NCBI GenBank assembly: GCA_027972325.1
Contig: JAPMOS010000186.1
Span: 1 to 59,348 of the forward strand
DNA: 59,348 nt
DNA from: Paratrimastix pyriformis
Lineage: Eukaryota > Preaxostyla > Paratrimastigidae
Reading direction: 5' to 3'
Position numbers and translations under genes: made by a program. The notes beneath the pieces were generated by a model. It saw only the letters and a list, made by a program, of their open reading frames with translations. It had not been told where the DNA came from and ran no database searches. Positions 1 through 59,348 of the stretch are shown here, in pieces; the first letter of the stretch is position 1; each line of letters starts with the position of its first letter.

Positions 1-42
1 GAGCTGGGGTGCACCGCTCTGGACGGCTGTCATTCAATTCAA

Positions 43-700
43 TCACCGCGCAGTGAAAACAGAGCAGTGGGTCAGCCTCGTTTCCTCCCATTTTTGCATG
101 ACCCATTCCTTCTTCCTCCTTTCCTTGGGCGGGACTTTGAGTTCGCACATGTGGTCGCCATCAATGAGGCGAAGGTCCTCCAACCGTGCGGTGTTGAGGT
201 CCGCCGCTCTCTCAGTCAGAGCCTCGCCCAACAGGACAATTTTCCCAGGTCGCGATGGTCCAGCTTGGAATTTGTCCCAAGTGATCTGAGACGGCGCCAG
301 ATGAGGTCCGTGTCGAAGGTTCCCTTCTGACTGACACTGGCTTTGTCTTCTCCATCCCCGTCAAAACGGCCTTCACTGTGGCTTTTTCCCAAGTAGGCAA
401 CAAACTGGGCAACGGCCGTATCGTAGTTTCTCTGAGTCTTGCTCTCGACCGAGTGAGCGATGAGCTGCCGGGCTGCCTCACTCAGTTGGTGGGGGGGTGA
501 GTCCTCTCCCACGAGGTCAATAACGACAGGTCCAGCTGATGGAGCTTCTCCCCGGACCTCTCTGCGGTCACCGACCTTCCCCAGCGTGAGTTTCGCCTGC
601 CTCAGGGCGGTGGAAGCGATCGACAAGGAGGTCGCAGAGGCTGCGTGTCGCTGCGGCCATCGAAACCCACCAGCAGGGGACTGGTGCTCCAGCACCTCTT
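43..700 (-). pseudogene. Tyrosine recombinase fragment, DIRS-type
   Basis: Minus-strand coding remnant. The right part reads like the N-terminal core-binding helices of a DIRS-type tyrosine recombinase (a SEAARQLIAHSVESKTQ-like stretch followed by YDTAVAQFVAYLG). The left part, around 43-231, resembles the start of the catalytic domain (DGDHMCELKVPP, then RKKEWV). The His-x-x-Arg and Tyr motifs are not visible because the window edge lies there. It resembles the recombinase of DIRS-2 (37231-36755), so I infer a DIRS remnant. It is broken, and LINE-D lies directly upstream of it on the minus strand. Confidence 0.5.
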
Positions 701-703
701 CAC

Positions 704-1000
704 GGTCCCGAAGCCCGACTTCCGTTATCGGGCCGAAGCCCGCGGGTAAAATAGACCTCCGTCCGCCCTCCGCGAGACAAGCTCGCAAGAAGGAACGACA
801 CGTCCCTTCATCCATCCCTTCCTCATTCTTCTCGTTCTTCTTCCGTTGCTTGATCGCTACAAGCATAGTTCTCCGAAGTCCACCCAGTTCGCTCCCAATC
901 TCCTTCTGGGTCTCTTCATCCACAATCCCCAGCTCTGCTGCCAGTCTGCAGTCATTCGCGTAGATTTCCCGAAACCCGCACCGTCTTCGCAGTTCGACAT
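704..1000 (-). mobile_element. LINE-D: 5'-truncated LINE 3' end
   Basis: The minus strand encodes the last codons of the LINE ORF, ending in the MDEETQKEIGSELGGLRR and KKNEKNEEGMDEG stretches that also close LINE-B (17979) and LINE-C (52316). These are followed by the family's 3' hairpin CGGGC-TTCG-GCCCG at 743-730 (minus). About 60 bp of the 3' UTR present in LINE-B is missing here, and that deletion removes the normal stop. The (AC)n tail is absent. Only about 300 bp remain, as expected for heavy 5' truncation during reverse transcription. Confidence 0.8.
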
Positions 1001-1334
1001 GTCACCCCCGGTCTGCCCCGACCGGGGCCCGCCAGCCCCGCCAGACCAACAACACCGGGCTGGGCCCTGCCCCACGACCCCATAGGCACCCCAGACCCAG
1101 GCCCCAGGGGCCCCTGGGGCCTTCCGGGGTCGGTGTGATTTTCTATAGGAGGGGCGTGCGCGTGGTTTCTATTGGCCCCGTTCATATCATCCCAACCGTC
1201 CATCAGCGGACGACCCCGATGCGCGTTTCGTGTTGCCCCATGTGCGGACTATGGTTTGGTACCTCATAGTCTGTCACACTTTCCAATTTGACTGGGTGGC
1301 GTCGGTCGAACACGGCGGGGCATTTTTCCCATCG

Positions 1335-1425
1335 TGGACGAGGTCGTCACGAGGTCGTCGCGAGGTCGTCCGAGGTCGTCCGAGGTCGTCCGAGTCGTCC
1401 GAGGTCGTCACGAGGTCTTCCGGGG
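1335..1425. repeat. GAGGTCGTC short tandem repeats
   Basis: Imperfect head-to-tail copies of GAGGTCGTC (variants CGAGGTCGT and CCGAGTCGT), about nine units. No gene is visible from 1030 to 1620. The stretch 1500-1620 is AT-rich and holds nothing I recognise. Confidence 0.7.
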
Positions 1426-1659
1426 TAGGATGCCGAGTCCAAGGCGGACGAGGTCCTGAATCGTCCCGAGCGAGGTCGTTGCCACCACAGGAAATTTTCC
1501 AATAAACTGCCAATTTATTCCCTGTAAAAGTATTGGCCATACGAACGAGCAAAACTGAGAATAAATGAGAATAAATCGACAATTTTCGACATTAAAATTT
1601 ACAGGCCATTTATTGCCCATTCAAATTCAACGACAATAAAACTGACACTTTAATGTCTG

Positions 1660-1868
1660 AGTGTGAGTGACTGTGCGGTAGGGCTCATACCGACTGCCTC
1701 TCCGAGTGCTGGCGACGACGCCTGCGAGGTGTGACTGGTGCTGATGCGTCCGGTTCCGGTGGAACTGGTGCAGAAGTTGTTTCCAGTTTAGCCACGGTTG
1801 TGCCGAGTGGAACACCACAAGGACTGGCTTCCGGACCAAAGACTGATGAGTATCGAGTATTTCAGCAT
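1660..1868 (+). mobile_element. DIRS-2 fragment interrupted by SRE copy 4
   Basis: About 205 bp, nearly identical to 40555-40770 inside DIRS-2, from the GTGACTGTGCGGTAGGG stretch through CGAGTATTTCAGCAT. In DIRS-2 the sequence continues with TGTGCGGTGCGAG; here it is replaced at 1869 by the (GT)n tail of SRE copy 4. This marks an insertion junction. The other side of that junction was not found nearby, so a later rearrangement is likely. Confidence 0.8.
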
Positions 1869-1921
1869 GTGTGTGTGTGTGTCATACATGTTTGCAACAT
1901 AGAGATGCAAAACTCCCGATT

Positions 1922-1935
1922 CCGGCCGAAGCCGG
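1922..1935 (-). promoter_or_regulatory. 3' UUCG hairpin of SRE copy 4
   Basis: On the minus strand CCGGC-TTCG-GCCGG forms a five-base-pair stem with a UUCG tetraloop, preceded by ATGTCACC. It is equivalent in position and loop to the LINE hairpins at 12798, 17846 and 52183. I infer that it is the site recognised by the LINE reverse transcriptase. Confidence 0.65.
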
Positions 1936-2374
1936 GTGACATGACCCCAGTCCTCCCATGTTCCCGCAATTCTGCGGGCAACTAGGGCTAGGGGCGGGGC
2001 TATGGTGACAGGGAGACAGAATGGAAAACGGGGGAGGAGGGACCAAGAAATGGGGTCGGAGATCAACACAGGAAACACTGAACAGTGGGGAAAAGATTGA
2101 ACCGAAAGGAACACAATTCCATTACATTGGCACTTCCTGGGCGTTGGGCAGTCGGGTTCCCATGTACCATCGGGTGCTCGTGTGGAACACAAACATCGGG
2201 GCGTGTTGCTGGCGGATCCACCATCCAAAGTCCCGCTTCCGCGGCCCGTCCGGTCCCGCGGGCACTCGAGCCGCCCGCTCCCCTTCAACCCCAGATCCGT
2301 GGGGCAGAGCGAGGCTCCTTCGAAGCTTGCGGCGTGTCAGAAGCCCTTGCGCAGGCAGGGACAAGCGCGGGGCA

Positions 2375-2460
2375 GCATGGGCAGGGGCAGGGCAGGGGCA
2401 GGGGCAGGGCAGGGGCAGGGGCAGGGGCAGGGGCAGGGGCAGGGGCAGGGGCAGGGGGGC
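2375..2460. repeat. (GGGGCA)n tract
   Basis: About fourteen GGGGCA/GGCAGG hexamer copies, a G-rich strand with potential to form G-quadruplexes. On the minus strand it encodes a Pro-rich run inside the SRE copy 4 ORF. Confidence 0.9.
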
Positions 2461-2489
2461 AGGGGCCACAGTGGGAGTCGCAGTGGGTG

Positions 2490-2605
2490 CTGATGCAGTG
2501 GGGCTGGTGCAGATGCAGTGGGGCTGGTGCAGATGCAGTGGGGGCTGGTGCAGATGCAGTGGGGCTGGTGCAGATGCAGTGGGTGCTGGTGCAGATGCTG
2601 TGGGG
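2490..2605. repeat. 21-bp minisatellite
   Basis: Six or so copies of a unit like GCAGTGGGGCTGGTGCAGAT, some with one extra G. On the minus strand it encodes Ala-Pro-Thr-Ala-Ser repeats in the low-complexity middle of the SRE copy 4 ORF. Confidence 0.9.
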
Positions 2606-3084
2606 GCTGGGGCGGCACCATGAACGGATTCCCGAACTGCGCCGGCTGTCGGGCAACAGCAGGGCGCACAGCAAAGGATTGCTGCCAGCCTTCCCTCAAC
2701 CCTGTCCTTCTTCTTTGCTGGCGAAGGCTCAGGGGATGGCGGACGTGGCCGACTCGTACCACCTCCCAGCTGAAGCGGTGCAGCGGAGGGTCGATGCAAT
2801 GTGCGGTCACTTTTCCGGGAGGCTGTTTGACAGTGCTCGGTGACTTTGGACACAGGCCAGATTGGGGCGAAGCAGGGGCGGGTTCACCGAAGCAACAGGT
2901 CGGGCTGGAACGGGGTCGCCATCGATACTCGCGATACAGCAACGGCCTTGTTGGCAGACTCCAAATTGAAAATAGTGGCACCACAAATGAATTGAATCAA
3001 TTGCGCAAGCTTTGGCAGCACAGAGATTGATCGCCCCGCCGACCGTAGAATGCTCAAACTGATGCGCTGAAGCAACTTGGTCGA

Positions 3085-3142
3085 CGGGATGCGGTGGTCT
3101 CATGTTGGTCTCCACTCAGAGACCAGCGAACGATCACCCGTC
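3085..3142 (-). repeat. 58-bp dispersed repeat with GGTCTC/GAGACC stem
   Basis: Nearly identical, inverted, to 20545-20600 inside LINE-B. It contains GGTCTC-TGAGTG-GAGACC, a perfect six-base stem, and GGTGATCGTTCGCTGG. Origin unknown. In LINE-B it lies within a clear insertion. Confidence 0.6.
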
Positions 3143-3363
3143 CGGGTATTAGACCAACGAACAACCGACCGGTTGGCCATCAGGGAACCTCAGCCCGAGT
3201 CGGCTGGGCTCTCTTATGAGCACCCTCTTGGGCGATGCGCTCCGACTTGACTTGGCGAAAAACAAAAAATGCCATGTCCCGAGAAGAGCACACACCGCCT
3301 GCGACAAGGTGCTGAGGTCTGAGGTTGGTGGCAGTATAAGACCGCCACACCACCGAGCTATTA
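3143..3363. other. Unassigned 220-bp upstream flank of the 5S-like gene
   Basis: I find no ORF or repeat match here. The minus strand has a tRNA-like A-box (TAGCTCGGTGGT, near 3358) with a short stem downstream but no B-box, so I do not call a tRNA. Confidence 0.4.
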
Positions 3364-3480
3364 AGCTACGGCAATAGTTGGGCGAAAGCACCGGATCCCT
3401 TCAGACATCCGAAGTTAAGCGCTCAACGCTCGGTTAGTACTTGGATGGGGACCGCCAGGAAAAACCGAGTGCTGTAGCTT
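3364..3480 (+). rRNA. 5S ribosomal RNA (or 5S-derived pseudogene)
   Basis: A 117-nt match to eukaryotic 5S rRNA. It starts AGCTACGGC and ends GTGCTGTAGCTT, so the two ends pair as helix I. Inside are GAAGTTAAGCGCTC (A-box region of the internal promoter) and GGTTAGTACTTGGATGGGG followed by ACCGCC (C-box region). The usual GGATGGGAGACC appears as GGATGGGGACC, lacking about one base, so it may be a non-functional copy or a 5S-derived SINE head. TTTT follows at 3485, as expected for RNA polymerase III. It is isolated, not tandem, within this window. Confidence 0.85.
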
Positions 3481-3484
3481 CTGC

Positions 3485-3488
3485 ATTT
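3485..3488 (+). terminator. RNA polymerase III T-run after 5S
   Basis: TTTT four bases after the 5S 3' end (GCATTTTGAC), the minimal pol III terminator. Confidence 0.5.
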
Positions 3489-3490
3489 TG

Positions 3491-3824
3491 ACTATCAACA
3501 TCAACATCAACATCAACATCAACATCAACATCAACATCAACATGAACATCAACATGAACATCAACATCAACATCAACATCAACATCAACATCAACATCAA
3601 CATCAACATCAACATCAACATCAACATCAACATCAAAATCAACACCAACATCATCACCAACATGGTCATCATCACCAACATGGTCATCATCACCAACATG
3701 GTCATCATCACCAACATGGTCATCATCACCAACATGGTCATCATCACCAATATGGTCATCATCACCAACATGGTCATCATCGCCAACATGGTCATCATCA
3801 CCAACATGGTCATCACCAACATGG

Positions 3825-3879
<55 letters not shown>

Positions 3880-3881
3880 CA
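3491..3881. repeat. Three-layer microsatellite
   Basis: Three nested repeat types follow each other: (CATCAA)n to about 3640, then about nine copies of an 18-bp unit CATGGTCATCATCACCAA (3655-3825), then pure (CAT)n to 3881. All derive from CAT-like triplets, so stepwise slippage growth is likely. The long His/Asp or Ile/Asn reading frames here are artefacts. DIRS-1 interrupts the final (CAT)n. Confidence 0.95.
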
Positions 3882-3969
3882 TCCATCGTAGACTCAGGAT
3901 AGCAGGCGACAGCCTCCGTCTTCGGCAGTCTAGGTGCTATAACTCCTTGTTCTTCATAATGAACACCAC

Positions 3970-4365
3970 ACAATGCAGAAAAATAAACCAATCCTAAAAT
4001 GGTCACGACGGACAGCGTGTCCAATACGTGTCCATAAATCATAACAAAATAGGAGAGAGGTCAAAGGGAGTCTAGAACTTTGGCCGAAGCCAAAATTAAA
4101 CACGCACAGGAAGGGGTGAGATGCGCGTGAACGGCCAGATGCGTTGCGCATCCGAATCTCCGAAAACCGTTGAGAGATTTCCGGGTCAACGGTCCATGAT
4201 CGAACCGTGAAGTGACCCCACTTTGGGCTTCGGAAGAGGTCCGAAAGGTGGTAAAAGTAGCGGAGGCGAAAAAACAACAGGGAAAAGTTGAAAGTGCGGT
4301 CGGACCGTTCCGCCCAATTCCGAGTACTTAAGGGGCGCCCCGGACCAGCACAGTGCCTTCGTTTT
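3970..4365. repeat. DIRS-1 left inverted terminal repeat
   Basis: About 396 bp matching 9762-10170 in reverse complement with only small length differences, mainly in homopolymer runs. It runs from ACAATGCAGAAAAATAAACC to CAGTGCCTTCGTTTT. Confidence 0.92.
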
Positions 4366-4515
4366 GGAGTGGTGTTCTCCGTGACGAGTCAAGTGGCAGA
4401 GGCGGTTGGATGGCGTACGAACCCCGACAGTAGCAGCAGGAATAGGTGCGGGTGGGCCCGAAAGCGAGAAGGAGCAGAAAATGAGGGAGAAACGGGTGGG
4501 TAGCACCTATCCTGC

Positions 4516-4600
4516 CTCGACTTCGGCTGTCGACTCACTATCCATCGTAGACTCAGGATAGCAGGCGACAGCCTCCGTCTTCGGCAGTCTAGGTGCTATC
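4516..4600 (+). repeat. DIRS-1 internal junction region
   Basis: Bases 4516-4537 repeat the extreme right end (10172-10193) and 4541-4600 repeat the extreme left end (3883-3942). The internal copy therefore joins the two element ends as a circle junction would. In DIRS-1 of Dictyostelium the comparable internal complementary region is thought to template completion of the circular intermediate. Confidence 0.9.
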
Positions 4601-4849
4601 ACAGGCAGAGAGGGGAGAAAAGAATAAAAACCCCAAGTGCAGCACAGCATCTAATCGGCTGGCCGCAAAAATCAGGGAAATGAAAAGTCCCAACATGGCA
4701 TGCCAAGCCAGCATCTAGTCGGCCGGCGGCAGCAGGAGAAACAGAAAAACAGAAAAGACAGACAAAAGGGCCTTGGAGGCCCCTCAAAAGCAGTCGAAAG
4801 CGGGCTGGCTCGACGATTCCTCCCCGGGCTCGTCGTTCTCCCGTCGTCA

Positions 4850-5887
4850 GAGGGTCGGCTGCCCCGCGGCGGCGCGGAGCGGCGGATGGCGCCCGGCTGG
4901 GGCGGCGGGTGGTGCGCGGGCGCCGGCGTGGCGCCGGCGTGCTGGTTGCATCGCCCGAAGGAGCCTCCTCGTCGTTGTCGTCGTCCTGAACGACCAGCGC
5001 ACGATGCCTCCGCGGAGCCGCCGGACGGTGGCGCGGCGTGGCCGACAGGAGAGCGACGAGGCAGGCGAGGCCGGTGCGGGCGGCGCCGGCGGAAGTGCCG
5101 GGCGAACGGCCTGAACGAGGTCGGTCTCGGCGGACGGCGCGGCAGGTGCGCCCGCGACGGTGGCGTTGCGCTGGGGCGGCACCGTGGCGAACATGAGATC
5201 GGTGAAGTTGCTGTCGACGCCCGTCTGCACGTAGTGCTGCGCAAACACTTTGGCCGAAGCCCATCGGCCCAGGTGCAGGATCTTGTCGGGCATGACCTCG
5301 CGCGCGATGGCCCAGCTGGCACCCCCACGTCGGAAGCCCCGCGCCGACAGGAGCGAGCGATCGCCCCCGCCGGCGACGATGACCTCGTTGAGGATGTGGC
5401 TGACGGTGGCCGGTTTGACGCCCTCGTAGGGCCGGCGCAGCTGGATGATGACCCGCGACGGTCCTGGCGGGTCGGGCCGCATGGCCCTGTGCGGCGGAGC
5501 CAGCATTGGTAGCAGCCGACCGGGTCAAGGAGCGCATCGGCTGCGCGCCAGATGGTAACGGAGGCGCCCTGCGCGGTGTAGTCGTTCTTGAATCCCAGCA
5601 GGCAGACGACCAGCCGATCGGCGGCCGGCGGAATGGCCACCTGTGAGACAGTGGGCAGAGTCACGTCGGAGGGCCGCAGCAGCGCCAGGAAGGCCAGCAG
5701 GGCGACCAGCTTGGCGCGGAGGCGCTCGAGTGGGAGCGCCTCGTTCGGGCCCCACTGGTGGAAGAGCTCCACCAGCAGGGTGGGCGGCACAGGCAGCCCC
5801 TTCTGGACGGGCTGCGTGGTACGGCGCAGGCGAATGGCCTTGCGGAGGCGGCCGTAGAGGTGGTCGCGCGCCGGGGAGGGCACCCAA
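4850..5887 (-). pseudogene. DIRS-1 tyrosine recombinase
   Basis: Minus-strand coding for a phage-integrase-like tyrosine recombinase. The catalytic domain opens with a LLRPSDVTLP stretch (first catalytic Arg), continues to GFRRGGASW (second Arg region) and HLGRWASAKVF, and has the nucleophile region AQHYV. In DIRS elements this enzyme replaces a DDE integrase and inserts a circular DNA copy by strand exchange, without a target duplication. It lies at the 3' end of the element, next to the left terminal repeat. It is a fossil copy spread over more than one frame. Confidence 0.8.
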
Positions 5888-5889
5888 GT

Positions 5890-8800
5890 GCGTCGTGGAT
5901 CAGGTTGACCACGGTGGAGATGAGCGACAAGGTCGACCGGGGCCGGCAGCTGGCCCGGGTGGCCTCATCGGTGTAGTCGGCCAGAGCGCTCACAGGCATG
6001 GGCACCAGCGGGATGCCCCGGCCGGCGCAGAACCGGGCCAGGGCACGTAGCCGGTTGGTGAGGCTCTTCTCGGTGGTGGGCTTTACAGCAGCCGAGACAA
6101 GTAGCTGGCGACCTTGGGCGCTCCAATGGGCCGCTCCGGCCGCCCAGAAATCCTGAAGGCGCAGACGCGCCAGCTGAGGTTCTTCGTCGGCTCCGAGTGG
6201 CCGGAAGCAGCTCGGGCGGAAGGCCCGCGGGTCCTGCGGCAGGAGCACGGGCCAGTCCACCGTCAGGGCCAGCAGCAGGGGCCACCAGGGCTGGCTCGGC
6301 CAGACCGGGGCCAGCAGGGTGCACTCGACCCCGGGCCCAGAGTGCTGCAGGTGGCGTAGTACGCGGTGGATCTGCGAAAAGGGGGGGTTGACCCAGCTGT
6401 TCTCGCCGGGCTCCCACCGGGCCGAAAACGTGTCGGCGCGCAGGGACTGCACATCGCGGTGGCGGCTCTCGTAGCGGGGCACCTGTCGCGTCGCGAAGGT
6501 GGCCATGCGGTCGATCGAGTGCGGGCCCCAGAGCCGGTCCAGCGAGCGGAACAGCGCCGGGTGGAGCATCCAGTCGCTGCGGTCGAAGTCCCGCGAGAGC
6601 TGGTCCGCCGTGGTATTCGTCACGCCCGCCACGTGCTCGGCCTGCAGGGTGATCCCGTGGCGCGCTGCAAGGGCGTGGATGGCCCGGGCGATCCCGTCCA
6701 GGGCCGGGTTGAGGCGGCCAAACCCGTTGAGGTGGGCCACCGTCGTCGCGTTGTCGACCTGGAAGAGCACCGTGCGGCCCCGCCAGGCCGGCGTCGCGGC
6801 CCAGATGCGCAGGGCGTTGAGCACGGCCATGCTCTCGCGCTGGTTGATGGGCGTCTCGCGCATGACGCCCGTCCAGGGGCCCTGGGCTGTCTCGTTGCGC
6901 TCGATCCAGCAGGCCCCAGCCGATGTCCGAGGCGTCCGTGGCGCAGGTCAGATCGGCCGGCGCCGGGAGCGGACAGGCCCCGTTCCAGCCCTCGAGGCCC
7001 TCCAGCCACCAGCGGAGGTCTCCCCGGGCCGGCTCGTCCAGCATCACGCAGCAGTGCCAGTTAGGGGCCGCTGCGACCACGCGGTAGACGTTGCGCAGGA
7101 GGAACTTGGCGGGGCCACGGCCCGCGAGACGGACAGGCAGAGGCCCGCCACGTGGGCCACCCGACGCACGTGGGGCCGCGAGCAGCGCAGCAGCCGGGCG
7201 ATCTCGTGTCGGATGGTGCGCCGCTTCTCGGCGGGCACGCAGTAGCGCACCTGGGGAGCGGTCTCGACCTCGTACCCCAGAAACTGCTGCCGCGGGGCGG
7301 GCGCATGGCACTTCTCCAGCTTGAGGTTCATGCCCGCCTGCTCCATCACGGCCACGAAGCGCGCCCACTCGCGATCGGCCTCGGCCGGCCGACTGGCCAC
7401 GATGAAGTCGTCGATGTAGGAGAGCATCCGCAGGCCGCACGAGGGCCCGGAGGTACTCGCAGAGGGGCCTGAGAAACTTGGTAAAGGCCCAAGGGGCACA
7501 GGAGAGGCCGAACGGGAGAACCGTGTAGACGTAGTAGCGGCCCCGCCAGGCGAACCCCAAGAGCTGCTGGTCGTCGGGGTGAATGCGCAGGTGATGGGAG
7601 CCCTCGGAGAGGTCCGCCGTCGAGATGTAGTCCCCGTCGCGCAGCAGAGGCGCCAGCGTGGTCAGATCCTCCAGCTTGAAGGCCGGCGCCTGGACAAAGA
7701 GTTGACGAAGCGCATGTCGATGCAGAGCCTCAGCTTCCCGTTCTTCTTCGGCGCGCACGTCAGCGGGGAGATGTTGTGGGGCGGCACCTGGACGGGTCGG
7801 ATTGCGCCCGTCCCGAGGAGGCGAGCCACCTCCTGGTCGACGAAGGAGGCGTGCTCGGGGTGCACGTAGTTGGGCAAATGGGAGCTGCACGGCTTGCAAA
7901 GGAGCGGGATGCGGAAGCCGTGCAAGAGCCAGTTGTGCACGGGGCGGGGCAAGTGAAAATGCTCCTCCCAGAAGGCCCGGAAGGGCGGGAGGGAGGGACG
8001 CCCGGTGCTGAGGCAAGGTGGTGGCGGTGGTGGCGATGCGGCCGGTGGTGATGGGGATGGTCGCACCGTGGCGGCAGCGGCGGAGGGTGGCGGTGTTGGT
8101 GGTGGAGATGGCGGACCCCGTTGCTGCCGCGGCGCGCGGGCTCTGCGCGCCGTTACTGCTCGCCGGCGCCGTCCGACTGCGCCTGCTGGCGCCCGCCGGC
8201 GGAGCCGTTGTTGCTGCCACCATTGTCGAAGCGGCGCCGCTGCGGGAAGCTGCGCTGCTGGCGCTGGGCAAAGCCGTTGAACCGGTCGCCGCCTCGGCCG
8301 AACCCGCCGCCGAAACTGCGCCCGCCGAAGCCGCCATGGCCACTCGACGAGCGGAAGTCGTTCCCGCCACGATCGCGGCCCCGCCCGTACGGCGCCCGCC
8401 GGCCTGGCCGCCGCGTTGCTGCTGCTGCTGGCCGGGCAGGGCGCGCATGCCCTGAGCGAGGCGGATGGCGAAGTCGAGCTGCTGGAGGTTCTGGCCCGTG
8501 GCGACCTCGGGAGCGGTGCGGACATACTCGTACATGCGGGCCACGTCGGGTGCAAGAGCCGTATGCACCCAGGCGAGCCGCTTGCGGTCCACGATGGCGG
8601 CGGCAATGGAGCGAGCAAAGCAAGAGAGGGCGGCGCGCAAGTCCTCCTCGGTGCAGGGCAGGCGTGCCAGCCGCTCAAGGTTGAGCGATTCCCGGTGAAG
8701 GCGCTGGAGAAAGCGGAATTCAGCCCTGGACTCGCGGGCGAGGCCCGTGACCGAGCCGAGCTGGGGGAAGTCGCTGGGCACAGGGACGCCCCGGACGAAG

Positions 8801-9722
8801 GCCCGGGAGCGCTCCAGTGCGAGCCTGTCAGAGGCCTCGCGGTCGCCAGGTTGCTGCTGCTGCGGGTCTGCGGCCCGCCGCTGGTCATCCTCGTCGTTGG
8901 CGGCGGCAGCATCGTCCTCGTCCGTGAAGTCGCCCTCGGCGGCGCCATCGTCGCCGCTGGGCGGATCGGCCTCCCTGGAAAGGTCCCGGGGCGGCAAGAG
9001 CGAGTCGTCTGAAGTCGGTCGGCGCAGCGGCGGAAGTGTCAGACGGAGCGGCCGGCCCACGGGTGACAGGCACCCGCTGGCCGACGCCTGGCATGGCCGA
9101 AGCGCGGGCGGCACTCGCAGCAGTGAGCGTGGACTCGTCCGGAAGCAGGTTGGACGGGGCAGGAGCAGAGGCCTGGTCGGGCCGAAAAAACGAGAGCGGA
9201 GCAGGCTCATCCGCGGCCGGTACGGCGGCAGCACCACCGGCACCCCGGGGGGCGCCGGAGGCACCGCGGGCAGCGAAGCCGGCCTTCTGGGCCGAAGGCA
9301 AGGTCGCGGAGGCAGCAGCGGCGGCCGCAATCATGGCCCGCTGCTGACCGAGAATGTCCCCAGCGAGGCCTCGATCACACGCCGGATGTGGGCGTTGAGG
9401 CCTTCAAGGGACATGGGACAATCCGCAGAGTGTTTCTGCAGGGCCGGGGTATGCACGGGAGGCCCAGGGGGGGGCCGCAGGAGGGCTCCCTCAGACCCGC
9501 TCATGCGCACCCCGTCATCATCGAGGTCCGTGAAAGGTGCCGGAGCGGTCGCCGTGGCCGGGCCGGGCGCAGCCTGCGTAGCGGAAGCAGCCTGGCGGAC
9601 AGCCGCCGCCGAAACGGTACTCGAAGAGCCAGAGCCGATGGGGTCGGATTGGGCGTCCCAGGAGTGGGGACCTTGATGATGAGCTTGGGCATCGGAGGGT
9701 CCTGAAGTCGATGAGTAGAGGC
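5890..9722 (-). pseudogene. DIRS-1 gag-like and pol region (RT, RNase H, methyltransferase-like)
   Basis: Minus strand. The gag-like part (9722 to about 8450) is Pro/Arg-rich and then helical (LESSRAFVRGVP-type and LACTEEDLRAAL-type segments). Reverse transcriptase follows, with RLCIDMRFVNSL, VLPFGLSCAPWAF and the catalytic SYIDDFIVA near 7415. RNase H begins at CATDASDIGWGLLD (about 6945). A methyltransferase-like segment has the NSWVNPPFSQ motif (about 6395), matching the DAM-like domain known in DIRS1-type elements. This order, ending in the recombinase, identifies the family. It is a fossil in more than one frame. Confidence 0.8.
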
Positions 9723-9761
9723 CATTGTAGTCGTAGTCCTTGAAAAACGGGTGTTCACCAC

Positions 9762-10170
9762 GAAAAACGAAGGCACTGTGCTGGTCCGGGGGCGCCCCCT
9801 TAAGTACTCGGAATTGGGCGGGAACGGTCCGACCGCACTTTTCAACTTTTCCCTGTTGTTTTTCGCCTCCGCTACTTTTACCACCCCTTTCGGACCTCTT
9901 CCGAAGCCCAAAGTGGGGTCACTTCACGGTTCGATCATGGACCGTTGACCCGGAAATCTCTCAACGGTTTTCGGAGATTCGGATGCGCAACGCATCTGGC
10001 CGTTCACGCGCATCTCACCCCCTTCCTGTGCGTGTTTAATTTTTTGGCTTCGGCCAAAGTTCTAGACTCCCTTTGACCTCTCTCTCCTATTTTTGTTATG
10101 ATTTATGGACACGTATTGGACACGCTGTCCGTCGTGACCATTTTAGGATTGGTTTATTTTTCTGCATTGT
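9762..10170. repeat. DIRS-1 right inverted terminal repeat
   Basis: Reverse complement of 3970-4365. Transcription of the minus-strand genes would start in or near this repeat. Confidence 0.92.
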
Positions 10171-10192
10171 GCTCGACTTCGGCTGTCGACTC

Positions 10193-10369
<177 letters not shown>

Positions 10370-10633
10370 AGCCACCAAATACCCAAAAAGTTTGCCAAAC
10401 TCAGGGATCATGGTCGAAGTAAAGGAAAGGCGGCTCAGCTGGTCCATGCTCCGGAAGATAGCTCGATGATCGTCGAGCTCGTCAAAGCACAGAAATGGAT
10501 CTTCTTCATCCAGAATAGAAGCATGCTTTTCAATAAAAGCACTGGTTTCGTCGTCCAGATCATCATTCACAGCCGTGATTTCGCAGGCCATAGCCCTGCG
10601 TAAATCGTGTTGAACTGAGAATAGTGCCGGGGG
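10370..10633 (-). mobile_element. SRE copy 3: 5' part with N-terminal ORF
   Basis: On the minus strand the element begins CCCCCGGCAC (10633), like CCCCCCGGCATT at the start of SRE copy 2, and a 42-bp leader precedes ATG at 10591. The encoded start contains VNDDLDDETSAFIEKHASI, then EEDPFLCF, and ends MIPEFGKLFGYLVA. It aligns with the copy 2 segments ENDDLDGDVSNF, NDDPFLRFLNR and MLPELAKLFGYI. After 74 codons the reading frame enters the (ATC)n tract, and no C-terminal block or 3' hairpin is seen. The rest has been lost or replaced by microsatellite growth. Confidence 0.75.
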
Positions 10634-10639
10634 AATGTG

Positions 10640-11132
10640 TTCTCCCACCAGGGTGTTCTCCCTGGCAGGGCACCGCCCGCGTTGGTTCCGCTCGGAACTC
10701 ATTCAGATCTCGAACTCGGACTGGCCGGGGAGGTCCCCTCGGCAAGGGCTCCTTTCGGGACCGCTAAGGCGCGCGTGCCCGCGGTAACGTGTCGACAGAG
10801 GTCACTGCAGAGTCCCCATCACAATCTCGATCTAGGGGAGCCCCGCCACCGGAACATCAGCGACCGTACTACCCGTATCGATTCGCGCTGTCCGACATCG
10901 AACTTTACGTCTTGGGGGCCTAATCCCAAGTTTTTTCCAACGCGGATGGTCCGTCTTTTTCGGCAAGAGCGGAAAGACCGGCCATAGGTCCCGGGGAAGC
11001 CTTCAGGCTTTTTAACCTCGTCAGAAGCGGGAATTGAACCGCCGACCTTCTGTTCTAGTACCTGACGTGCTACCGCCTGTACTAGACCGACCCGACGTAT
11101 TTCAGCATTGTGCGGTGCGAGTTGGTGAGCAG
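10640..11132. other. Non-coding stretch with a DIRS-2 scrap
   Basis: I find no supported gene. Bases 11013-11095 (minus) have a B-box-like GGTTCAATTCC and possible acceptor pairing but no credible anticodon arm. Bases 11098-11132 match DIRS-2 at 40757-40794. Confidence 0.4.
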
Positions 11133-11350
11133 CATTCTCCTTCACGAGTTCGGAGAACGAGGGACAGCCTTCGTGGGATAGCCCCAAACAAACCCAAACC
11201 AAGAAAGAGTCAACACTTGCACAGCAAGCACGCAAAACGGCACTGACATCCAAAAATTTTATCAAAAGAATTTGACATGTCATGTCAGTGCCGGCAGTCG
11301 ACTCGTCCTTTTGCGCACTAAGCAAATCGCAACGCAATCCTTTATCCCGG
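11133..11350 (-). repeat. Dispersed repeat Rp, copy 1
   Basis: Reverse complement of 32640-32854 and, in part, of 24379-24533. It contains CCCCAAACAAACCCAAACC and a hairpin-prone core from CGGCACTGACAT to ATGTCAGTGCCG with an AT-rich loop. The core resembles the promoter-side repeat of DIRS-2 (CGGCACTGAC...CATGTCAG), so Rp may be the terminal region of a related DIRS family. Confidence 0.75.
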
Positions 11351-11439
11351 AGTTCTCCATTTTCTCGGTCCTCTCGGACTCATCTTTCATAGCTTATTGG
11401 GAACTCTGAAGTCAAAGAAAACTGCATCATCGTTGTCCA

Positions 11440-12745
11440 CGGGAGCGGGGTTTGAATGATCGACCTCATCTGTTTTGACAATGTCGCTTTCAAGCTTCAA
11501 CGAGCTCTGGAAAAGATCTGCGCTCTTCTTGGGAACGGTGGGCGGTGCCCTTTGGCTCACGCGCACTCGCTTCCGCGCCACTTCGGCCCCGAGCTCGACG
11601 CCTTCGCTACGATGAGCAATGCTCAGGTGGGGAGGTTCTGGAGCCTGCGGCCAGACCCTTGTGCCGAGGGCCAGGATGCCTTTGTCCAGGATTGGAACAA
11701 GCAGGCAGTCTATGCAAACCCACCGTTCAATCAGGTGGGCCGGGTGTTGAGGTTGATCAGACTTCAGCGAGCCACGGCGATGTTGGTGTTGCCAGTGTGG
11801 AGGTCGGCCACATGGTGGCCGGATCTGATGGGCATGGTCCTCAGAGGGCCACTGCTTCTTCCCAACACCGAGGAGACGTTCCTCCCCGGGTTGGGGGGGA
11901 ACTCGGTGGGAGTGGGCCTGGCACACTGGAGGGCGATGGTTCTTCTGGTGACGGGACGACCACTGAGGGAACGGACGATTCTTCGTCTGTAGACTGCTTC
12001 ATCGAACTGGAGGACCTTCAGGATCCGGTCGCGCTCGGAAGAGTCGCGCCAGACATGTGCCCCATGTTCTGTCCGGAAGGGATGGACGAACGGGCGGTCT
12101 CTATCATGAAGCACGCATGGTCCGGGTCCCGGGCCAAGGCCATCTCCATTGCATTGCGGAGGTGGTCAGTGGGCCGAAGGGAAGGGACTGGATCCTTTTC
12201 AGGCGTCTCCTGTTGGCCTCGTGAACTTCCTAGCGGAGAAGTTTGGTGAGAACAACTTCTCAGCGAAATGGTTTGCGAACATTGCGAGTTGTATATCGAC
12301 AAAGCTCGCGGTCTTGTCAGGAAGACGGATCGGCGCGGATCCTTTGGTCACGACCTTTTTGGAGGCCGTGCGTAAAATGCGGCCCGCGAAGCCTAAGAAT
12401 GAGGAATTGCCTGATCTGGAGGCGTGGAGCGAATGCGAAGCTCCCGAGGGATTTCCTCTTGGGGAAGCTGGCGGTCTTGTTGTTGCTTTCCGGGCTGCGC
12501 CCGGGCGACATGACTCGCATTGCGGTGTCGAAGTCCCGTTTGGGACGGGACCATTCGCTGGCGCTGACGCTGAAAACCAAGACGTCAGGAGGACAATGGG
12601 CCCTCAGGAAGGTGGAATGGCTGCCAGCAGACCCCATCCCACACTGCTGCGCGTCGGAAGTCCTGCAGCGGAAGGTGCCGGGGGATGCCGACTCTTTTTT
12701 CGTGGCTCGAAACCACAAAGGCTCTTGGAGCCCAACGGGTTTCGA
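11440..12745 (+). mobile_element. DIRS-4 fragment (methyltransferase-like and recombinase part)
   Basis: Plus-strand remnant of a different DIRS lineage. A methyltransferase-like segment (PELDAFATMSNAQVGRFW, then AVYANPPFNQVGRVL near 11715) is followed by recombinase N-terminal helices (12050-12420) and LLSGLRPGDMTRIAV near 12495, the first catalytic Arg region. It ends at 12745, where LINE-A's (GT)n tail begins, so the rest of the recombinase is cut off by that insertion. No reverse transcriptase is present. A broken fossil. Confidence 0.75.
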
Positions 12746-12797
12746 GTGTGTGTGTGTTGTGTGTGTGATACTTCCCAGCTTTCGCCGGGTCCGTGCT

Positions 12798-12811
12798 CGG
12801 GCCGAAGCCCG
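12798..12811 (-). promoter_or_regulatory. LINE-A 3' UUCG hairpin
   Basis: On the minus strand CGGGC-TTCG-GCCCG, preceded by TTACCCG and followed about 30 bases later by GTATC and the (AC)n tail. Confidence 0.65.
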
Positions 12812-12930
12812 CGGGTAACATGAACCCCCCGGTCCGCCCTCCCCGCGAGATAAACTCGCAGGATGGGACGTCCCAAGAGGCCCATGGGTCGGCTACCGTC
12901 CCCGAGGGACGGTCACCGCCGACCCCCGGA

Positions 12931-14310
12931 CTACGTCTCCTCGTTCATCCCTTCTTCATTTTTCTCGTTCTTCTTTCGTTGCATGATCGCCAGCAGCATG
13001 GTTTTGCGGAGTGCACCAATTTCGCTCCCAATCTCCTTTTGGGTGTCTTCATCCACAATCCCCAACTCTGCTGCCAGTCTGCAGTCATTCGCGTACATCT
13101 CTCGAAATCCGCACCGCCTCCGAAGTCTTCCCGCAACTTTCCGCACCACCCCCTCTGAGATCCCCCTCCAGTTGTGGAGCACCTCGCCCTCCTTCGGACG
13201 CCCCTCTAGTCAGCCTCCACCTTCCGCGCACCCGCCTCTTTCCGAAGCATATTCTCCAATGCCCACAAGGGGGCTGGGTCCATCTGGAATCTCTCTCGGG
13301 CCCTCTGGTTCTCAAAGAGCAGGATGCCCACGTCGAACGGGGCCTTCCCCGCACCTTTCTCCCCTGTCCGCCAGAAGCTCGGCAGCAGCCAGAAGCCGAA
13401 ACCCCCTTCCTCAATGATAAACAGCTCCTTCAATCGCATGTCCCCCCTCAAGGCCAATCCGACGCCATGCTGCGCCTCCATTCCCTGCACCGGCCGCGTC
13501 CGGTTGGGCTTACCCACCCCGTACGGGACGATTGCGATGCATCGGAAGGCTCTCTTCCCAGCTCTTCCCATTGGACTCTCTGCCCAATCGCCAATTGCCT
13601 TAAATAATCGGTCCATCTCTTCCTGGGGGTTGTACTCCGGGTTGGCAAAGATGAGGAGGTCACGATTCTCCTTGAACAGCCCATACCCATCCAGTCTTCC
13701 ACCCAAAAAACAATCATCTTTGCTGGGTGTTCTGAATTCGGGGAAGCTCAAATCGGCATTCCCAGGATGCGAGAATGCCATCGTTGTCAAACTGCCTGCT
13801 TGTCTGAGCAGAGAGGACACCACGTGGGGGGTCGTCCACGGGTTTCGCAGGGTGCTCTTGTGGGTCTGCCCTTCTGCCATCTCCGTACTCACTCCATCCG
13901 CGTACCGATCGCACAGGTTCGCCACTTCTGTTGAAAATGTTTCCCAGAAGCTGTCCCAGGTTCCTCCACCCATTTTTCTTGGAGCAATTGTTCTGCATCT
14001 TCTGCTCCTTCCCCCTTGTCCAGCCACGCGATCAGTTTGATCGCATTGGCACCACTCCACCTTTCCACGACGCTGCCCATCATCGCCGGGCACTCGAAAA
14101 CCAAATGGTTCGTATAGTCTCTCGCCCCACACCAACATTTCCCATCCCCTTCACCATTGATGTATAATCTGATGTTGGCCGTGATGTAACGCTGCAAGAT
14201 TGCCATCATGGCCAGTCTACCCGACATTTCACACCGCATGGTCTGCGTATTTATTCCGCCATTTCCCGTCTGAGCATTGATGACCACTAGTGCATTCTTG
14301 CACTTCTAGG
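12931..14310 (-). pseudogene. LINE-A C-terminal domain and zinc-knuckle region
   Basis: Minus strand. It carries the KCWCGARDYTNHLVFECP motif (C-x-C-x7-H-x4-C), like the cysteine-histidine knuckle found after RT or RNase H in several LINE clades. Next comes IAIVPYGVGKPNRTRPVQGM, then DVGILLFENQRARERF, and a basic end (AIMQRKKNEKNEEGMNEET). LINE-B and LINE-C carry the same regions with better-preserved frames. Compared with them, LINE-A lacks about 80 bp between the knuckle and the NLCDRYADG stretch, including the MDRLWELIERSRGRWYR part. The frame shifts near 13200 and again around 13890-14290. Confidence 0.8.
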
Positions 14311-14890
14311 CTGTCCTGAAGATGCGCCCTTTGCGGCCCCACTCTTGTAGGTTTTCACGAAAATCTCCCTCCACCGTCTTTCCATCGCTCCGCCGGACAA
14401 GCCGAAATCCCCAGGTCTGCTCTTGCGGCTCCTTGGTGCTCTCCAGTTTTATACTCTGGCCTGCAATCTTGTCCGCCAACCTATTCCCCTCCGCATCCAG
14501 CGATGCCCCTGTCTCCTGGTGCCCCTTTATCCAAACCAGCCTGACCTCGCCCCTATGTTCCTCCAAGATTCGTTGGCCCCTCCGAAGAAGACCCTCAGCC
14601 TTCGACTCGATTAGGTCGGTCGGCGTCCAGTCTCTCCTCATCAGCCCTTCCACCCATCCCTTCGCCACCTTGCTGTCCGTGCGCACCTCCACGTTTGCAT
14701 CCTGTCCCACCCTGATGGCCTCCAGGATGGCCTCAAGCTCTGCCTCATTGTTTGTTTGCCCCCTGCCCGTGCACCTTCTTCCAACCCGCACTGCCAGCAC
14801 CCCGTTGGGTAGCCGCTCCACCACCGCCAGTGCCGCTCGCCGGTCCTTCTTCTTCCTGGATGCACTACCGTCCGTATAGAATGTCCGCCA
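14306..14890 (-). pseudogene. LINE-A RNase H domain
   Basis: The minus strand encodes the RNase H fold. FYTDGS lies near 14885, then TNNEAELEAILEA, then VRTDSKVAKGW, and EGNRLADKIAGQ near 14470. These supply the four acidic catalytic positions (D, E, D, D). The enzyme would remove the RNA strand of the RNA-DNA hybrid after target-primed reverse transcription. It sits between the RT-side thumb region (15898-15203) and the CCHC region. A frameshift separates the first Asp from the rest. Confidence 0.85.
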
Positions 14891-15202
14891 CTTGAGGCTC
14901 CTCTACCGGCACTTCCACCTCGTCGCATTCCGCTCGCAGCGCCTCCATTCTGCTCCTCATGCCGCCATCTTTGTTTCCCTCCTGCTTCGGGCGCCCCCTT
15001 GTTGCATTCGTCGTCCCACTCGCCCCTACCTTCTCTTTTTTACCCTCCCTGTCGCCCTGCGTCTTTCTCCGACACGTCGCCGGCACCACCACCGAGAGCT
15101 TCCCACTCTGCCCCAAAGCCAACTTGGTCTGCTTCTTCCCCTTCTTTGCTTCTCCAGTCTTGCAGCCGGCTCCATTGACCTTGTCCTCGCCATTCCTCTG
15201 CT

Positions 15203-17255
15203 TCAATGCCCTCTGGCTCCTCCCTCGCTCTCTCCATCCTTGCTTTCTCTTTCCTTCTCCGCCGCCTCTTCCTCTCTAATCCGCCTCGCCAGCTTCACGT
15301 ACTCCGTCTCCACTCTGTTCCCCCAGACGCAGACCCGCTCCATGATGGCTTTGACATACTGTGGCTTCCTGCCCTTCCACTGGAACCTACCCCCCACTGT
15401 CAGGTCTGCCACGCTCCTGATCCCCCTCCTCATCAGTGTTTGTCTGTGTTGCTTGGTGATCCTGTGCGGGCTTGCCAATTCCTCCAGTGTTGTTGGCATC
15501 CCATACCCCTGCTCCTCTTTCAGCTCCTCGCCCTCCCTGAGAATGGCCAGATCATTCCTGGACATGACCTGCAGCATCCCCGAGAGGATGCCAGGCATCT
15601 TCTCCTTTCCGTGGAGCCTTCCCCACTTACCCGGGTCATCCAGCAGGGGTTCACTTGTGGTCCACAACTTCTGAAGAAGTGCAATCACCCCACATCCTTG
15701 TTCATCCGCCACTCTCCCCAACAACTGTGTTAGCACCATCATATCATGCACATCCACCGGGTCCTTCAGGCCCATGCCCCCTTCATCCTCCGGGAAGAAA
15801 AGCACCTCCGCCGGATCGCACTTCCCCAGACAGCCACCAATCTCCCTAAAGACCCTCGCATATCTTTGCCGTAGGATCTCCAAGTCCTTCTTTGGCATGG
15901 GGCACTGTCTGGCGGAGGCACGTCGACACGCACTCGTTGATCATCTGCACCATCAACCTCGGGGGGACCTTCTTGTCCATCAGCCTGTGCAGCCTCCCGC
16001 ACATTTTCTGGATGACCTTCTCCGTGTTGACCTTCATGTTCATCTCCTCGTCTATCCAAATCCCCAGGTATCGGATGGCCCCACCCTTCTGCTGGACCTT
16101 GATGACCCGACCCTCACCCAGGTCCAGGTCCGTCTTGCTCTTCACCCCCCCACACAGGTAGTCACACTTGGTCCACGACAGCTGCATGCCCGCCTCCTCC
16201 ACCTTCCGTCTCACTGTGTTGACCAACCGGACCATCTGCTCCTTGGTTCGAGTGACCAGCATAACATCGTCAGCAAAGGCAAGGACTTTCACCTTCCTCC
16301 CACTATCCAGGATATACCCACCTTCCTGCTTTCGCACCTCTGCCAGCACTTCTCCATGAATGAGATAAAGAGCAGACACGAAAGCGGGTCCCCCTGGCTG
16401 ATACCCCTTTCTATGTCGTAGCTCTCTGTCAGTCCGTACCCTGTGATCACTCTCGCCTCCTTCCCTCGTACAGACTATCTACGTACCTGATGAATGCCTC
16501 CTCCACCCCCATCCGTCTCAACCCCCTCCTCAGTGCGTCCATGTCCACCGTGTCGTATGCTTTTTTTATGTCCAATGAGCACATATGGAACTCTCGACCT
16601 CCCATAATTTTCGAGTCAGTGAGCACTCCCATAATCTCTGCGATTGGGGTCTCAATCCTCCGACCCCTCAAGAATCCAAACTGCTCCGCCCCAAACACTT
16701 GCTTCTCTACGCACCAGTCTTGAAACCGCGACGCCACCACCACCTGCAGCCCCTTCAGAAAAACTTGGATCAAAGTGATCGGTCTCCTTACTGCCGGGTC
16801 CCCCGGGTGCTCCGTCTGCGATTTCGTGGCCATAAACACCGAGCTAACTTGAGCTCCTGCGGCACCTCACTCTTTTCCAGCATCTCATTATATCTCCTTC
16901 TCATCCACTCCTTGATCTCATCCTGACAGGCGTGAATCATCTCCGCCGTCACCCCGTCCGGGCCCGCTGCCTTGCCATCTGGGAGTGCTCCCAGGATCGT
17001 TTCAACGTCATGCATGGTAAGGGGGGCCATGATGACCCTCTCCTCCTCTTGAGACCTTCCCACCGGTGCCTGCTTCATCGGCATCACTCTCCTTGCCAGG
17101 TCCGCCATGAATTCCCTCCATCCCCTCTTCACCAATTCTGGATCTGTCACCACCTTATCCACCTTGCCTTCACCGTTCTTGGTGGCATACGCCGTGACGG
17201 GCGCCACCCCGTCAGTCATTATGCCCTTATATATCCGTTTGCGTTTTCCCTCCAA
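15203..17255 (-). pseudogene. LINE-A reverse transcriptase
   Basis: Minus strand, in three overlapping frames. RT motif 0 is LPDGKAAGPDGVTAEMI (about 16990). The next frame carries FGFLRGRRIETPIAE and HMCSLDIKKAYDTVDM, the motif A Asp region. The third carries the catalytic LAFADDVMLVT near 16275, followed by TKCDYLCGG and IRYLGIWIDEE. The rest is the thumb and connection region (GGCLGKCDPAEVLFFPEDEGG). FADD is the usual form in LINE RTs. At least two frameshifts within the RT make this copy inactive. Confidence 0.88.
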
Positions 17256-17273
17256 CGCCCTGTCCCGCTTCTT

Positions 17274-17798
17274 CTAGTGCATGCTTCTCATCTTTGCCAA
17301 TTGGCGCTGCATCTCCCTCCTCCTTTCCGAGTCCCTCTCCTCCACCGCCCTCCGCCGCAGCTTCCTCATGCGGTAGGGCTCGTAGTCCCGATCCGTATTT
17401 GTAACCTCCCGGTACCCAAACACATGCCCCGCCGTTTCCCTCAGGATCCGACCCATCTGTTCGAATGACAGCTCCTCCCCCTTCCCCGATGCCTTTCGAA
17501 TCATCTCCGCCACCTTCCTCCTATATGAGCCCATCTTCTCCACCAACACATCATACTCTTCTCTCCCTTTTTCACGCAGCAACGCGTCCAAGTCCGACCT
17601 GGACGGGCAAATGGCCATCTTCCTCCTTGTCGTCCCCGCCCATGCCGGCAGCATGTTCCTCAAGTCAGTCACGACCATGTGATGATCTGTAACTTCGCTC
17701 CACTGTATCTCCTCATTTCTCCATACCCATAGGTTATCGAGCATCCTTGCCATCGTCCCTTGCGTTGCGAGGCAAAGGTCCAACCGAGCCACCCCTTT
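17274..17798 (-). pseudogene. LINE-A endonuclease C-terminus and linker
   Basis: The minus strand gives VARLDLCLATQGTMARML, then EVTDHHMVVTDLRNML. The SDHH-type motif followed by a hydrophobic strand is the C-terminal signature of apurinic-like (exo-endo-phos) LINE endonucleases, here TDHH. A charged helical linker follows (EKGREEYDVLVEKMGSYRRK). The N-terminal two thirds of the endonuclease are missing because LINE-B's 3' end lies at 17799. Confidence 0.75.
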
Positions 17799-17845
17799 GT
17801 GTGTGTGTGTGTGTGATACTTCCCGGCTTACGCCGAGTCCGTTAT

Positions 17846-17859
17846 CGGGCCGAAGCCCG
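17846..17859 (-). promoter_or_regulatory. LINE-B 3' UUCG hairpin
   Basis: CGGGC-TTCG-GCCCG on the minus strand, preceded by ATGTTACCCG. A second small stem CGGC-TTAC-GCCG lies just before the GTATC-(AC)n tail. Confidence 0.65.
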
Positions 17860-17978
17860 CGGGTAACATAGACCTCCCGGTCCGCCCTCCCCGCGAGACA
17901 AGCTCGCAAGAAGGAACGCCCCAAGTGGTCCATGGGTCGGCTCGCGCCCACAAGGGGCGGTCACCGCCGACACTCGGA

Positions 17979-19673
17979 CTACGTCCCTTCGTCCATCCCT
18001 TCCTCGTTCTTCTCGTTCTTCTTCCGTTGCTTGATCGCTACAAGCATAGTTCTCCGCAGTCCACCCAGTTCGCTCCCAATCTCCTTCTGGGTCTCTTCAT
18101 CCACAATCCCCAGCTCTGCTGCCAGTCTGCAGTCATTCGCGTAGATTTCCCTAAGCCCGCACCGTCTTCGCAGTCTCCCAGCAACTTTCTTCACCACACC
18201 TTCTGAAATCCCCCTCCAGTTATAGAGCACTTCGCCCTCCTTCGGACGCCCCTCATAGTCAGCCTCCACTCTTCGCGCTCCCGCCTCCTTTCGCAACATG
18301 TTCTCCAATGCCCACAAGGGGGCTGGGTCCATCGGGAATCTCTCTCGGGCCCGCTGGTTCTCGAAGAGCAGAATGCCCACGTCAAACGGGGCCTTCCCGC
18401 ACCTTTCTCCCCGTCCGCCAGAAGCTCGGCAGCCAGAAGCTGAAGCCCCTTCCTCAATGATAAACAGCTCCTTCAGTTGCATGTCCCCCCTCAGCGCCAA
18501 ACCGACTCCATGCTGCGCCTTCATTCCCTGCACCGGCCGCGTCCGGTTTGGCTTACCCACTCCGTACGGGACTATCGCGATACATCGGAAGGCTCTCTTC
18601 CCAGCTCTACCAATTGGGCTCTCCGCCCAATCGCCAATTGCCGGAAATAACCGGTCCATCTCCTCCTGTGGGTTGTACTCCGGGTTGGCAAAGATGAGGA
18701 GGTCGCGATTCTCCTTAAACAACCCGTAGCCATCCAGTCTTCCACCCAAAACCAGTCATCCTTGCTGGGCGTTCTGAATTCAGGGAAGCTCAAATCGGCA
18801 TTCCCAGGATGCGAGAATGCCATCGTTGTCAAACTGCCTGCTTGTCTGAGCAGAGAGGACACCACGTGGGGTCGTCCACTGGTTTCGCAGGGTGCTCTTG
18901 TGGGTCTGCCCTTCTGCCATCTCCGTACTCATCCCATCCACATATCGATCGCAGAGGTTCGCCACTTCTGTGGTGAACATTTCCCAGAAGCTGTCCCAGG
19001 TTCGGGCGCGGTACCAGCGCCCCCGCGATCGCTCGATGAGCTCCCAGAGTCTGTCCATCGCTATTTGCTTACCTCTCACCTGCACACTTTGACCCATAGG
19101 CTCCACCCATTTTTCTTGGAGCAATTGTTCTGCATCTTCTGCTCCTTCCCCCTTGTCCAGCCACGCGATCAGTTTGATCGCATTGGCACCACTCCACCTT
19201 TCAGCGACACTGCCCATCATAGCCGGGCATTCAAAAACCAAATGGTTCGTATAGTCTCTCGCCCCACACCAACATTTCCCATCCCCTTCACCATTGATGT
19301 AGAATCTGATGTTGGCCGTGATGTACCGCTGCAAGATTGCCATCATGGCCAGTCTGCCCGACATTTCGCATCGCATGGTCTGCGTATTTATTCCGCCATT
19401 TCCCGTCTGAGCATTGATGACCACCAGTGCGTTCTTGCGTTTCCGGGCCGCCCTGGAGATGCGTCCGCGGCGGCTGAAGGACTGGAGGCTTGTGCGAAAG
19501 TCTCCCTCCACCTCCTCCCCGTCGCATTGGTGAACCAACCGAAAACCCCAGGTCCGTTTTTGTTGCACCTTGCCTATGTCCTGTTTGATGCTTTGCCCGG
19601 CAATCTTGTCTGCCAATCTGTTCCCCTCCGCATCCAGCGATGCCCCTGTCTCCTGGTGCCCCTTCACCCACAC
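17979..19673 (-). pseudogene. LINE-B C-terminal region with CCHC motif
   Basis: Minus strand. It starts in the last RNase H motif (GHQETGASLDAEGNRLADKI), then the KCWCGARDYTNHLVFECP knuckle, then the WDSFWEMFTTEVANLCDRY helix, then the C-terminal block with IAIVPYGVGKPNRTRPVQGM and the basic end EGMDEGT. It differs from LINE-C by small indels near 18400 and 18760 that shift the frame, so LINE-B is not intact. It is the best internal reference for reading LINE-C and LINE-D. Confidence 0.8.
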
Positions 19674-20025
19674 CAGCCGGACACCCCCTGTGCTCCTTCA
19701 GAATTCGCTGTCCCCTTCGGAGGAGGCCCTCAGCCTTCGACTCGATCAGGTCCGTCGGAGTCCAGTCGTCCTTCATCAGCCTCTCCACCCATCCCTTTGC
19801 CACCTTACTGTCCGTGCGCACCTCCACGTTTGCATCCTGTCCCACTCTGATGGCTTCCAGGATGGCCTCCAGCTCTGCCTCATTGTTTGTTTGCCCTTTT
19901 CCCGTGCACCTTCTCCCGACCCGCACAGCCAGTGCCCCATTGGACAGCCGCTCCACCACCGCCAATGCCGCTCGCCGGTCCTTCTTCTTCTTGGTCGCGC
20001 TACCATCTGTGTAAAAGTCCGCCAC
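19630..20025 (-). pseudogene. LINE-B RNase H domain
   Basis: The minus strand has ADFYTDGSATKKKKDRR, then TNNEAELEAILEAIRV, then EVRTDSKVAKGWVERL. The fourth acidic position (GNRLADKIAG) follows in the next frame at about 19610. The motif order matches LINE-A closely. It is preceded by a Lys/Arg/Glu-rich linker (20500-20030) without a recognised domain. Confidence 0.85.
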
Positions 20026-20539
20026 TTCAGCTCGGGCTCCTCCACCCGCACCTCCACCTCCTCACACTCCGCCCGCAGTGCCTCCCATCGCCTCCACATT
20101 GCCTCGTCCCACTTGCCCGCTTTCATCCGGCTCTTCTTGCTTTCCCCGTTTTGGTCCAGGTGCCTCTCCGCCCCCCTCTTCTTGTCGCTGGCTTCAACAT
20201 GCATCCTCTCCGTTTCGCCATCCCCTTGCTCGTCGGGCTTCCCTTTCTTGGCGGCCTCACACCCCGGCTCCCCGCTTCGGCGTTTCCTGTTCTTCGCCAC
20301 GACCACCAGCTTTCCTCCTTGCCCCACCATCAGCTTGGCTTGTCTCATCTTCCTCTTCGGGTCTGGGATCCCGTGATCCTCCCCACCATCCTCCTCTCTC
20401 TTGCCTGTATCCCGTCCCGTCCTCTCTCGGCTCTCCTCCTTTTCCTGTTCCGTCCTTGCCCTCTTTCGATCTCTTTCTGCCACTTCTTCCTCTCGGATCC
20501 TCCTCGCCAGCTTAACATATTCCGTCTCCACTTTGTTCC

Positions 20540-20672
20540 CCGGACGGGTGATCGTTCGCTGGTCTCTGAGTGGAGACCCAACATGAGACCACCGAACACC
20601 ATCATCACCATCATCATCACCATCATATTCCATCCATCATCATCAGCAGCACACGGCGGCAACAACACTGGG
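20540..20672. repeat. About 130-bp insertion inside LINE-B
   Basis: LINE-A reads continuously across the equivalent place (CTTTGTTCCCCCAGACGCAG, 15317). LINE-B instead carries an insert with the 58-bp repeat also found at 3085-3142, then ATC-rich triplets and a CACACACAC run. It may be a short non-autonomous element. No clear target duplication is visible. Confidence 0.6.
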
Positions 20673-21497
20673 GGGCCACACACACACCCGCTCCTTGATG
20701 GCCTCCACGTACTGCGGCATCGTGCCCTTCCACTGAAACCTACCGCCCACAATCAGGTCAGCCACACTCCTGATGCCCCTCTTCATAAGTGTCTGCCTGT
20801 GCCGCTTGGTGATTTTGCATGGCTCTGCCAGCTCCTCCAGTGTTGTCGGCATTCCCCATTCCGCTTCCTTTTTCAATACTTCCCCATCCCTCACGATGGC
20901 CAACCCCTTCTTGTGCAAGATCCTCAACATCCCCGACACCACCCCCGGCATCTTCTCCTTCGCGTGCAGTCTGACCCACTTCCCGGGGTTGTCCAGCAGC
21001 GGCTCACTCGTCGTCCACAACTTTTGCAGCAGGGCTATCTCTTCACGGAGCATCACGCCGCACCCTTGTTGGTCTGCCACCCTGCCCAGCAGTTGCGTAA
21101 GCACCATCATGTCGTGCACATCCACCGGGTCCTTGAGACCCATCCCACCCTCATCCTCCGGGAAGAAGAGCACCTCCTCCGGGTCACATTTCCCCAAGCA
21201 CCCACCAATCTCCCGAAATACTCGTGCATAGCGCTGTTGAAGAATCTCAAGGTCCTTCTGCGGCATGGGGCACGTCGACACGCACTCGTTGATCATCTGC
21301 ACCATCAACCTCGGGGGGACCTTCTTGTCCATCAGCCTGTGCAGCCTCCCACACATTTTCTGGATGACCTTCTCCGTATTGATCTTCATGTTCATCTCCT
21401 CGTCTATCCAAATTCCCAGGTATCGGATGGCCCCACCCTTCTGCTGGACCTTGATGACTCGACCCTCACCCAGGTCCAGGTCCGTCTTGCTCTTCAC
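20643..21497 (-). pseudogene. LINE-B reverse transcriptase, thumb region
   Basis: The minus strand encodes the end of the RT: KSKTDLDLGEGRVIKVQQ, IRYLGIWIDEEMNM, then the conserved REIGGCLGKCDPEEVLFFPE stretch and a KITKRHRQTLMKRGIRSVAD segment. The catalytic FADD region would lie to the right but is missing, because the sequence switches to integrase element copy A at about 21501. The frame is open over the remaining 285 codons, which ends within the 20540-20672 insertion. Confidence 0.85.
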
Positions 21498-21829
21498 CCC
21501 CTGTTTCCGGTTTTGTATGGACGGGGCGTCGACAAGAACCCAGAGTGCACAGGGCGTTCATGAACGGGGGGGGGGGTGAGCGAGAGCCGGTTTTGGGGAT
21601 CCTCTGGGAGAAAACTGGTAATGCACGCAGCCCCTCCCCCCCCCCCCCCCACCGTTGATGGCATCCGGCCCCCTCCAACGATTTCACCCCCCACCCCCCT
21701 CCTCGAGCATTCGTATAAGATCATTTTTGTTTTTGCAGAAAACCGGACCGGAAAACTGCGGGACGGGGGCGGTGGTGGGGATGGTGGGGTTGGGGTGTTT
21801 TATTCTGGGGCGCGTGACGCCGGCGATCA

Positions 21830-22160
21830 ACGACGGGGACCAGAGCGCCTCCCGCAGCAGGGAGCGGGACATCGAAGGTGGCATCGTAAGGCCGCAGTTG
21901 TTGCGCCCGTAGACCTTTGGAATGCCCGGCTTGACCCGATCCTCAAACTCGATGACGTAGGTGCCGTTACGCATGCGTTCCGCCACCCTCCCGGACCAGC
22001 AGAACCTGCCAATGCCGGGCCGGCGCCATTTGGCAGGCGGGGCGACCATGACGCGAGTCCCCTCCTCGATGGTCTCTTGGTCCTTGTTGCGGCGCCGCTC
22101 AATGTAGCCGTACTCGCGGTGCCGGTAGAACGCCACGGCCTCCTTGATTTGGCGCAGCTC
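21830..22160 (-). pseudogene. Integrase C-terminal part, copy A
   Basis: The minus strand encodes ELRQIKEAVAFYRHREYGYI, then TRVMVAPPAKWRRPGIGRF and GTYVIEFEDRV. This small beta-barrel-like tail is usual after retroviral-type integrase cores. SRE copy 1 separates it from the catalytic core at 23598-24378. A fossil gene interrupted by that insertion. Confidence 0.7.
22149..22160 (+). repeat. Target-site duplication, left side of SRE copy 1
   Basis: TTGGCGCAGCTC, matching TTGGCGCACCTC at 23586-23597 with one mismatch. It defines SRE copy 1 as 22161-23585. Confidence 0.8.
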
Positions 22161-22215
22161 CCGGGGTTCTAGCCGATCAGCACATTCAAATTGCGTGCTT
22201 GTTCTTCCCTCGTGC

Positions 22216-23334
22216 ATGCATATTGCCGAGGAGAATCACCTTAGTGACTTTCAAGCTCATTTTCTAAAAGAGCACGCACAATGTGGCAAGCGCGAAGTGT
22301 TTATTGAATTTTTCAATCGCGCTGAGGAAGATGATCTGGTCTTCCACGACCTTGACCACATTTCTACTTTCAAGAATTCGATGCTGGATGAATTTTGCAA
22401 ACTCTTTGGGCATTTGGGTTTCTCTTCTGGAGCGCTTCCTTCGAGTACCTTGTTGAAGGGCATCATTGAATCGCTGCAGAAGGGTTGTTCTCCAGCTGTG
22501 TCTCGGGATCGCATTGCCGTCTGGATCCAGAAACTATTGTCCTCGTTTATGTGGCAGTGCTATCTCAAGTATCGAGACGACGCTCCACCATCTCATTCTC
22601 GCCACTCTTCGGCATCCTCAACTGACGACTCGTCTGACCCTCCAACTTCGCCAGAACGTTTTCCTACGCGTACCCATCAACGTGGTGGGGGACCGGGACG
22701 TGTACATTCCCGGTCTCACTCATCATCTGATTCATCGGCGACGAGGCGCAACAAGACTCCCCGCTCCCGCGTCCGTTCACGCTCACCGAAGCACGCGGAT
22801 GCAAAGGGGGGTTCGCCTCGCCCCTCGCCCAAGAAGGCTGCGCGTACGGAGGCGACCTCCACACCTGCCCGGGAGGTGACGCCGCCCCCGCCTCCGCCCC
22901 CCCCTGCCGCCTCGGTGCCGGCCCCTGGTCCGGTCCAGACTGAGCAGGGGAAGCCGCTCCTGCAGTCCGCCTTGGGTCTCGCCCAGGCGGGATGGAAGGC
23001 GATCAAGGGGCCGTTTGCGCGGGCAGCCCCCGCTCCGACCAAGCCGGCTGCGGCCAAGTCGAGTGTTCTGGCGCCCCCTCCACCACCTCCTCCCACTTCT
23101 CGCCCTTCTGACCCTCCTTCACGTCCATCTGCTCCTCCTCTTCCCTCTGCCTCCCCAATCTCGTGTGCCGATCTTGGCGTCCGTGTGGTGCGTGCCGGGC
23201 GTCCTCCTTTTCCAACCCCGGATGGACCGGCGGTGAGAGACTTCTCGTGGTTGCGCGCGAGCACTGTCTATGTGTGCTACACCCACGCACGATGGTATGT
23301 CGGGAGTAAACCTCCCCCGTTCAGGCCTTTTTAA
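22216..23334 (+). CDS. SRE protein of unknown function (copy 1)
   Basis: A 372-residue protein, taking ATG at 22216; an in-frame ATG at 22144 lies outside the element and is rejected. Residues 1-115 are acidic and helical: MHIAEENHLSDFQAHFLKEH, then a DDLVFHDLDHIS segment, MLDEFCKLFGHLG and WIQKLLSSFMWQC. Residues 120-320 are disordered and rich in Ser, Arg, Pro and Ala (SRSHSSSDSS, RSRVRSRSPKH). The C-terminus is RDFSWLRASTVYVCYTHARW, then YVGSKPPP. The N- and C-terminal blocks recur in copies 2, 3 and 4. I see no zinc finger, RRM or enzymatic motif. An RNA-binding ORF1-like role is only a guess from the Arg/Ser tail and the element context. Confidence 0.8.
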   Translation: MHIAEENHLSDFQAHFLKEHAQCGKREVFIEFFNRAEEDDLVFHDLDHISTFKNSMLDEFCKLFGHLGFSSGALPSSTLLKGIIESLQKGCSPAVSRDRIAVWIQKLLSSFMWQCYLKYRDDAPPSHSRHSSASSTDDSSDPPTSPERFPTRTHQRGGGPGRVHSRSHSSSDSSATRRNKTPRSRVRSRSPKHADAKGGSPRPSPKKAARTEATSTPAREVTPPPPPPPPAASVPAPGPVQTEQGKPLLQSALGLAQAGWKAIKGPFARAAPAPTKPAAAKSSVLAPPPPPPPTSRPSDPPSRPSAPPLPSASPISCADLGVRVVRAGRPPFPTPDGPAVRDFSWLRASTVYVCYTHARWYVGSKPPPFRPF

Positions 23335-23485
23335 AATGTCTTTTCGTTCTTTTGTTTCATGGATGCGGGGGGTTCTGCGTGTTCTCTCTCTCCTGTCCGC
23401 TCCTTCCATTCCATGCGTCTGCTGCCGGTCTTCAGTGGACGAGTGCGTCGTCCATGTTGGTTGGTGGTTTATCGCATGTTACCCC

Positions 23486-23499
23486 CCCACTTCGGTGGG
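23486..23499 (+). promoter_or_regulatory. 3' UUCG hairpin of SRE copy 1
   Basis: CCCAC-TTCG-GTGGG, preceded by ATGTTACCCC. The stem sequence differs from the other copies but the loop and the upstream TTACCC are kept, which argues for selection on structure. Confidence 0.65.
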
Positions 23500-23585
23500 A
23501 TGCACCCCCCGTTATGAGCTGATCAATACAGGGGGTGTTGGGCGGGGGACCCCTTTTGGGGTTTCTCCAAGTATCCAACACACAC

Positions 23586-23597
23586 TTGGCGCACCTC
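23586..23597 (+). repeat. Target-site duplication, right side of SRE copy 1
   Basis: TTGGCGCACCTC, directly after the (AC)n tail. Pairs with 22149-22160. Confidence 0.8.
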
Positions 23598-24378
23598 CGC
23601 GGCCGTCAGGTTGGCGAACTTGTCCGGCAGCTGGGCCATGTCGCCCAGTTGTTCGTACTCGGGGAGGTAGAGCGCCATCATCACAACCGGGCGTTGCTGG
23701 AAGACCGAAGAAACCGTGGCCGTGTTGTACAGGTGCACGGCGGGCTGCAGGAAGGGCTGCCACGGCAGCTCGCGGTTGGTGGCCGGCACGATACGCATCT
23801 TCATCACCCGGTTCTTGATCTTCTTGACGGCGTTCTCGGCCTTCCCATGAGACTGGGGGTAGTACGGCCTCGACCGGTGGTGCTCCATGTGGACCCCGGG
23901 CAGCAGGTTCTTGTTCCTGAGCGGGCGGGTGAGGTGGTGGAATGATGACTGTGAAGAGCAAATCCGAAACGCACAGAACAGACGCGATCCACTCGGCCAC
24001 GCGCTGGTTGACGAACTCGGTCCCATTGTCGGTCACGATCCGGGTGGGGAGCAGATTGGGCTCGTCGCTGGTGAACACACGACTGAGAAGGTCGGTCACC
24101 TCCTGCCCGGTGGCCTTCGTCTCCCATGTCGCGGCGGCCCACATGTAGCTCGTGAAGTGGTCCACCAGGACGCAGAACGCGCGAGGCGGCTGGCAGCTCA
24201 TCTCGAAGCCGCCGCAGTCGAGCTCGACCACCTCGAGGGGCCGGTTGACCACCAAGGCGTGGTACTTGGGATGCTCGTACGTGGGCCGGACGCTCTGGCA
24301 CTGGCCACACGTCCCGATGATGTCCCGTGCAAGCTGATCCACGCCATGGATGTAGAAGAGGCCCTTCGAGTAGGCAAT
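23598..24378 (-). pseudogene. Integrase catalytic core, copy A
   Basis: The minus strand gives the end of a zinc-binding HHCC module (SKGLFYIHGVDQLARDI, then TCGQCQS), the core with VELDCGGFEMS (first Asp), VTDNGTEFVNQ (second Asp) and SHGKAENAVKKIKNR (Glu). This is the DDE catalytic triad of retroviral-type integrases. The N-terminal His residues present in copy B are missing here because repeat Rp cuts the element at about 24378. A fossil. Confidence 0.85.
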
Positions 24379-24533
24379 GGTGGGATAGCCGAGTAATCTC
24401 TTCCCCAAACAAACCCAAACCAAGAAAGAGTGAACACTTGCACAGCAAGCACGCAAAACGGCACTGACATCCAAAAATATTATCAAAAGAATTTGACATG
24501 TCATGTCAGTGCCGGCAGTCGACTCGTCCTTTA
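24379..24533 (-). repeat. Dispersed repeat Rp, copy 2
   Basis: Contains CCCCAAACAAACCCAAACC and the CGGCACTGACAT...ATGTCAGTGCCG core. It joins directly to the truncated integrase. The junction side (GGGATAGCCGAGTAATCTC) matches the left half of the mini-element at 26000. Confidence 0.75.
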
Positions 24534-25999
24534 AGCATAAGCCCATTCGGACGACGACACGCCAGCCACCGACGCAGAGTAAGGTGGGAAGGGAGTCAGT
24601 ACCGCGCAACGCAGTAAACAATCCAGCTGGGAGTCACAGCTCCCGAAGGTTTCAAAGAAAACGAAGAAGAGAGATTCATGATCAACCATGCGAACCCCAA
24701 ACATCTCCTCAAGCGGGTCGCGACCCGCCCCGGGGGGTGCACGTCTAGTCAGGGAAAGAGGAGGCTGGAGAAAACCCCGACGCACCGCTGTAACCGGTCA
24801 GCAAAAACAGGTGGGAGAGAAGCCACAAATAAAAGGAGGGGCGAAACCTTCAAAGGCCCCGAAGGTACCGAGTCTTCCCGTACTCGGCACCCTCCATAGG
24901 GAATCCTTCCCTCAACGGGTCGGACCCCCCGCAAATAAAACAACGAAGAAGATCGGACAAAACAGCGAGAGGACTCGTTCCGGCATGGCGCGGGCCAAAG
25001 GCACGCGTCGAGAAAAACGCAGAGCACGACGGAGCCGCGACAGGCACCTTGCCTCGCAGATCCCAGGAGGGTTCTCGCCCCGTGCTCGCGGCTCCTTCGT
25101 CACCAGTCGCCGACCGGCGCCGGTGAAGCGGTGGAGGCAACCTTGCCGTGCAGGCGTCGAGTTCTGTATAGAGAACCCAAGCCCCACCAAAAACGCAAAC
25201 CCCGAAGGGAGAGAGAGCACGAAAGGTGACGTATCGATCGCCACTTCAGGGTGCTCAACAAATATCCCTCCCGTGAGAGGGAGGTGTGTGGTGGGGTGAG
25301 CGGGGTGGTTCACGGGCACAACGGCCACGATGAAATATCACTCGTCAAAACAGAACAGACGACGATGAATGACAAACCCCGACCCCCCATTCTGGATGTG
25401 GAGGATGCATGGTGCCCACCACGGTAAAGCCACACAGCTGTGCCACAACAAAACGGGGTGAAAGACAACACCCCGCACCAGTCCCTCGAGCTGTTGCCCA
25501 TTCAGAACAGACAAGGAGGAAGACAACACCCCACACCGCCATGAAGGTGCATGATGGGTGTCCCAAGAGTACAACGAGCCGGATGACCCATAAGCTGTTT
25601 CAAGCAAAGTAGCTGGGGGTGAATGACCACACCTCACCCCACCATGAATGCCCAATCACATCAGACGAGGGTGAATGAGGGTGAATGAAGGGTGGTGTCT
25701 CAAGGGCAAGAGGCCCCGACGAGGCCCCAGACACTGTTGTCCAAGGGCACCAAACAAGGTTGAACAACAGCCACACTCGCCTCCCCACGAGGCAGCCCTC
25801 CTGACTTGTCAATCAGATTGTGTGGGTGAACAGGCAGCAGTACAGCCAAGGGAGCACGTACGAAGATTGCGCTGCGAAGACAAAATGCCCACCATCAATC
25901 ACGACCATGGGTACACGTTGAGTCGAAGCTTCGCGGGGAAAGCAGCAACAAACAAACCCAGTGCCACTCGTCAGGCAGGGAGGTGGGTGGGAGACTTGT
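24534..25999. other. Non-coding region with degenerate tandem repeats
   Basis: I find no supported gene. Bases 25340-25680 hold about two copies of a unit of roughly 155 bp (CAGAACAGAC near 25350 and 25504, ACACCCC...CACC motifs). An open basic frame at 24688-25299 (RERGGWRKPRRT, KGGAKPSKAPKVPS) resembles one at 35214 (RERGGWRN, EGAKPQEKTPGG), but length and context do not support a gene call. Confidence 0.5.
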
Positions 26000-26114
26000 C
26001 TTGGTTTGGGTTTGTTTGGGGAAGAGATTACTCGGCTATCCCACCATTCTCCTTCACGAGTTCGGAGAACGAGGGACAGCCTCGTGGGAGAGCCCCAAAC
26101 AAACCCAAACCAAG
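26000..26114. mobile_element. 115-bp MITE-like element with perfect 22-bp inverted ends
   Basis: Left end CTTGGTTTGGGTTTGTTT plus GGGG (26000-26021), and its exact reverse complement at 26093-26114. The interior (GAAGAGATTACTCGGC, TCACGAGTTCGGAGAACGAG) is found in halves next to the Rp repeats at 11133, 24379 and 32854. It is either a free-standing mini-element or the palindromic tip of the Rp family. Confidence 0.75.
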
Positions 26115-26400
26115 AAAGAGTGAACACCATACCAAAGGAATAGCTTTCCCCCTTCCGCACTCTACGTGACCCGGCTAACGGGATGCTCCGCCCAACACTC
26201 TTGGCCGATGAGCCGGCTCTACGGATACCCATCCTGATGGGAGTGCGCGTGCCGGAGGGCCAGAACGAGCATCAAACAGGTACACACTCCACAGTGTCCC
26301 CCCGCGTGTGTCCGGGGTCGCTCCCCAAAGGTGCCGAGTGCTGTCACTGCTTCAGACAGACAAGAAGGCATCAGTCGATGCGAGAGCAGGCATGAAACAT
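26115..26400. other. No recognised feature
   Basis: I see no ORF with family resemblance and no repeat match across this 285-bp gap. Confidence 0.4.
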
Positions 26401-27379
26401 CGAGCATCACACTGCCCCCAGCAAAGCCCCACTCTGATGGTGCTGGTGTGGTGATTCTGGCCTGAATGCGCTGGTGTGGGTGTGATGCTGCTGCTGGAGT
26501 GAGAATGAACACCAGGAGGCATATGGGCACACAGGCCCGCCCCCAGACGCCTCGCCACGCAGCTGTCCTGGTGTGCCAGGGCGCATTCAGGGGCATGATG
26601 AGCACACAGGCCCGCCCCGACAGAACACCACTCTGGTGGTGCTGGGTGATGGTGTTGGTGTTGCTGCTGCTGGTGTGAGAATGCACACCAGAGGGCATGT
26701 GGGCACACATAGGCCCGCCCTGAGACGCCTCAAGCAGTCAAGCAGCTGTCAGGACGCATTCAAGGGCATGATGAGCACACAGGCCCGCCCGAAAAGTCAC
26801 CACACTGGTGGTGCTGATGATACTGTTGGTGTGAGAGTGTACACCAGGGGACATGTGGGGCACACTCCGGCCCGCCCCCAGACGCATCAAACAGATGTCC
26901 TGGTGTGCCAGGACCCATTCAAGGCATGATGAGCACACAGGCCCGCCCTGAGCAACGCCACACTGATGGTGCGTGTGCTGGTGGTGGTGCTGTGATGATG
27001 CTGCCGGTGTGAGAGTGCATCCAAGGGGCATGTTGGGCGCACTCAGGCCCGCCCCCTGATGAACATACCGGGGCATGAACAGGTGCAAGCCCCTCAAGTG
27101 CATAGCACCAATTTTTCCCGGTGTTGGTGTACCCACGGGCACCGCATCCGAACATACCACGGATCGCCCTCCTGAAAAAACCAGCGGTGCATGCATGCCA
27201 TCGTCACGGTGTTGGTGAGTCAACGTACACACCGAGGCAGAGGGGCATCCGGAAATCCAACGGAGCGCCCTCATGAGAAAACCCGCGGTGCGGGCACGTA
27301 AACGAGCAGATACGCGCTGAAATCACACAAGGGTCCCAGTGTTGGGGTGATGGTCATGGGCAAGCGCAGGCCTACCCCA
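26400..27379. repeat. Satellite-like tandem array, about 170-bp unit
   Basis: Degenerate head-to-tail units. The marker GGCACACAGGCCCGCCC recurs near 26525, 26703, 26862 and 27040, with a second marker AGCACACAGGCCCGCCC at 26601, 26776 and 26932. Related pieces follow to 27379 (GGTGTTGGTG..., GAAAAAACC). SRE copy 2 interrupts the array, and similar units resume at 28836. The reading frames within it are not genes. Confidence 0.8.
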
Positions 27380-27389
27380 AAGAAAAAAC
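27380..27389 (+). repeat. Target-site duplication, left side of SRE copy 2
   Basis: AAGAAAAAAC, identical to 28826-28835. Confidence 0.8.
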
Positions 27390-27439
27390 TCCCCCCGGCA
27401 TTGGCGTCCTTTTGAATTCAAATCCGAGCGTCCCGTTGG

Positions 27440-28555
27440 ATGGAAATCTGCTCGGAAAATGACGATCTTGATGGAGACGTCAGCAACTTCGTCATGATGC
27501 ATGCCGAAATTAAACGCAATGATGATCCGTTTCTGCGCTTCCTGAACCGCGACATCTCTGAAAAGCATCTCCGCTATACGGATCTGGACAGCGATTTCAA
27601 GGTGCTTACGCAAAAGATGCTTCCTGAGCTTGCGAAATTGTTTGGGTACATCACTGTTCACAAGCAGCGGGTCGTCTCCAGAGCATTGCTGAAGACGATC
27701 GTTGAAATGCTCGGCAGCCTCGAGCGAGAAATGCTCGTTTCGTCTATGACTGACTTCTTTTATCAAGTGCTTGGCTCTGTCACGTGGCATGCTGGACAAT
27801 CGGACTTGGAGAGTATCTCATCGGAATCGTCCGAGGAGCTCCCAATGAGTATGCGTTTTGGTGGTCCCGCAGCCTCATCCAACCGCTCTTTGAAACCGTC
27901 TGATTCGTCACGTCACACAACCTCAATGAGTGGGTGTCGGCCGACATCATGTATCACCACCCCACCCCGTCAATTGGGTGGAGGTCCGCCACACCCTCGC
28001 AGCCCTCCTTCTCCGAAGTCGCTCTCGGGCTCCAAGAAAGGACGGGCTGCCAACCCCTTTGAGGTCACCACTGTGCACCCCCCTGCGGTCCCGGCCCCCT
28101 TCGGGAACCCGTTTGCACATCAACCGGCGGCGCCCACCGCCCCGTCCACCCCGGTTCCTGACCCAGTGGTCGCCAAGCCGCCTGCGAGCTCCCGCACCCC
28201 AGCCCCAGCCTCGGCGAAGGGGGGTGAGCCCGGAGGCAAGAAGTCGATCGCCCCTGCAGTGGGTGCCCCTGCCCCTGCTGTCCCTGTTGTTGTGCCCCCC
28301 TTGTCTGTGTCTGGCCCTGCCATGGCTGACACCAAGGCGCCTGATCCCGCTGCCGTGGCGCCGGCTGCTTCCGCTGCTGTTCGCAAGATTGGTGCCGCCG
28401 ACCTGGTCCCCAGCCGGGGGGATCATGATGTGGGGAAGGAGCCAGTGTGGGGACGGTGGATCAGGGGACCATCCAAGTTGAGCTACCGGTCATTCCGGTG
28501 CTGGTGGATGGGCAGTAGCCCCCCCTCAGGCTGGCGCGAGGAGTGCTTCTCGTAG
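27440..28555 (+). CDS. SRE protein of unknown function (copy 2)
   Basis: 371 residues, intact frame; ATG at 27440 matches the leader length of copies 1 and 3. Residues 1-115: MEICSENDDLDGDVSNFVMM, then NDDPFLRFLNRDIS, DLDSDFKVLTQKMLPELAKL followed by FGYI, and a helical DFFYQVLGSVTWH. The centre is Ser/Pro/Ala-rich and likely disordered. The C-terminus is WGRWIRGPSKLSYRSFRCWW, then MGSS. Against copy 1, the shared positions are mainly the F-x-x-F pair, DLD, ML-x-E-x-x-KLFG and the C-terminal W-[IL]-R...R-x-W-x-x-G. Function is unrecognised; its retention at full length in divergent copies suggests the protein matters for the element. Confidence 0.82.
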   Translation: MEICSENDDLDGDVSNFVMMHAEIKRNDDPFLRFLNRDISEKHLRYTDLDSDFKVLTQKMLPELAKLFGYITVHKQRVVSRALLKTIVEMLGSLEREMLVSSMTDFFYQVLGSVTWHAGQSDLESISSESSEELPMSMRFGGPAASSNRSLKPSDSSRHTTSMSGCRPTSCITTPPRQLGGGPPHPRSPPSPKSLSGSKKGRAANPFEVTTVHPPAVPAPFGNPFAHQPAAPTAPSTPVPDPVVAKPPASSRTPAPASAKGGEPGGKKSIAPAVGAPAPAVPVVVPPLSVSGPAMADTKAPDPAAVAPAASAAVRKIGAADLVPSRGDHDVGKEPVWGRWIRGPSKLSYRSFRCWWMGSSPPSGWREECFS

Positions 28556-28733
28556 TAACTTTCGTTTTCTTTTTTCTGTTCTTCGGTCCCCCCGCCCCCT
28601 CATTCTGTCATGTCCTCTTTGTTCCATTTTGTATGCGAGTTGATGTTTCCTTGCGAGTTTCCAGTCTCTCTCTTCCTCCCGATGCCCCCTGTGCACCTTC
28701 CCCTGGAGGGAGCGCTGGGGTGCATTTTACCCG

Positions 28734-28747
28734 CCGGCTTCGGCCGG
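28734..28747 (+). promoter_or_regulatory. 3' UUCG hairpin of SRE copy 2
   Basis: CCGGC-TTCG-GCCGG, preceded by TTTTACCCG. Same loop as all LINE and SRE 3' ends in the window. Confidence 0.65.
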
Positions 28748-28825
28748 ACCAACGGTTTTCATTCACTATTTCTCAGTTCGATTATGTCGTGCTGTTTAGG
28801 TGATTGAATAGTATAACACACACAC

Positions 28826-28835
28826 AAGAAAAAAC
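28826..28835 (+). repeat. Target-site duplication, right side of SRE copy 2
   Basis: AAGAAAAAAC immediately after the (AC)n tail. Confidence 0.8.
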
Positions 28836-29211
28836 ACCGAACACTGGTGTTGGTGTGCCAGATGTGTCACAGAGAGGGCCCGCCTGGAAAAAACACGACT
28901 TCAGGTGCGGGTGTGACAGCGCACACGGGATCGGAAGAGAACCCATTGAGGAACGACGTGCAACTATGAGGCTTGCTGGCGGTCAGTGAATTCTCTCCAA
29001 TCTCTAGACCTAGCAGTGCCGAAATCCCCAAAGTTGTTTCTGACCTGACCGCCAGCTTGTTGGGACCTCTCGATCCCCGAGCGTGGGACCCGTGGGTACA
29101 CAAGTATGCGCGCGTCCCTGACGTCTCACAGTTTGTTGTTGTTTCTGACCCTGTACGGTCTGTGTGAGGGTGTGGGCGCAGACAAACACAGGCCCGCCCA
29201 ACCAAATGCTC
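28836..29211. repeat. Continuation of the tandem array
   Basis: GGTGTTGGTGTGCC...GGGCCCGCCTGGAAAAAAC and, at 29180, ACACAGGCCCGCCC match units on the other side of SRE copy 2. No gene is visible. Confidence 0.6.
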
Positions 29212-29790
29212 TCAGTATAGTTCGCGTCCGTGTGTGAAGTGTGATCCCACTCCAGGCAGGACAGCACCGCAGAGCACCGAGTAGGGGAGCAGAAATACTA
29301 TGGAATAATGCCACCCGGCTGTGGGCAAGGCGGACAAGTGCACTGTTCTCAGCCTTGCCTGTGAATGGACAGAGTGACCCCAAGCAGGAGTGATCGTGAT
29401 GGGTCCAAGACAGGGATGCTCGCCCTCCCGGGACGGAGCCGCCCCATCATGGCCCTCGGAGGTGGGGATGGGATGAGCCGGAATGATGGGCAGGGACTGG
29501 AAGGTGTACGTGGGTGCTGAGGGCACGCACTCGGAGGAGGGAGAGTGCGCAGAGATCACGAGTGGTGTTTCACCCAAGAGGGCGGAGAGAGGATGCGACG
29601 ACAGACTTTCGCTCCCGTCAAGCTTGCCCGACGTCTCGTGCCCAGGCTGAGAGTTGAACGGGGTATTTGTAGAGCGCCCTCGGCCGCTGGCGCCTAGTCC
29701 CACCACCCTTCGCCGGGTGGAAGCTGCGGCTGCACCACCTTCATTTGGGGCCCCACTTGTAGAGCGCCGGACCCCTGGGGCGCTCCTCCC
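29212..29790 (-). mobile_element. DIRS-3-like 5' fragment
   Basis: The minus strand resembles the start of DIRS-3 (47520-47960). It shares the ACAAGTGGGGCCCC stretch, TNTPFNS-type coding, and a Pro/Ser-rich leader with HSPSSECVPSAPTYTFQS against LCLRAPRTHIHSP. Only this leader part remains. A broken fossil. Confidence 0.5.
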
Positions 29791-32639
29791 GTGCCCCCAC
29801 TGGGGGTCCCAAAGGGAACGGCCGCCAGTGTGTCAGTCTCATCGATCGGGTGTAGGGGACGAGGACGTGCGTTCGTTGACCCGACGCTCACATTTTGCAA
29901 AGGAGCAGGCAGTCCCCAATCCGCGCGAAGAACCCCGCAACGAGACCCCGATGTGCATGGCCGAAGTGGGGCACTCGCCCCTTTCAGCATGGATGCCCTG
30001 GCCACAGAAGAGCCAACGTGTGAGTTCATGACGCTCACGATCTTGGGCTTGGGCAACTGAGGAGTTGTTGAGCAGCCCGTGGGTCATGGGAGCCTTTCTG
30101 GTGGGGTCCGCGGTGAGCATGACTCTTGTCCGGGCGATGTTGTCCCCCGGGAGGAACGGTACCAGGGACACTCCCGTCGGGTGTTGTGGGTCCAATGGGC
30201 CAGGAGAAGAGGACAACTGCGATGACCTCACGCTCGTCTCTACGCACCCAGAGTCAGGGAAGGGCTCTTTCACGAAGCCAGACTTTGTAACGAGGCACTC
30301 CGTCACACGTTCCATTCTCCTTCACGTGTGTCGGGTACCTGACCGCTCACATTTTTGCAAAAAGGGGGGAGCCAGTCCCCAGGCCAGATGCAGACCCCCG
30401 TCACGAGGGGGTGGACAACCCTGGTGTGCATGGTCGAAGTAGAGAACTCGACAGTGGGGCCTATGTGTGTGTCCTGGAAGCTCGCGATCCTGGACTTGAG
30501 GAAAGACAGACCCGTTCCCTAGAACACGTCTCCTCCTCTTGGGGGACATCTGTTAGATCAGGCCCTTCCCCCCCCCAGGGGAACGTCATGCTCACCCGGT
30601 CCCGCGCGGGGTGGTGGCCCAGGCATGTCGAGCACACGATGCTTCCCTCCTAAACGTATTTCGTGTGAAAGAGCAACGGGGGGTGTTTCCCTCGGTTCCG
30701 AAAGAGTATAAGACCTCTGAAACGTGGTGTGGCGACCGCCATGGTTCCATGTGGGACATGGAGTCCGGACCGAGTCATCGTGTCTCCGATCCGAAACCGG
30801 GGAGTTGGCTGCTCCCCTGGTGCGCGCCCAAAATAGATGAAGCTCCTCTCTTGCAACCGCCAGTGTGTGTTGAAGAGGGAGAAGCTCGCAGTGTGCGTTG
30901 TTGTAAAATCCTGCGAGTTGTGCCGCAGGAACGTGCGCGCCTGTGTGCCCGCAGATCATCAGGGCCATGAGTCGGCTCCCTGGTCGAACGGTGCGTGGTG
31001 GACATGGGACCTCCTGCCTTGCCTCGCGACAACATGGGCTCCGCGACAACACGGCCACGCGAAGATGGTCGAAGCCAAACGTTCTGGCGAAGTGAGAGGT
31101 TCGAAGTGGGAGGTTTGCCCTCTGGCACAAAGAATGGCCACGGAATGAAGAGGGCGACGTGAAGATGCCAAGTGCAGACCCACAAGACAACTGGTCGATT
31201 GTTCAGAAGTGACTCGGAGCGTTCGCTATATTCTCCCTCCCGAGCGACCAGGTCAATCAACCCCAGATGGAAGACCGGCTTGAGAAGAACTTGAGCGCGA
31301 AATGAGTTGCGCGCGTGACCAGTAATCGTGCGAATTTCAGAGTCACACGTGGACTAAACGCTGATAGCGGAGGTCATCCACTGACGTGGGCCCAGAGCGA
31401 GTGCACGGGCGTCCCTCGCCGGATAACCGTTGACCCAGCATTCCATTCATCTCATTGTTCGATCCTGAAAAACCCATGAAGGATTTTGGCCTGAAATATT
31501 TGCCAACCACAGACTGAGTGGCTCCGCAGAGTCTGAGACATGGCCAGAAGAGAGACCACCAGCATTTCCGAGATCCTCTAAGCCGCCTGTCAAATGACAC
31601 TGGTGATGAAATTCCTTCAAAGGAATTGAACAGACTGTATGAAAAAGTTTGTTGTTGTGCCAAACGAGCACCGTGGGGTCGAACGAACAGAGTATCGAAC
31701 TGATTCGTCAGCCCTTTCAACCGCAAAGTCAAATCGACCAGTGAATAAATTCCTTCAAAGGAATTAAACAGACTGTACAACAGAGGTTGCTGGCGTGTCG
31801 AACGAGCCCCGTGGGGCCGAATGAGCAGAGTATCAAACTGATTCGCTCAAAACGTGACGTGGTGGTCTGGTGGGTCTGTCGGTGAACGTATGTATCAAGG
31901 TTGCTTTGAAACTGAACCGACACCTCAAGCAGGCATCCTTCGTCCCGAAGCAATGAGTATTCCAGCGCATGTCACGGTGACCAGGCACCAACGAACAGTG
32001 CCATTCCAAAGGAAACTGGGGTGATACCCCAACCGAAAGTCTTTGCGGAGGATGGCGCAAATTGGCCCAAGCCCAACGAGCTCAGCCAGTTCAAAGTTGC
32101 ACGCAGGACGGTCACGAAAACGGAATAAAGACTATCTTTCTTTGCTTTTCCGTTTTGGTTTTTTTTTCTGATCTTTGTTTGGAAGTTTTTGTTTCCTTCC
32201 GTTTTTGGTTTGTAAAAGACAAAATATAAAGCGAGTGCTATTGTGACGCCACAGACCCGGAAAGGAGGACCCAGATTCTGAGATTCCAGGTGATTCTTCT
32301 CCAGTCCGTCCTTGAGAGGCCGGCAAAAGGGCCTGTAACCCTCACAAAGTAAAACGCGGCGACCCACGAGGAGGTGGGAAGAGAGAGACGCGATGAGTTG
32401 ATCAATGAGATCAGTCGTTCAAGGCTACAAGGCAGGGGTTGAAAAGTGACAAGGCGGCCTTGAAAAATCAATTGAAATAAGGCCAGCACTTTCAGAGCGC
32501 CAAAGGAGCGGCACGTTGGCCGACATCTCTTAGATCATTCCAAAAGTCAACCCAACTCGACGAAACAAAATGCAAGGTCTTCAGAGCTCTCGAGTAACTA
32601 TTCGAAAATTCTTGAAAAAGCATAGAAACCCGAAAACCC
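29791..32639. other. 2.8 kb of non-coding repeats
   Basis: I find no supported gene. Bases 29870-30060 and 30330-30500 are degenerate copies of each other (GCTCACATTTT-GCAAA, CAGTCCCC, GTGCATGG[CT]CGAAGT). The pair 31600-31700 and 31735-31850 is a second tandem repeat of about 145 bp. Bases 32150-32220 are T-rich. The region looks like satellite or decayed intergenic sequence. Confidence 0.55.
31600..31850. repeat. 145-bp tandem repeat, two units
   Basis: Each unit holds the palindrome AATTCCTT-CA-AAGGAATT followed by ACAGACTGTA and GAACAGAGTATC-AACTGATTCG (variants in the second unit). Confidence 0.75.
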
Positions 32640-32854
32640 GGGAATAAAAGATGCGTTGCGATTTGCTTATTGCGCAAAAGGACGAGTCGACTGCCGGCAC
32701 TGACATGACATGTCAAATTCTTTTGATAAAATTTTTGGATGTCAGTGCCGTTTTGCGTGCTTGCTGTGCAAGTGTTCACTCTTTCTTGGTTTGGGTTTGT
32801 TTGGGGCTATCCCACGAAGGCTGTCCCTCGTTCTCCGAACTCGTGAAGGAGAAT
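32640..32854 (+). repeat. Dispersed repeat Rp, copy 3
   Basis: The longest copy. It contains CGGCACTGACATGACATGTC to ATGTCAGTGCCG (32695-32750), then GGTTTGGGTTTGTTTGGGG. It joins the fossil polymerase at 32855, so the last codons of the open frame there are repeat sequence. Confidence 0.8.
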
Positions 32855-34881
32855 CGGGATGGGCGGAGGCTGGAAGCTCGAGAAGACGACGAAGCAAAGT
32901 CAGCGTCCTGTCACGCACGTAAGCGGTCTGTATCGCGAATTGGCATCCCTTGTAGCTGAACTCGGGCTCAACACCCACCTTCACCCCGTCGCCAGGAATC
33001 TGGAGCTTGAAGTAGGTCTTGCGCTGGGCGAAGAAGGCTCGCGTGAACACTGCCTCGAAAGCGAAGGAGATGTACCGGAGATGTGCGCTCGGGAACATGT
33101 TGACCTCGATGTAGCTCTGCTGCAGCTGGCTGTTGATCTCGGTCTGCATACGCGCCACCCACCCATTAAATGCATCGACGCCTGCCTGTGTGCTGAAGTC
33201 GAGTGGTGGCTGATGCTCCTGGGCAAGTTGCACGGCAGTGGAGTCAGTGTCAATGAAGAGTCGTTTGCCGTAGGATGATGCGATCGAACTCGCGCGCATG
33301 ATAGCATCACGGGCGGCGGTCGTTACTGCTGCGGCACACTTTTCGTTGAACATGTAGCATGCAAAGGGGGAGCCCAAGAGCCCATAGAGACTGTTCGCCA
33401 TGATCTTGAAGCAGTACTGCATGGTGTTGTGATACTTGACGCCGGCGGCATCGTTCCGTTTCCGGGCATCCTTCAGAAGTGCCTTGTGGTGGCTGCGCTG
33501 ATCGACGAAGTACGACACGGTGTCGAGAAACGGGTCGTGCTCGCGGATCTCAAAGACGGTGTATTGTTTCAGGATATCTTCGCGGAACAATGTGAGTGGG
33601 TTGGTCACGCCCTTGTTTGACTCTTTGCTTGCCTCCACCTCCTGCTCCGTCGGATTGCGCACGAAAGTTGTGTTCTCCGGGGTGTGATGGCCGTCTTGAT
33701 AGACTTCAGCGAGGTCATCCACCGTTGCTACGTACGAAACGGAGAGACTGCGTAGGCGCGCATCATCGATGGATAAAGTCCAGCGAAGTCAAACATCATG
33801 CACGGCGTGTCCGCCAGATCATTGTTCTCCGACCAGTTGACGGCACCTTTATACTTGCCATTCTTCTCGCCGAGCTCCCCATAATTCCATTTGAGCGAGA
33901 CATGGTCACGGCATCGCCAGGCTGTGCGAGCCAGCTTCATCATACCCCACGCTGCCTGTGTGCGCGTGAAATAGGTTAAGAGCGTAATTCCCGTCACCTC
34001 AATGAAGCATCGCATCTTCTCGAGATAGTCCATCTTGTCGGCGATGTGGAGGACTGCTTCGGCATCGTAGACGCAGTAGCGGATGATGTTTTCGAGGCAA
34101 TGCTCGGGGTTCTCCGTTGCCGCATTCGGGTCCATCATGATCTTGTTCATCACAGCGTAGCTCATGTTGTGACGCTGCTTGAGCGGTAGCTTGAGTGCAC
34201 CCAGAATCGTGTCCAGCGCTAAGTTATCGGGGGCGTCACCTGGACGATATTGACTCTTCGCCCAGTACATCATATCAACCATGTGGACACGGAGGCCGAA
34301 CAGTGAGCTGTAGACGTAAGCGAGGCCCGAGCCCTTGTATGGAGCCGCCATTTGCGTTTGAGCAAAGGCACCACATCGCTTCATGATCCACGGGTAATCG
34401 TACCCGGCTGGGCGCTTATTCTCCGGCTCATCTGTCTTCTTTTTGGCTTGTTGCGAAAACGGCTGCTGGTTACTGTTCCATCCCACGAGGATGATCTCTC
34501 GCTCGGCGCTCTTTGACCGGACCCAGCTGATGAAGGCACAGCACATCCCCGCTTCAGACGAGTCGACGTGCACGGCGACGTTTGCCGGGAGCCTCGCGGA
34601 ATCCAACTCGAGCGGCACCTCGCCTTCCCACAAGAATGCATGTTTCTCCGTCACGCCGTTGAATGAGTACGCGGCGCAGATCATGCCGATGTGCGCGAGA
34701 GGATCATCTGGAAGAGGAACACCGGGGGTGGAAGAGTACGTCTCAATATCGTACGCCACCATCGCGATTTCACCGAGATGGAACTGGATATCGAATTCGT
34801 TGATGGCCTTTTCCAGGACGTCGCGTTGCTTCTCTTGGCTGGCGCGGAAGCAGTCTTCTTGTTGGAGCACGGGGTCGAACG
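32855..34881 (-). pseudogene. Virus-like family B DNA polymerase fossil
   Basis: About 2 kb on the minus strand encode a B-family DNA polymerase. The exonuclease motif is VAYDIETYSS (about 34755), motif A DFAGLYPSMM (about 33780), motif B KIMANSLYGLLGS (about 33400) and motif C FIDTDS (about 33255). Motif B (N-S-L-Y-G) is of the RNA-primed type seen in large DNA viruses, unlike the protein-primed Polinton polymerase at 56450. The left end is bounded by repeat Rp and the right end by a 1.04-kb inverted-repeat element. It looks broken, with at least one interruption. The parent element is unknown. Confidence 0.85.
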
Positions 34882-35925
34882 GAAGCGAGGAATCATCGAG
34901 ACTCTTCTTGTTCCCAAACCCCCAGGAAAATAGACATCACGTCAGGCAACGCAAAAGCGGCACTGACCACAAATAGAAAGAAATTCCATGTCAGCTGACA
35001 CGGATAGTGTACCCTGCCCTTGCGTAAGCACGTCAAAGGGGCCGGGCACCACTCCGGAAGGTGTGGTCAGGCCCAGACGCATCCCAAAGAAAGAATGTAG
35101 AGAAGAAAGACGAGAGAGACAAAACAAAGAGGCTTTCAAAGATTGATCAAACATCGGCACAATAAAATTCAACTTCTCCTCCCCATGAGCCGCCGAAGCT
35201 CACCCCGGTAAGCATGTGTCTGCGGAGGGAAAGAGGAGGGTGGAGAAACCTCCGGCTTACCAGGTCACGCAAAAAATCAGGAAAAAATACAGAGGGGGCG
35301 AAGCCTCAGGAAAAGACCCCCGGGGGACGAAGTGCCTTCCCTTCACTTCTTCCCCCCTCCGCAGCAGACTCCTCAGCGGAGCTCTTGCCACGGGCAGAAG
35401 AGGCGGCCGAAAAGAACTTGCGGCCGCCACGGCCACGGCCACGGCCACGGCCACGAGTAGCACCCCGAGACCATCCTCGGGTCGCGCCTCGAACAGCAGA
35501 GCCTCCGCGTCCGCGCGACGAGACCCAATGTCCACTGCGGCCGCGGTGGGTGTTGGAAACGACCACCCTCGACCCATCTTCCAGAGTGAAGAGGCGCGTA
35601 GCGGCCTTGGGGTGATCGTAGCCCTGCTTGGTCAGACGCCGGTTGGCGTTGTAGACCGAGAGTTCCTTGCCCGGGTCCAGCGCGAGGGCTGTGTGCGGGC
35701 GAGTGTGGTGGTGTTGTGACAGAGGGGGGGAAAGGTAACATGACCTGTCTCCCCTCCCACCCTTTGCTCCTCAAAATGGCAGGAAGAGCAAAGGTGGTGT
35801 CGGCAGGCTCAGGAGGTGGTGAGGCAGTGGGGCTGTAAGCCATGTGGTGCTCCACGCCACCAGGGAGGCGGGTGGGAGTATTTCTGGGGTTTGGGAAGAA
35901 GAAGAGTCTCGATGATTCCTCGCTT
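34882..35925. mobile_element. 1.04-kb element with about 43-bp inverted ends
   Basis: The left end GAAGCGAGGAATCATCGAGA (34882) continues through CTCTTCTTGTTCCCAAACCC; its reverse complement occupies 35883-35925. The interior next to the left end has the core CGGCACTGAC...CATGTCAGCTGACACGG shared with DIRS-2. The ends are diverged relatives of the DIRS-2 terminal repeat, so this may be a non-autonomous DIRS-like element. Its right end touches the left end of DIRS-2 head to head. Confidence 0.65.
35306..35745 (-). CDS. Partial ORF with RG-rich tail
   Basis: An open minus-strand frame without a clear start. It reads LDPGKELSVYNANRRLTKQG, then RLFTLEDGSRVVVSNTH, then an RGRGRGRGRGG tract and a Ser/Ala/Glu-rich end. 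The first part looks like genuine coding sequence, and RG tracts often bind RNA. No family is recognised. It lies inside the 1.04-kb inverted-repeat element, so it may be that element's cargo or a decayed gag-like protein. Confidence 0.35.
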
Positions 35926-36005
35926 CAGCCTCGGAGCCTCGGCGAACGAGTAATCAATCTCGACGACCTTCATCTTCCCAAACCCCAAGGAAAATAGACA
36001 GCATG
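35926..36005. repeat. DIRS-2 left inverted terminal repeat
   Basis: CAGCCTCGGAGCC through TTCATCTTCCCAAACCCC and AAGGAAAATAGAC. Matches 42133-42211 in reverse complement. Confidence 0.8.
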
Positions 36006-36059
36006 CCAAAGGAATCACACTGCCTCCCAACTCGTGCCTGCCAAGGGGGAACCCCTAGG

Positions 36060-37231
36060 GGTCCCCTTGTCAGGTTCAGCGGCCCCGACATTTCATGAGG
36101 TTTGCCACTGAACCGACCCGCCAACAGTGCCTCGTCGAAGCGATCCGTGACTCCTTCCACTGTGCGACCATAGTGCATTTGGTAGGTGCTGGACCTGGAG
36201 CTCCAACGATACCTGGTCAGAATCTGTGGCAGTGGAATGCCCAGTGCAGCGGCTTTCGACGGGGCGGCTGAGCGAATTGAATGGGCACCCCACTGCAGGG
36301 GAATGCCTGCCACCGTCATCGTCGAACGCACGCAGTTCCGGATCCAGTCTGCCGAGATGGCTTTGCCCACCCTGCACTTCACTGAATTATCCCGTGGAAA
36401 GACAAAGAAGGTGTCCGACACTGCCTGACCCGCAACCGCTGGTTCCGTCGGCCGCTTGGTCAGCCACTGTTTCATGGCGCAGTGTAGGCACAGTGGGTTG
36501 TCGGGAGCCCCGACCACCTGGACCCATCGAATCTTGGTGTTGTGTGTCTCCTTCGGGCACACCTTCAGCCGAACTGAGTGCTCGCACCCCGGCTGGCCGA
36601 ACTCAAAGCGTGAGACGGAAAAAGAGATCGAGGTTGTGTCCATGACCCTCAACCCCGCGATCTCCAACAAGCTGGCGACTTTACCAATGAGCCGATTTTG
36701 GTCAAGGGTCGCATTGTCAGCCCATTCCCCCCTCGAGCAATTTCAAGAGGTCTGCTAGGTCCCAGATCGGACCGAGGTCTTTGCCCCAGCCGGTTTGTCC
36801 TTCCCGATGCCGGTGACGACTTGTTTCACCAGTTTGCCTTCCGGTGATAGAGGGTGGCCACTCATGGTGAAGTACATGGACAGTGCTGAGCGACGTGCCC
36901 CTGCCGAGCCCGAGCTGAGGTCCCTCTCCATGGCCTCATCCGCAATGAACGAGGCGACCTGGACCTCGTTCTGGTCGGTCGCCTCCGTGATCGGAGCCAG
37001 GTCTTTGAGCGCGCACCACTCTTCATAGCGGCGAATGATGTGTGAGTATTTCTTCGAGGTTTTCTCTGCCAATGACCTCTGAATGAAATAACCTGCCGCT
37101 GCCGACAGCTCCGGATGCTTAGGGGCCCAAGCAGGAGCCTCATCTGAGAGCTTTTTCCGGGCTGTGGGTGTGGGTGTCGCGCGTCCTGGGGCAGGACCTT
37201 TCTTGCCCGGGCGGAACAGATTTCCGTCCAC
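36060..37231 (-). pseudogene. DIRS-2 tyrosine recombinase
   Basis: Minus strand. The N-terminal helices are AYFIQRSLAEKTSKKYSHI (SAM-like core-binding domain). The catalytic part includes the GAHSIRSAAPSKAAALGIPL region (about 36260, His-x-x-Arg) and STYQMHYGRTVEG (about 36175, Tyr). A small Cys-containing segment (CLHCAMKQWL) lies before the catalytic domain. It is the last gene of the element, as in DIRS-1, and a fossil. Confidence 0.85.
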
Positions 37232-37325
37232 GGGTGTCCCCGCGGCGTTCTGGGCATCACAGGCCCCGCTCGTGGGTGCTTCCGACCGACCCGGGGGTTT
37301 GTCACACAGGACTCCGGGTGGTGCG

Positions 37326-38662
37326 TCATGGGAGTGGGGTGGTGGTGCTCTTTGAGCGCAGAGACGCTGCCAGCTCGGCTAAGGTCATGTCCTCTCCCGA
37401 GTCTGCGTCGACGTCTACAGCTCCCTGTCCCACTGTGGGATCAGGGGCTCGTTGCTCCCCACCAGGCCTCCGGGTCGTCGAAGATCCGGGCTGGACCCAT
37501 GGGGTGCAGCTGTCGGTCCTGGAACTTCCGGACGAGGGTGAGATCCGGATTGGTGAGTGTCTGCCAACCCCACTCGAGGTGTGCCCTGGCTTGCCGGACT
37601 GGGTCCCCGACACCTGTGTCACACAACACTCCCAGTGTGGGGCCCAATTCCCTTGAGGTTGCGTGTCGTGCCTGCCAGGAATGTGTTCTCCTGCCGTGGT
37701 AGGGTCAGGGGTGGTGCCACTGCCATGTGCAGCATCACTGGCCACCACGGTGCCGATGTCCACACCGGGGTGAGGAGAAGAGCCTCCCCGCTGCTCCCTC
37801 AACCGTTCCAAGACTCTGAGGATGAGCGAGAACGGTGGGTTTATCCACGGCACTTCTGAGGCTAGGTTCTGCCGGAAGAAGTCCACTCCCGCCGCTCCCG
37901 GTTCCTTGACCAAGGACCAGAACCGGGGCACAGGTGGTTTCGCGCCGATGCAAAGGCGTCCACCGTCGGCTTCGTCCTGAGTTTCACCACCGCCCTGAAG
38001 AGGGCTGGGTGGAGCTGGTAATCTTCGGCGTCGACCCACCGCGAGAGCCTGTCCGCTCTCACGTTGTCGGTGCCGTGAATGTGCTCTGTGGTGAGGGTGA
38101 TCTGGTGTGTCTGGCAGAACTCCCAGAGTGTTCTCAACCGGGTGTTGAGCTGCTGGCTCTGTGACTTGAGTCTGCCGACTGACCACACGACAGACGAATT
38201 GTCCGAGAACCAAAGTACGGACTTGCCTGTGACCTGTTCCCGGAACAGGTGGAGTGACCTGATGCCCGCTTCCAATTCGAGCGGGTTTATTGAACTGATC
38301 TCCTGCAGGTCCGTCACTCTCCACAACTCGTGTGCTGGGATGCCCTGCTCGATGCTCTGTGCCGGAGTCCTCAGCACTGCCCCCCAGCCCATCTCGGCTG
38401 CATCCGTGGTCAGGATCAGCTCTGCTGGTGGGGTCCGAAGTGGGGTGCTGGTGGGGTACTGTGCATGTTCCCACCACTCCAAGTCCCTGTGTGACTCCTC
38501 CGAAAGGGTCACCAGTGCGTGCCATCCCCCTGCGCCTTGATCGCCGTGGACAGGTCGATGTTCAGGTTGCGCAGGTACAAGCAGGCCGGGCGAATCGTCT
38601 CCCTGCATGACGACATGAACCCGATCACCGCTGCCAATGATTTGGCTTTGATGGTGGTGCAC
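37326..38662 (-). pseudogene. DIRS-2 RNase H and methyltransferase-like region
   Basis: Minus strand. RNase H has ILTTDAAEMGWGAVL (about 38400), SINPLELEAGIRSL, LWFSDNSSVVW and HGTDNVRADRLSRW. Next comes the segment typical of DIRS1-type elements, with PTVDAFASARNH and PWINPPFSLILRVL (about 37835). Its NPPF motif resembles motif IV of N6-adenine methyltransferases. Whether it is active is unknown. A fossil. Confidence 0.82.
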
Positions 38663-39549
38663 TGTTGGGTGTTGTGCGCCATCTCTCTCACCTTCTGTGC
38701 CTTCTCGGGTGGGAGTGAGAGTGTCATCGCTCGAGTGTCGAGGACAAACCCCAGGAACTCCAGCATTGAACTGGTTCCACTTGGGTTTTGTCCCAGCTGA
38801 TCTCGAACCCGAGTGAGAGAAGGTGACGAAGGAGTGCCAGTGTATGCAGCTTGGTCTCCTGTGGTGACCTGCCCAACACCAGGAGGTCGTCGATGTAGTG
38901 GACTACCAAGATGCCGTGTCTCCGGGCTTCCTTGATTGCCACTCTCATGGTCTTTGTAAAGATTCTGGGAGCCACATTCAGGCCGAATGGGAGGGCTTGG
39001 AAGCGATATTCCGTGCCCTCCCATTCGACTCCCAGGTATTTCCGGTGAGGTGGAAAGATCGGGATGTGAAAGTATGCATGTTTCAAGTCGATCTTGGTGG
39101 CCCACATCATGGGCTCCACCACGGCCCTCACCGTCTTCCACCCCTCCATTTTGAAGGAGGGGCAGAAGATGAAGTGATTCAAGGCGGTGAGGTCCAGGAT
39201 CAACCTCCATTTCCCGCCGGGCTTGGGCCGCCCAAAAATGGGAGATCTCATCCCTTTGTCCGACCCCCTGGATCGTTTTCAGTGCCGATATCCCAAGGTA
39301 CTCCTGGACCACCGCCTCCAAGCCCAGTTTCTCCTCCCCACCAAGTGGTAAGGGGTCCCGGGACCACGCCCCGGGTTGGGTGGGGGTCCCTTGAACGGGA
39401 TGTGAAACCCTTCCGATACCACCTGTGCCACTTCCCGAGGTGGTCTGAGGGCCAACCACTCCTCCCGGTGCCGAGCCAGCCTGCCTGCCAGTGGTCCCCG
39501 AGGTGGGTGCTGTGCCAGCAGCCGCAGTTTGGCCTGCTCCCGGTCCCAT
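38509..39549 (-). pseudogene. DIRS-2 reverse transcriptase
   Basis: Minus strand: SPIFGRPKPGGKWRLILDLT, TKIDLKHAYFHIPIFPPH (motif A), ALPFGLNVAPRIFTK, then VVHYIDDLLVLGRS (about 38885, catalytic YIDD). It is close to the DIRS-3 RT at 48330-48880. A Pro/Gly-rich leader precedes it (39990-39300). A fossil. Confidence 0.9.
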
Positions 39550-40391
39550 TGAGGGTCCAGTCCGAGAAGGAAGGGGTCCCTCCCCCCAGGGGTTGGGACT
39601 GTCCCTCCCCGAGCTGAGCCCCCTTGGGCCGTGTTATGGGGTGAGGCAGAGTTTCCCCCTGAGGGGTGGGGGTGAGTGGGTTCCCGAGTTGGGTGCCTGC
39701 CCTCCCGGGACTTGGCACCCGCCTCCGGTCCCGTGACGGGGTTGTGGGGGAGAGCGGGAACAAGACGGGGCGTAGAGGTGAGGGAGTGCATGACGGGTGG
39801 TGTGGGTGTGCTGGACAGACTGCTGCCGCCCTCCCTTGCTCTGGTCCCACTCCCGGGCCAGGTAGGTCTTGCCCTGCCATTTGATCTGGCCGTTTTGGGG
39901 GTTACTTTTATCGGCGCCACCCCCAGGGCGCCTGGTCCCCCCACCCCGCACCCGTACCGGAGGGGTGGTGGGGACGCGAGTCGCTGCCTCCGCCACTGAG
40001 GTGCATGAGCTTCACCGCCAACGCTAGCGGAACGTGTGAGTGGGTGTTTCCGGGACCCTGCCTCGCAGACCTCCCGCGTGTCCCCGCATTGGGGAGTGTG
40101 ACCGCCTCTGACTGTGTATCGGTCCGTCTCGGGTTCACAAACCCCTCGCCCAAGGTCGGCGGATCCTTCTCGCCGGTCTCTGTGTAGCCCCCCACGTTCG
40201 GGACCTCCTTGGGTGACGCTCGCCCCGCTGAGGTGACGACGCTAACCTGGGGTGTGAGTTGCTGTTCCGAGTCCCCAACCTCGCAGACCTCCATGAGGGT
40301 TTCAGGTTTGCCCGACGAGATCGCCTCCGCATGTCCTTCCGTCAGCACCGTGTGCTGCCCCTCTTCGGGGTCTCTCCGGTGAGTGCCTGCC

Positions 40392-42063
40392 TCACCTGGG
40401 GTAATGTCCTCGCGCGGAGGGTTCCGGTGGGTAGTGTTCCCATGCCGCGAGTCTCCCTGGGTGATGTTCCTCCATCGACCCGTCAGAGCCTGGACTGGAC
40501 CCCCAGGCCCGCCCCGACTGCCCCACGGGCTTTGTTGCCTTGTCCTGCTCTGAGTGTGAGAGTGACTGTGCGGTAGGGCTCATACAGACTGCCTCTCCGA
40601 GTGCTGGCGACGACGCCTGCGAGGGTGTGATCACCGGTGCTGATACGTCCGGTGCCGGTGGAACTGGTGCAGAAGTTGTTTCCAGTTTAGCCACGGTTGT
40701 GCCGAGTGGAACACCACAAGGACTGGCTTCCCGGACCAAAGACTGATGAGTATCGAGTATTTCAGCATTGTGCGGTGCGAGTTGGTGAGCAGCAGACCCT
40801 TCACCTTTTTCTTCTTGTTGATTGTAACGTGTCTCTTGGCAAGACAACGCCACGGAGCGAGGAAAGGAGGGGCTGCACCCGAATTGAATGCCAATGAGCC
40901 TTCTGTGACCCCAGTTGGTTGTGGGCTCTGTGATGATAAGGCCAACGAGGTTGGTCGAAAAGCGTGCGCCAACGGAGGACCCGAGGGCAGACAAAATTCT
41001 GGGGACAGAAAGTGGGTTTTCTTGCGCCGTCTTGACTTTGGAATAACCCAGAGGTAGTCCGTGCTGTTTGACTTGGTGTTTTTGGGAGTGCCCGTGTCCA
41101 CACCCAGTGTGGCAGAGGAGGCCATGGGCAGACCCGGGTTTAGTGGCTTTTCCTGGCCTCGGTGGCCGTCGTGGCTTTGTTCTTCAAAGCCTCCAGCTCG
41201 CTGGCCTCGATGATGCAGGCCTCGGGCATCTTCGTCCCGTCCTCCAGCCGGCACAGTGGGCGCCACTCGCTCCGGCGGAGGTCGCTAAGGGTCCTCGTCG
41301 TTTCCTTGAGGGCATCCAGAGCCAGGATGCCAAGGTTTCGAGCGGCCTCGAATGAGAGCTCAGACGGCGATGATGCCGTCGAAAGGTTGGCGAGTGCCAC
41401 CAGAGTCTGTAGAGGGCGCATAGCGGAGAACACCCCTGCTGTAGCCCGAGCCAGCGCACTGTCCCGTTGAGTCGCCGCCTTCCGCAGGTCTGGATCAATG
41501 AGGCGTAAGGCACTCACTGGTGGTGCAACTGCAGGATCGGCCTTGCCTTGGTCTCGAAAGTTGGGAAACGCGCGGCCGACGTGAACAACGCGAGCGAATT
41601 CCTCTTGTGTCGGTGCTTCGTGTTGAAGACGATTGAATTGCAGCCCCAGCATCTGCAAAGTCTGTGCTTCTCTTTCTGGTAAGGTTGGAGGAGTCACCAC
41701 CTTTTTTGTAGGGGCCTCCTTCGCAAAGATGTCCGGTAACTTGGCCGTTGGTTTGAAATAGATCTGTTGGAGAGTATCGAAGTAGTATTGTCCGACTTCC
41801 TCTTGATCTTGATCGCTTTCACCTTCTTTTTCTTCAGGATTTGTTGCACCCAACAGAGAGCTGTCACCCTCCGCTCCAGTGTCGCCTTCAGGGTCAGGAG
41901 GTTGGGTTTGGGGGCCAGGGTTGGCCGGATGTTCAGGGTCAAGGGCGGGCCCCTGTTGCTGCTGGGTCTGTTGTTGTGGTGTTGCTTGTTGATCTGCTTG
42001 ATCCATTCTTTGCCCAATAGGGATGCGTCTTGAAGCGTGCGAAACGCAAAGGGCAGGGTACAC
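40392..42063 (-). pseudogene. DIRS-2 gag-like ORF
   Basis: The minus strand starts near 42003 (MDQADQQATPQQQTQQQQG), then an acidic Glu/Asp segment, a helical domain (RLIDPDLRKAATQRDSALAR, ATAGVFSAMRPLQTLVALAN), RRSEWRPLCRLEDGTKMPEA and LEALKNKATTATEAR, then a Ser/Pro tail. It is nearly identical to 51137-51990 of the second copy. It occupies the gag position of a DIRS element, but no zinc knuckle is visible. A fossil. Confidence 0.7.
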
Positions 42064-42211
42064 TATCCGTGTCAGCTGACATGGAATTTCTTTCTATTTG
42101 TGGTCAGTGCCGCTTTTTGCGTTGCCTGACGTGATGTCTATTTTCCTGGGGGTTTGGGAAGATGAAGGTCGTCGAGATTGATTACTCGTTCGCCGAGGCT
42201 CCGAGGCTGAA
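42064..42211. promoter_or_regulatory. DIRS-2 right terminal repeat with promoter-side core
   Basis: Reading outward it holds the core CATGTCAGCTGACAC ... GTCAGTGCCG (42067-42111) and then the terminal repeat. The same block precedes gag at 50929-51076 and occurs at 34900-35005. I infer the start region for gag transcription; no TATA-like box was identified. Confidence 0.5.
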
Positions 42212-42344
42212 TGGACGCCGGCTCTCGAGTGCTTCAATTTCGTGAGCGATCACCGAATTCGTGCCATCTGGGGAAGTCCGTGATTCATTCCCTTCACGCA
42301 ATTGGTTTTTAACTTGTCCTTCTTCATCACTTCTTCGCGCAGAT

Positions 42345-42845
42345 TACCTCGAGGAGGCCAACCCCCGGCCGTCGCTCTCACCGGGAGCCCCCCGCCCTGA
42401 GGAGGTGGAGCTGCCCATCGAGGTCTTCCAGCGAGGCCACGAGGGGCCCGTCAACTGGCGCTGGGATGTACTGTGCCCTTCTCCGAGTGCGAAGTTGGCC
42501 GAGATGAACGCCCGGGCCAACCCGCGCACCAACGCGGTCTACCTGCGGCACCAGGCGGGGCAGGCCCGCTTCGCCAAGCCGGCCGATCTTTACGTCTACC
42601 TCTTCCGCCGCTACGGAGGGCCGGGCCCTGTGTTGGACTGCTTCTGCGGCTGTGGGCCAGCTCTCTTGGCGGCAGAGGCCACCGGAACGCGCGTTGATCT
42701 AATTGACCGGGCGCCTGCAGTGGAGAGCCTCATGATCGGCCACGTGCCTCCGGTGCTGGTGCACCGGCAGGACGAAGCATACCTGCCCCTCGAAGCCCAC
42801 GAGACGGAGCTTTGCAACGTCGTTGCACCCCTGTCGACGAATGGG
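42345..42845 (+). CDS. Methyltransferase-like ORF, partial
   Basis: A plus-strand coding block. VELPIEVFQRGHEGPVNWRW is followed by MNARANPRTNAVYLRHQAGQ, RFAKPADLYVYLFRRYG, and VLDCFCGCGPALLAAEATGT followed by RVDLID. The KPxDL...VLDxFxGxG...A...G...D pattern is that of the SAM-binding motif I region of N4/N6 DNA methyltransferases, with C replacing the usual P and S. A DPPY-like motif is not seen. A shorter near-identical copy lies at 50563-50928, also beside a DIRS-2 end. It could belong to the integrase element downstream or be a captured host gene. Confidence 0.5.
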
Positions 42846-43119
42846 ACCTGCATCTTCCTCTGCTCCCCCTCAAGAAGAACCTGCCCCGCCTCAACAAGAA
42901 GAGCAGGCCTCCGAGCAGACCACCACCGCCGAGCAACAACAACAAGAGCAGGCCTTCGAGCTTCAAGACGACCAAGAGGGCCCCCTCATCCCCGCTCCCG
43001 ATGATCAGCCTTATCAGTGGCCTCCTCCTTCCGACGAGCTCAACCCGCTGCTGGACCCGCTCAGTCCGGATGCTTTGGGCGAGGACCTTCAGCCCGAGGA
43101 AATCGAGGACTTGCCGTAA
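42823..43119 (+). CDS. Acidic Pro/Gln-rich ORF
   Basis: 98 codons, acidic: QEEPAPPQQEEQASEQTTTA, then DDQEGPLIPAPDDQPYQW and a final DALGEDLQPEEIEDLP. It overlaps the end of the methyltransferase-like ORF in another frame. There is no family resemblance. A similarly acidic open stretch lies at 43380-43600 (DEAAHEEAEEPALGDLDP). It may be a linker of the integrase-element polyprotein. Confidence 0.35.
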   Translation: MHPCRRMGPASSSAPPQEEPAPPQQEEQASEQTTTAEQQQQEQAFELQDDQEGPLIPAPDDQPYQWPPPSDELNPLLDPLSPDALGEDLQPEEIEDLP

Positions 43120-43689
43120 CTTGTAATACAATCCCTCTTTTCGATCCTGATTTTTTTTTTGGTTTGTTTTTCTAAGAAACACGATACATCGAGAAATTGC
43201 CTCGATTGAACAACAAGCCACCGGGGCGGGATCGGGACCCGGAGGGGGTCTGGGACCGGGAGTAGTGCTCGCTGGACGGGCTGCATGACCAGGGTGATAG
43301 CCACTCCTGTGGCGCCTCTGATATGGAGCCAATCGAAGTTGACGACCTCCCTCCACCGCTTCCTGAGGAGGAGTTATTTTCGGAGGTGATGATGGTGACG
43401 AGGCGGCACATGAGGAGGCCGAAGAGCCAGCCCTTGGAGACCTGGACCCCGCAGAAGCCGCCGAGATTGACGTCGTGGTTGATGTAGCAGCAGACGATGG
43501 TGGTGTGGCTGATTATGGAAGCTACGACCGGACGGCGCGGGGGATCCATCTAATCCTTGCCGGGATCGAACGTCTGTTTTTTGGTTTTTTCGGGTCATGA
43601 TCAATGCCCCCCCTTTGTCTCATTTTTCCAGTTCGGGAAGGATCACGCAGTTACCGGTCGAACTGTCTAAAACTACGCCAATGAAGGGT

Positions 43690-44627
43690 TGTACCGCGTC
43701 GAGCGGGGAGTTCTGCAGCGGCTCCGCTTCGACCACGAGATCCGCGATCGGCCCATCTGGGTGCCCGTGATCTACCCGCTTGCCCGCCGTGTGCGCTTGC
43801 TGCGGCGCTTGCATGTCCAGCAGGGGCACCTCAACCGAGATGCCCTGATTGCCTACTCGAAGGGCCTCTTCTACATTCATGGCGTGGATCAGCTTGCGCG
43901 GGACATCATCGGGACGTGTGGCCAGTGCCAGAGCGTCAACCCACGTACGAGCATCCCAAGTACCACGCCTTGGTGGTCAACCGGCCCCTCGAGGTGGTCG
44001 AGCTCGACTGCGGCGGCTTCGAGATGAGCTGCCAGCCGCCTCGCGCGTTCTGCGTCCTGGTGGACCACTTCACGAGCTACATGTGGGCCGCCGCGACATG
44101 GGAGACGAAGGCCACCGGGCAGGAGGTGACCGACCTTCTCAGTCGTGTGTTCACCAGCGACGAGCCCAATCTGCTCCCCACCCGGATCGTGACCGACAAT
44201 GGGACCGAGTTCGTCAACCAGCGCGTGGCCGAGTGGATCGCGTCTGTTCTGTGCGTTTCGGATTTGCTCTTCACAGTCATCATTCCACCACCTCACCCGC
44301 CCGCTCAGGAACAAGAACCTGCTGCCCGGGGTCCACATGGAGCACCACCGGTCGAGGCCGTACTACCCCCAGTCTCATGGGAAGGCCGAGAACGCCGTCA
44401 AGAAGATCAAGAACCGGGTGATGAAGATGCGTATCGTGCCGGCCACCAACCGCGAGCTGCCGTGGCAGCCCTTCCTGCAGCCCGCCGTGCACCTGTACAA
44501 CACGGCCACGGTTTCTTCGGTCTTCCAGCAACGCCCGGTTGTGATGATGGCGCTCTACCTCCCCGAGTACGAACAACTGGGCGACATGGCCCAGCTGCCG
44601 GACAAGTTCGCCAACCTGACGGCCGCG
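43690..44627 (+). pseudogene. Integrase zinc-binding and catalytic domains, copy B
   Basis: The HHCC module: LRRLHVQQGHLNRDALIAYS (His pair) and GTCGQCQS (Cys pair, about 43912). The core: VELDCGGFEMSC (about 44005), VTDNGTEFVNQRVAEW (about 44195) and QSHGKAENAVKKIKNRV (about 44380), giving the D, D, E triad. Between D2 and E two frames are used. The module would bind element DNA ends and catalyse strand transfer. A fossil. Confidence 0.88.
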
Positions 44628-44639
44628 GAGGTGCGCCAA
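44628..44639 (+). repeat. Target-site duplication beside SRE copy 1'
   Basis: GAGGTGCGCCAA, matching GAGCTGCGCCAA at 46065-46076 with one mismatch. It is the same insertion site as in copy A. Confidence 0.8.
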
Positions 44640-46064
44640 GTGTGTGTTGGATACTTGGAGAAACCCCAAAAGGGGTCCCCCGCCCAACACCCCCTGTATT
44701 GATCAGCTCATAACGGGGGGTGCATCCCACCGAAGTGGGGGGGTAACATGCGATAAACCACCAACCAACATGGACGACGCACTCGTCCACTGAAGACCGG
44801 CAGCAGACGCATGGAATGGAAGGAGCGGACAGGAGAGAGAGAACACGCAGAACCCCCCGCATCCATGAAACAAAAGAACGAAAAGACATTTTAAAAAGGC
44901 CTGAACGGGGGAGGTTTACTCCCGACATACCATCGTGCGTGGGTGTAGCACACATAGACAGTGCTCGCGCGCAACCACGAGAAGTCTCTCACCGCCGGTC
45001 CATCCGGGGTTGGAAAAGGAGGACGCCCGGCACGCACCACACGGACGCCAAGATCGGCACACGAGATTGGGGAGGCAGAGGGAAGAGGAGGAGCAGATGG
45101 ACGTGAAGGAGGGTCAGAAGGGCGAGAAGTGGGAGGAGGTGGTGGAGGGGGCGCCAGAACACTCGACTTGGCCGCAGCCGGCTTGGTCGGAGCGGGGGCT
45201 GCCCGCGCAAACGGCCCCTTGATCGCCTTCCATCCCGCCTGGGCGAGACCCAAGGCGGACTGCAGGAGCGGCTTCCCCTGCTCAGTCTGGACCGGACCAG
45301 GGGCCGGCACCGAGGCGGCAGGGGGGGGCGGAGGCGGGGGCGGCGTCACCTCCCGGGCAGGTGTGGAGGTCGCCTCCGTACGCGCAGCCTTCTTGGGCGA
45401 GGGGCGAGGCGAACCCCCCTTTGCATCCGCGTGCTTCGGTGAGCGTGAACGGACGCGGGAGCGGGGAGTCTTGTTGCGCCTCGTCGCCGATGAATCAGAT
45501 GATGAGTGAGACCGGGAATGTACACGTCCCGGTCCCCCACCACGTTGATGGGTACGCGTAGGAAAACGTTCTGGCGAAGTTGGAGGGTCAGACGAGTCGT
45601 CAGTTGAGGATGCCGAAGAGTGGCGAGAATGAGATGGTGGAGCGTCGTCTCGATACTTGAGATAGCACTGCCACATAAACGAGGACAATAGTTTCTGGAT
45701 CCAGACGGCAATGCGATCCCGAGACACAGCTGGAGAACAACCCTTCTGCAGCGATTCAATGATGCCCTTCAACAAGGTACTCGAAGGAAGCGCTCCAGAA
45801 GAGAAACCCAAATGCCCAAAGAGTTTGCAAAATTCATCCAGCATCGAATTCTTGAAAGTAGAAATGTGGTCAAGGTCGTGGAAGACCAGATCATCTTCCT
45901 CAGCGCGATTGAAAAATTCAATAAACACTTCGCGCTTGCCACATTGTGCGTGCTCTTTTAGAAAATGAGCTTGAAAGTCACTAAGGTGATTCTCCTCGGC
46001 AATATGCATGCACGAGGGAAGAACAAGCACGCAATTTGAATGTGCTGATCGGCTAGAACCCCGG
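44640..46064 (-). mobile_element. SRE copy 1' (duplicate of copy 1)
   Basis: 1,425 bp, minus strand, the same insertion as SRE copy 1 and carried along when the integrase element was duplicated. The hairpin CCCAC-TTCG-GTGGG lies at 44739-44726. It gives no independent evidence for mobility but shows the ORF unchanged between the two copies. Confidence 0.88.
44891..46009 (-). CDS. SRE protein of unknown function (copy 1')
   Basis: 372 residues, ATG at 46009. As read here the amino acid sequence is the same as copy 1 (22216-23334). It has the same N-terminal helical block, Ser/Arg/Pro-rich centre and C-terminal block ending HARWYVGSKPPPFRPF. See copy 1 for the domain description. Confidence 0.8.
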   Translation of the reverse strand: MHIAEENHLSDFQAHFLKEHAQCGKREVFIEFFNRAEEDDLVFHDLDHISTFKNSMLDEFCKLFGHLGFSSGALPSSTLLKGIIESLQKGCSPAVSRDRIAVWIQKLLSSFMWQCYLKYRDDAPPSHSRHSSASSTDDSSDPPTSPERFPTRTHQRGGGPGRVHSRSHSSSDSSATRRNKTPRSRVRSRSPKHADAKGGSPRPSPKKAARTEATSTPAREVTPPPPPPPPAASVPAPGPVQTEQGKPLLQSALGLAQAGWKAIKGPFARAAPAPTKPAAAKSSVLAPPPPPPPTSRPSDPPSRPSAPPLPSASPISCADLGVRVVRAGRPPFPTPDGPAVRDFSWLRASTVYVCYTHARWYVGSKPPPFRPF

Positions 46065-46420
46065 GAGCTGCGCCAAATCAAGGAGGCCGTGGCGTTCTAC
46101 CGGCACCGCGAGTACGGCTACATTGAGCGGCGCCGCAACAAGGACCAAGAGACCATCGAGGAGGGGACTCGCGTCATGGTCGCCCCGCCTGCCAAATGGC
46201 GCCGGCCCGGCATTGGCAGGTTCTGCTGGTCCGGGAGGGTGGCGGAACGCATGCGTAACGGCACCTACGTCATCGAGTTTGAGGATCGGGTCAAGCCGGG
46301 CATTCCCAAGGTCTACGGGCGCAACAAGCTGCGGCCTTACGATGCCACCTTCGATGCCCCGCTCCCTGCTGCGGGAGGCGCTCTGGTCCCCGTCGTTGAT
46401 CGCCGGCGTCACGCGCCCCC
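46065..46420 (+). pseudogene. Integrase C-terminal part, copy B
   Basis: ELRQIKEAVAFYRHREYGYI, then TRVMVAPPAKWRRPGIGRF and a short barrel-like end. It continues the integrase after the SRE insertion. A fossil gene. Confidence 0.7.
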
Positions 46421-46573
46421 AGAATAAAACACCCCCAACCCCACCATCCCCACCACCGCCCCCCGTCCCGCAGTTTTCCGGTCCGGTTTTCTGCAAAAAA
46501 CAAAAATGATCTTATACGAATGCTCGAGGAGGGGGGTGGGGGTGAAATCGTTGGAGGGGCCGGATAATCGGGC

Positions 46574-46579
<6 letters not shown>

Positions 46580-46602
<23 letters not shown>
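46580..46602. repeat. Poly-G run in the integrase element 3' region
   Basis: About twenty consecutive G; copy A has a shorter C-run at the matching place (21637-21650). Length differences in such runs are the main visible differences between the copies and may be sequencing artefacts. Confidence 0.7.
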
Positions 46603-46604
<2 letters not shown>

Positions 46605-46755
46605 CTGCGTGCATTACCAGTTTTCTCCCAGAGGATCCCCAAAACCGGCTCTCGCTCACCCCCCCCCCCCCGTTCATGAACGCCCTGTGCACTCTGGGTT
46701 CTTGTCGACGCCCCGTCCATACAAAACCGGAAACACTCATCCACTCTTTCCACCC

Positions 46756-47425
46756 ATGACAATGAAAGAGAAAACCCCATCCCGGAGGAGGAAGAAACGC
46801 TCAAGTCGCACACCACCAGCACTCGTCTCTGCGTCTTTATGCACTCTCCTCGCTTTGCCGGCTATCAATCAAAGCGGTGGTGACCTCTTTCCCACATTGA
46901 CCAATGGAAAGACCTCACTGGAACGGGTGTTCACCGATTCAGGCATTTCCGGCATCGTCGGGTCGTCCAACTCACTGGAGAACAAAACCACCAAGAGTCC
47001 CCAGTCTGTGAAATCACTCAGTGGCGGTCACGTGCATTCAGAATCTCTAGAGTCTCGGCATTTGCCAGACCCTGAAATGGAGTGAGAAGACGCTTGTCTC
47101 CGTTGTTGCATCCACCCTCTCGAAGGGACACTCACAGTCTGTGGATTTGAAGCTCTCGAAAAATTCACGCGCACTGACAGAGCCCACGCAATTGAATACA
47201 CCCCCCTTGAATGCTGGGGTCAAGTTCGGTCCGGAAGTGGACACTCCCGTTCCACTGTCACAGTCTGTTGACCAAACACACATACGAGGGGAAAACTTAC
47301 CTTTTCTCCCAGAACAAGTTCGATCAAATGCCGGGGTCAGCCCAGCGGAACACTTGGCGATGCTGAAAGCTGAGGAGCCAGCTCCAAACAAAGGGGGAAA
47401 CCGTTTTCGTCAGAAAACCCCTTGA
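46756..47425 (+). CDS. Two short ORFs upstream of DIRS-3, unrecognised
   Basis: ORF 46756-47085: MTMKEKTPSRRRKKRSSRTP, then a hydrophobic LVSASLCTLLALPAI stretch and a Ser/Thr-rich end. ORF 47141-47425: MDLKLSKNSRALTEPTQLNT, acidic and proline-containing. Neither matches a family I know. They sit where the DIRS-3 gag would be expected, so they may be remnants of it. Confidence 0.3.
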
Positions 47426-47742
47426 GCTGCAACTGCCATCAGTCGAGCAACTTGGCATGGGACCGGTTCGAGATCAGAGGGAACGGCACAAGCTGCCGTC
47501 CCCACCCCCTCATGGCACCCACCTTGGGTGGGGCATGAGAAGAGGCGCTATACAAGTGGGGCCCCAAAAGGCGGAGATGCTGCCTCCCCCAACCCCCAAT
47601 CGGGGGGAGGATCAAGCGCCAACGGCCGGGGGCGCTATACAAATACCCCGCACACATTCGACAGTCGCGGCAGGATTGGAGGGGGCAAGCGTGGCAGGAG
47701 GAGAGGAAAGTCCGTCGTCGCGTCCTCTCCCCCCCCTCTCGT

Positions 47743-49060
47743 GTGGACCACCACCTGTGCTCTCTGCGCACTCTCCCCCCTCTGCTTGCGTGCTCCTCGC
47801 ACCCACATACACTCCCCAATCCCCGCCCATCACTCCGTCCCACCCCGTCCCCTCCTCCGTGGTCCTCGATGGGGGAGCTCCGTCCCGGGAGGGCGAGCAA
47901 CCTTGTCTTGGACCTCCCTCTTGGGGAAACTCTGTCCGCCCATTCACAGGACAGCAGCAGCCCCCAGGACTTGGGGAAGGGACCCGTGCCCCTGGGGGGG
48001 CAGGGTCCATTCTTCCAGGGACTGGACCTGCAGTGGGACCTGAGCACAGCCAAACAACGGCTGCTGGCTCTGCACCCACCGCGGGGGCTGCTGGGGGACA
48101 GGATGGCACGATACCAGGAGGAGTGGTTGGCACTTCACCCACCCCAGGAGGTGGTCACCATAGTGAAGGAGGGCATGCACATCCCATTCAAGGGAACACC
48201 ACCCCATCCGGCACTCTGGTCACGGGACCCCTACCACCTGGTCGGGGAGGAGAAGCAGGGGTTGAGTGCAGTGGTCAAGGAGTACTTGGACATCTCGGCA
48301 CTGCAGAGAACCCCCAGGGGGGCCCCGCAGGGGTTGTGCTCCCCGGTCTTCGGCAGACCGAAGCCGGGAGGGAAATGGCGTCTCATCTTGGATGTCACAG
48401 CACTCAATCAGTTCCTCCGCTGCCCCTCCTTCAAGATGGAGATGGAGGGGTGGCGGACGGTGAGGTCAGTGGTCGAGCAGGGCATGTGGGCCACGAAAAT
48501 CGACCTCAAACACGCGTATTTTCATGTCCCCATCTACCCCCCACACCAGAAATACCTGAGGGTGGTGTGGGAAGGAGTGGAGTACCAGTTCGGGGCGCTA
48601 CCGTTCGGTCTGAACGTAGCGCCCCGGATCTTCACCAAAGTGATGCGAGTGGTGGTGAAAGCGGCCAGGGCTCAGGGGATCGTCGTGGTGCATTACATCG
48701 ACGACTTCCTGGTCCTGGGGCGCTCACCGGCAGAGACCAAACTCCACACACTGGCACTCCTGAGGCACTTGGTGTCACTGGGATTCGAGGTCACTTGGGA
48801 CAAGACAACCCTCGAACCCACACAGAAGATCGAATTCCTGGGTCTTCTTCTCAACATCAAGGACATGAGACTGGAGCTCCCACCGGAGAAGGTGAACAAG
48901 GTGAGGGAGCGGGCTCACAACACGCTGGCCATGACCACACCCATCAAGGCCAAATGGCTGGCGGGGGTGATCGGAACCTTCTGCTCATGCAAGGAGGCGA
49001 TCCCCCCGACCTTTCTTTACCTGCGCAACCTGAACACCGATCTCAATCAAGGCGCAGGGG
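47743..49060 (+). pseudogene. DIRS-3 reverse transcriptase
   Basis: SPVFGRPKPGGKWRLILDVT, TKIDLKHAYFHVPIYPPH, ALPFGLNVAPRIFTK and VVHYIDDFLVLGRS (about 48695, catalytic YIDD), then IEFLGLLLNIKDMRLELP. The frame is long and open (517 codons from 47743), with a leader containing LDLQWDLSTAKQRLLALHPP. The domain order matches DIRS-2. A fossil element gene. Confidence 0.9.
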
Positions 49061-50180
49061 GGTTGGCATGCACTGGTGACCTTGTCGCCCGAGTCACGCC
49101 AGGACCTGGCATGGTGGGAGCGGGGACAGTACCCCACCAGCACCCCACTTCACACCCCACCACCGCAGATGATCCTCACCACGGATGCGGCCGAGGCGGG
49201 TTGGGGGGCAGTGCTCAGGACACCCTCACAGACGATCACCGAGGGCTGCTCACGAGACTTGGAAAGTCACGGACCTCCAGGGGATTTCATCCATAAACCC
49301 ACTCGAAATGGAGGGAGGGATGCGGGCTCTACGGGTCTTCGAGAGCCAGGTGAATGGCAAGTGCGTACAGTGGACGGACAATTCGTCTGTCGAGTGGGTC
49401 CGTCCGAAACTGGAAATCCCAGAGTCCACAGCTGAACAGCAGACTCAGGAGACTTTGGGACTGGGTTCACGCACGGCAGATCACCCTCACCACCGAGCAC
49501 CTGCCCGGAGTCACCAACGTGCGAGCGGACAGACTCTCACGCTGGGTCGACGCAGAAGACTACCAACTCCACCCAGTCCTCTTCAGAGCAGTGAAACAGA
49601 GGATCAGGGTGACGGTCGACGCCTTCGCGTCCGCCCGGAACCACTTGCTTCCCCGGTTCTGGTCACTGGTGCACGAACCGGGGGCGGCGGGGGTGGATTT
49701 CTTTCGTCAGGATCTGTCGAGGGAAGTCCCCTGGATAAACCCGCCGTTTTCCTTGATTCTGAGGGTCCTGGGAAGACTCAGGGAGACTCGGAGCAAGGCA
49801 CTTCTTCTCACCCCTTGCTGGATGTCGGCGGCATGGTGGCCGCTGGTCCTCAGGATGGCAACAGCGCCACCTCTGGTCATCCCGATCAGGGAGAACACGT
49901 TTCTGTCGGGAGTGACACGGAACCTGAAAGGGGTGGGACCTCCCCACTGGCAGTGTGTGGTCACACAGATCTCGGGCAACCCGACAGACCAAGTTCACGC
50001 ACGTCTGCAGTGGGGCCAGAACCTGAGTCAGCTGGATGGACTACACCCTCGTCAGGAAGTTCGGGCACCGGACACTGCAAGACATGGGTCCGGCCCGAAT
50101 CTACGAGGACCCGGATGCCTGGTGGGGCAGCCAGGAGCCCCTGATCCCACAGTGGGGCTACCGGCGGTATGGATTTTAGT
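49060..50180 (+). pseudogene. DIRS-3 RNase H and methyltransferase-like region
   Basis: ILTTDAAEAGWGAVLRTP starts RNase H (about 49180). GVTNVRADRLSRWVDAEDYQ ends it. RVTVDAFASARNHLLPRFW and PWINPPFSLILRVLGRL (about 49735) follow as the methyltransferase-like part. It corresponds closely to 38420-37330 of DIRS-2. A fossil in more than one frame. Confidence 0.82.
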
Positions 50181-50345
50181 ACCCCCGACAAACATCGCGA
50201 TTCTGGTTCTGATGATGTAAATCGATGAGTTTCATCGAAAAAACACTTGGGGTGATGTCAGAACACCACCTCGAAAAATTCGATTTCTATTGAAAATCCA
50301 TACCGCCGGTATGGATTAGTACCCCCGACAAACATCGCGATCCTG
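50158..50345 (+). repeat. Direct repeat pair with palindrome near the DIRS-3 end
   Basis: GGTATGGATTTTAGTACCCC ...CGACAAACATCGCGAT (50167-50203) recurs as GGTATGGATTAGTACCCCCG ... (50308-50345). The second copy is preceded by its own complement, forming the palindrome ATCCATACC-GCC-GGTATGGAT at 50298-50318. It may be a terminal or junction sequence of DIRS-3. Confidence 0.6.
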
Positions 50346-50562
50346 GATGAGCTACAAAGGGGGGGGCTGTGCTCATGACTAGTCTTCGTATTCACCCGAC
50401 TTTCAAAATAATAATAAAAATAAACCTGAAAATAGTCCACATCACCCCGTCGTTTCGAGTCGAATCCAATCCAAAATGGGATGGGAAGGGTGGGGGAACT
50501 AACATATATAAGTAGGAAAAAGTCAGCAAAGAAGGAGGACCGCGAGGTTGAGGTGAGAAGAC
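50346..50562. other. No recognised feature
   Basis: Moderately AT-rich, with AATAATAAAAATAAACC and ACATATATAAGTAGG (a TATA-like stretch near 50503). I see no gene. Confidence 0.4.
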
Positions 50563-50928
50563 CTACCACGCGAAATCCAGCACGAAGTCAATTAGATCAA
50601 CGCGCGTTCCGGTGGCCTCTGCCGCCAAGAGAGCTGGCCCACAGCCGCAGAAGCAGTCCAACACAGGGCCCGGCCCTCCGTAGCGGCGGAAGAGGTAGAC
50701 GTAAAGATCGGCCGGCTTGGCGAAGCGGGCCTGCCCCGCCTGGTGCCGCAGGTAGACCGCGTTGGTGCGCGGGTTGGCCCGGGCGTTCATCTCGGCCAAC
50801 TTCGCACTCGGAGAAGGGCACAGTACATCCCAGCGCCAGTTGACGGGCCGCTCGTGGCCTCGCTGGAAAACCTCGATGGGCAGCTCCACCTCCTCAGGGC
50901 GGGGGGCTCCCGGTGAGAGCGACGGCCG
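50563..50928 (-). pseudogene. Methyltransferase-like fragment, second copy
   Basis: The minus strand matches 42361-42710 almost exactly, from RPSLSPGAPRPEEVELPIEV to GTRVDLID, then diverges. Compared with the first copy it lacks about 135 bp between the DIRS-2 end and the coding block. It is a partial copy without the downstream acidic ORF. Confidence 0.6.
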
Positions 50929-52135
50929 TTCAGCCTCGGAGCCTCGGCGAACGAGTAATCAATCTCGACGACCTTCATCTTCCCAAACCCCCAGGAAAAT
51001 AGACATCACGTCAGGCAACGCAAAAAGCGGCACTGACCACAAATAGAAAGAAATTCCATGTCAGCTGACACGGATAGTGTACCCTGCCCTTTGCGTTTCG
51101 CACGCTTCAAGACGCATCCCTATTGGGCAAAGAATGGATCAAGCAGATCAACAAGCAACACCACAACAACAGACCCAGCAGCAACAGGGGCCCGCCCTTG
51201 ACCCTGAACATCCGGCCAACCCTGGCCCCCAAACCCAACCTCCTGACCCTGAAGGCGACACTGGAGCGGAGGGTGACAGCTCTCTGTTGGGTGCAACAAA
51301 TCCTGAAGAAAAAGAAGGTGAAAGCGATCAAGATCAAGAGGAAGTCGGACAATACTACTTCGATACTCTCCAACAGATCTATTTCAAACCAACGGCCAAG
51401 TTACCGGACATCTTTGCGAAGGAGGCCCCTACAAAAGGTGGTGACTCCTCCAACCTTACCAGAAAGAGAAGCACAGACTTTGCAGATGCTGGGGCTGCAA
51501 TTCAATCGTCTTCAACACGAAGCACCGACACAAGAGGAATTCGCTCGCGTTGTTCACGTCGGCCGCGCGTTTCCCAACTTTCGAGACCAAGGCAAGGCCG
51601 ATCCTGCAGTTGCACCACCAGTGAGTGCCTTACGCCTCATTGATCCAGACCTGCGGAAGGCGGCGACTCAACGGGACAGTGCGCTGGCTCGGGCTACAGC
51701 AGGGGTGTTCTCCGCTATGCGCCCTCTACAGACTCTGGTGGCACTCGCCAACCTTTCGACGGCATCATCGCCGTCTGAGCTCTCATTCGAGGCCGCTCGA
51801 AACCTTGGCATCCTGGCTCTGGATGCCCTCAAGGAAACGACGAGGACCCTTAGCGACCTCCGCCGGAGCGAGTGGCGCCCACTGTGCCGGCTGGAGGACG
51901 GGACGAAGATGCCCGAGGCCTGCATCATCGAGGCCAGCGAGCTGGAGGCTTTGAAGAACAAAGCCACGACGGCCACCGAGGCCAGGAAAAAGCCACTAAA
52001 CCCGGGTCTGCCCATGGCCTCCTCTGCCACACTGGGTGTGGACACGGGCACTCCCAAAAACACCAAGTCAAACAGCACGGACTACCTCTGGGTTATTCCA
52101 AAGTCAAGACGGCGCAAGAAAACCCACTTTCTGTC
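50929..52135 (+). mobile_element. DIRS-2 second copy, 5' part with gag-like ORF
   Basis: It starts with the DIRS-2 terminal repeat (50929 onward), then the promoter-side core (51019-51074), then the gag-like ORF (MDQADQQATPQQQ at 51134). It is nearly identical to 42211-40995 in inverted orientation. At 52135, after CCACTTTCTGTC, LINE-C's (GT)n tail begins, while the first copy continues CCCAGAATTTTG. So LINE-C inserted into this gag-like gene. A fossil, recent. Confidence 0.85.
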
Positions 52136-52182
52136 GTGTGTGTGTGTGTGTGATACTTCCCGGCTTACGCCGAGTCCGTTAT

Positions 52183-52196
52183 CGGGCCGAAGCCCG
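52183..52196 (-). promoter_or_regulatory. LINE-C 3' UUCG hairpin
   Basis: CGGGC-TTCG-GCCCG on the minus strand, preceded by ATGTTACCCG and followed by GTATC and the (AC)n tail. Confidence 0.65.
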
Positions 52197-52315
52197 CGGG
52201 TAACATAGACCTCCCGGTCCGCCCTCCCCGCGAGACAAGCTCGCAAGAAGGAACGCCCCAAGTGGTCCATGGGTCGGCTCGCGCCCACAAGGGGCGGTCA
52301 CCGCCGACACTCGGA

Positions 52316-53866
52316 CTACGTCCCTTCGTCCATCCCTTCCTCGTTCTTCTCGTTCTTCTTCCGTTGCTTGATCGCTACAAGCATAGTTCTCCGCAGTCCA
52401 CCCAGTTCGCTCCCAATCTCCTTCTGGGTCTCTTCATCCACAATCCCCAGCTCTGCTGCCAGTCTGCAGTCATTCGCGTAGATTTCCCTAAGCCCGCACC
52501 GTCTTCGCAGTCTCCCAGCAACTTTCTTCACCACACCTTCTGAAATCCCCCTCCAGTTATAGAGCACTTCGCCCTCCTTCGGACGCCCCTCATAGTCAGC
52601 CTCCACTCTTCGCGCTCCCGCCTCCTTTCGCAACATGTTCTCCAATGCCCACAAGGGGGCTGGGTCCATCGGGAATCTCTCTCGGGCCCGCTGGTTCTCG
52701 AAGAGCAGAATGCCCACGTCAAACGGGGCCTTCCCCGCACCTTTCTCCCCCGTCCGCCAGAAGCTCGGCAGCCAGAAGCTGAAGCCCCCTTCCTCAATGA
52801 TAAACAGCTCCTTCAGTTGCATGTCCCCCCTCAGCGCCAAACCGACTCCATGCTGCGCCTTCATTCCCTGCACCGGCCGCGTCCGGTTTGGCTTGCCCAC
52901 TCCGTACGGGACTATCGCGATACATCGGAAGGCTCTCTTCCCAGCTCTACCAATTGGGCTCTCCGCCCAATCGCCAATTGCCGTAAATAACCGGTCCATC
53001 TCCTCCTGTGGGTTGTATTCAGGGTTGGCAAAGATGAGGAGGTCGCGATTCTCCTTAAACAACCCGTAGCCATCCAGTCTTCCACCCAAAAACCAGTCAT
53101 CCTTGCTGGGCGTTCTGAATTCAGGGAAGCTCAAATCGGCATTCCCAGGATGCGAGAATGCCATCGTTGTCAAACTGCCTGCTTGTCTGAGCAGAGAGGA
53201 CACCACGTGGGGGGTCGTCCACTGGTTTCGCAGGGTGCTCTTGTGGGTCTGCCCTTCTGCCATCTCCGTACTCATCCCATCCACATATCGATCGCAGAGG
53301 TTCGCCACTTCTGTGGTGAACATTTCCCAGAAGCTGTCCCAGGTTCGGGCGCGGTACCAGCGCCCCCGCGATCGCTCGATGAGCTCCCAGAGTCTGTCCA
53401 TCGCTATTTGCTTACCTCTCACCTGCACACTTTGACCCATAGGCTCCACCCATTTTTCTTGGAGCAATTGTTCTGCATCTTCTGCTCCTTCCCCCTTGTC
53501 CAGCCACGCGATCAGTTTGATCGCATTGGCACCACTCCACCTTTCAGCGACACTGCCCATCATAGCCGGGCATTCAAAAACCAAATGGTTCGTATAGTCT
53601 CTCGCCCCACACCAACATTTCCCATCCCCTTCACCATTGATGTAGAATCTGATGTTGGCCGTGATGTACCGCTGCAAGATTGCCATCATGGCCAGTCTGC
53701 CCGACATTTCGCATCGCATGGTCTGCGTATTTATTCCGCCATTTCCCGTCTGAGCATTGATGACCACCAGTGCGTTCTTGCGTTTCCGGGCCGCCCTGGA
53801 GATGCGTCCGCGGCGGCTGAAGGACTGGAGGCTTGTGCGAAAGTCTCCCTCCACCTCCTCCCCGTC
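52316..53866 (-). CDS. LINE-C C-terminal ORF (CCHC and C-terminal domain), partial
   Basis: About 517 codons, open. It starts inside the region after RNase H (EEVEGDFRTSLQSFSRRGRI), then has the CWCGARDYTNHLVFECP knuckle, MDRLWELIERSRGRWYR, TWDSFWEMFTTEVANLC, the IAIVPYGVGKPNRTRPVQGM core, FWRTGEKGAGKAPFDVGILL and the basic end GMDEGT. It supplies the intact reading that LINE-A, B and D have lost in places. The C-terminal domain after the knuckle is not one I recognise by name. Upstream parts are missing because of the Polinton. Confidence 0.85.
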   Translation of the reverse strand, partial: DGEEVEGDFRTSLQSFSRRGRISRAARKRKNALVVINAQTGNGGINTQTMRCEMSGRLAMMAILQRYITANIRFYINGEGDGKCWCGARDYTNHLVFECPAMMGSVAERWSGANAIKLIAWLDKGEGAEDAEQLLQEKWVEPMGQSVQVRGKQIAMDRLWELIERSRGRWYRARTWDSFWEMFTTEVANLCDRYVDGMSTEMAEGQTHKSTLRNQWTTPHVVSSLLRQAGSLTTMAFSHPGNADLSFPEFRTPSKDDWFLGGRLDGYGLFKENRDLLIFANPEYNPQEEMDRLFTAIGDWAESPIGRAGKRAFRCIAIVPYGVGKPNRTRPVQGMKAQHGVGLALRGDMQLKELFIIEEGGFSFWLPSFWRTGEKGAGKAPFDVGILLFENQRARERFPMDPAPLWALENMLRKEAGARRVEADYEGRPKEGEVLYNWRGISEGVVKKVAGRLRRRCGLREIYANDCRLAAELGIVDEETQKEIGSELGGLRRTMLVAIKQRKKNEKNEEGMDEGT

Positions 53867-53919
53867 AGTAGTTATAAAAGGAGAGTTCTGAGACAATCGA
53901 TTTTCACACACAATTTTTC

Positions 53920-54210
53920 ACGCTTGCGTTGTTATTTGAGGCAAAAATCGATTTCTTCAGAACAAAATCTTTTTTTCTCATTATATTTTATTGAAAAGGA
54001 GCATTTTATTTTATCAGCTTTGAATGATTTAAGCATTAATTTTCTCGAGCTACAAACGTTATTTGAGGCAAAAATCGAATTCTTCAGAGCAAAATCTTTT
54101 TTCTCAATGTTTTTTAAGTAAAACGAGCATTTTATTTTAATCAGCTTTGACTGATTTAAGCATCAATTCATTCGAGCTACAAACGAAATTCGAGGCAAAA
54201 AGCGAATTCT
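53920..54210. repeat. Subterminal tandem repeats of the Polinton
   Basis: Two and a half units of about 125 bp, each with GTTATTTGAGGCAAAAATCG, TTCTTCAGA-CAAAATCTTTT, then GAGCATTTTATTTTA and CAGCTTTGA-TGATTTAAGCAT. The third unit is partial (GAAATTCGAGGCAAAAAGCG). Confidence 0.8.
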
Positions 54211-54754
54211 CCATGCATTTTCAATTTTTTTCCATTTTTTGTCCCAGAAATTATTTTGCCATTTTTGTCAAATCAAACAATTCAATCATCTTAAGCATCA
54301 AACGAAAGAGAATTCAATCAGAAACAGCTTATCTCTTCATTCAAAATAAAATTGTGACAAAAGTGCTTTTCAAAAGTGATCATTAAATAATGCATCAATC
54401 TTAAGTAAATGATGCATTCTTTTTGATTGAATCAGCTCAAATAATTGATTCTAAGAAAATGGAAAAGTATGACAAAATGATAAAACAATATGAAATTTGA
54501 TTTCAGCACCGAGCCCTTTAAAGCGAAAATTTACTCAGCTTTGACATGAATTGAAAGAGAAATCAATCAGATTTACCTTTTATTTCAAAGAGATAAAAAA
54601 CAGCGTTTCATCATTTGAGCTCTGAGTGTTTTAAGATGATAATTCAATGAGCAACTGAGGCTAACTCAATGAAATAGTGAACGAGTGATAGCAGTTGATT
54701 AACATGTAAAGGTATTTGAAGAAAAAATAATTATCTATAGTTAGTATATAGAGA
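54211..54754. other. AT-rich Polinton leader without a recognised gene
   Basis: Strongly AT-rich, with scattered short frames only. An ATAGTTAGTATATAGAG stretch lies just before the small ORF at 54755 and could be its promoter. Confidence 0.4.
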
Positions 54755-54925
54755 ATGAATTGTGATAAGCATCCAGTTAAGATTGATAGGGCGCTATTTG
54801 AACTCCTACAGGAGTTGATTAAGCTTCATGGTGATGAATATTTCACTGTTACAATAACTAAGAAGAAAGGAGATGAGAGTGACGATTCCACAACAATAGT
54901 GTATGAAAATGAATATTTCCATTAA
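54755..54925 (+). CDS. Small Polinton ORF, 56 codons
   Basis: ATG at 54755, stop at 54923-54925. It encodes MNCDKHPVKIDRALFELLQE, then LIKLHGDEYFTVTITKKKGD and an acidic tail ending NEYFH. It is predicted to be helical then strand-like, with no known family. It lies between the terminal region and the convergent integrase gene, nearly touching its end (54922), so the two genes overlap tail to tail by 4 bp. Short length lowers confidence. Confidence 0.45.
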   Translation: MNCDKHPVKIDRALFELLQELIKLHGDEYFTVTITKKKGDESDDSTTIVYENEYFH

Positions 54926-55956
54926 CGGAGCTTCATATCATGCATTATATTATCTGTGTCAATACCTTCTCGAGTCAGTCTTCGTTTGACGAGTCTTTTC
55001 TTCTTTGTGTCATCAATCTTCTTGACAGCTTTTTCAGTGCTCTCCTTCTCGATGATTTCACCAACCTTCTTCAACTCATATTGTTTGTAGTGTTTTTTCA
55101 ACAGTTCTCCAGACTTCAGGTTCTTGAGAACATACTTTTTACCATCGAATGAGTCAATGATATAGACAGCGAGAGAATACTTTACTTCATCACCTTTAGC
55201 GAATGCTTTGAGCTTTCGAACAGCACGAACATGGTCACCAATATTATAAATACGTTCTATTTGAGTGACTGATTGTTTGTTTGTATCATGGTTGTTGAAC
55301 ACATTATAAGGTGTTGCTTTAATGGTTCTGTGGTAATCATTGTTGTAAGAAGATACCAAATCAGGAAGAACTTTAGTCCAATCGGAGTCACCAGAAGAGA
55401 GACGCCAACGTTGTAGTTTGAGAGCAATTGTACGATTGAATCGTTCAACAATACTATTCTTATTGATTTCTTCAGGGTCACTGAAATGAGCCACAACATG
55501 ATTATCAGTCATCCATTTGACATATTGTTTAGCTTGGAATTCATTGTCACAGTTGATGTTTTCAGGAGTACCTTTTAAGTCATCATGGAAGATACTTTTA
55601 ATTGCTTTGAGAACCTCAGTGGGCTTTCTTGTTTTAAGTGGACGACAGGCAGCATAACGAGAGTACACATCAATAACACAGAGGATGTTCTCGAATCCAG
55701 TTCTCGTCTTAAAACGATCATAGATGATGATATCCATCTGAACACATGCGAGAGCAGTATGAGCCACAATCGTGTTGAACTTTTTGGGTTTTCTATCTTC
55801 TTTCATGATTTGATAATCAGGTGTCTTATTTAGCACGTTTTGGACAGCATCTAAGGTGATTTTCTTGTCATCTTGTTTGAGTTTTCGATACAATTTAGGA
55901 GCAGAAACAAAGCCCGTTTTAGGATTGCTATAAGCATTTTGAATGGTCTTTTCCAT
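54922..55956 (-). CDS. Polinton integrase (retroviral type)
   Basis: 344 codons, minus strand. The core has CVQMDIIIYDRF (first Asp), ENILCVIDVYSRYAACRPL, INCDNEFQAKQYVKWM (second Asp) and NSIVERFNRTIALKLQ (Glu). The C-terminal part (RIYNIGDHVRAVRKLK, KYVLKNLKSGELLKKHYKQY) resembles the chromo/SH3-like domain usual for Polinton integrases. It points toward the element end, as in other Polintons. It would insert the element with a 6-bp duplication. The frame looks whole. Confidence 0.93.
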   Translation of the reverse strand: MEKTIQNAYSNPKTGFVSAPKLYRKLKQDDKKITLDAVQNVLNKTPDYQIMKEDRKPKKFNTIVAHTALACVQMDIIIYDRFKTRTGFENILCVIDVYSRYAACRPLKTRKPTEVLKAIKSIFHDDLKGTPENINCDNEFQAKQYVKWMTDNHVVAHFSDPEEINKNSIVERFNRTIALKLQRWRLSSGDSDWTKVLPDLVSSYNNDYHRTIKATPYNVFNNHDTNKQSVTQIERIYNIGDHVRAVRKLKAFAKGDEVKYSLAVYIIDSFDGKKYVLKNLKSGELLKKHYKQYELKKVGEIIEKESTEKAVKKIDDTKKKRLVKRRLTREGIDTDNIMHDMKLR

Positions 55957-56025
55957 TAGTATAATGAAGTTATAAAATTAAAAGTGACTTAGAGAAACCT
56001 TAAATTTATAGATTAATAAAATATT

Positions 56026-56325
56026 ATGAAAAAAATTTTATCTCACACTACTATAGACATGACAACTAAAACCGCAAATCCATTTGTTGCATTTGATGGA
56101 CTCTCAGATGAAGAGGCGAAGAAGTTGTTCGAAGAATACATAAATAAACGGCAGGCAACGTCACCAAAAGAGGAAAAGAAGGAAAAGAAAGAAAAGAAAG
56201 AAGTGAAGATTGCACAAGAAGAAGTTATTGATGTAGATGCCTTATCAACAAAAGGAGCAGAAAACGTCGAAGATGAGTTTGGAAAAATAGCACAATATGA
56301 AGTGGTAGAATGCAAAAAGCTATGA
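56026..56325 (+). CDS. Small charged Polinton ORF
   Basis: 99 codons: TTKTANPFVAFDGLSDEEAK, then a Lys/Glu-rich coil (KEEKKEKKEKKEVK), then EVIDVDALSTKG. It is divergent from the integrase, separated by about 70 bp of AT-rich sequence likely to hold both promoters. ATG at 56059 (MTTKTANPF) is an alternative start. No family recognised; a coiled-coil role is possible. Confidence 0.5.
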   Translation: MKKILSHTTIDMTTKTANPFVAFDGLSDEEAKKLFEEYINKRQATSPKEEKKEKKEKKEVKIAQEEVIDVDALSTKGAENVEDEFGKIAQYEVVECKKL

Positions 56326-56453
56326 AAGGTTTCATGAAGAACTATTCTATTATGAACCATGGAAAGATCGAGGCAACTGACTACAAACAAAGTGTCGAGA
56401 GGTGTTTTGTGGACACTGAAGGAATGATAAAAAGATATTATATGAAGAGATGA
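56322..56453 (+). CDS. Small Polinton ORF, 43 codons
   Basis: ATG at 56322 overlaps the previous stop, and its own stop overlaps the polymerase ATG at 56450. It encodes MKGFMKNYSIMNHGKIEATD, then YKQSVERCFVDTEGMIKRYY. Tightly packed, overlapping ORFs are common in virus-like elements. Its role is unknown. Confidence 0.35.
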   Translation: MKGFMKNYSIMNHGKIEATDYKQSVERCFVDTEGMIKRYYMKR

Positions 56454-59348
56454 AGGGAGGACAGTTCAAACTGAACATCGTGTTGAAATGTCAGTTCACC
56501 AAAGAAGACAAGTCAATGTATGGACACTTTTCATCAGGCAGCATTCGAATTCTCGGTAAGAAAGACATTGAAGAAGGAATTGGGAATGCAGTGTCGAGAA
56601 TCCAAGAGCTCGTGGACAATTTTGTTAACAATGGAAGTGCATGGGTCCTAAAACGTATTGAGAATGTGTTTTTGAATGTAGCCTCATACAAGCCAATGCG
56701 TGGAAGCAGTTACATTGAATTACCAGAGGTATTGAACCAGAAGAAAGCATTGATAAATATTCAGAATGATGACAATGAGTGTTTTAAATGGAGTGTTTTA
56801 GCAACATTGCATCCAGTTGATGTGCATCCGGAGAGAGTGAAGCAATACATGAAGTATGACAATGAGCTCGACTTTAAGGGCATTCATTTTCCAATGGAAA
56901 TTGACAGTATACCACGATTTGAAGCTAAAAATAACATAGCCATCAATGTGATCGAGCATCATATCACAACAAAAAAGGTTAAGAAGGAGAAGACGACATC
57001 AGTTGTCTTCAATCCATTGTATGTCTCACCAATTTGGAATACGGCTAAAACAGTAGTCAATATGCTACGTATAACAGAGCTCGATGAGAATACAGAGGTG
57101 ATGAAAGGAGAAGGATGTGAGAAGACAGAAACCAACTCACATTATGTGTTGATTAAAGATTTGTCTCGTCTCTTAAGTTCAAGCCAGAACAGTCACAATG
57201 GAAAAAAGTATTTTTGTCTGAACTGTATGCATGGATTTTGGAATGAAAGCCTGTTGCAAAGGCATAAACCAGTGTGCTATGAGCATGAATGTTGTCAAGC
57301 ATGGTTACCAATAGAAGAAGATGCTCATGTCGAATTCAAGCATATATCAAAATCAGTGAAGCAACCTTTTGCGATTTATGCAGATTTCGAAGCACTCACA
57401 ACACCAATTGATGATGATGACGATGAGAAAAAAATAAAAGCAGCCTATCAGCACCATAATGTGTGTTCATATGCATACAAAGTTGTCAGTAATTATCCAG
57501 AGTTTGAGAGACCGATACAATTGTATCGTGGTGAAGGAGCAGTTGAGCATTTCTTAAAATCCATCATCGAAGAGCGTAAAACGATACTGAAGATAGTCAA
57601 AAGGAACTGTGAGATGAACTTATCGAAGGAACAACAAAAAGAGTTTGATAAAGCCACTGTGTGTCATATTTGTGGACGAGAGATTGAAGATGAATCAGAT
57701 AAAGTGAGAGACCATGATCATATTACGGGTGAATATCGAGGGGCAGCACATAATGGATGTAACTTATTATTCAGTCTGAAGAATTACAAGGTACCAGTTT
57801 TCTTTCACAATCTAAAGGGTTATGATTCTCACCTCTTAATGCAAGAAATAGGGAACTTTAGTGAGAAAATTACATGCTTAGCATTGACTGAAGAGAAGTA
57901 TCTGTCGTTCTCGATGGATGGAAATATAGAGTTCAAAGACAGTTTTGCATTCATGACAGAATCATTGGATAAATTATCAGAGAACTTAGGGAAGAACAAC
58001 TACGATGATTTTATCAGAACAAAAGCAGATTGGGAAGGAATCAGTGAAGAGAACCTGAAACTTTTATGCCAGAAGGGTGTTTATCCATATGACTATTTGA
58101 ACACAATGGAGAAGTTCGATGAGACTGAATTGCCACCAAAGGAAGCATTTTACAGTAAACTAAACGATAAAGCCATATCTGATGAAGATTATGCACATGC
58201 ACAGACAGTATGGAACACATTTGAATGTGAAACGTTAGGTGATTATCATGACATATACCTTAAAACTGATGTGTTACTATTAGCAGATGTCTTCGAAAAG
58301 TTTCGGAGCATGTGTATAAAAATTACGGGCTCGATCCGGTATGTTACGTGTCATTACCAGCAATGTCATGGGATGTGTCGGCACTGAAGCGTTCGAAAGG
58401 TGGAGTTAGACTTATTTAATGACACACGAATGGACATCACATTTGTTTATTGAGAAGGGTATTCGAGGAGGGATTTCAGATGATAAGCGAACATGATATT
58501 GTCAAGCCAACAACAAGTACAGTGAAGACATACAACAAAGAGGGCCAAACGGGTTGTACCATCTGTATCTCGATGCTAACATACCTTTACGGCAAAGAAT
58601 GAGATATGAACGAACCAACGACTTGATTTTCAACTGGGAAAAGAACGTAAGCAAGTTCACTGACAGACACAAGATAATTCATTAGACAAGAATGGAGATA
58701 GAGGCTTTATACATATTAGAAGTGGATTTATCAAAACAAAAGAACTACATACATGCGACAATGAATTATCCAATTAGCACTCAGCAAGAAGGTGTGAAGA
58801 TCGAAATAGTTAATCTGAATACCAAAGTCTGTTGAAGACGAATTTAAGCCTAAGCAGCAAAAAGTTGAGAATGTTGATTGTGATTTGAAGACAAACTGAT
58901 TATGTTGTGGGCAGTTATCGTGCACCTCCAGCTATTTTGGTTTAGGCAATGGAACGAAGAGTCAAAAGAGTGATGAAGTGTTTAAACAAGATGATGGTTA
59001 GAAGTACTACCATAGATTCAATACCCAACGACGTTCAAAAAAAAGAATGAATTCGAGAAAGGCACCTATTAAATTAGCCAACAATGCAGTCTTTGGAAAA
59101 CCATGCAGAAACAATCGTTTCCGACATCAACTCTTACACTAACATTCAGTGAGGAGGAAGGCACGTAAGCTCGTAGCCAAGCCAAATTATGAGAAGACTG
59201 TGGATATTTGGAGATCAAATCTCGTAGGCCATACATGCAAGACAGACATCAGTCAAATTGAACATGCCAATAGCAGTTGGGGCAATCAACATATTAGACT
59301 TATCCAAGATTGTCACATGTATCACTTTTACTACAACAACTCAAAGCC
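56450..59348 (+). pseudogene. Polinton protein-primed family B DNA polymerase
   Basis: An open frame to 58387, with decayed coding continuing to the window edge. Features in order: a zinc-finger-like FCLNCMHGFWNESLLQRHKP (about 57210), exonuclease motif I FAIYADFEAL (about 57370), an endonuclease-VII-like CHICGREIEDESDKVRDHDH followed by GAAHNGCN (57660-57770), exonuclease motif II VFFHNLKGYDSHLLMQEI (about 57800), and FKDSFAFMTESLDKL. This combination is typical of Polinton and related protein-primed polymerases. The polymerase palm motifs would lie in the right part, which looks broken in several places. Confidence 0.9.

Follow-up and report, generated by a model that had tools for sequence, protein, structure and literature searches.

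SRE elements of Paratrimastix pyriformis: non-autonomous retroelements with a LINE-type 3' end and a protein of their own

How does an element of 1.4 kb that encodes one protein and no reverse transcriptase (RT) spread through a genome, and does its protein take part? Two insertions raise this question in the window, the whole stretch of 59,348 nucleotides of DNA analysed here, which comes from the anaerobic flagellate Paratrimastix pyriformis (Preaxostyla, Metamonada). On balance, these insertions, termed SRE, are probably non-autonomous non-LTR retroelements that are mobilised by LINE machinery and use their own protein in cis. An earlier note on this DNA had described a family that encodes a protein, is non-autonomous and has a LINE-type 3' end; this description is supported.

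SRE copies and their insertion sites

SRE1 copy A is full length at 1,425 bp (22161..23585, plus strand), with ends identical in 35 copies. Copy B (44640..46064, minus strand) is identical to copy A and lies within a duplicated 2.9-kb segment. An SRE2 copy of 1,436 bp (27390..28825, plus strand) is also full length. Copy A and the SRE2 copy have the positions that the earlier note gave, and each has one open reading frame (ORF) of the length reported there (371-372 codons): 372 aa in SRE1 (22216..23334, plus strand, ATG at 22216) and 371 aa in SRE2 (27440..28555, plus strand). Neither ORF matches a Pfam family at E 0.1. A decayed SRE4 copy (about 1869..3108, minus strand; 5' end undefined) retains an N-domain relic (2887-3108), a C-terminal frame (2125-2883), a hairpin match (1912-1945) and an (AC)n tail (1869-1882), all on the minus strand. 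The first 80 N-domain residues of SRE4 recur at 10355..10591 (minus strand). A 5S rRNA gene (3364-3480, plus strand; Rfam 84.6 bits) adjoins the decayed copy, and at 10157-10702 (minus strand) the SRE4 fragment continues into a long trinucleotide repeat, read as poly-methionine. No tRNA and no Rfam match was found over the window copies of SRE1, SRE2 and SRE4.

The genome (56 Mb, 495 contigs) was searched for SRE copies, as the earlier note had proposed. With 40 of 84 candidates scored and 44 matches listed, SRE1 has at least 35 copies that start at position 1 and extend to 1420 or beyond. At least 31 SRE2 copies start at position 4 or before and reach at least 1432 (40 of 194 candidates scored). 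Both families recur with fixed ends, and SRE3 and SRE4 can be added; judged by their sequences, the elements form four related families.

SRE1 copy A is flanked by target-site duplications (TSDs) that differ by one mismatch, TTGGCGCAGCTCC on the 5' side (22149..22161, plus strand; its last base is the element's first C) and TTGGCGCACCTCC on the 3' side (23586..23598, plus strand). The single mismatch had been reported correctly; the length is 13 bp rather than 12. The perfect 10-bp duplication reported for SRE2, AAGAAAAAAC, is present at 27380..27389 and 28826..28835 (plus strand). Exact TSDs of at least 8 bp flank 56 of 66 full-length copies (35 SRE1 and 31 SRE2), compared with 42 of 4290 mismatched flank pairs, in which one copy's 5' flank was set against another copy's 3' flank and shared-site pairs were kept. 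Their length varies from 8 to 21 bp. Ten copies were scored as having no exact TSD of this length (L008, L039, L041, L058, L063, L013, L026, L031, L071 and L073). Two of these, L013 and L031, do have 10-bp duplications; they were scored as lacking one because a T in the tail halted automated tail reading. L026 and L041 have TSDs with one mismatch. The 66 flanked copies represent 59 sites (60 distinct 3' flanks, with L013/L031 as one more equal pair). Read by eye, SRE3 copies L094 and L095 have the TSDs GTGGCTGCAT and GATCCGTTACA, and SRE4 copy L096 has GGAAGATCTACA.

The 1.4-kb unit has a TSD on either side, so SREs are not internal pieces of a longer RT-bearing element, a possibility that had been raised against them. 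Pfam searches of the SRE1, SRE2 and SRE3 proteins found no RT, and full copies span 1.4 kb between TSDs; the claim that SRE encodes no RT, RNase H or endonuclease stands. One SRE1 copy (L059) is nested in another, with host SRE1 positions 195-206 duplicated. In L070, SRE1 positions 800 to 3 are inverted ahead of 1226-1422, with an internal deletion and no evident TSD; an inverted 5' part is the layout expected from twin priming. A survey of 40 SRE1 3' ends (from 40 of 60 candidates scored) found 27 in full-length copies and 4 with an N-terminal match upstream. No collinear 5' part was found for the other nine, one of which is the inverted L070; 5'-truncated copies therefore exist.

Other features of the window and of further loci were recorded alongside. 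An ORF with an integrase core domain (23512..24621, minus strand; PF00665, E 1.8e-09) adjoins SRE1 copy A in antisense and has its last 74 bases inside SRE1. The 2.9-kb segment with this ORF is an inverted duplicate (21502-24378 and 43848-46735, 98.9% identity), and both copies hold the same SRE1 insertion. The same 26 bp, AGTAGTTATAAAAGGAGAGTTCTGAG, border three insertions (window 53867-53892; L079 reverse strand 297-322; L078 after SRE2 position 888) and probably belong to a different mobile element as its terminal repeat. Two frames at 32742-34870 (minus strand) match family B DNA polymerase (PF00136, E 2.8e-10 and, below cut-off, 0.0012); together with an ATPase-like ORF seen by eye upstream of the LINE at L080, they suggest integrated Maverick/virus-like elements. 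A 645-aa ORF (56450-58387, plus strand) matches recombination endonuclease VII (PF02945, E 1.3e-05).

A 3' end in common with a LINE

SRE1 and SRE2 end in a UUCG hairpin, GTAT and an A/C tail, as had been described. The common layout is ATGTTACCC, a stem of five pairs capped by UUCG, with GTAT and the A/C tail farther downstream. The hairpin lies at 23486..23499 in SRE1 (plus strand, 5-bp stem; model match 23473-23510, 47.1 bits) and at 28734..28747 in SRE2 (plus strand; model match 28721-28758, 54.7 bits). GTAT and the tail of copy A occupy 23571..23585 (plus strand). After GTAT, the tail is 11-29 nt in SRE1 (34 copies) and 7-23 nt in 26 of 31 SRE2 copies; the other five read 0-1. In L074-L077 the first 1.03 kb are about 96% like SRE2 and the 3' hairpin is of SRE3 type; these loci are possibly mosaics between SRE families.

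The hairpin was assessed for covariation in ten sequences (two SRE1, two SRE2, three SRE3-type and three LINE; SRE4 was left out). Standard pairs occupy 50 of 50 cells (five pairs by ten sequences), and in 4 of 5 pairs compensatory changes have altered both sides. The covariation score of 0.658 was reached in 0 of 500 shuffles (mean 0.232) and falls to 0.147 or less when the partner is slid by 1-3 columns; two of the five measures are not outstanding, namely both-side changes, where 37 of 500 shuffles reach 4, and the number of additional pair types, reached in 370 of 500. Genome-wide, the motif pattern has 477 matches, compared with 1 for a reversed control pattern. The hairpin model has ten matches at E 1 or below in the window: SRE2, two in SRE1, four in LINEs, the decayed SRE4 copy (25.4 bits) and two weak ones. 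In single-sequence folding the hairpin is part of the minimum-energy structure of SRE1 and SRE2; it appears only partly in the LINE centroid and is absent in SRE4.

The same 3' end (UUCG hairpin, GTAT, A/C tail) is found in a LINE of roughly 9 kb in the same genome. One 3' part of this LINE in the window (17799..21501, minus strand) contains the end of the RT region, RNase H and the C-terminal region, followed by the same hairpin and GTATC(AC)n. A second (12746..16149, minus strand) and a third 3' part (52136..53866, minus strand) have the same end, and a 3' fragment with the hairpin lies at 718..993 (minus strand). RNase H is matched in the window LINE parts at E 1.2e-11 (PF00075). In the longer copy L079, ORF1 is a frame of 347 codons; a second frame, of 2365 aa, contains RVT_1 (E 1.3e-31) and RNase H (4.3e-18) and is followed, after a frame shift, by a C-terminal frame of 364 aa. 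The long frame also has an APE-like region that matches Exo_endo_phos below cut-off (5.1e-4). Ahead of the endonuclease-like region, the long ORF of L079 (minus strand) has a UCH-like protease region (PF00443, E 0.004, below cut-off). Two more LINE 5' regions, at L080 and L082, start at the same base as L079. No LINE TSDs were seen by eye at L079 or at the window copy 17799-21501. Mobilisation of SRE in trans by LINE machinery is very likely; the tail-sharing LINE is the likely source of this machinery because SRE and LINE have a common 3' end.

The 5' starts of the families are (N)CCCGGGGTT in SRE1, (T)CCCCCGGC in SRE2, CCCCGGTT in SRE3 (by eye, two copies) and about CTCCGGC in SRE4 (by eye, one copy); between the TSD and the 5' core there are further bases that vary. 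The LINE starts with CCCGGGGTCGAG, a 23-base pattern found at 60 places compared with 0 in the control (2 mismatches allowed), and opens with CCCGGGGT, as does SRE1. Another LINE, inserted into SRE1 at L068, seems to begin with CCCCCGGTCG. P0006 (C74, at this locus) resembles an SRE-LINE fusion, as does P0024; the DNA behind P0006 looks like that insertion instead. In LINE orientation, other LINE-type loci begin with CCCGGG directly after CCCTAA repeat arrays (L084, 1-270; L086, 330-480); we take these repeats to be telomere sequence of the TTAGGG type. At L085 (about 800-840, same orientation) an apparent LINE 3' end is followed by two CCCTAA units and the next 5' start, an order that looks like that of telomere-targeted LINE arrays.

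The SRE protein, its origin and selection

The SRE protein consists of an N-domain, a proline-rich (P/S/R-rich) middle and a C-terminal W..G..P motif. Some 125 positions of the N-domains can be aligned across the families, at 23-27% identity to SRE1, and the C-terminal motifs also align. The SRE1 and SRE2 N-domains have a local alignment score of 96 (best of 2000 shuffles, 55). The genome search with SRE4 as query recovered the window SRE2 (3.6e-10) as well as an SRE1 copy (2.5e-9), and that with SRE3 recovered SRE2-type copies (1.3e-12). By these alignments, the N-domains are homologous across families. BLASTP of the SRE1 against the SRE2 protein gave proline-rich noise only. Among 150 matches listed for each query, at least 75 for SRE3 run stop-free through residues 1-130, and at least 36 for SRE4 span residue 1 to at least 143; in SRE4 copy L096 the N- and C-terminal parts are in different frames.

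Pfam holds no family for the SRE1, SRE2 and SRE3 proteins. The SRE4 N-part has two weak Pfam matches (E 0.064 and 0.081) and a PDB profile search gave one match (E 0.79); none of these is meaningful. A search of a phage collection gave no match. A model of the SRE2 N-domain from three sequences is all-helical at low confidence (mean pLDDT 64, pTM 0.59), so that a helical fold is weakly predicted. Three overlapping protein-database searches, which covered candidates sharing words with the query, gave 23, 12 and 36 matches (the third scored 7998 candidates). All are P. pyriformis gene models, and no relatives outside this species were found among the word-sharing candidates. Nearly all of the SRE-matching PAPYR gene models are named hypothetical; some PAPYR_ hypothetical proteins are thus mobile-element ORFs annotated as host genes.

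The earlier note likened SRE to an ORF1-only LINE derivative, with mammalian HAL1 as the comparison. The ORF1 of the tail-sharing LINE is a different protein: compared as profiles with hhalign, the SRE N-domain and this ORF1 (three sequences) match with a probability of 0.1%. Profiles of the N-domain, the C-terminal motif and the whole protein were run with filters off against all frames of at least 30 codons in the window and 18 loci (L079-L096); above the inclusion threshold they found only SRE copies, and the SRE protein was undetectable in ORF1 or ORF2 of the tail-sharing LINE. A look-alike pattern between the LINE ORF1 and the N-domain is ruled out by these searches and the hhalign result. 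For the tail-sharing LINE, the comparison with HAL1 breaks down at the trait that defines HAL1, because the SRE protein is unlike that LINE's ORF1. No derivation of the SRE protein from this ORF1 is detectable, and the protein was probably not taken from the partner LINE.

An origin of the HAL1 or HeT-A type might still involve another LINE, with the SRE protein as its ORF1, that is now extinct, rare, unassembled or outside the surveyed sequence; the enzyme of a present LINE would then copy SRE, their tails being alike. To our knowledge, the ORF1-only elements that can be named all derive from a LINE. The genome also has many RT families (at least 150 RT matches listed, of 904 first-look candidates), while the sequence ahead of an RT match was read only at L079 and in 14 more stretches, some of which lack a LINE 5' end. 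No full-length LINE with the SRE protein as ORF1, for which the earlier note had proposed to look, was found in these 15 regions. Such an origin is doubtful, given that the ORF1 of the tail-sharing LINE is unrelated and that genome protein searches with SRE1, SRE3 and SRE4 returned SRE copies among the listed matches checked.

Selection on the ORF was assessed from 34 SRE1 and 38 SRE2 copies, full and partial, after six duplicate-site copies had been dropped. Substitutions were counted as shared if present in at least three copies; the expected nonsynonymous fraction is 0.70. In SRE1, shared substitutions are 20 synonymous and 11 nonsynonymous (p 9e-5 against expectation), whereas private ones are 11 synonymous and 34 nonsynonymous plus 2 stops (p 0.52). 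The SRE2 counts are 16 and 20 for shared (p 0.038) and 14 and 30 for private substitutions (p 0.61). Fisher p for shared against private is 0.0008 in SRE1, 0.26 in SRE2 and 0.0016 for both together (0.003, 0.36 and 0.004 before duplicates were dropped); substitutions in exactly two copies, left out of these counts, are 7 synonymous and 10 nonsynonymous in SRE1 and 4 of each in SRE2. The bias to synonymous changes among shared substitutions is clear in SRE1 and weak in SRE2.

Pairwise dN/dS is below 1 in all three protein regions when seven SRE1 copies are compared with one copy. For the whole SRE2 ORF it is 0.25-0.56 in eight copies and 2.0 in L073; in the SRE2 mosaics L074, L076 and L077, all of the 3-4 substitutions in the N-domain are nonsynonymous. 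Many SRE copies have frameshifted ORFs. The P. pyriformis assembly was, according to the genome paper, polished with Nanopolish and then with Illumina reads; our guess is that some frameshifts are residual assembly errors.

Shared changes are likely to have been transmitted by active elements. That shared substitutions lean synonymous and private ones do not makes it probable that the protein is of importance to the element encoding it; a protein kept by shared changes while dead copies drift is as expected of one that acts in cis. A need for the SRE protein in cis is accordingly the side to which we incline.

It is improbable that the ORF is a passenger, with SRE moving by its tail alone and the protein irrelevant to mobility. 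SINEs require no protein, many SRE copies have broken frames, and selection in SRE2 is weak. However, the same architecture is kept in four families despite the low identity of their N-domains, nonsynonymous changes are depleted among the shared but not the private substitutions of SRE1, and the long stop-free SRE3 matches point the same way. Retroposition of a host gene family, in the manner of processed pseudogenes, could account for the single ORF, the short leader and the PAPYR gene models among the matches. This origin is very improbable: a LINE-like tail and a C-rich 5' start are common to the families, numerous nearly identical copies lie at different sites, and no single-copy parent gene was seen among the SRE query matches. 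A DNA transposon or LTR-derived element, which the 31 of 40 SRE1 3' ends in full-length copies (unusual for LINE products) might bring to mind, is refuted by the tail and TSD structure (TSDs of variable length, variable A/C tails adjoining the 3' TSD, truncated copies), and no terminal repeats were seen in the sequences read.

Proposed mechanism and known systems

The favoured mechanism, taken as a whole, is more likely than not. A bolder reading, tentative at a probability of roughly 0.35, makes SREs a kind of LINE parasite between SINEs and LINEs: four families in which each element has to supply, in cis, an orphan RNP protein that did not come from the helper LINE, with the enzyme and its tail recognition borrowed from that LINE. 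In the favoured mechanism, SRE would probably be transcribed from a fixed C-rich 5' start (..CCGG); the product, a short mRNA whose leader measures about 50 nt, is best read, by analogy, as a pol II transcript. This mRNA would be translated into a protein with the N-domain, the P/S/R-rich middle and the conserved C-terminal motif. Like ORF1p or HeT-A Gag, this protein is probably one that binds the RNA encoding it and, to judge from the selection data, may help to deliver this RNA to the LINE enzyme, preferentially in cis. The LINE ORF2 protein would recognise the 3' end of SRE RNA (UUCG hairpin, GTAT-(AC)n) and copy this RNA by target-primed reverse transcription; what suggests these last steps is the end that SRE and LINE share, together with the TSDs, the tails of varying length, the 5'-truncated copies and the one 5' inversion. 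A pol II Alu transcript requires ORF1p besides ORF2p (PMC2666806), which would explain what a pol II element gains from a protein of its own.

If this is true, a non-autonomous retroelement can keep its own protein of separate origin and borrow only the LINE enzyme, and a natural split system makes the contribution of an ORF1-type protein, and its action in cis, testable. SRE would be an unusual half-way form between SINEs and LINEs. LINEs of Preaxostyla, and the elements that parasitise them, are described here as well. The open-licence literature yielded no paper on retrotransposons of P. pyriformis, no relevant paper on protein-coding SINEs and, by title, no work on SRE-like elements among that on Preaxostyla transposons; the word stem 'transpos' is absent from the main text of the genome paper.

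SINEs have a pol III promoter and encode no protein. In contrast, SRE has an ORF of 371-372 aa and no tRNA or Rfam head was found over its window copies. SINEs that share tails with LINEs of the ZfL2/UnaL2 type have the 3' stem-loop of the LINE, as does SRE. In such stringent-type LINEs, ORF2 is described as recognising the 3' stem-loop (PMC4176376); by analogy, the stem-loop of SRE and its LINE is a plausible handle for the LINE ORF2. SVA and LAVA resemble SRE in the trans mobilisation by a LINE that is proposed for SRE; we know of no protein encoded by either. For SVA and LAVA this mobilisation is reported in PMC7353768.

Two known systems do encode a protein. HAL1 (half-L1) of mammals is described as a non-autonomous non-LTR element encoding ORF1p alone (PMC5753468). 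Like SRE, it has one protein and no RT or endonuclease; the HAL1 protein is L1 ORF1p, whereas the SRE protein has no detectable relation to the ORF1 of the tail-sharing LINE. In HeT-A of Drosophila, the Gag is akin to the Gag of the partner element, and a Gag-like protein of this type has zinc knuckles; no such feature was found in the SRE1-SRE3 proteins by Pfam. HeT-A encodes Gag, and the TART/TAHRE RTs are considered likely to be critical for its transposition; its Gag and RNA are reported to co-localise and an RNP has been proposed (PMC6114517). HeT-A is telomeric, whereas SRE lies at scattered sites with TSDs.
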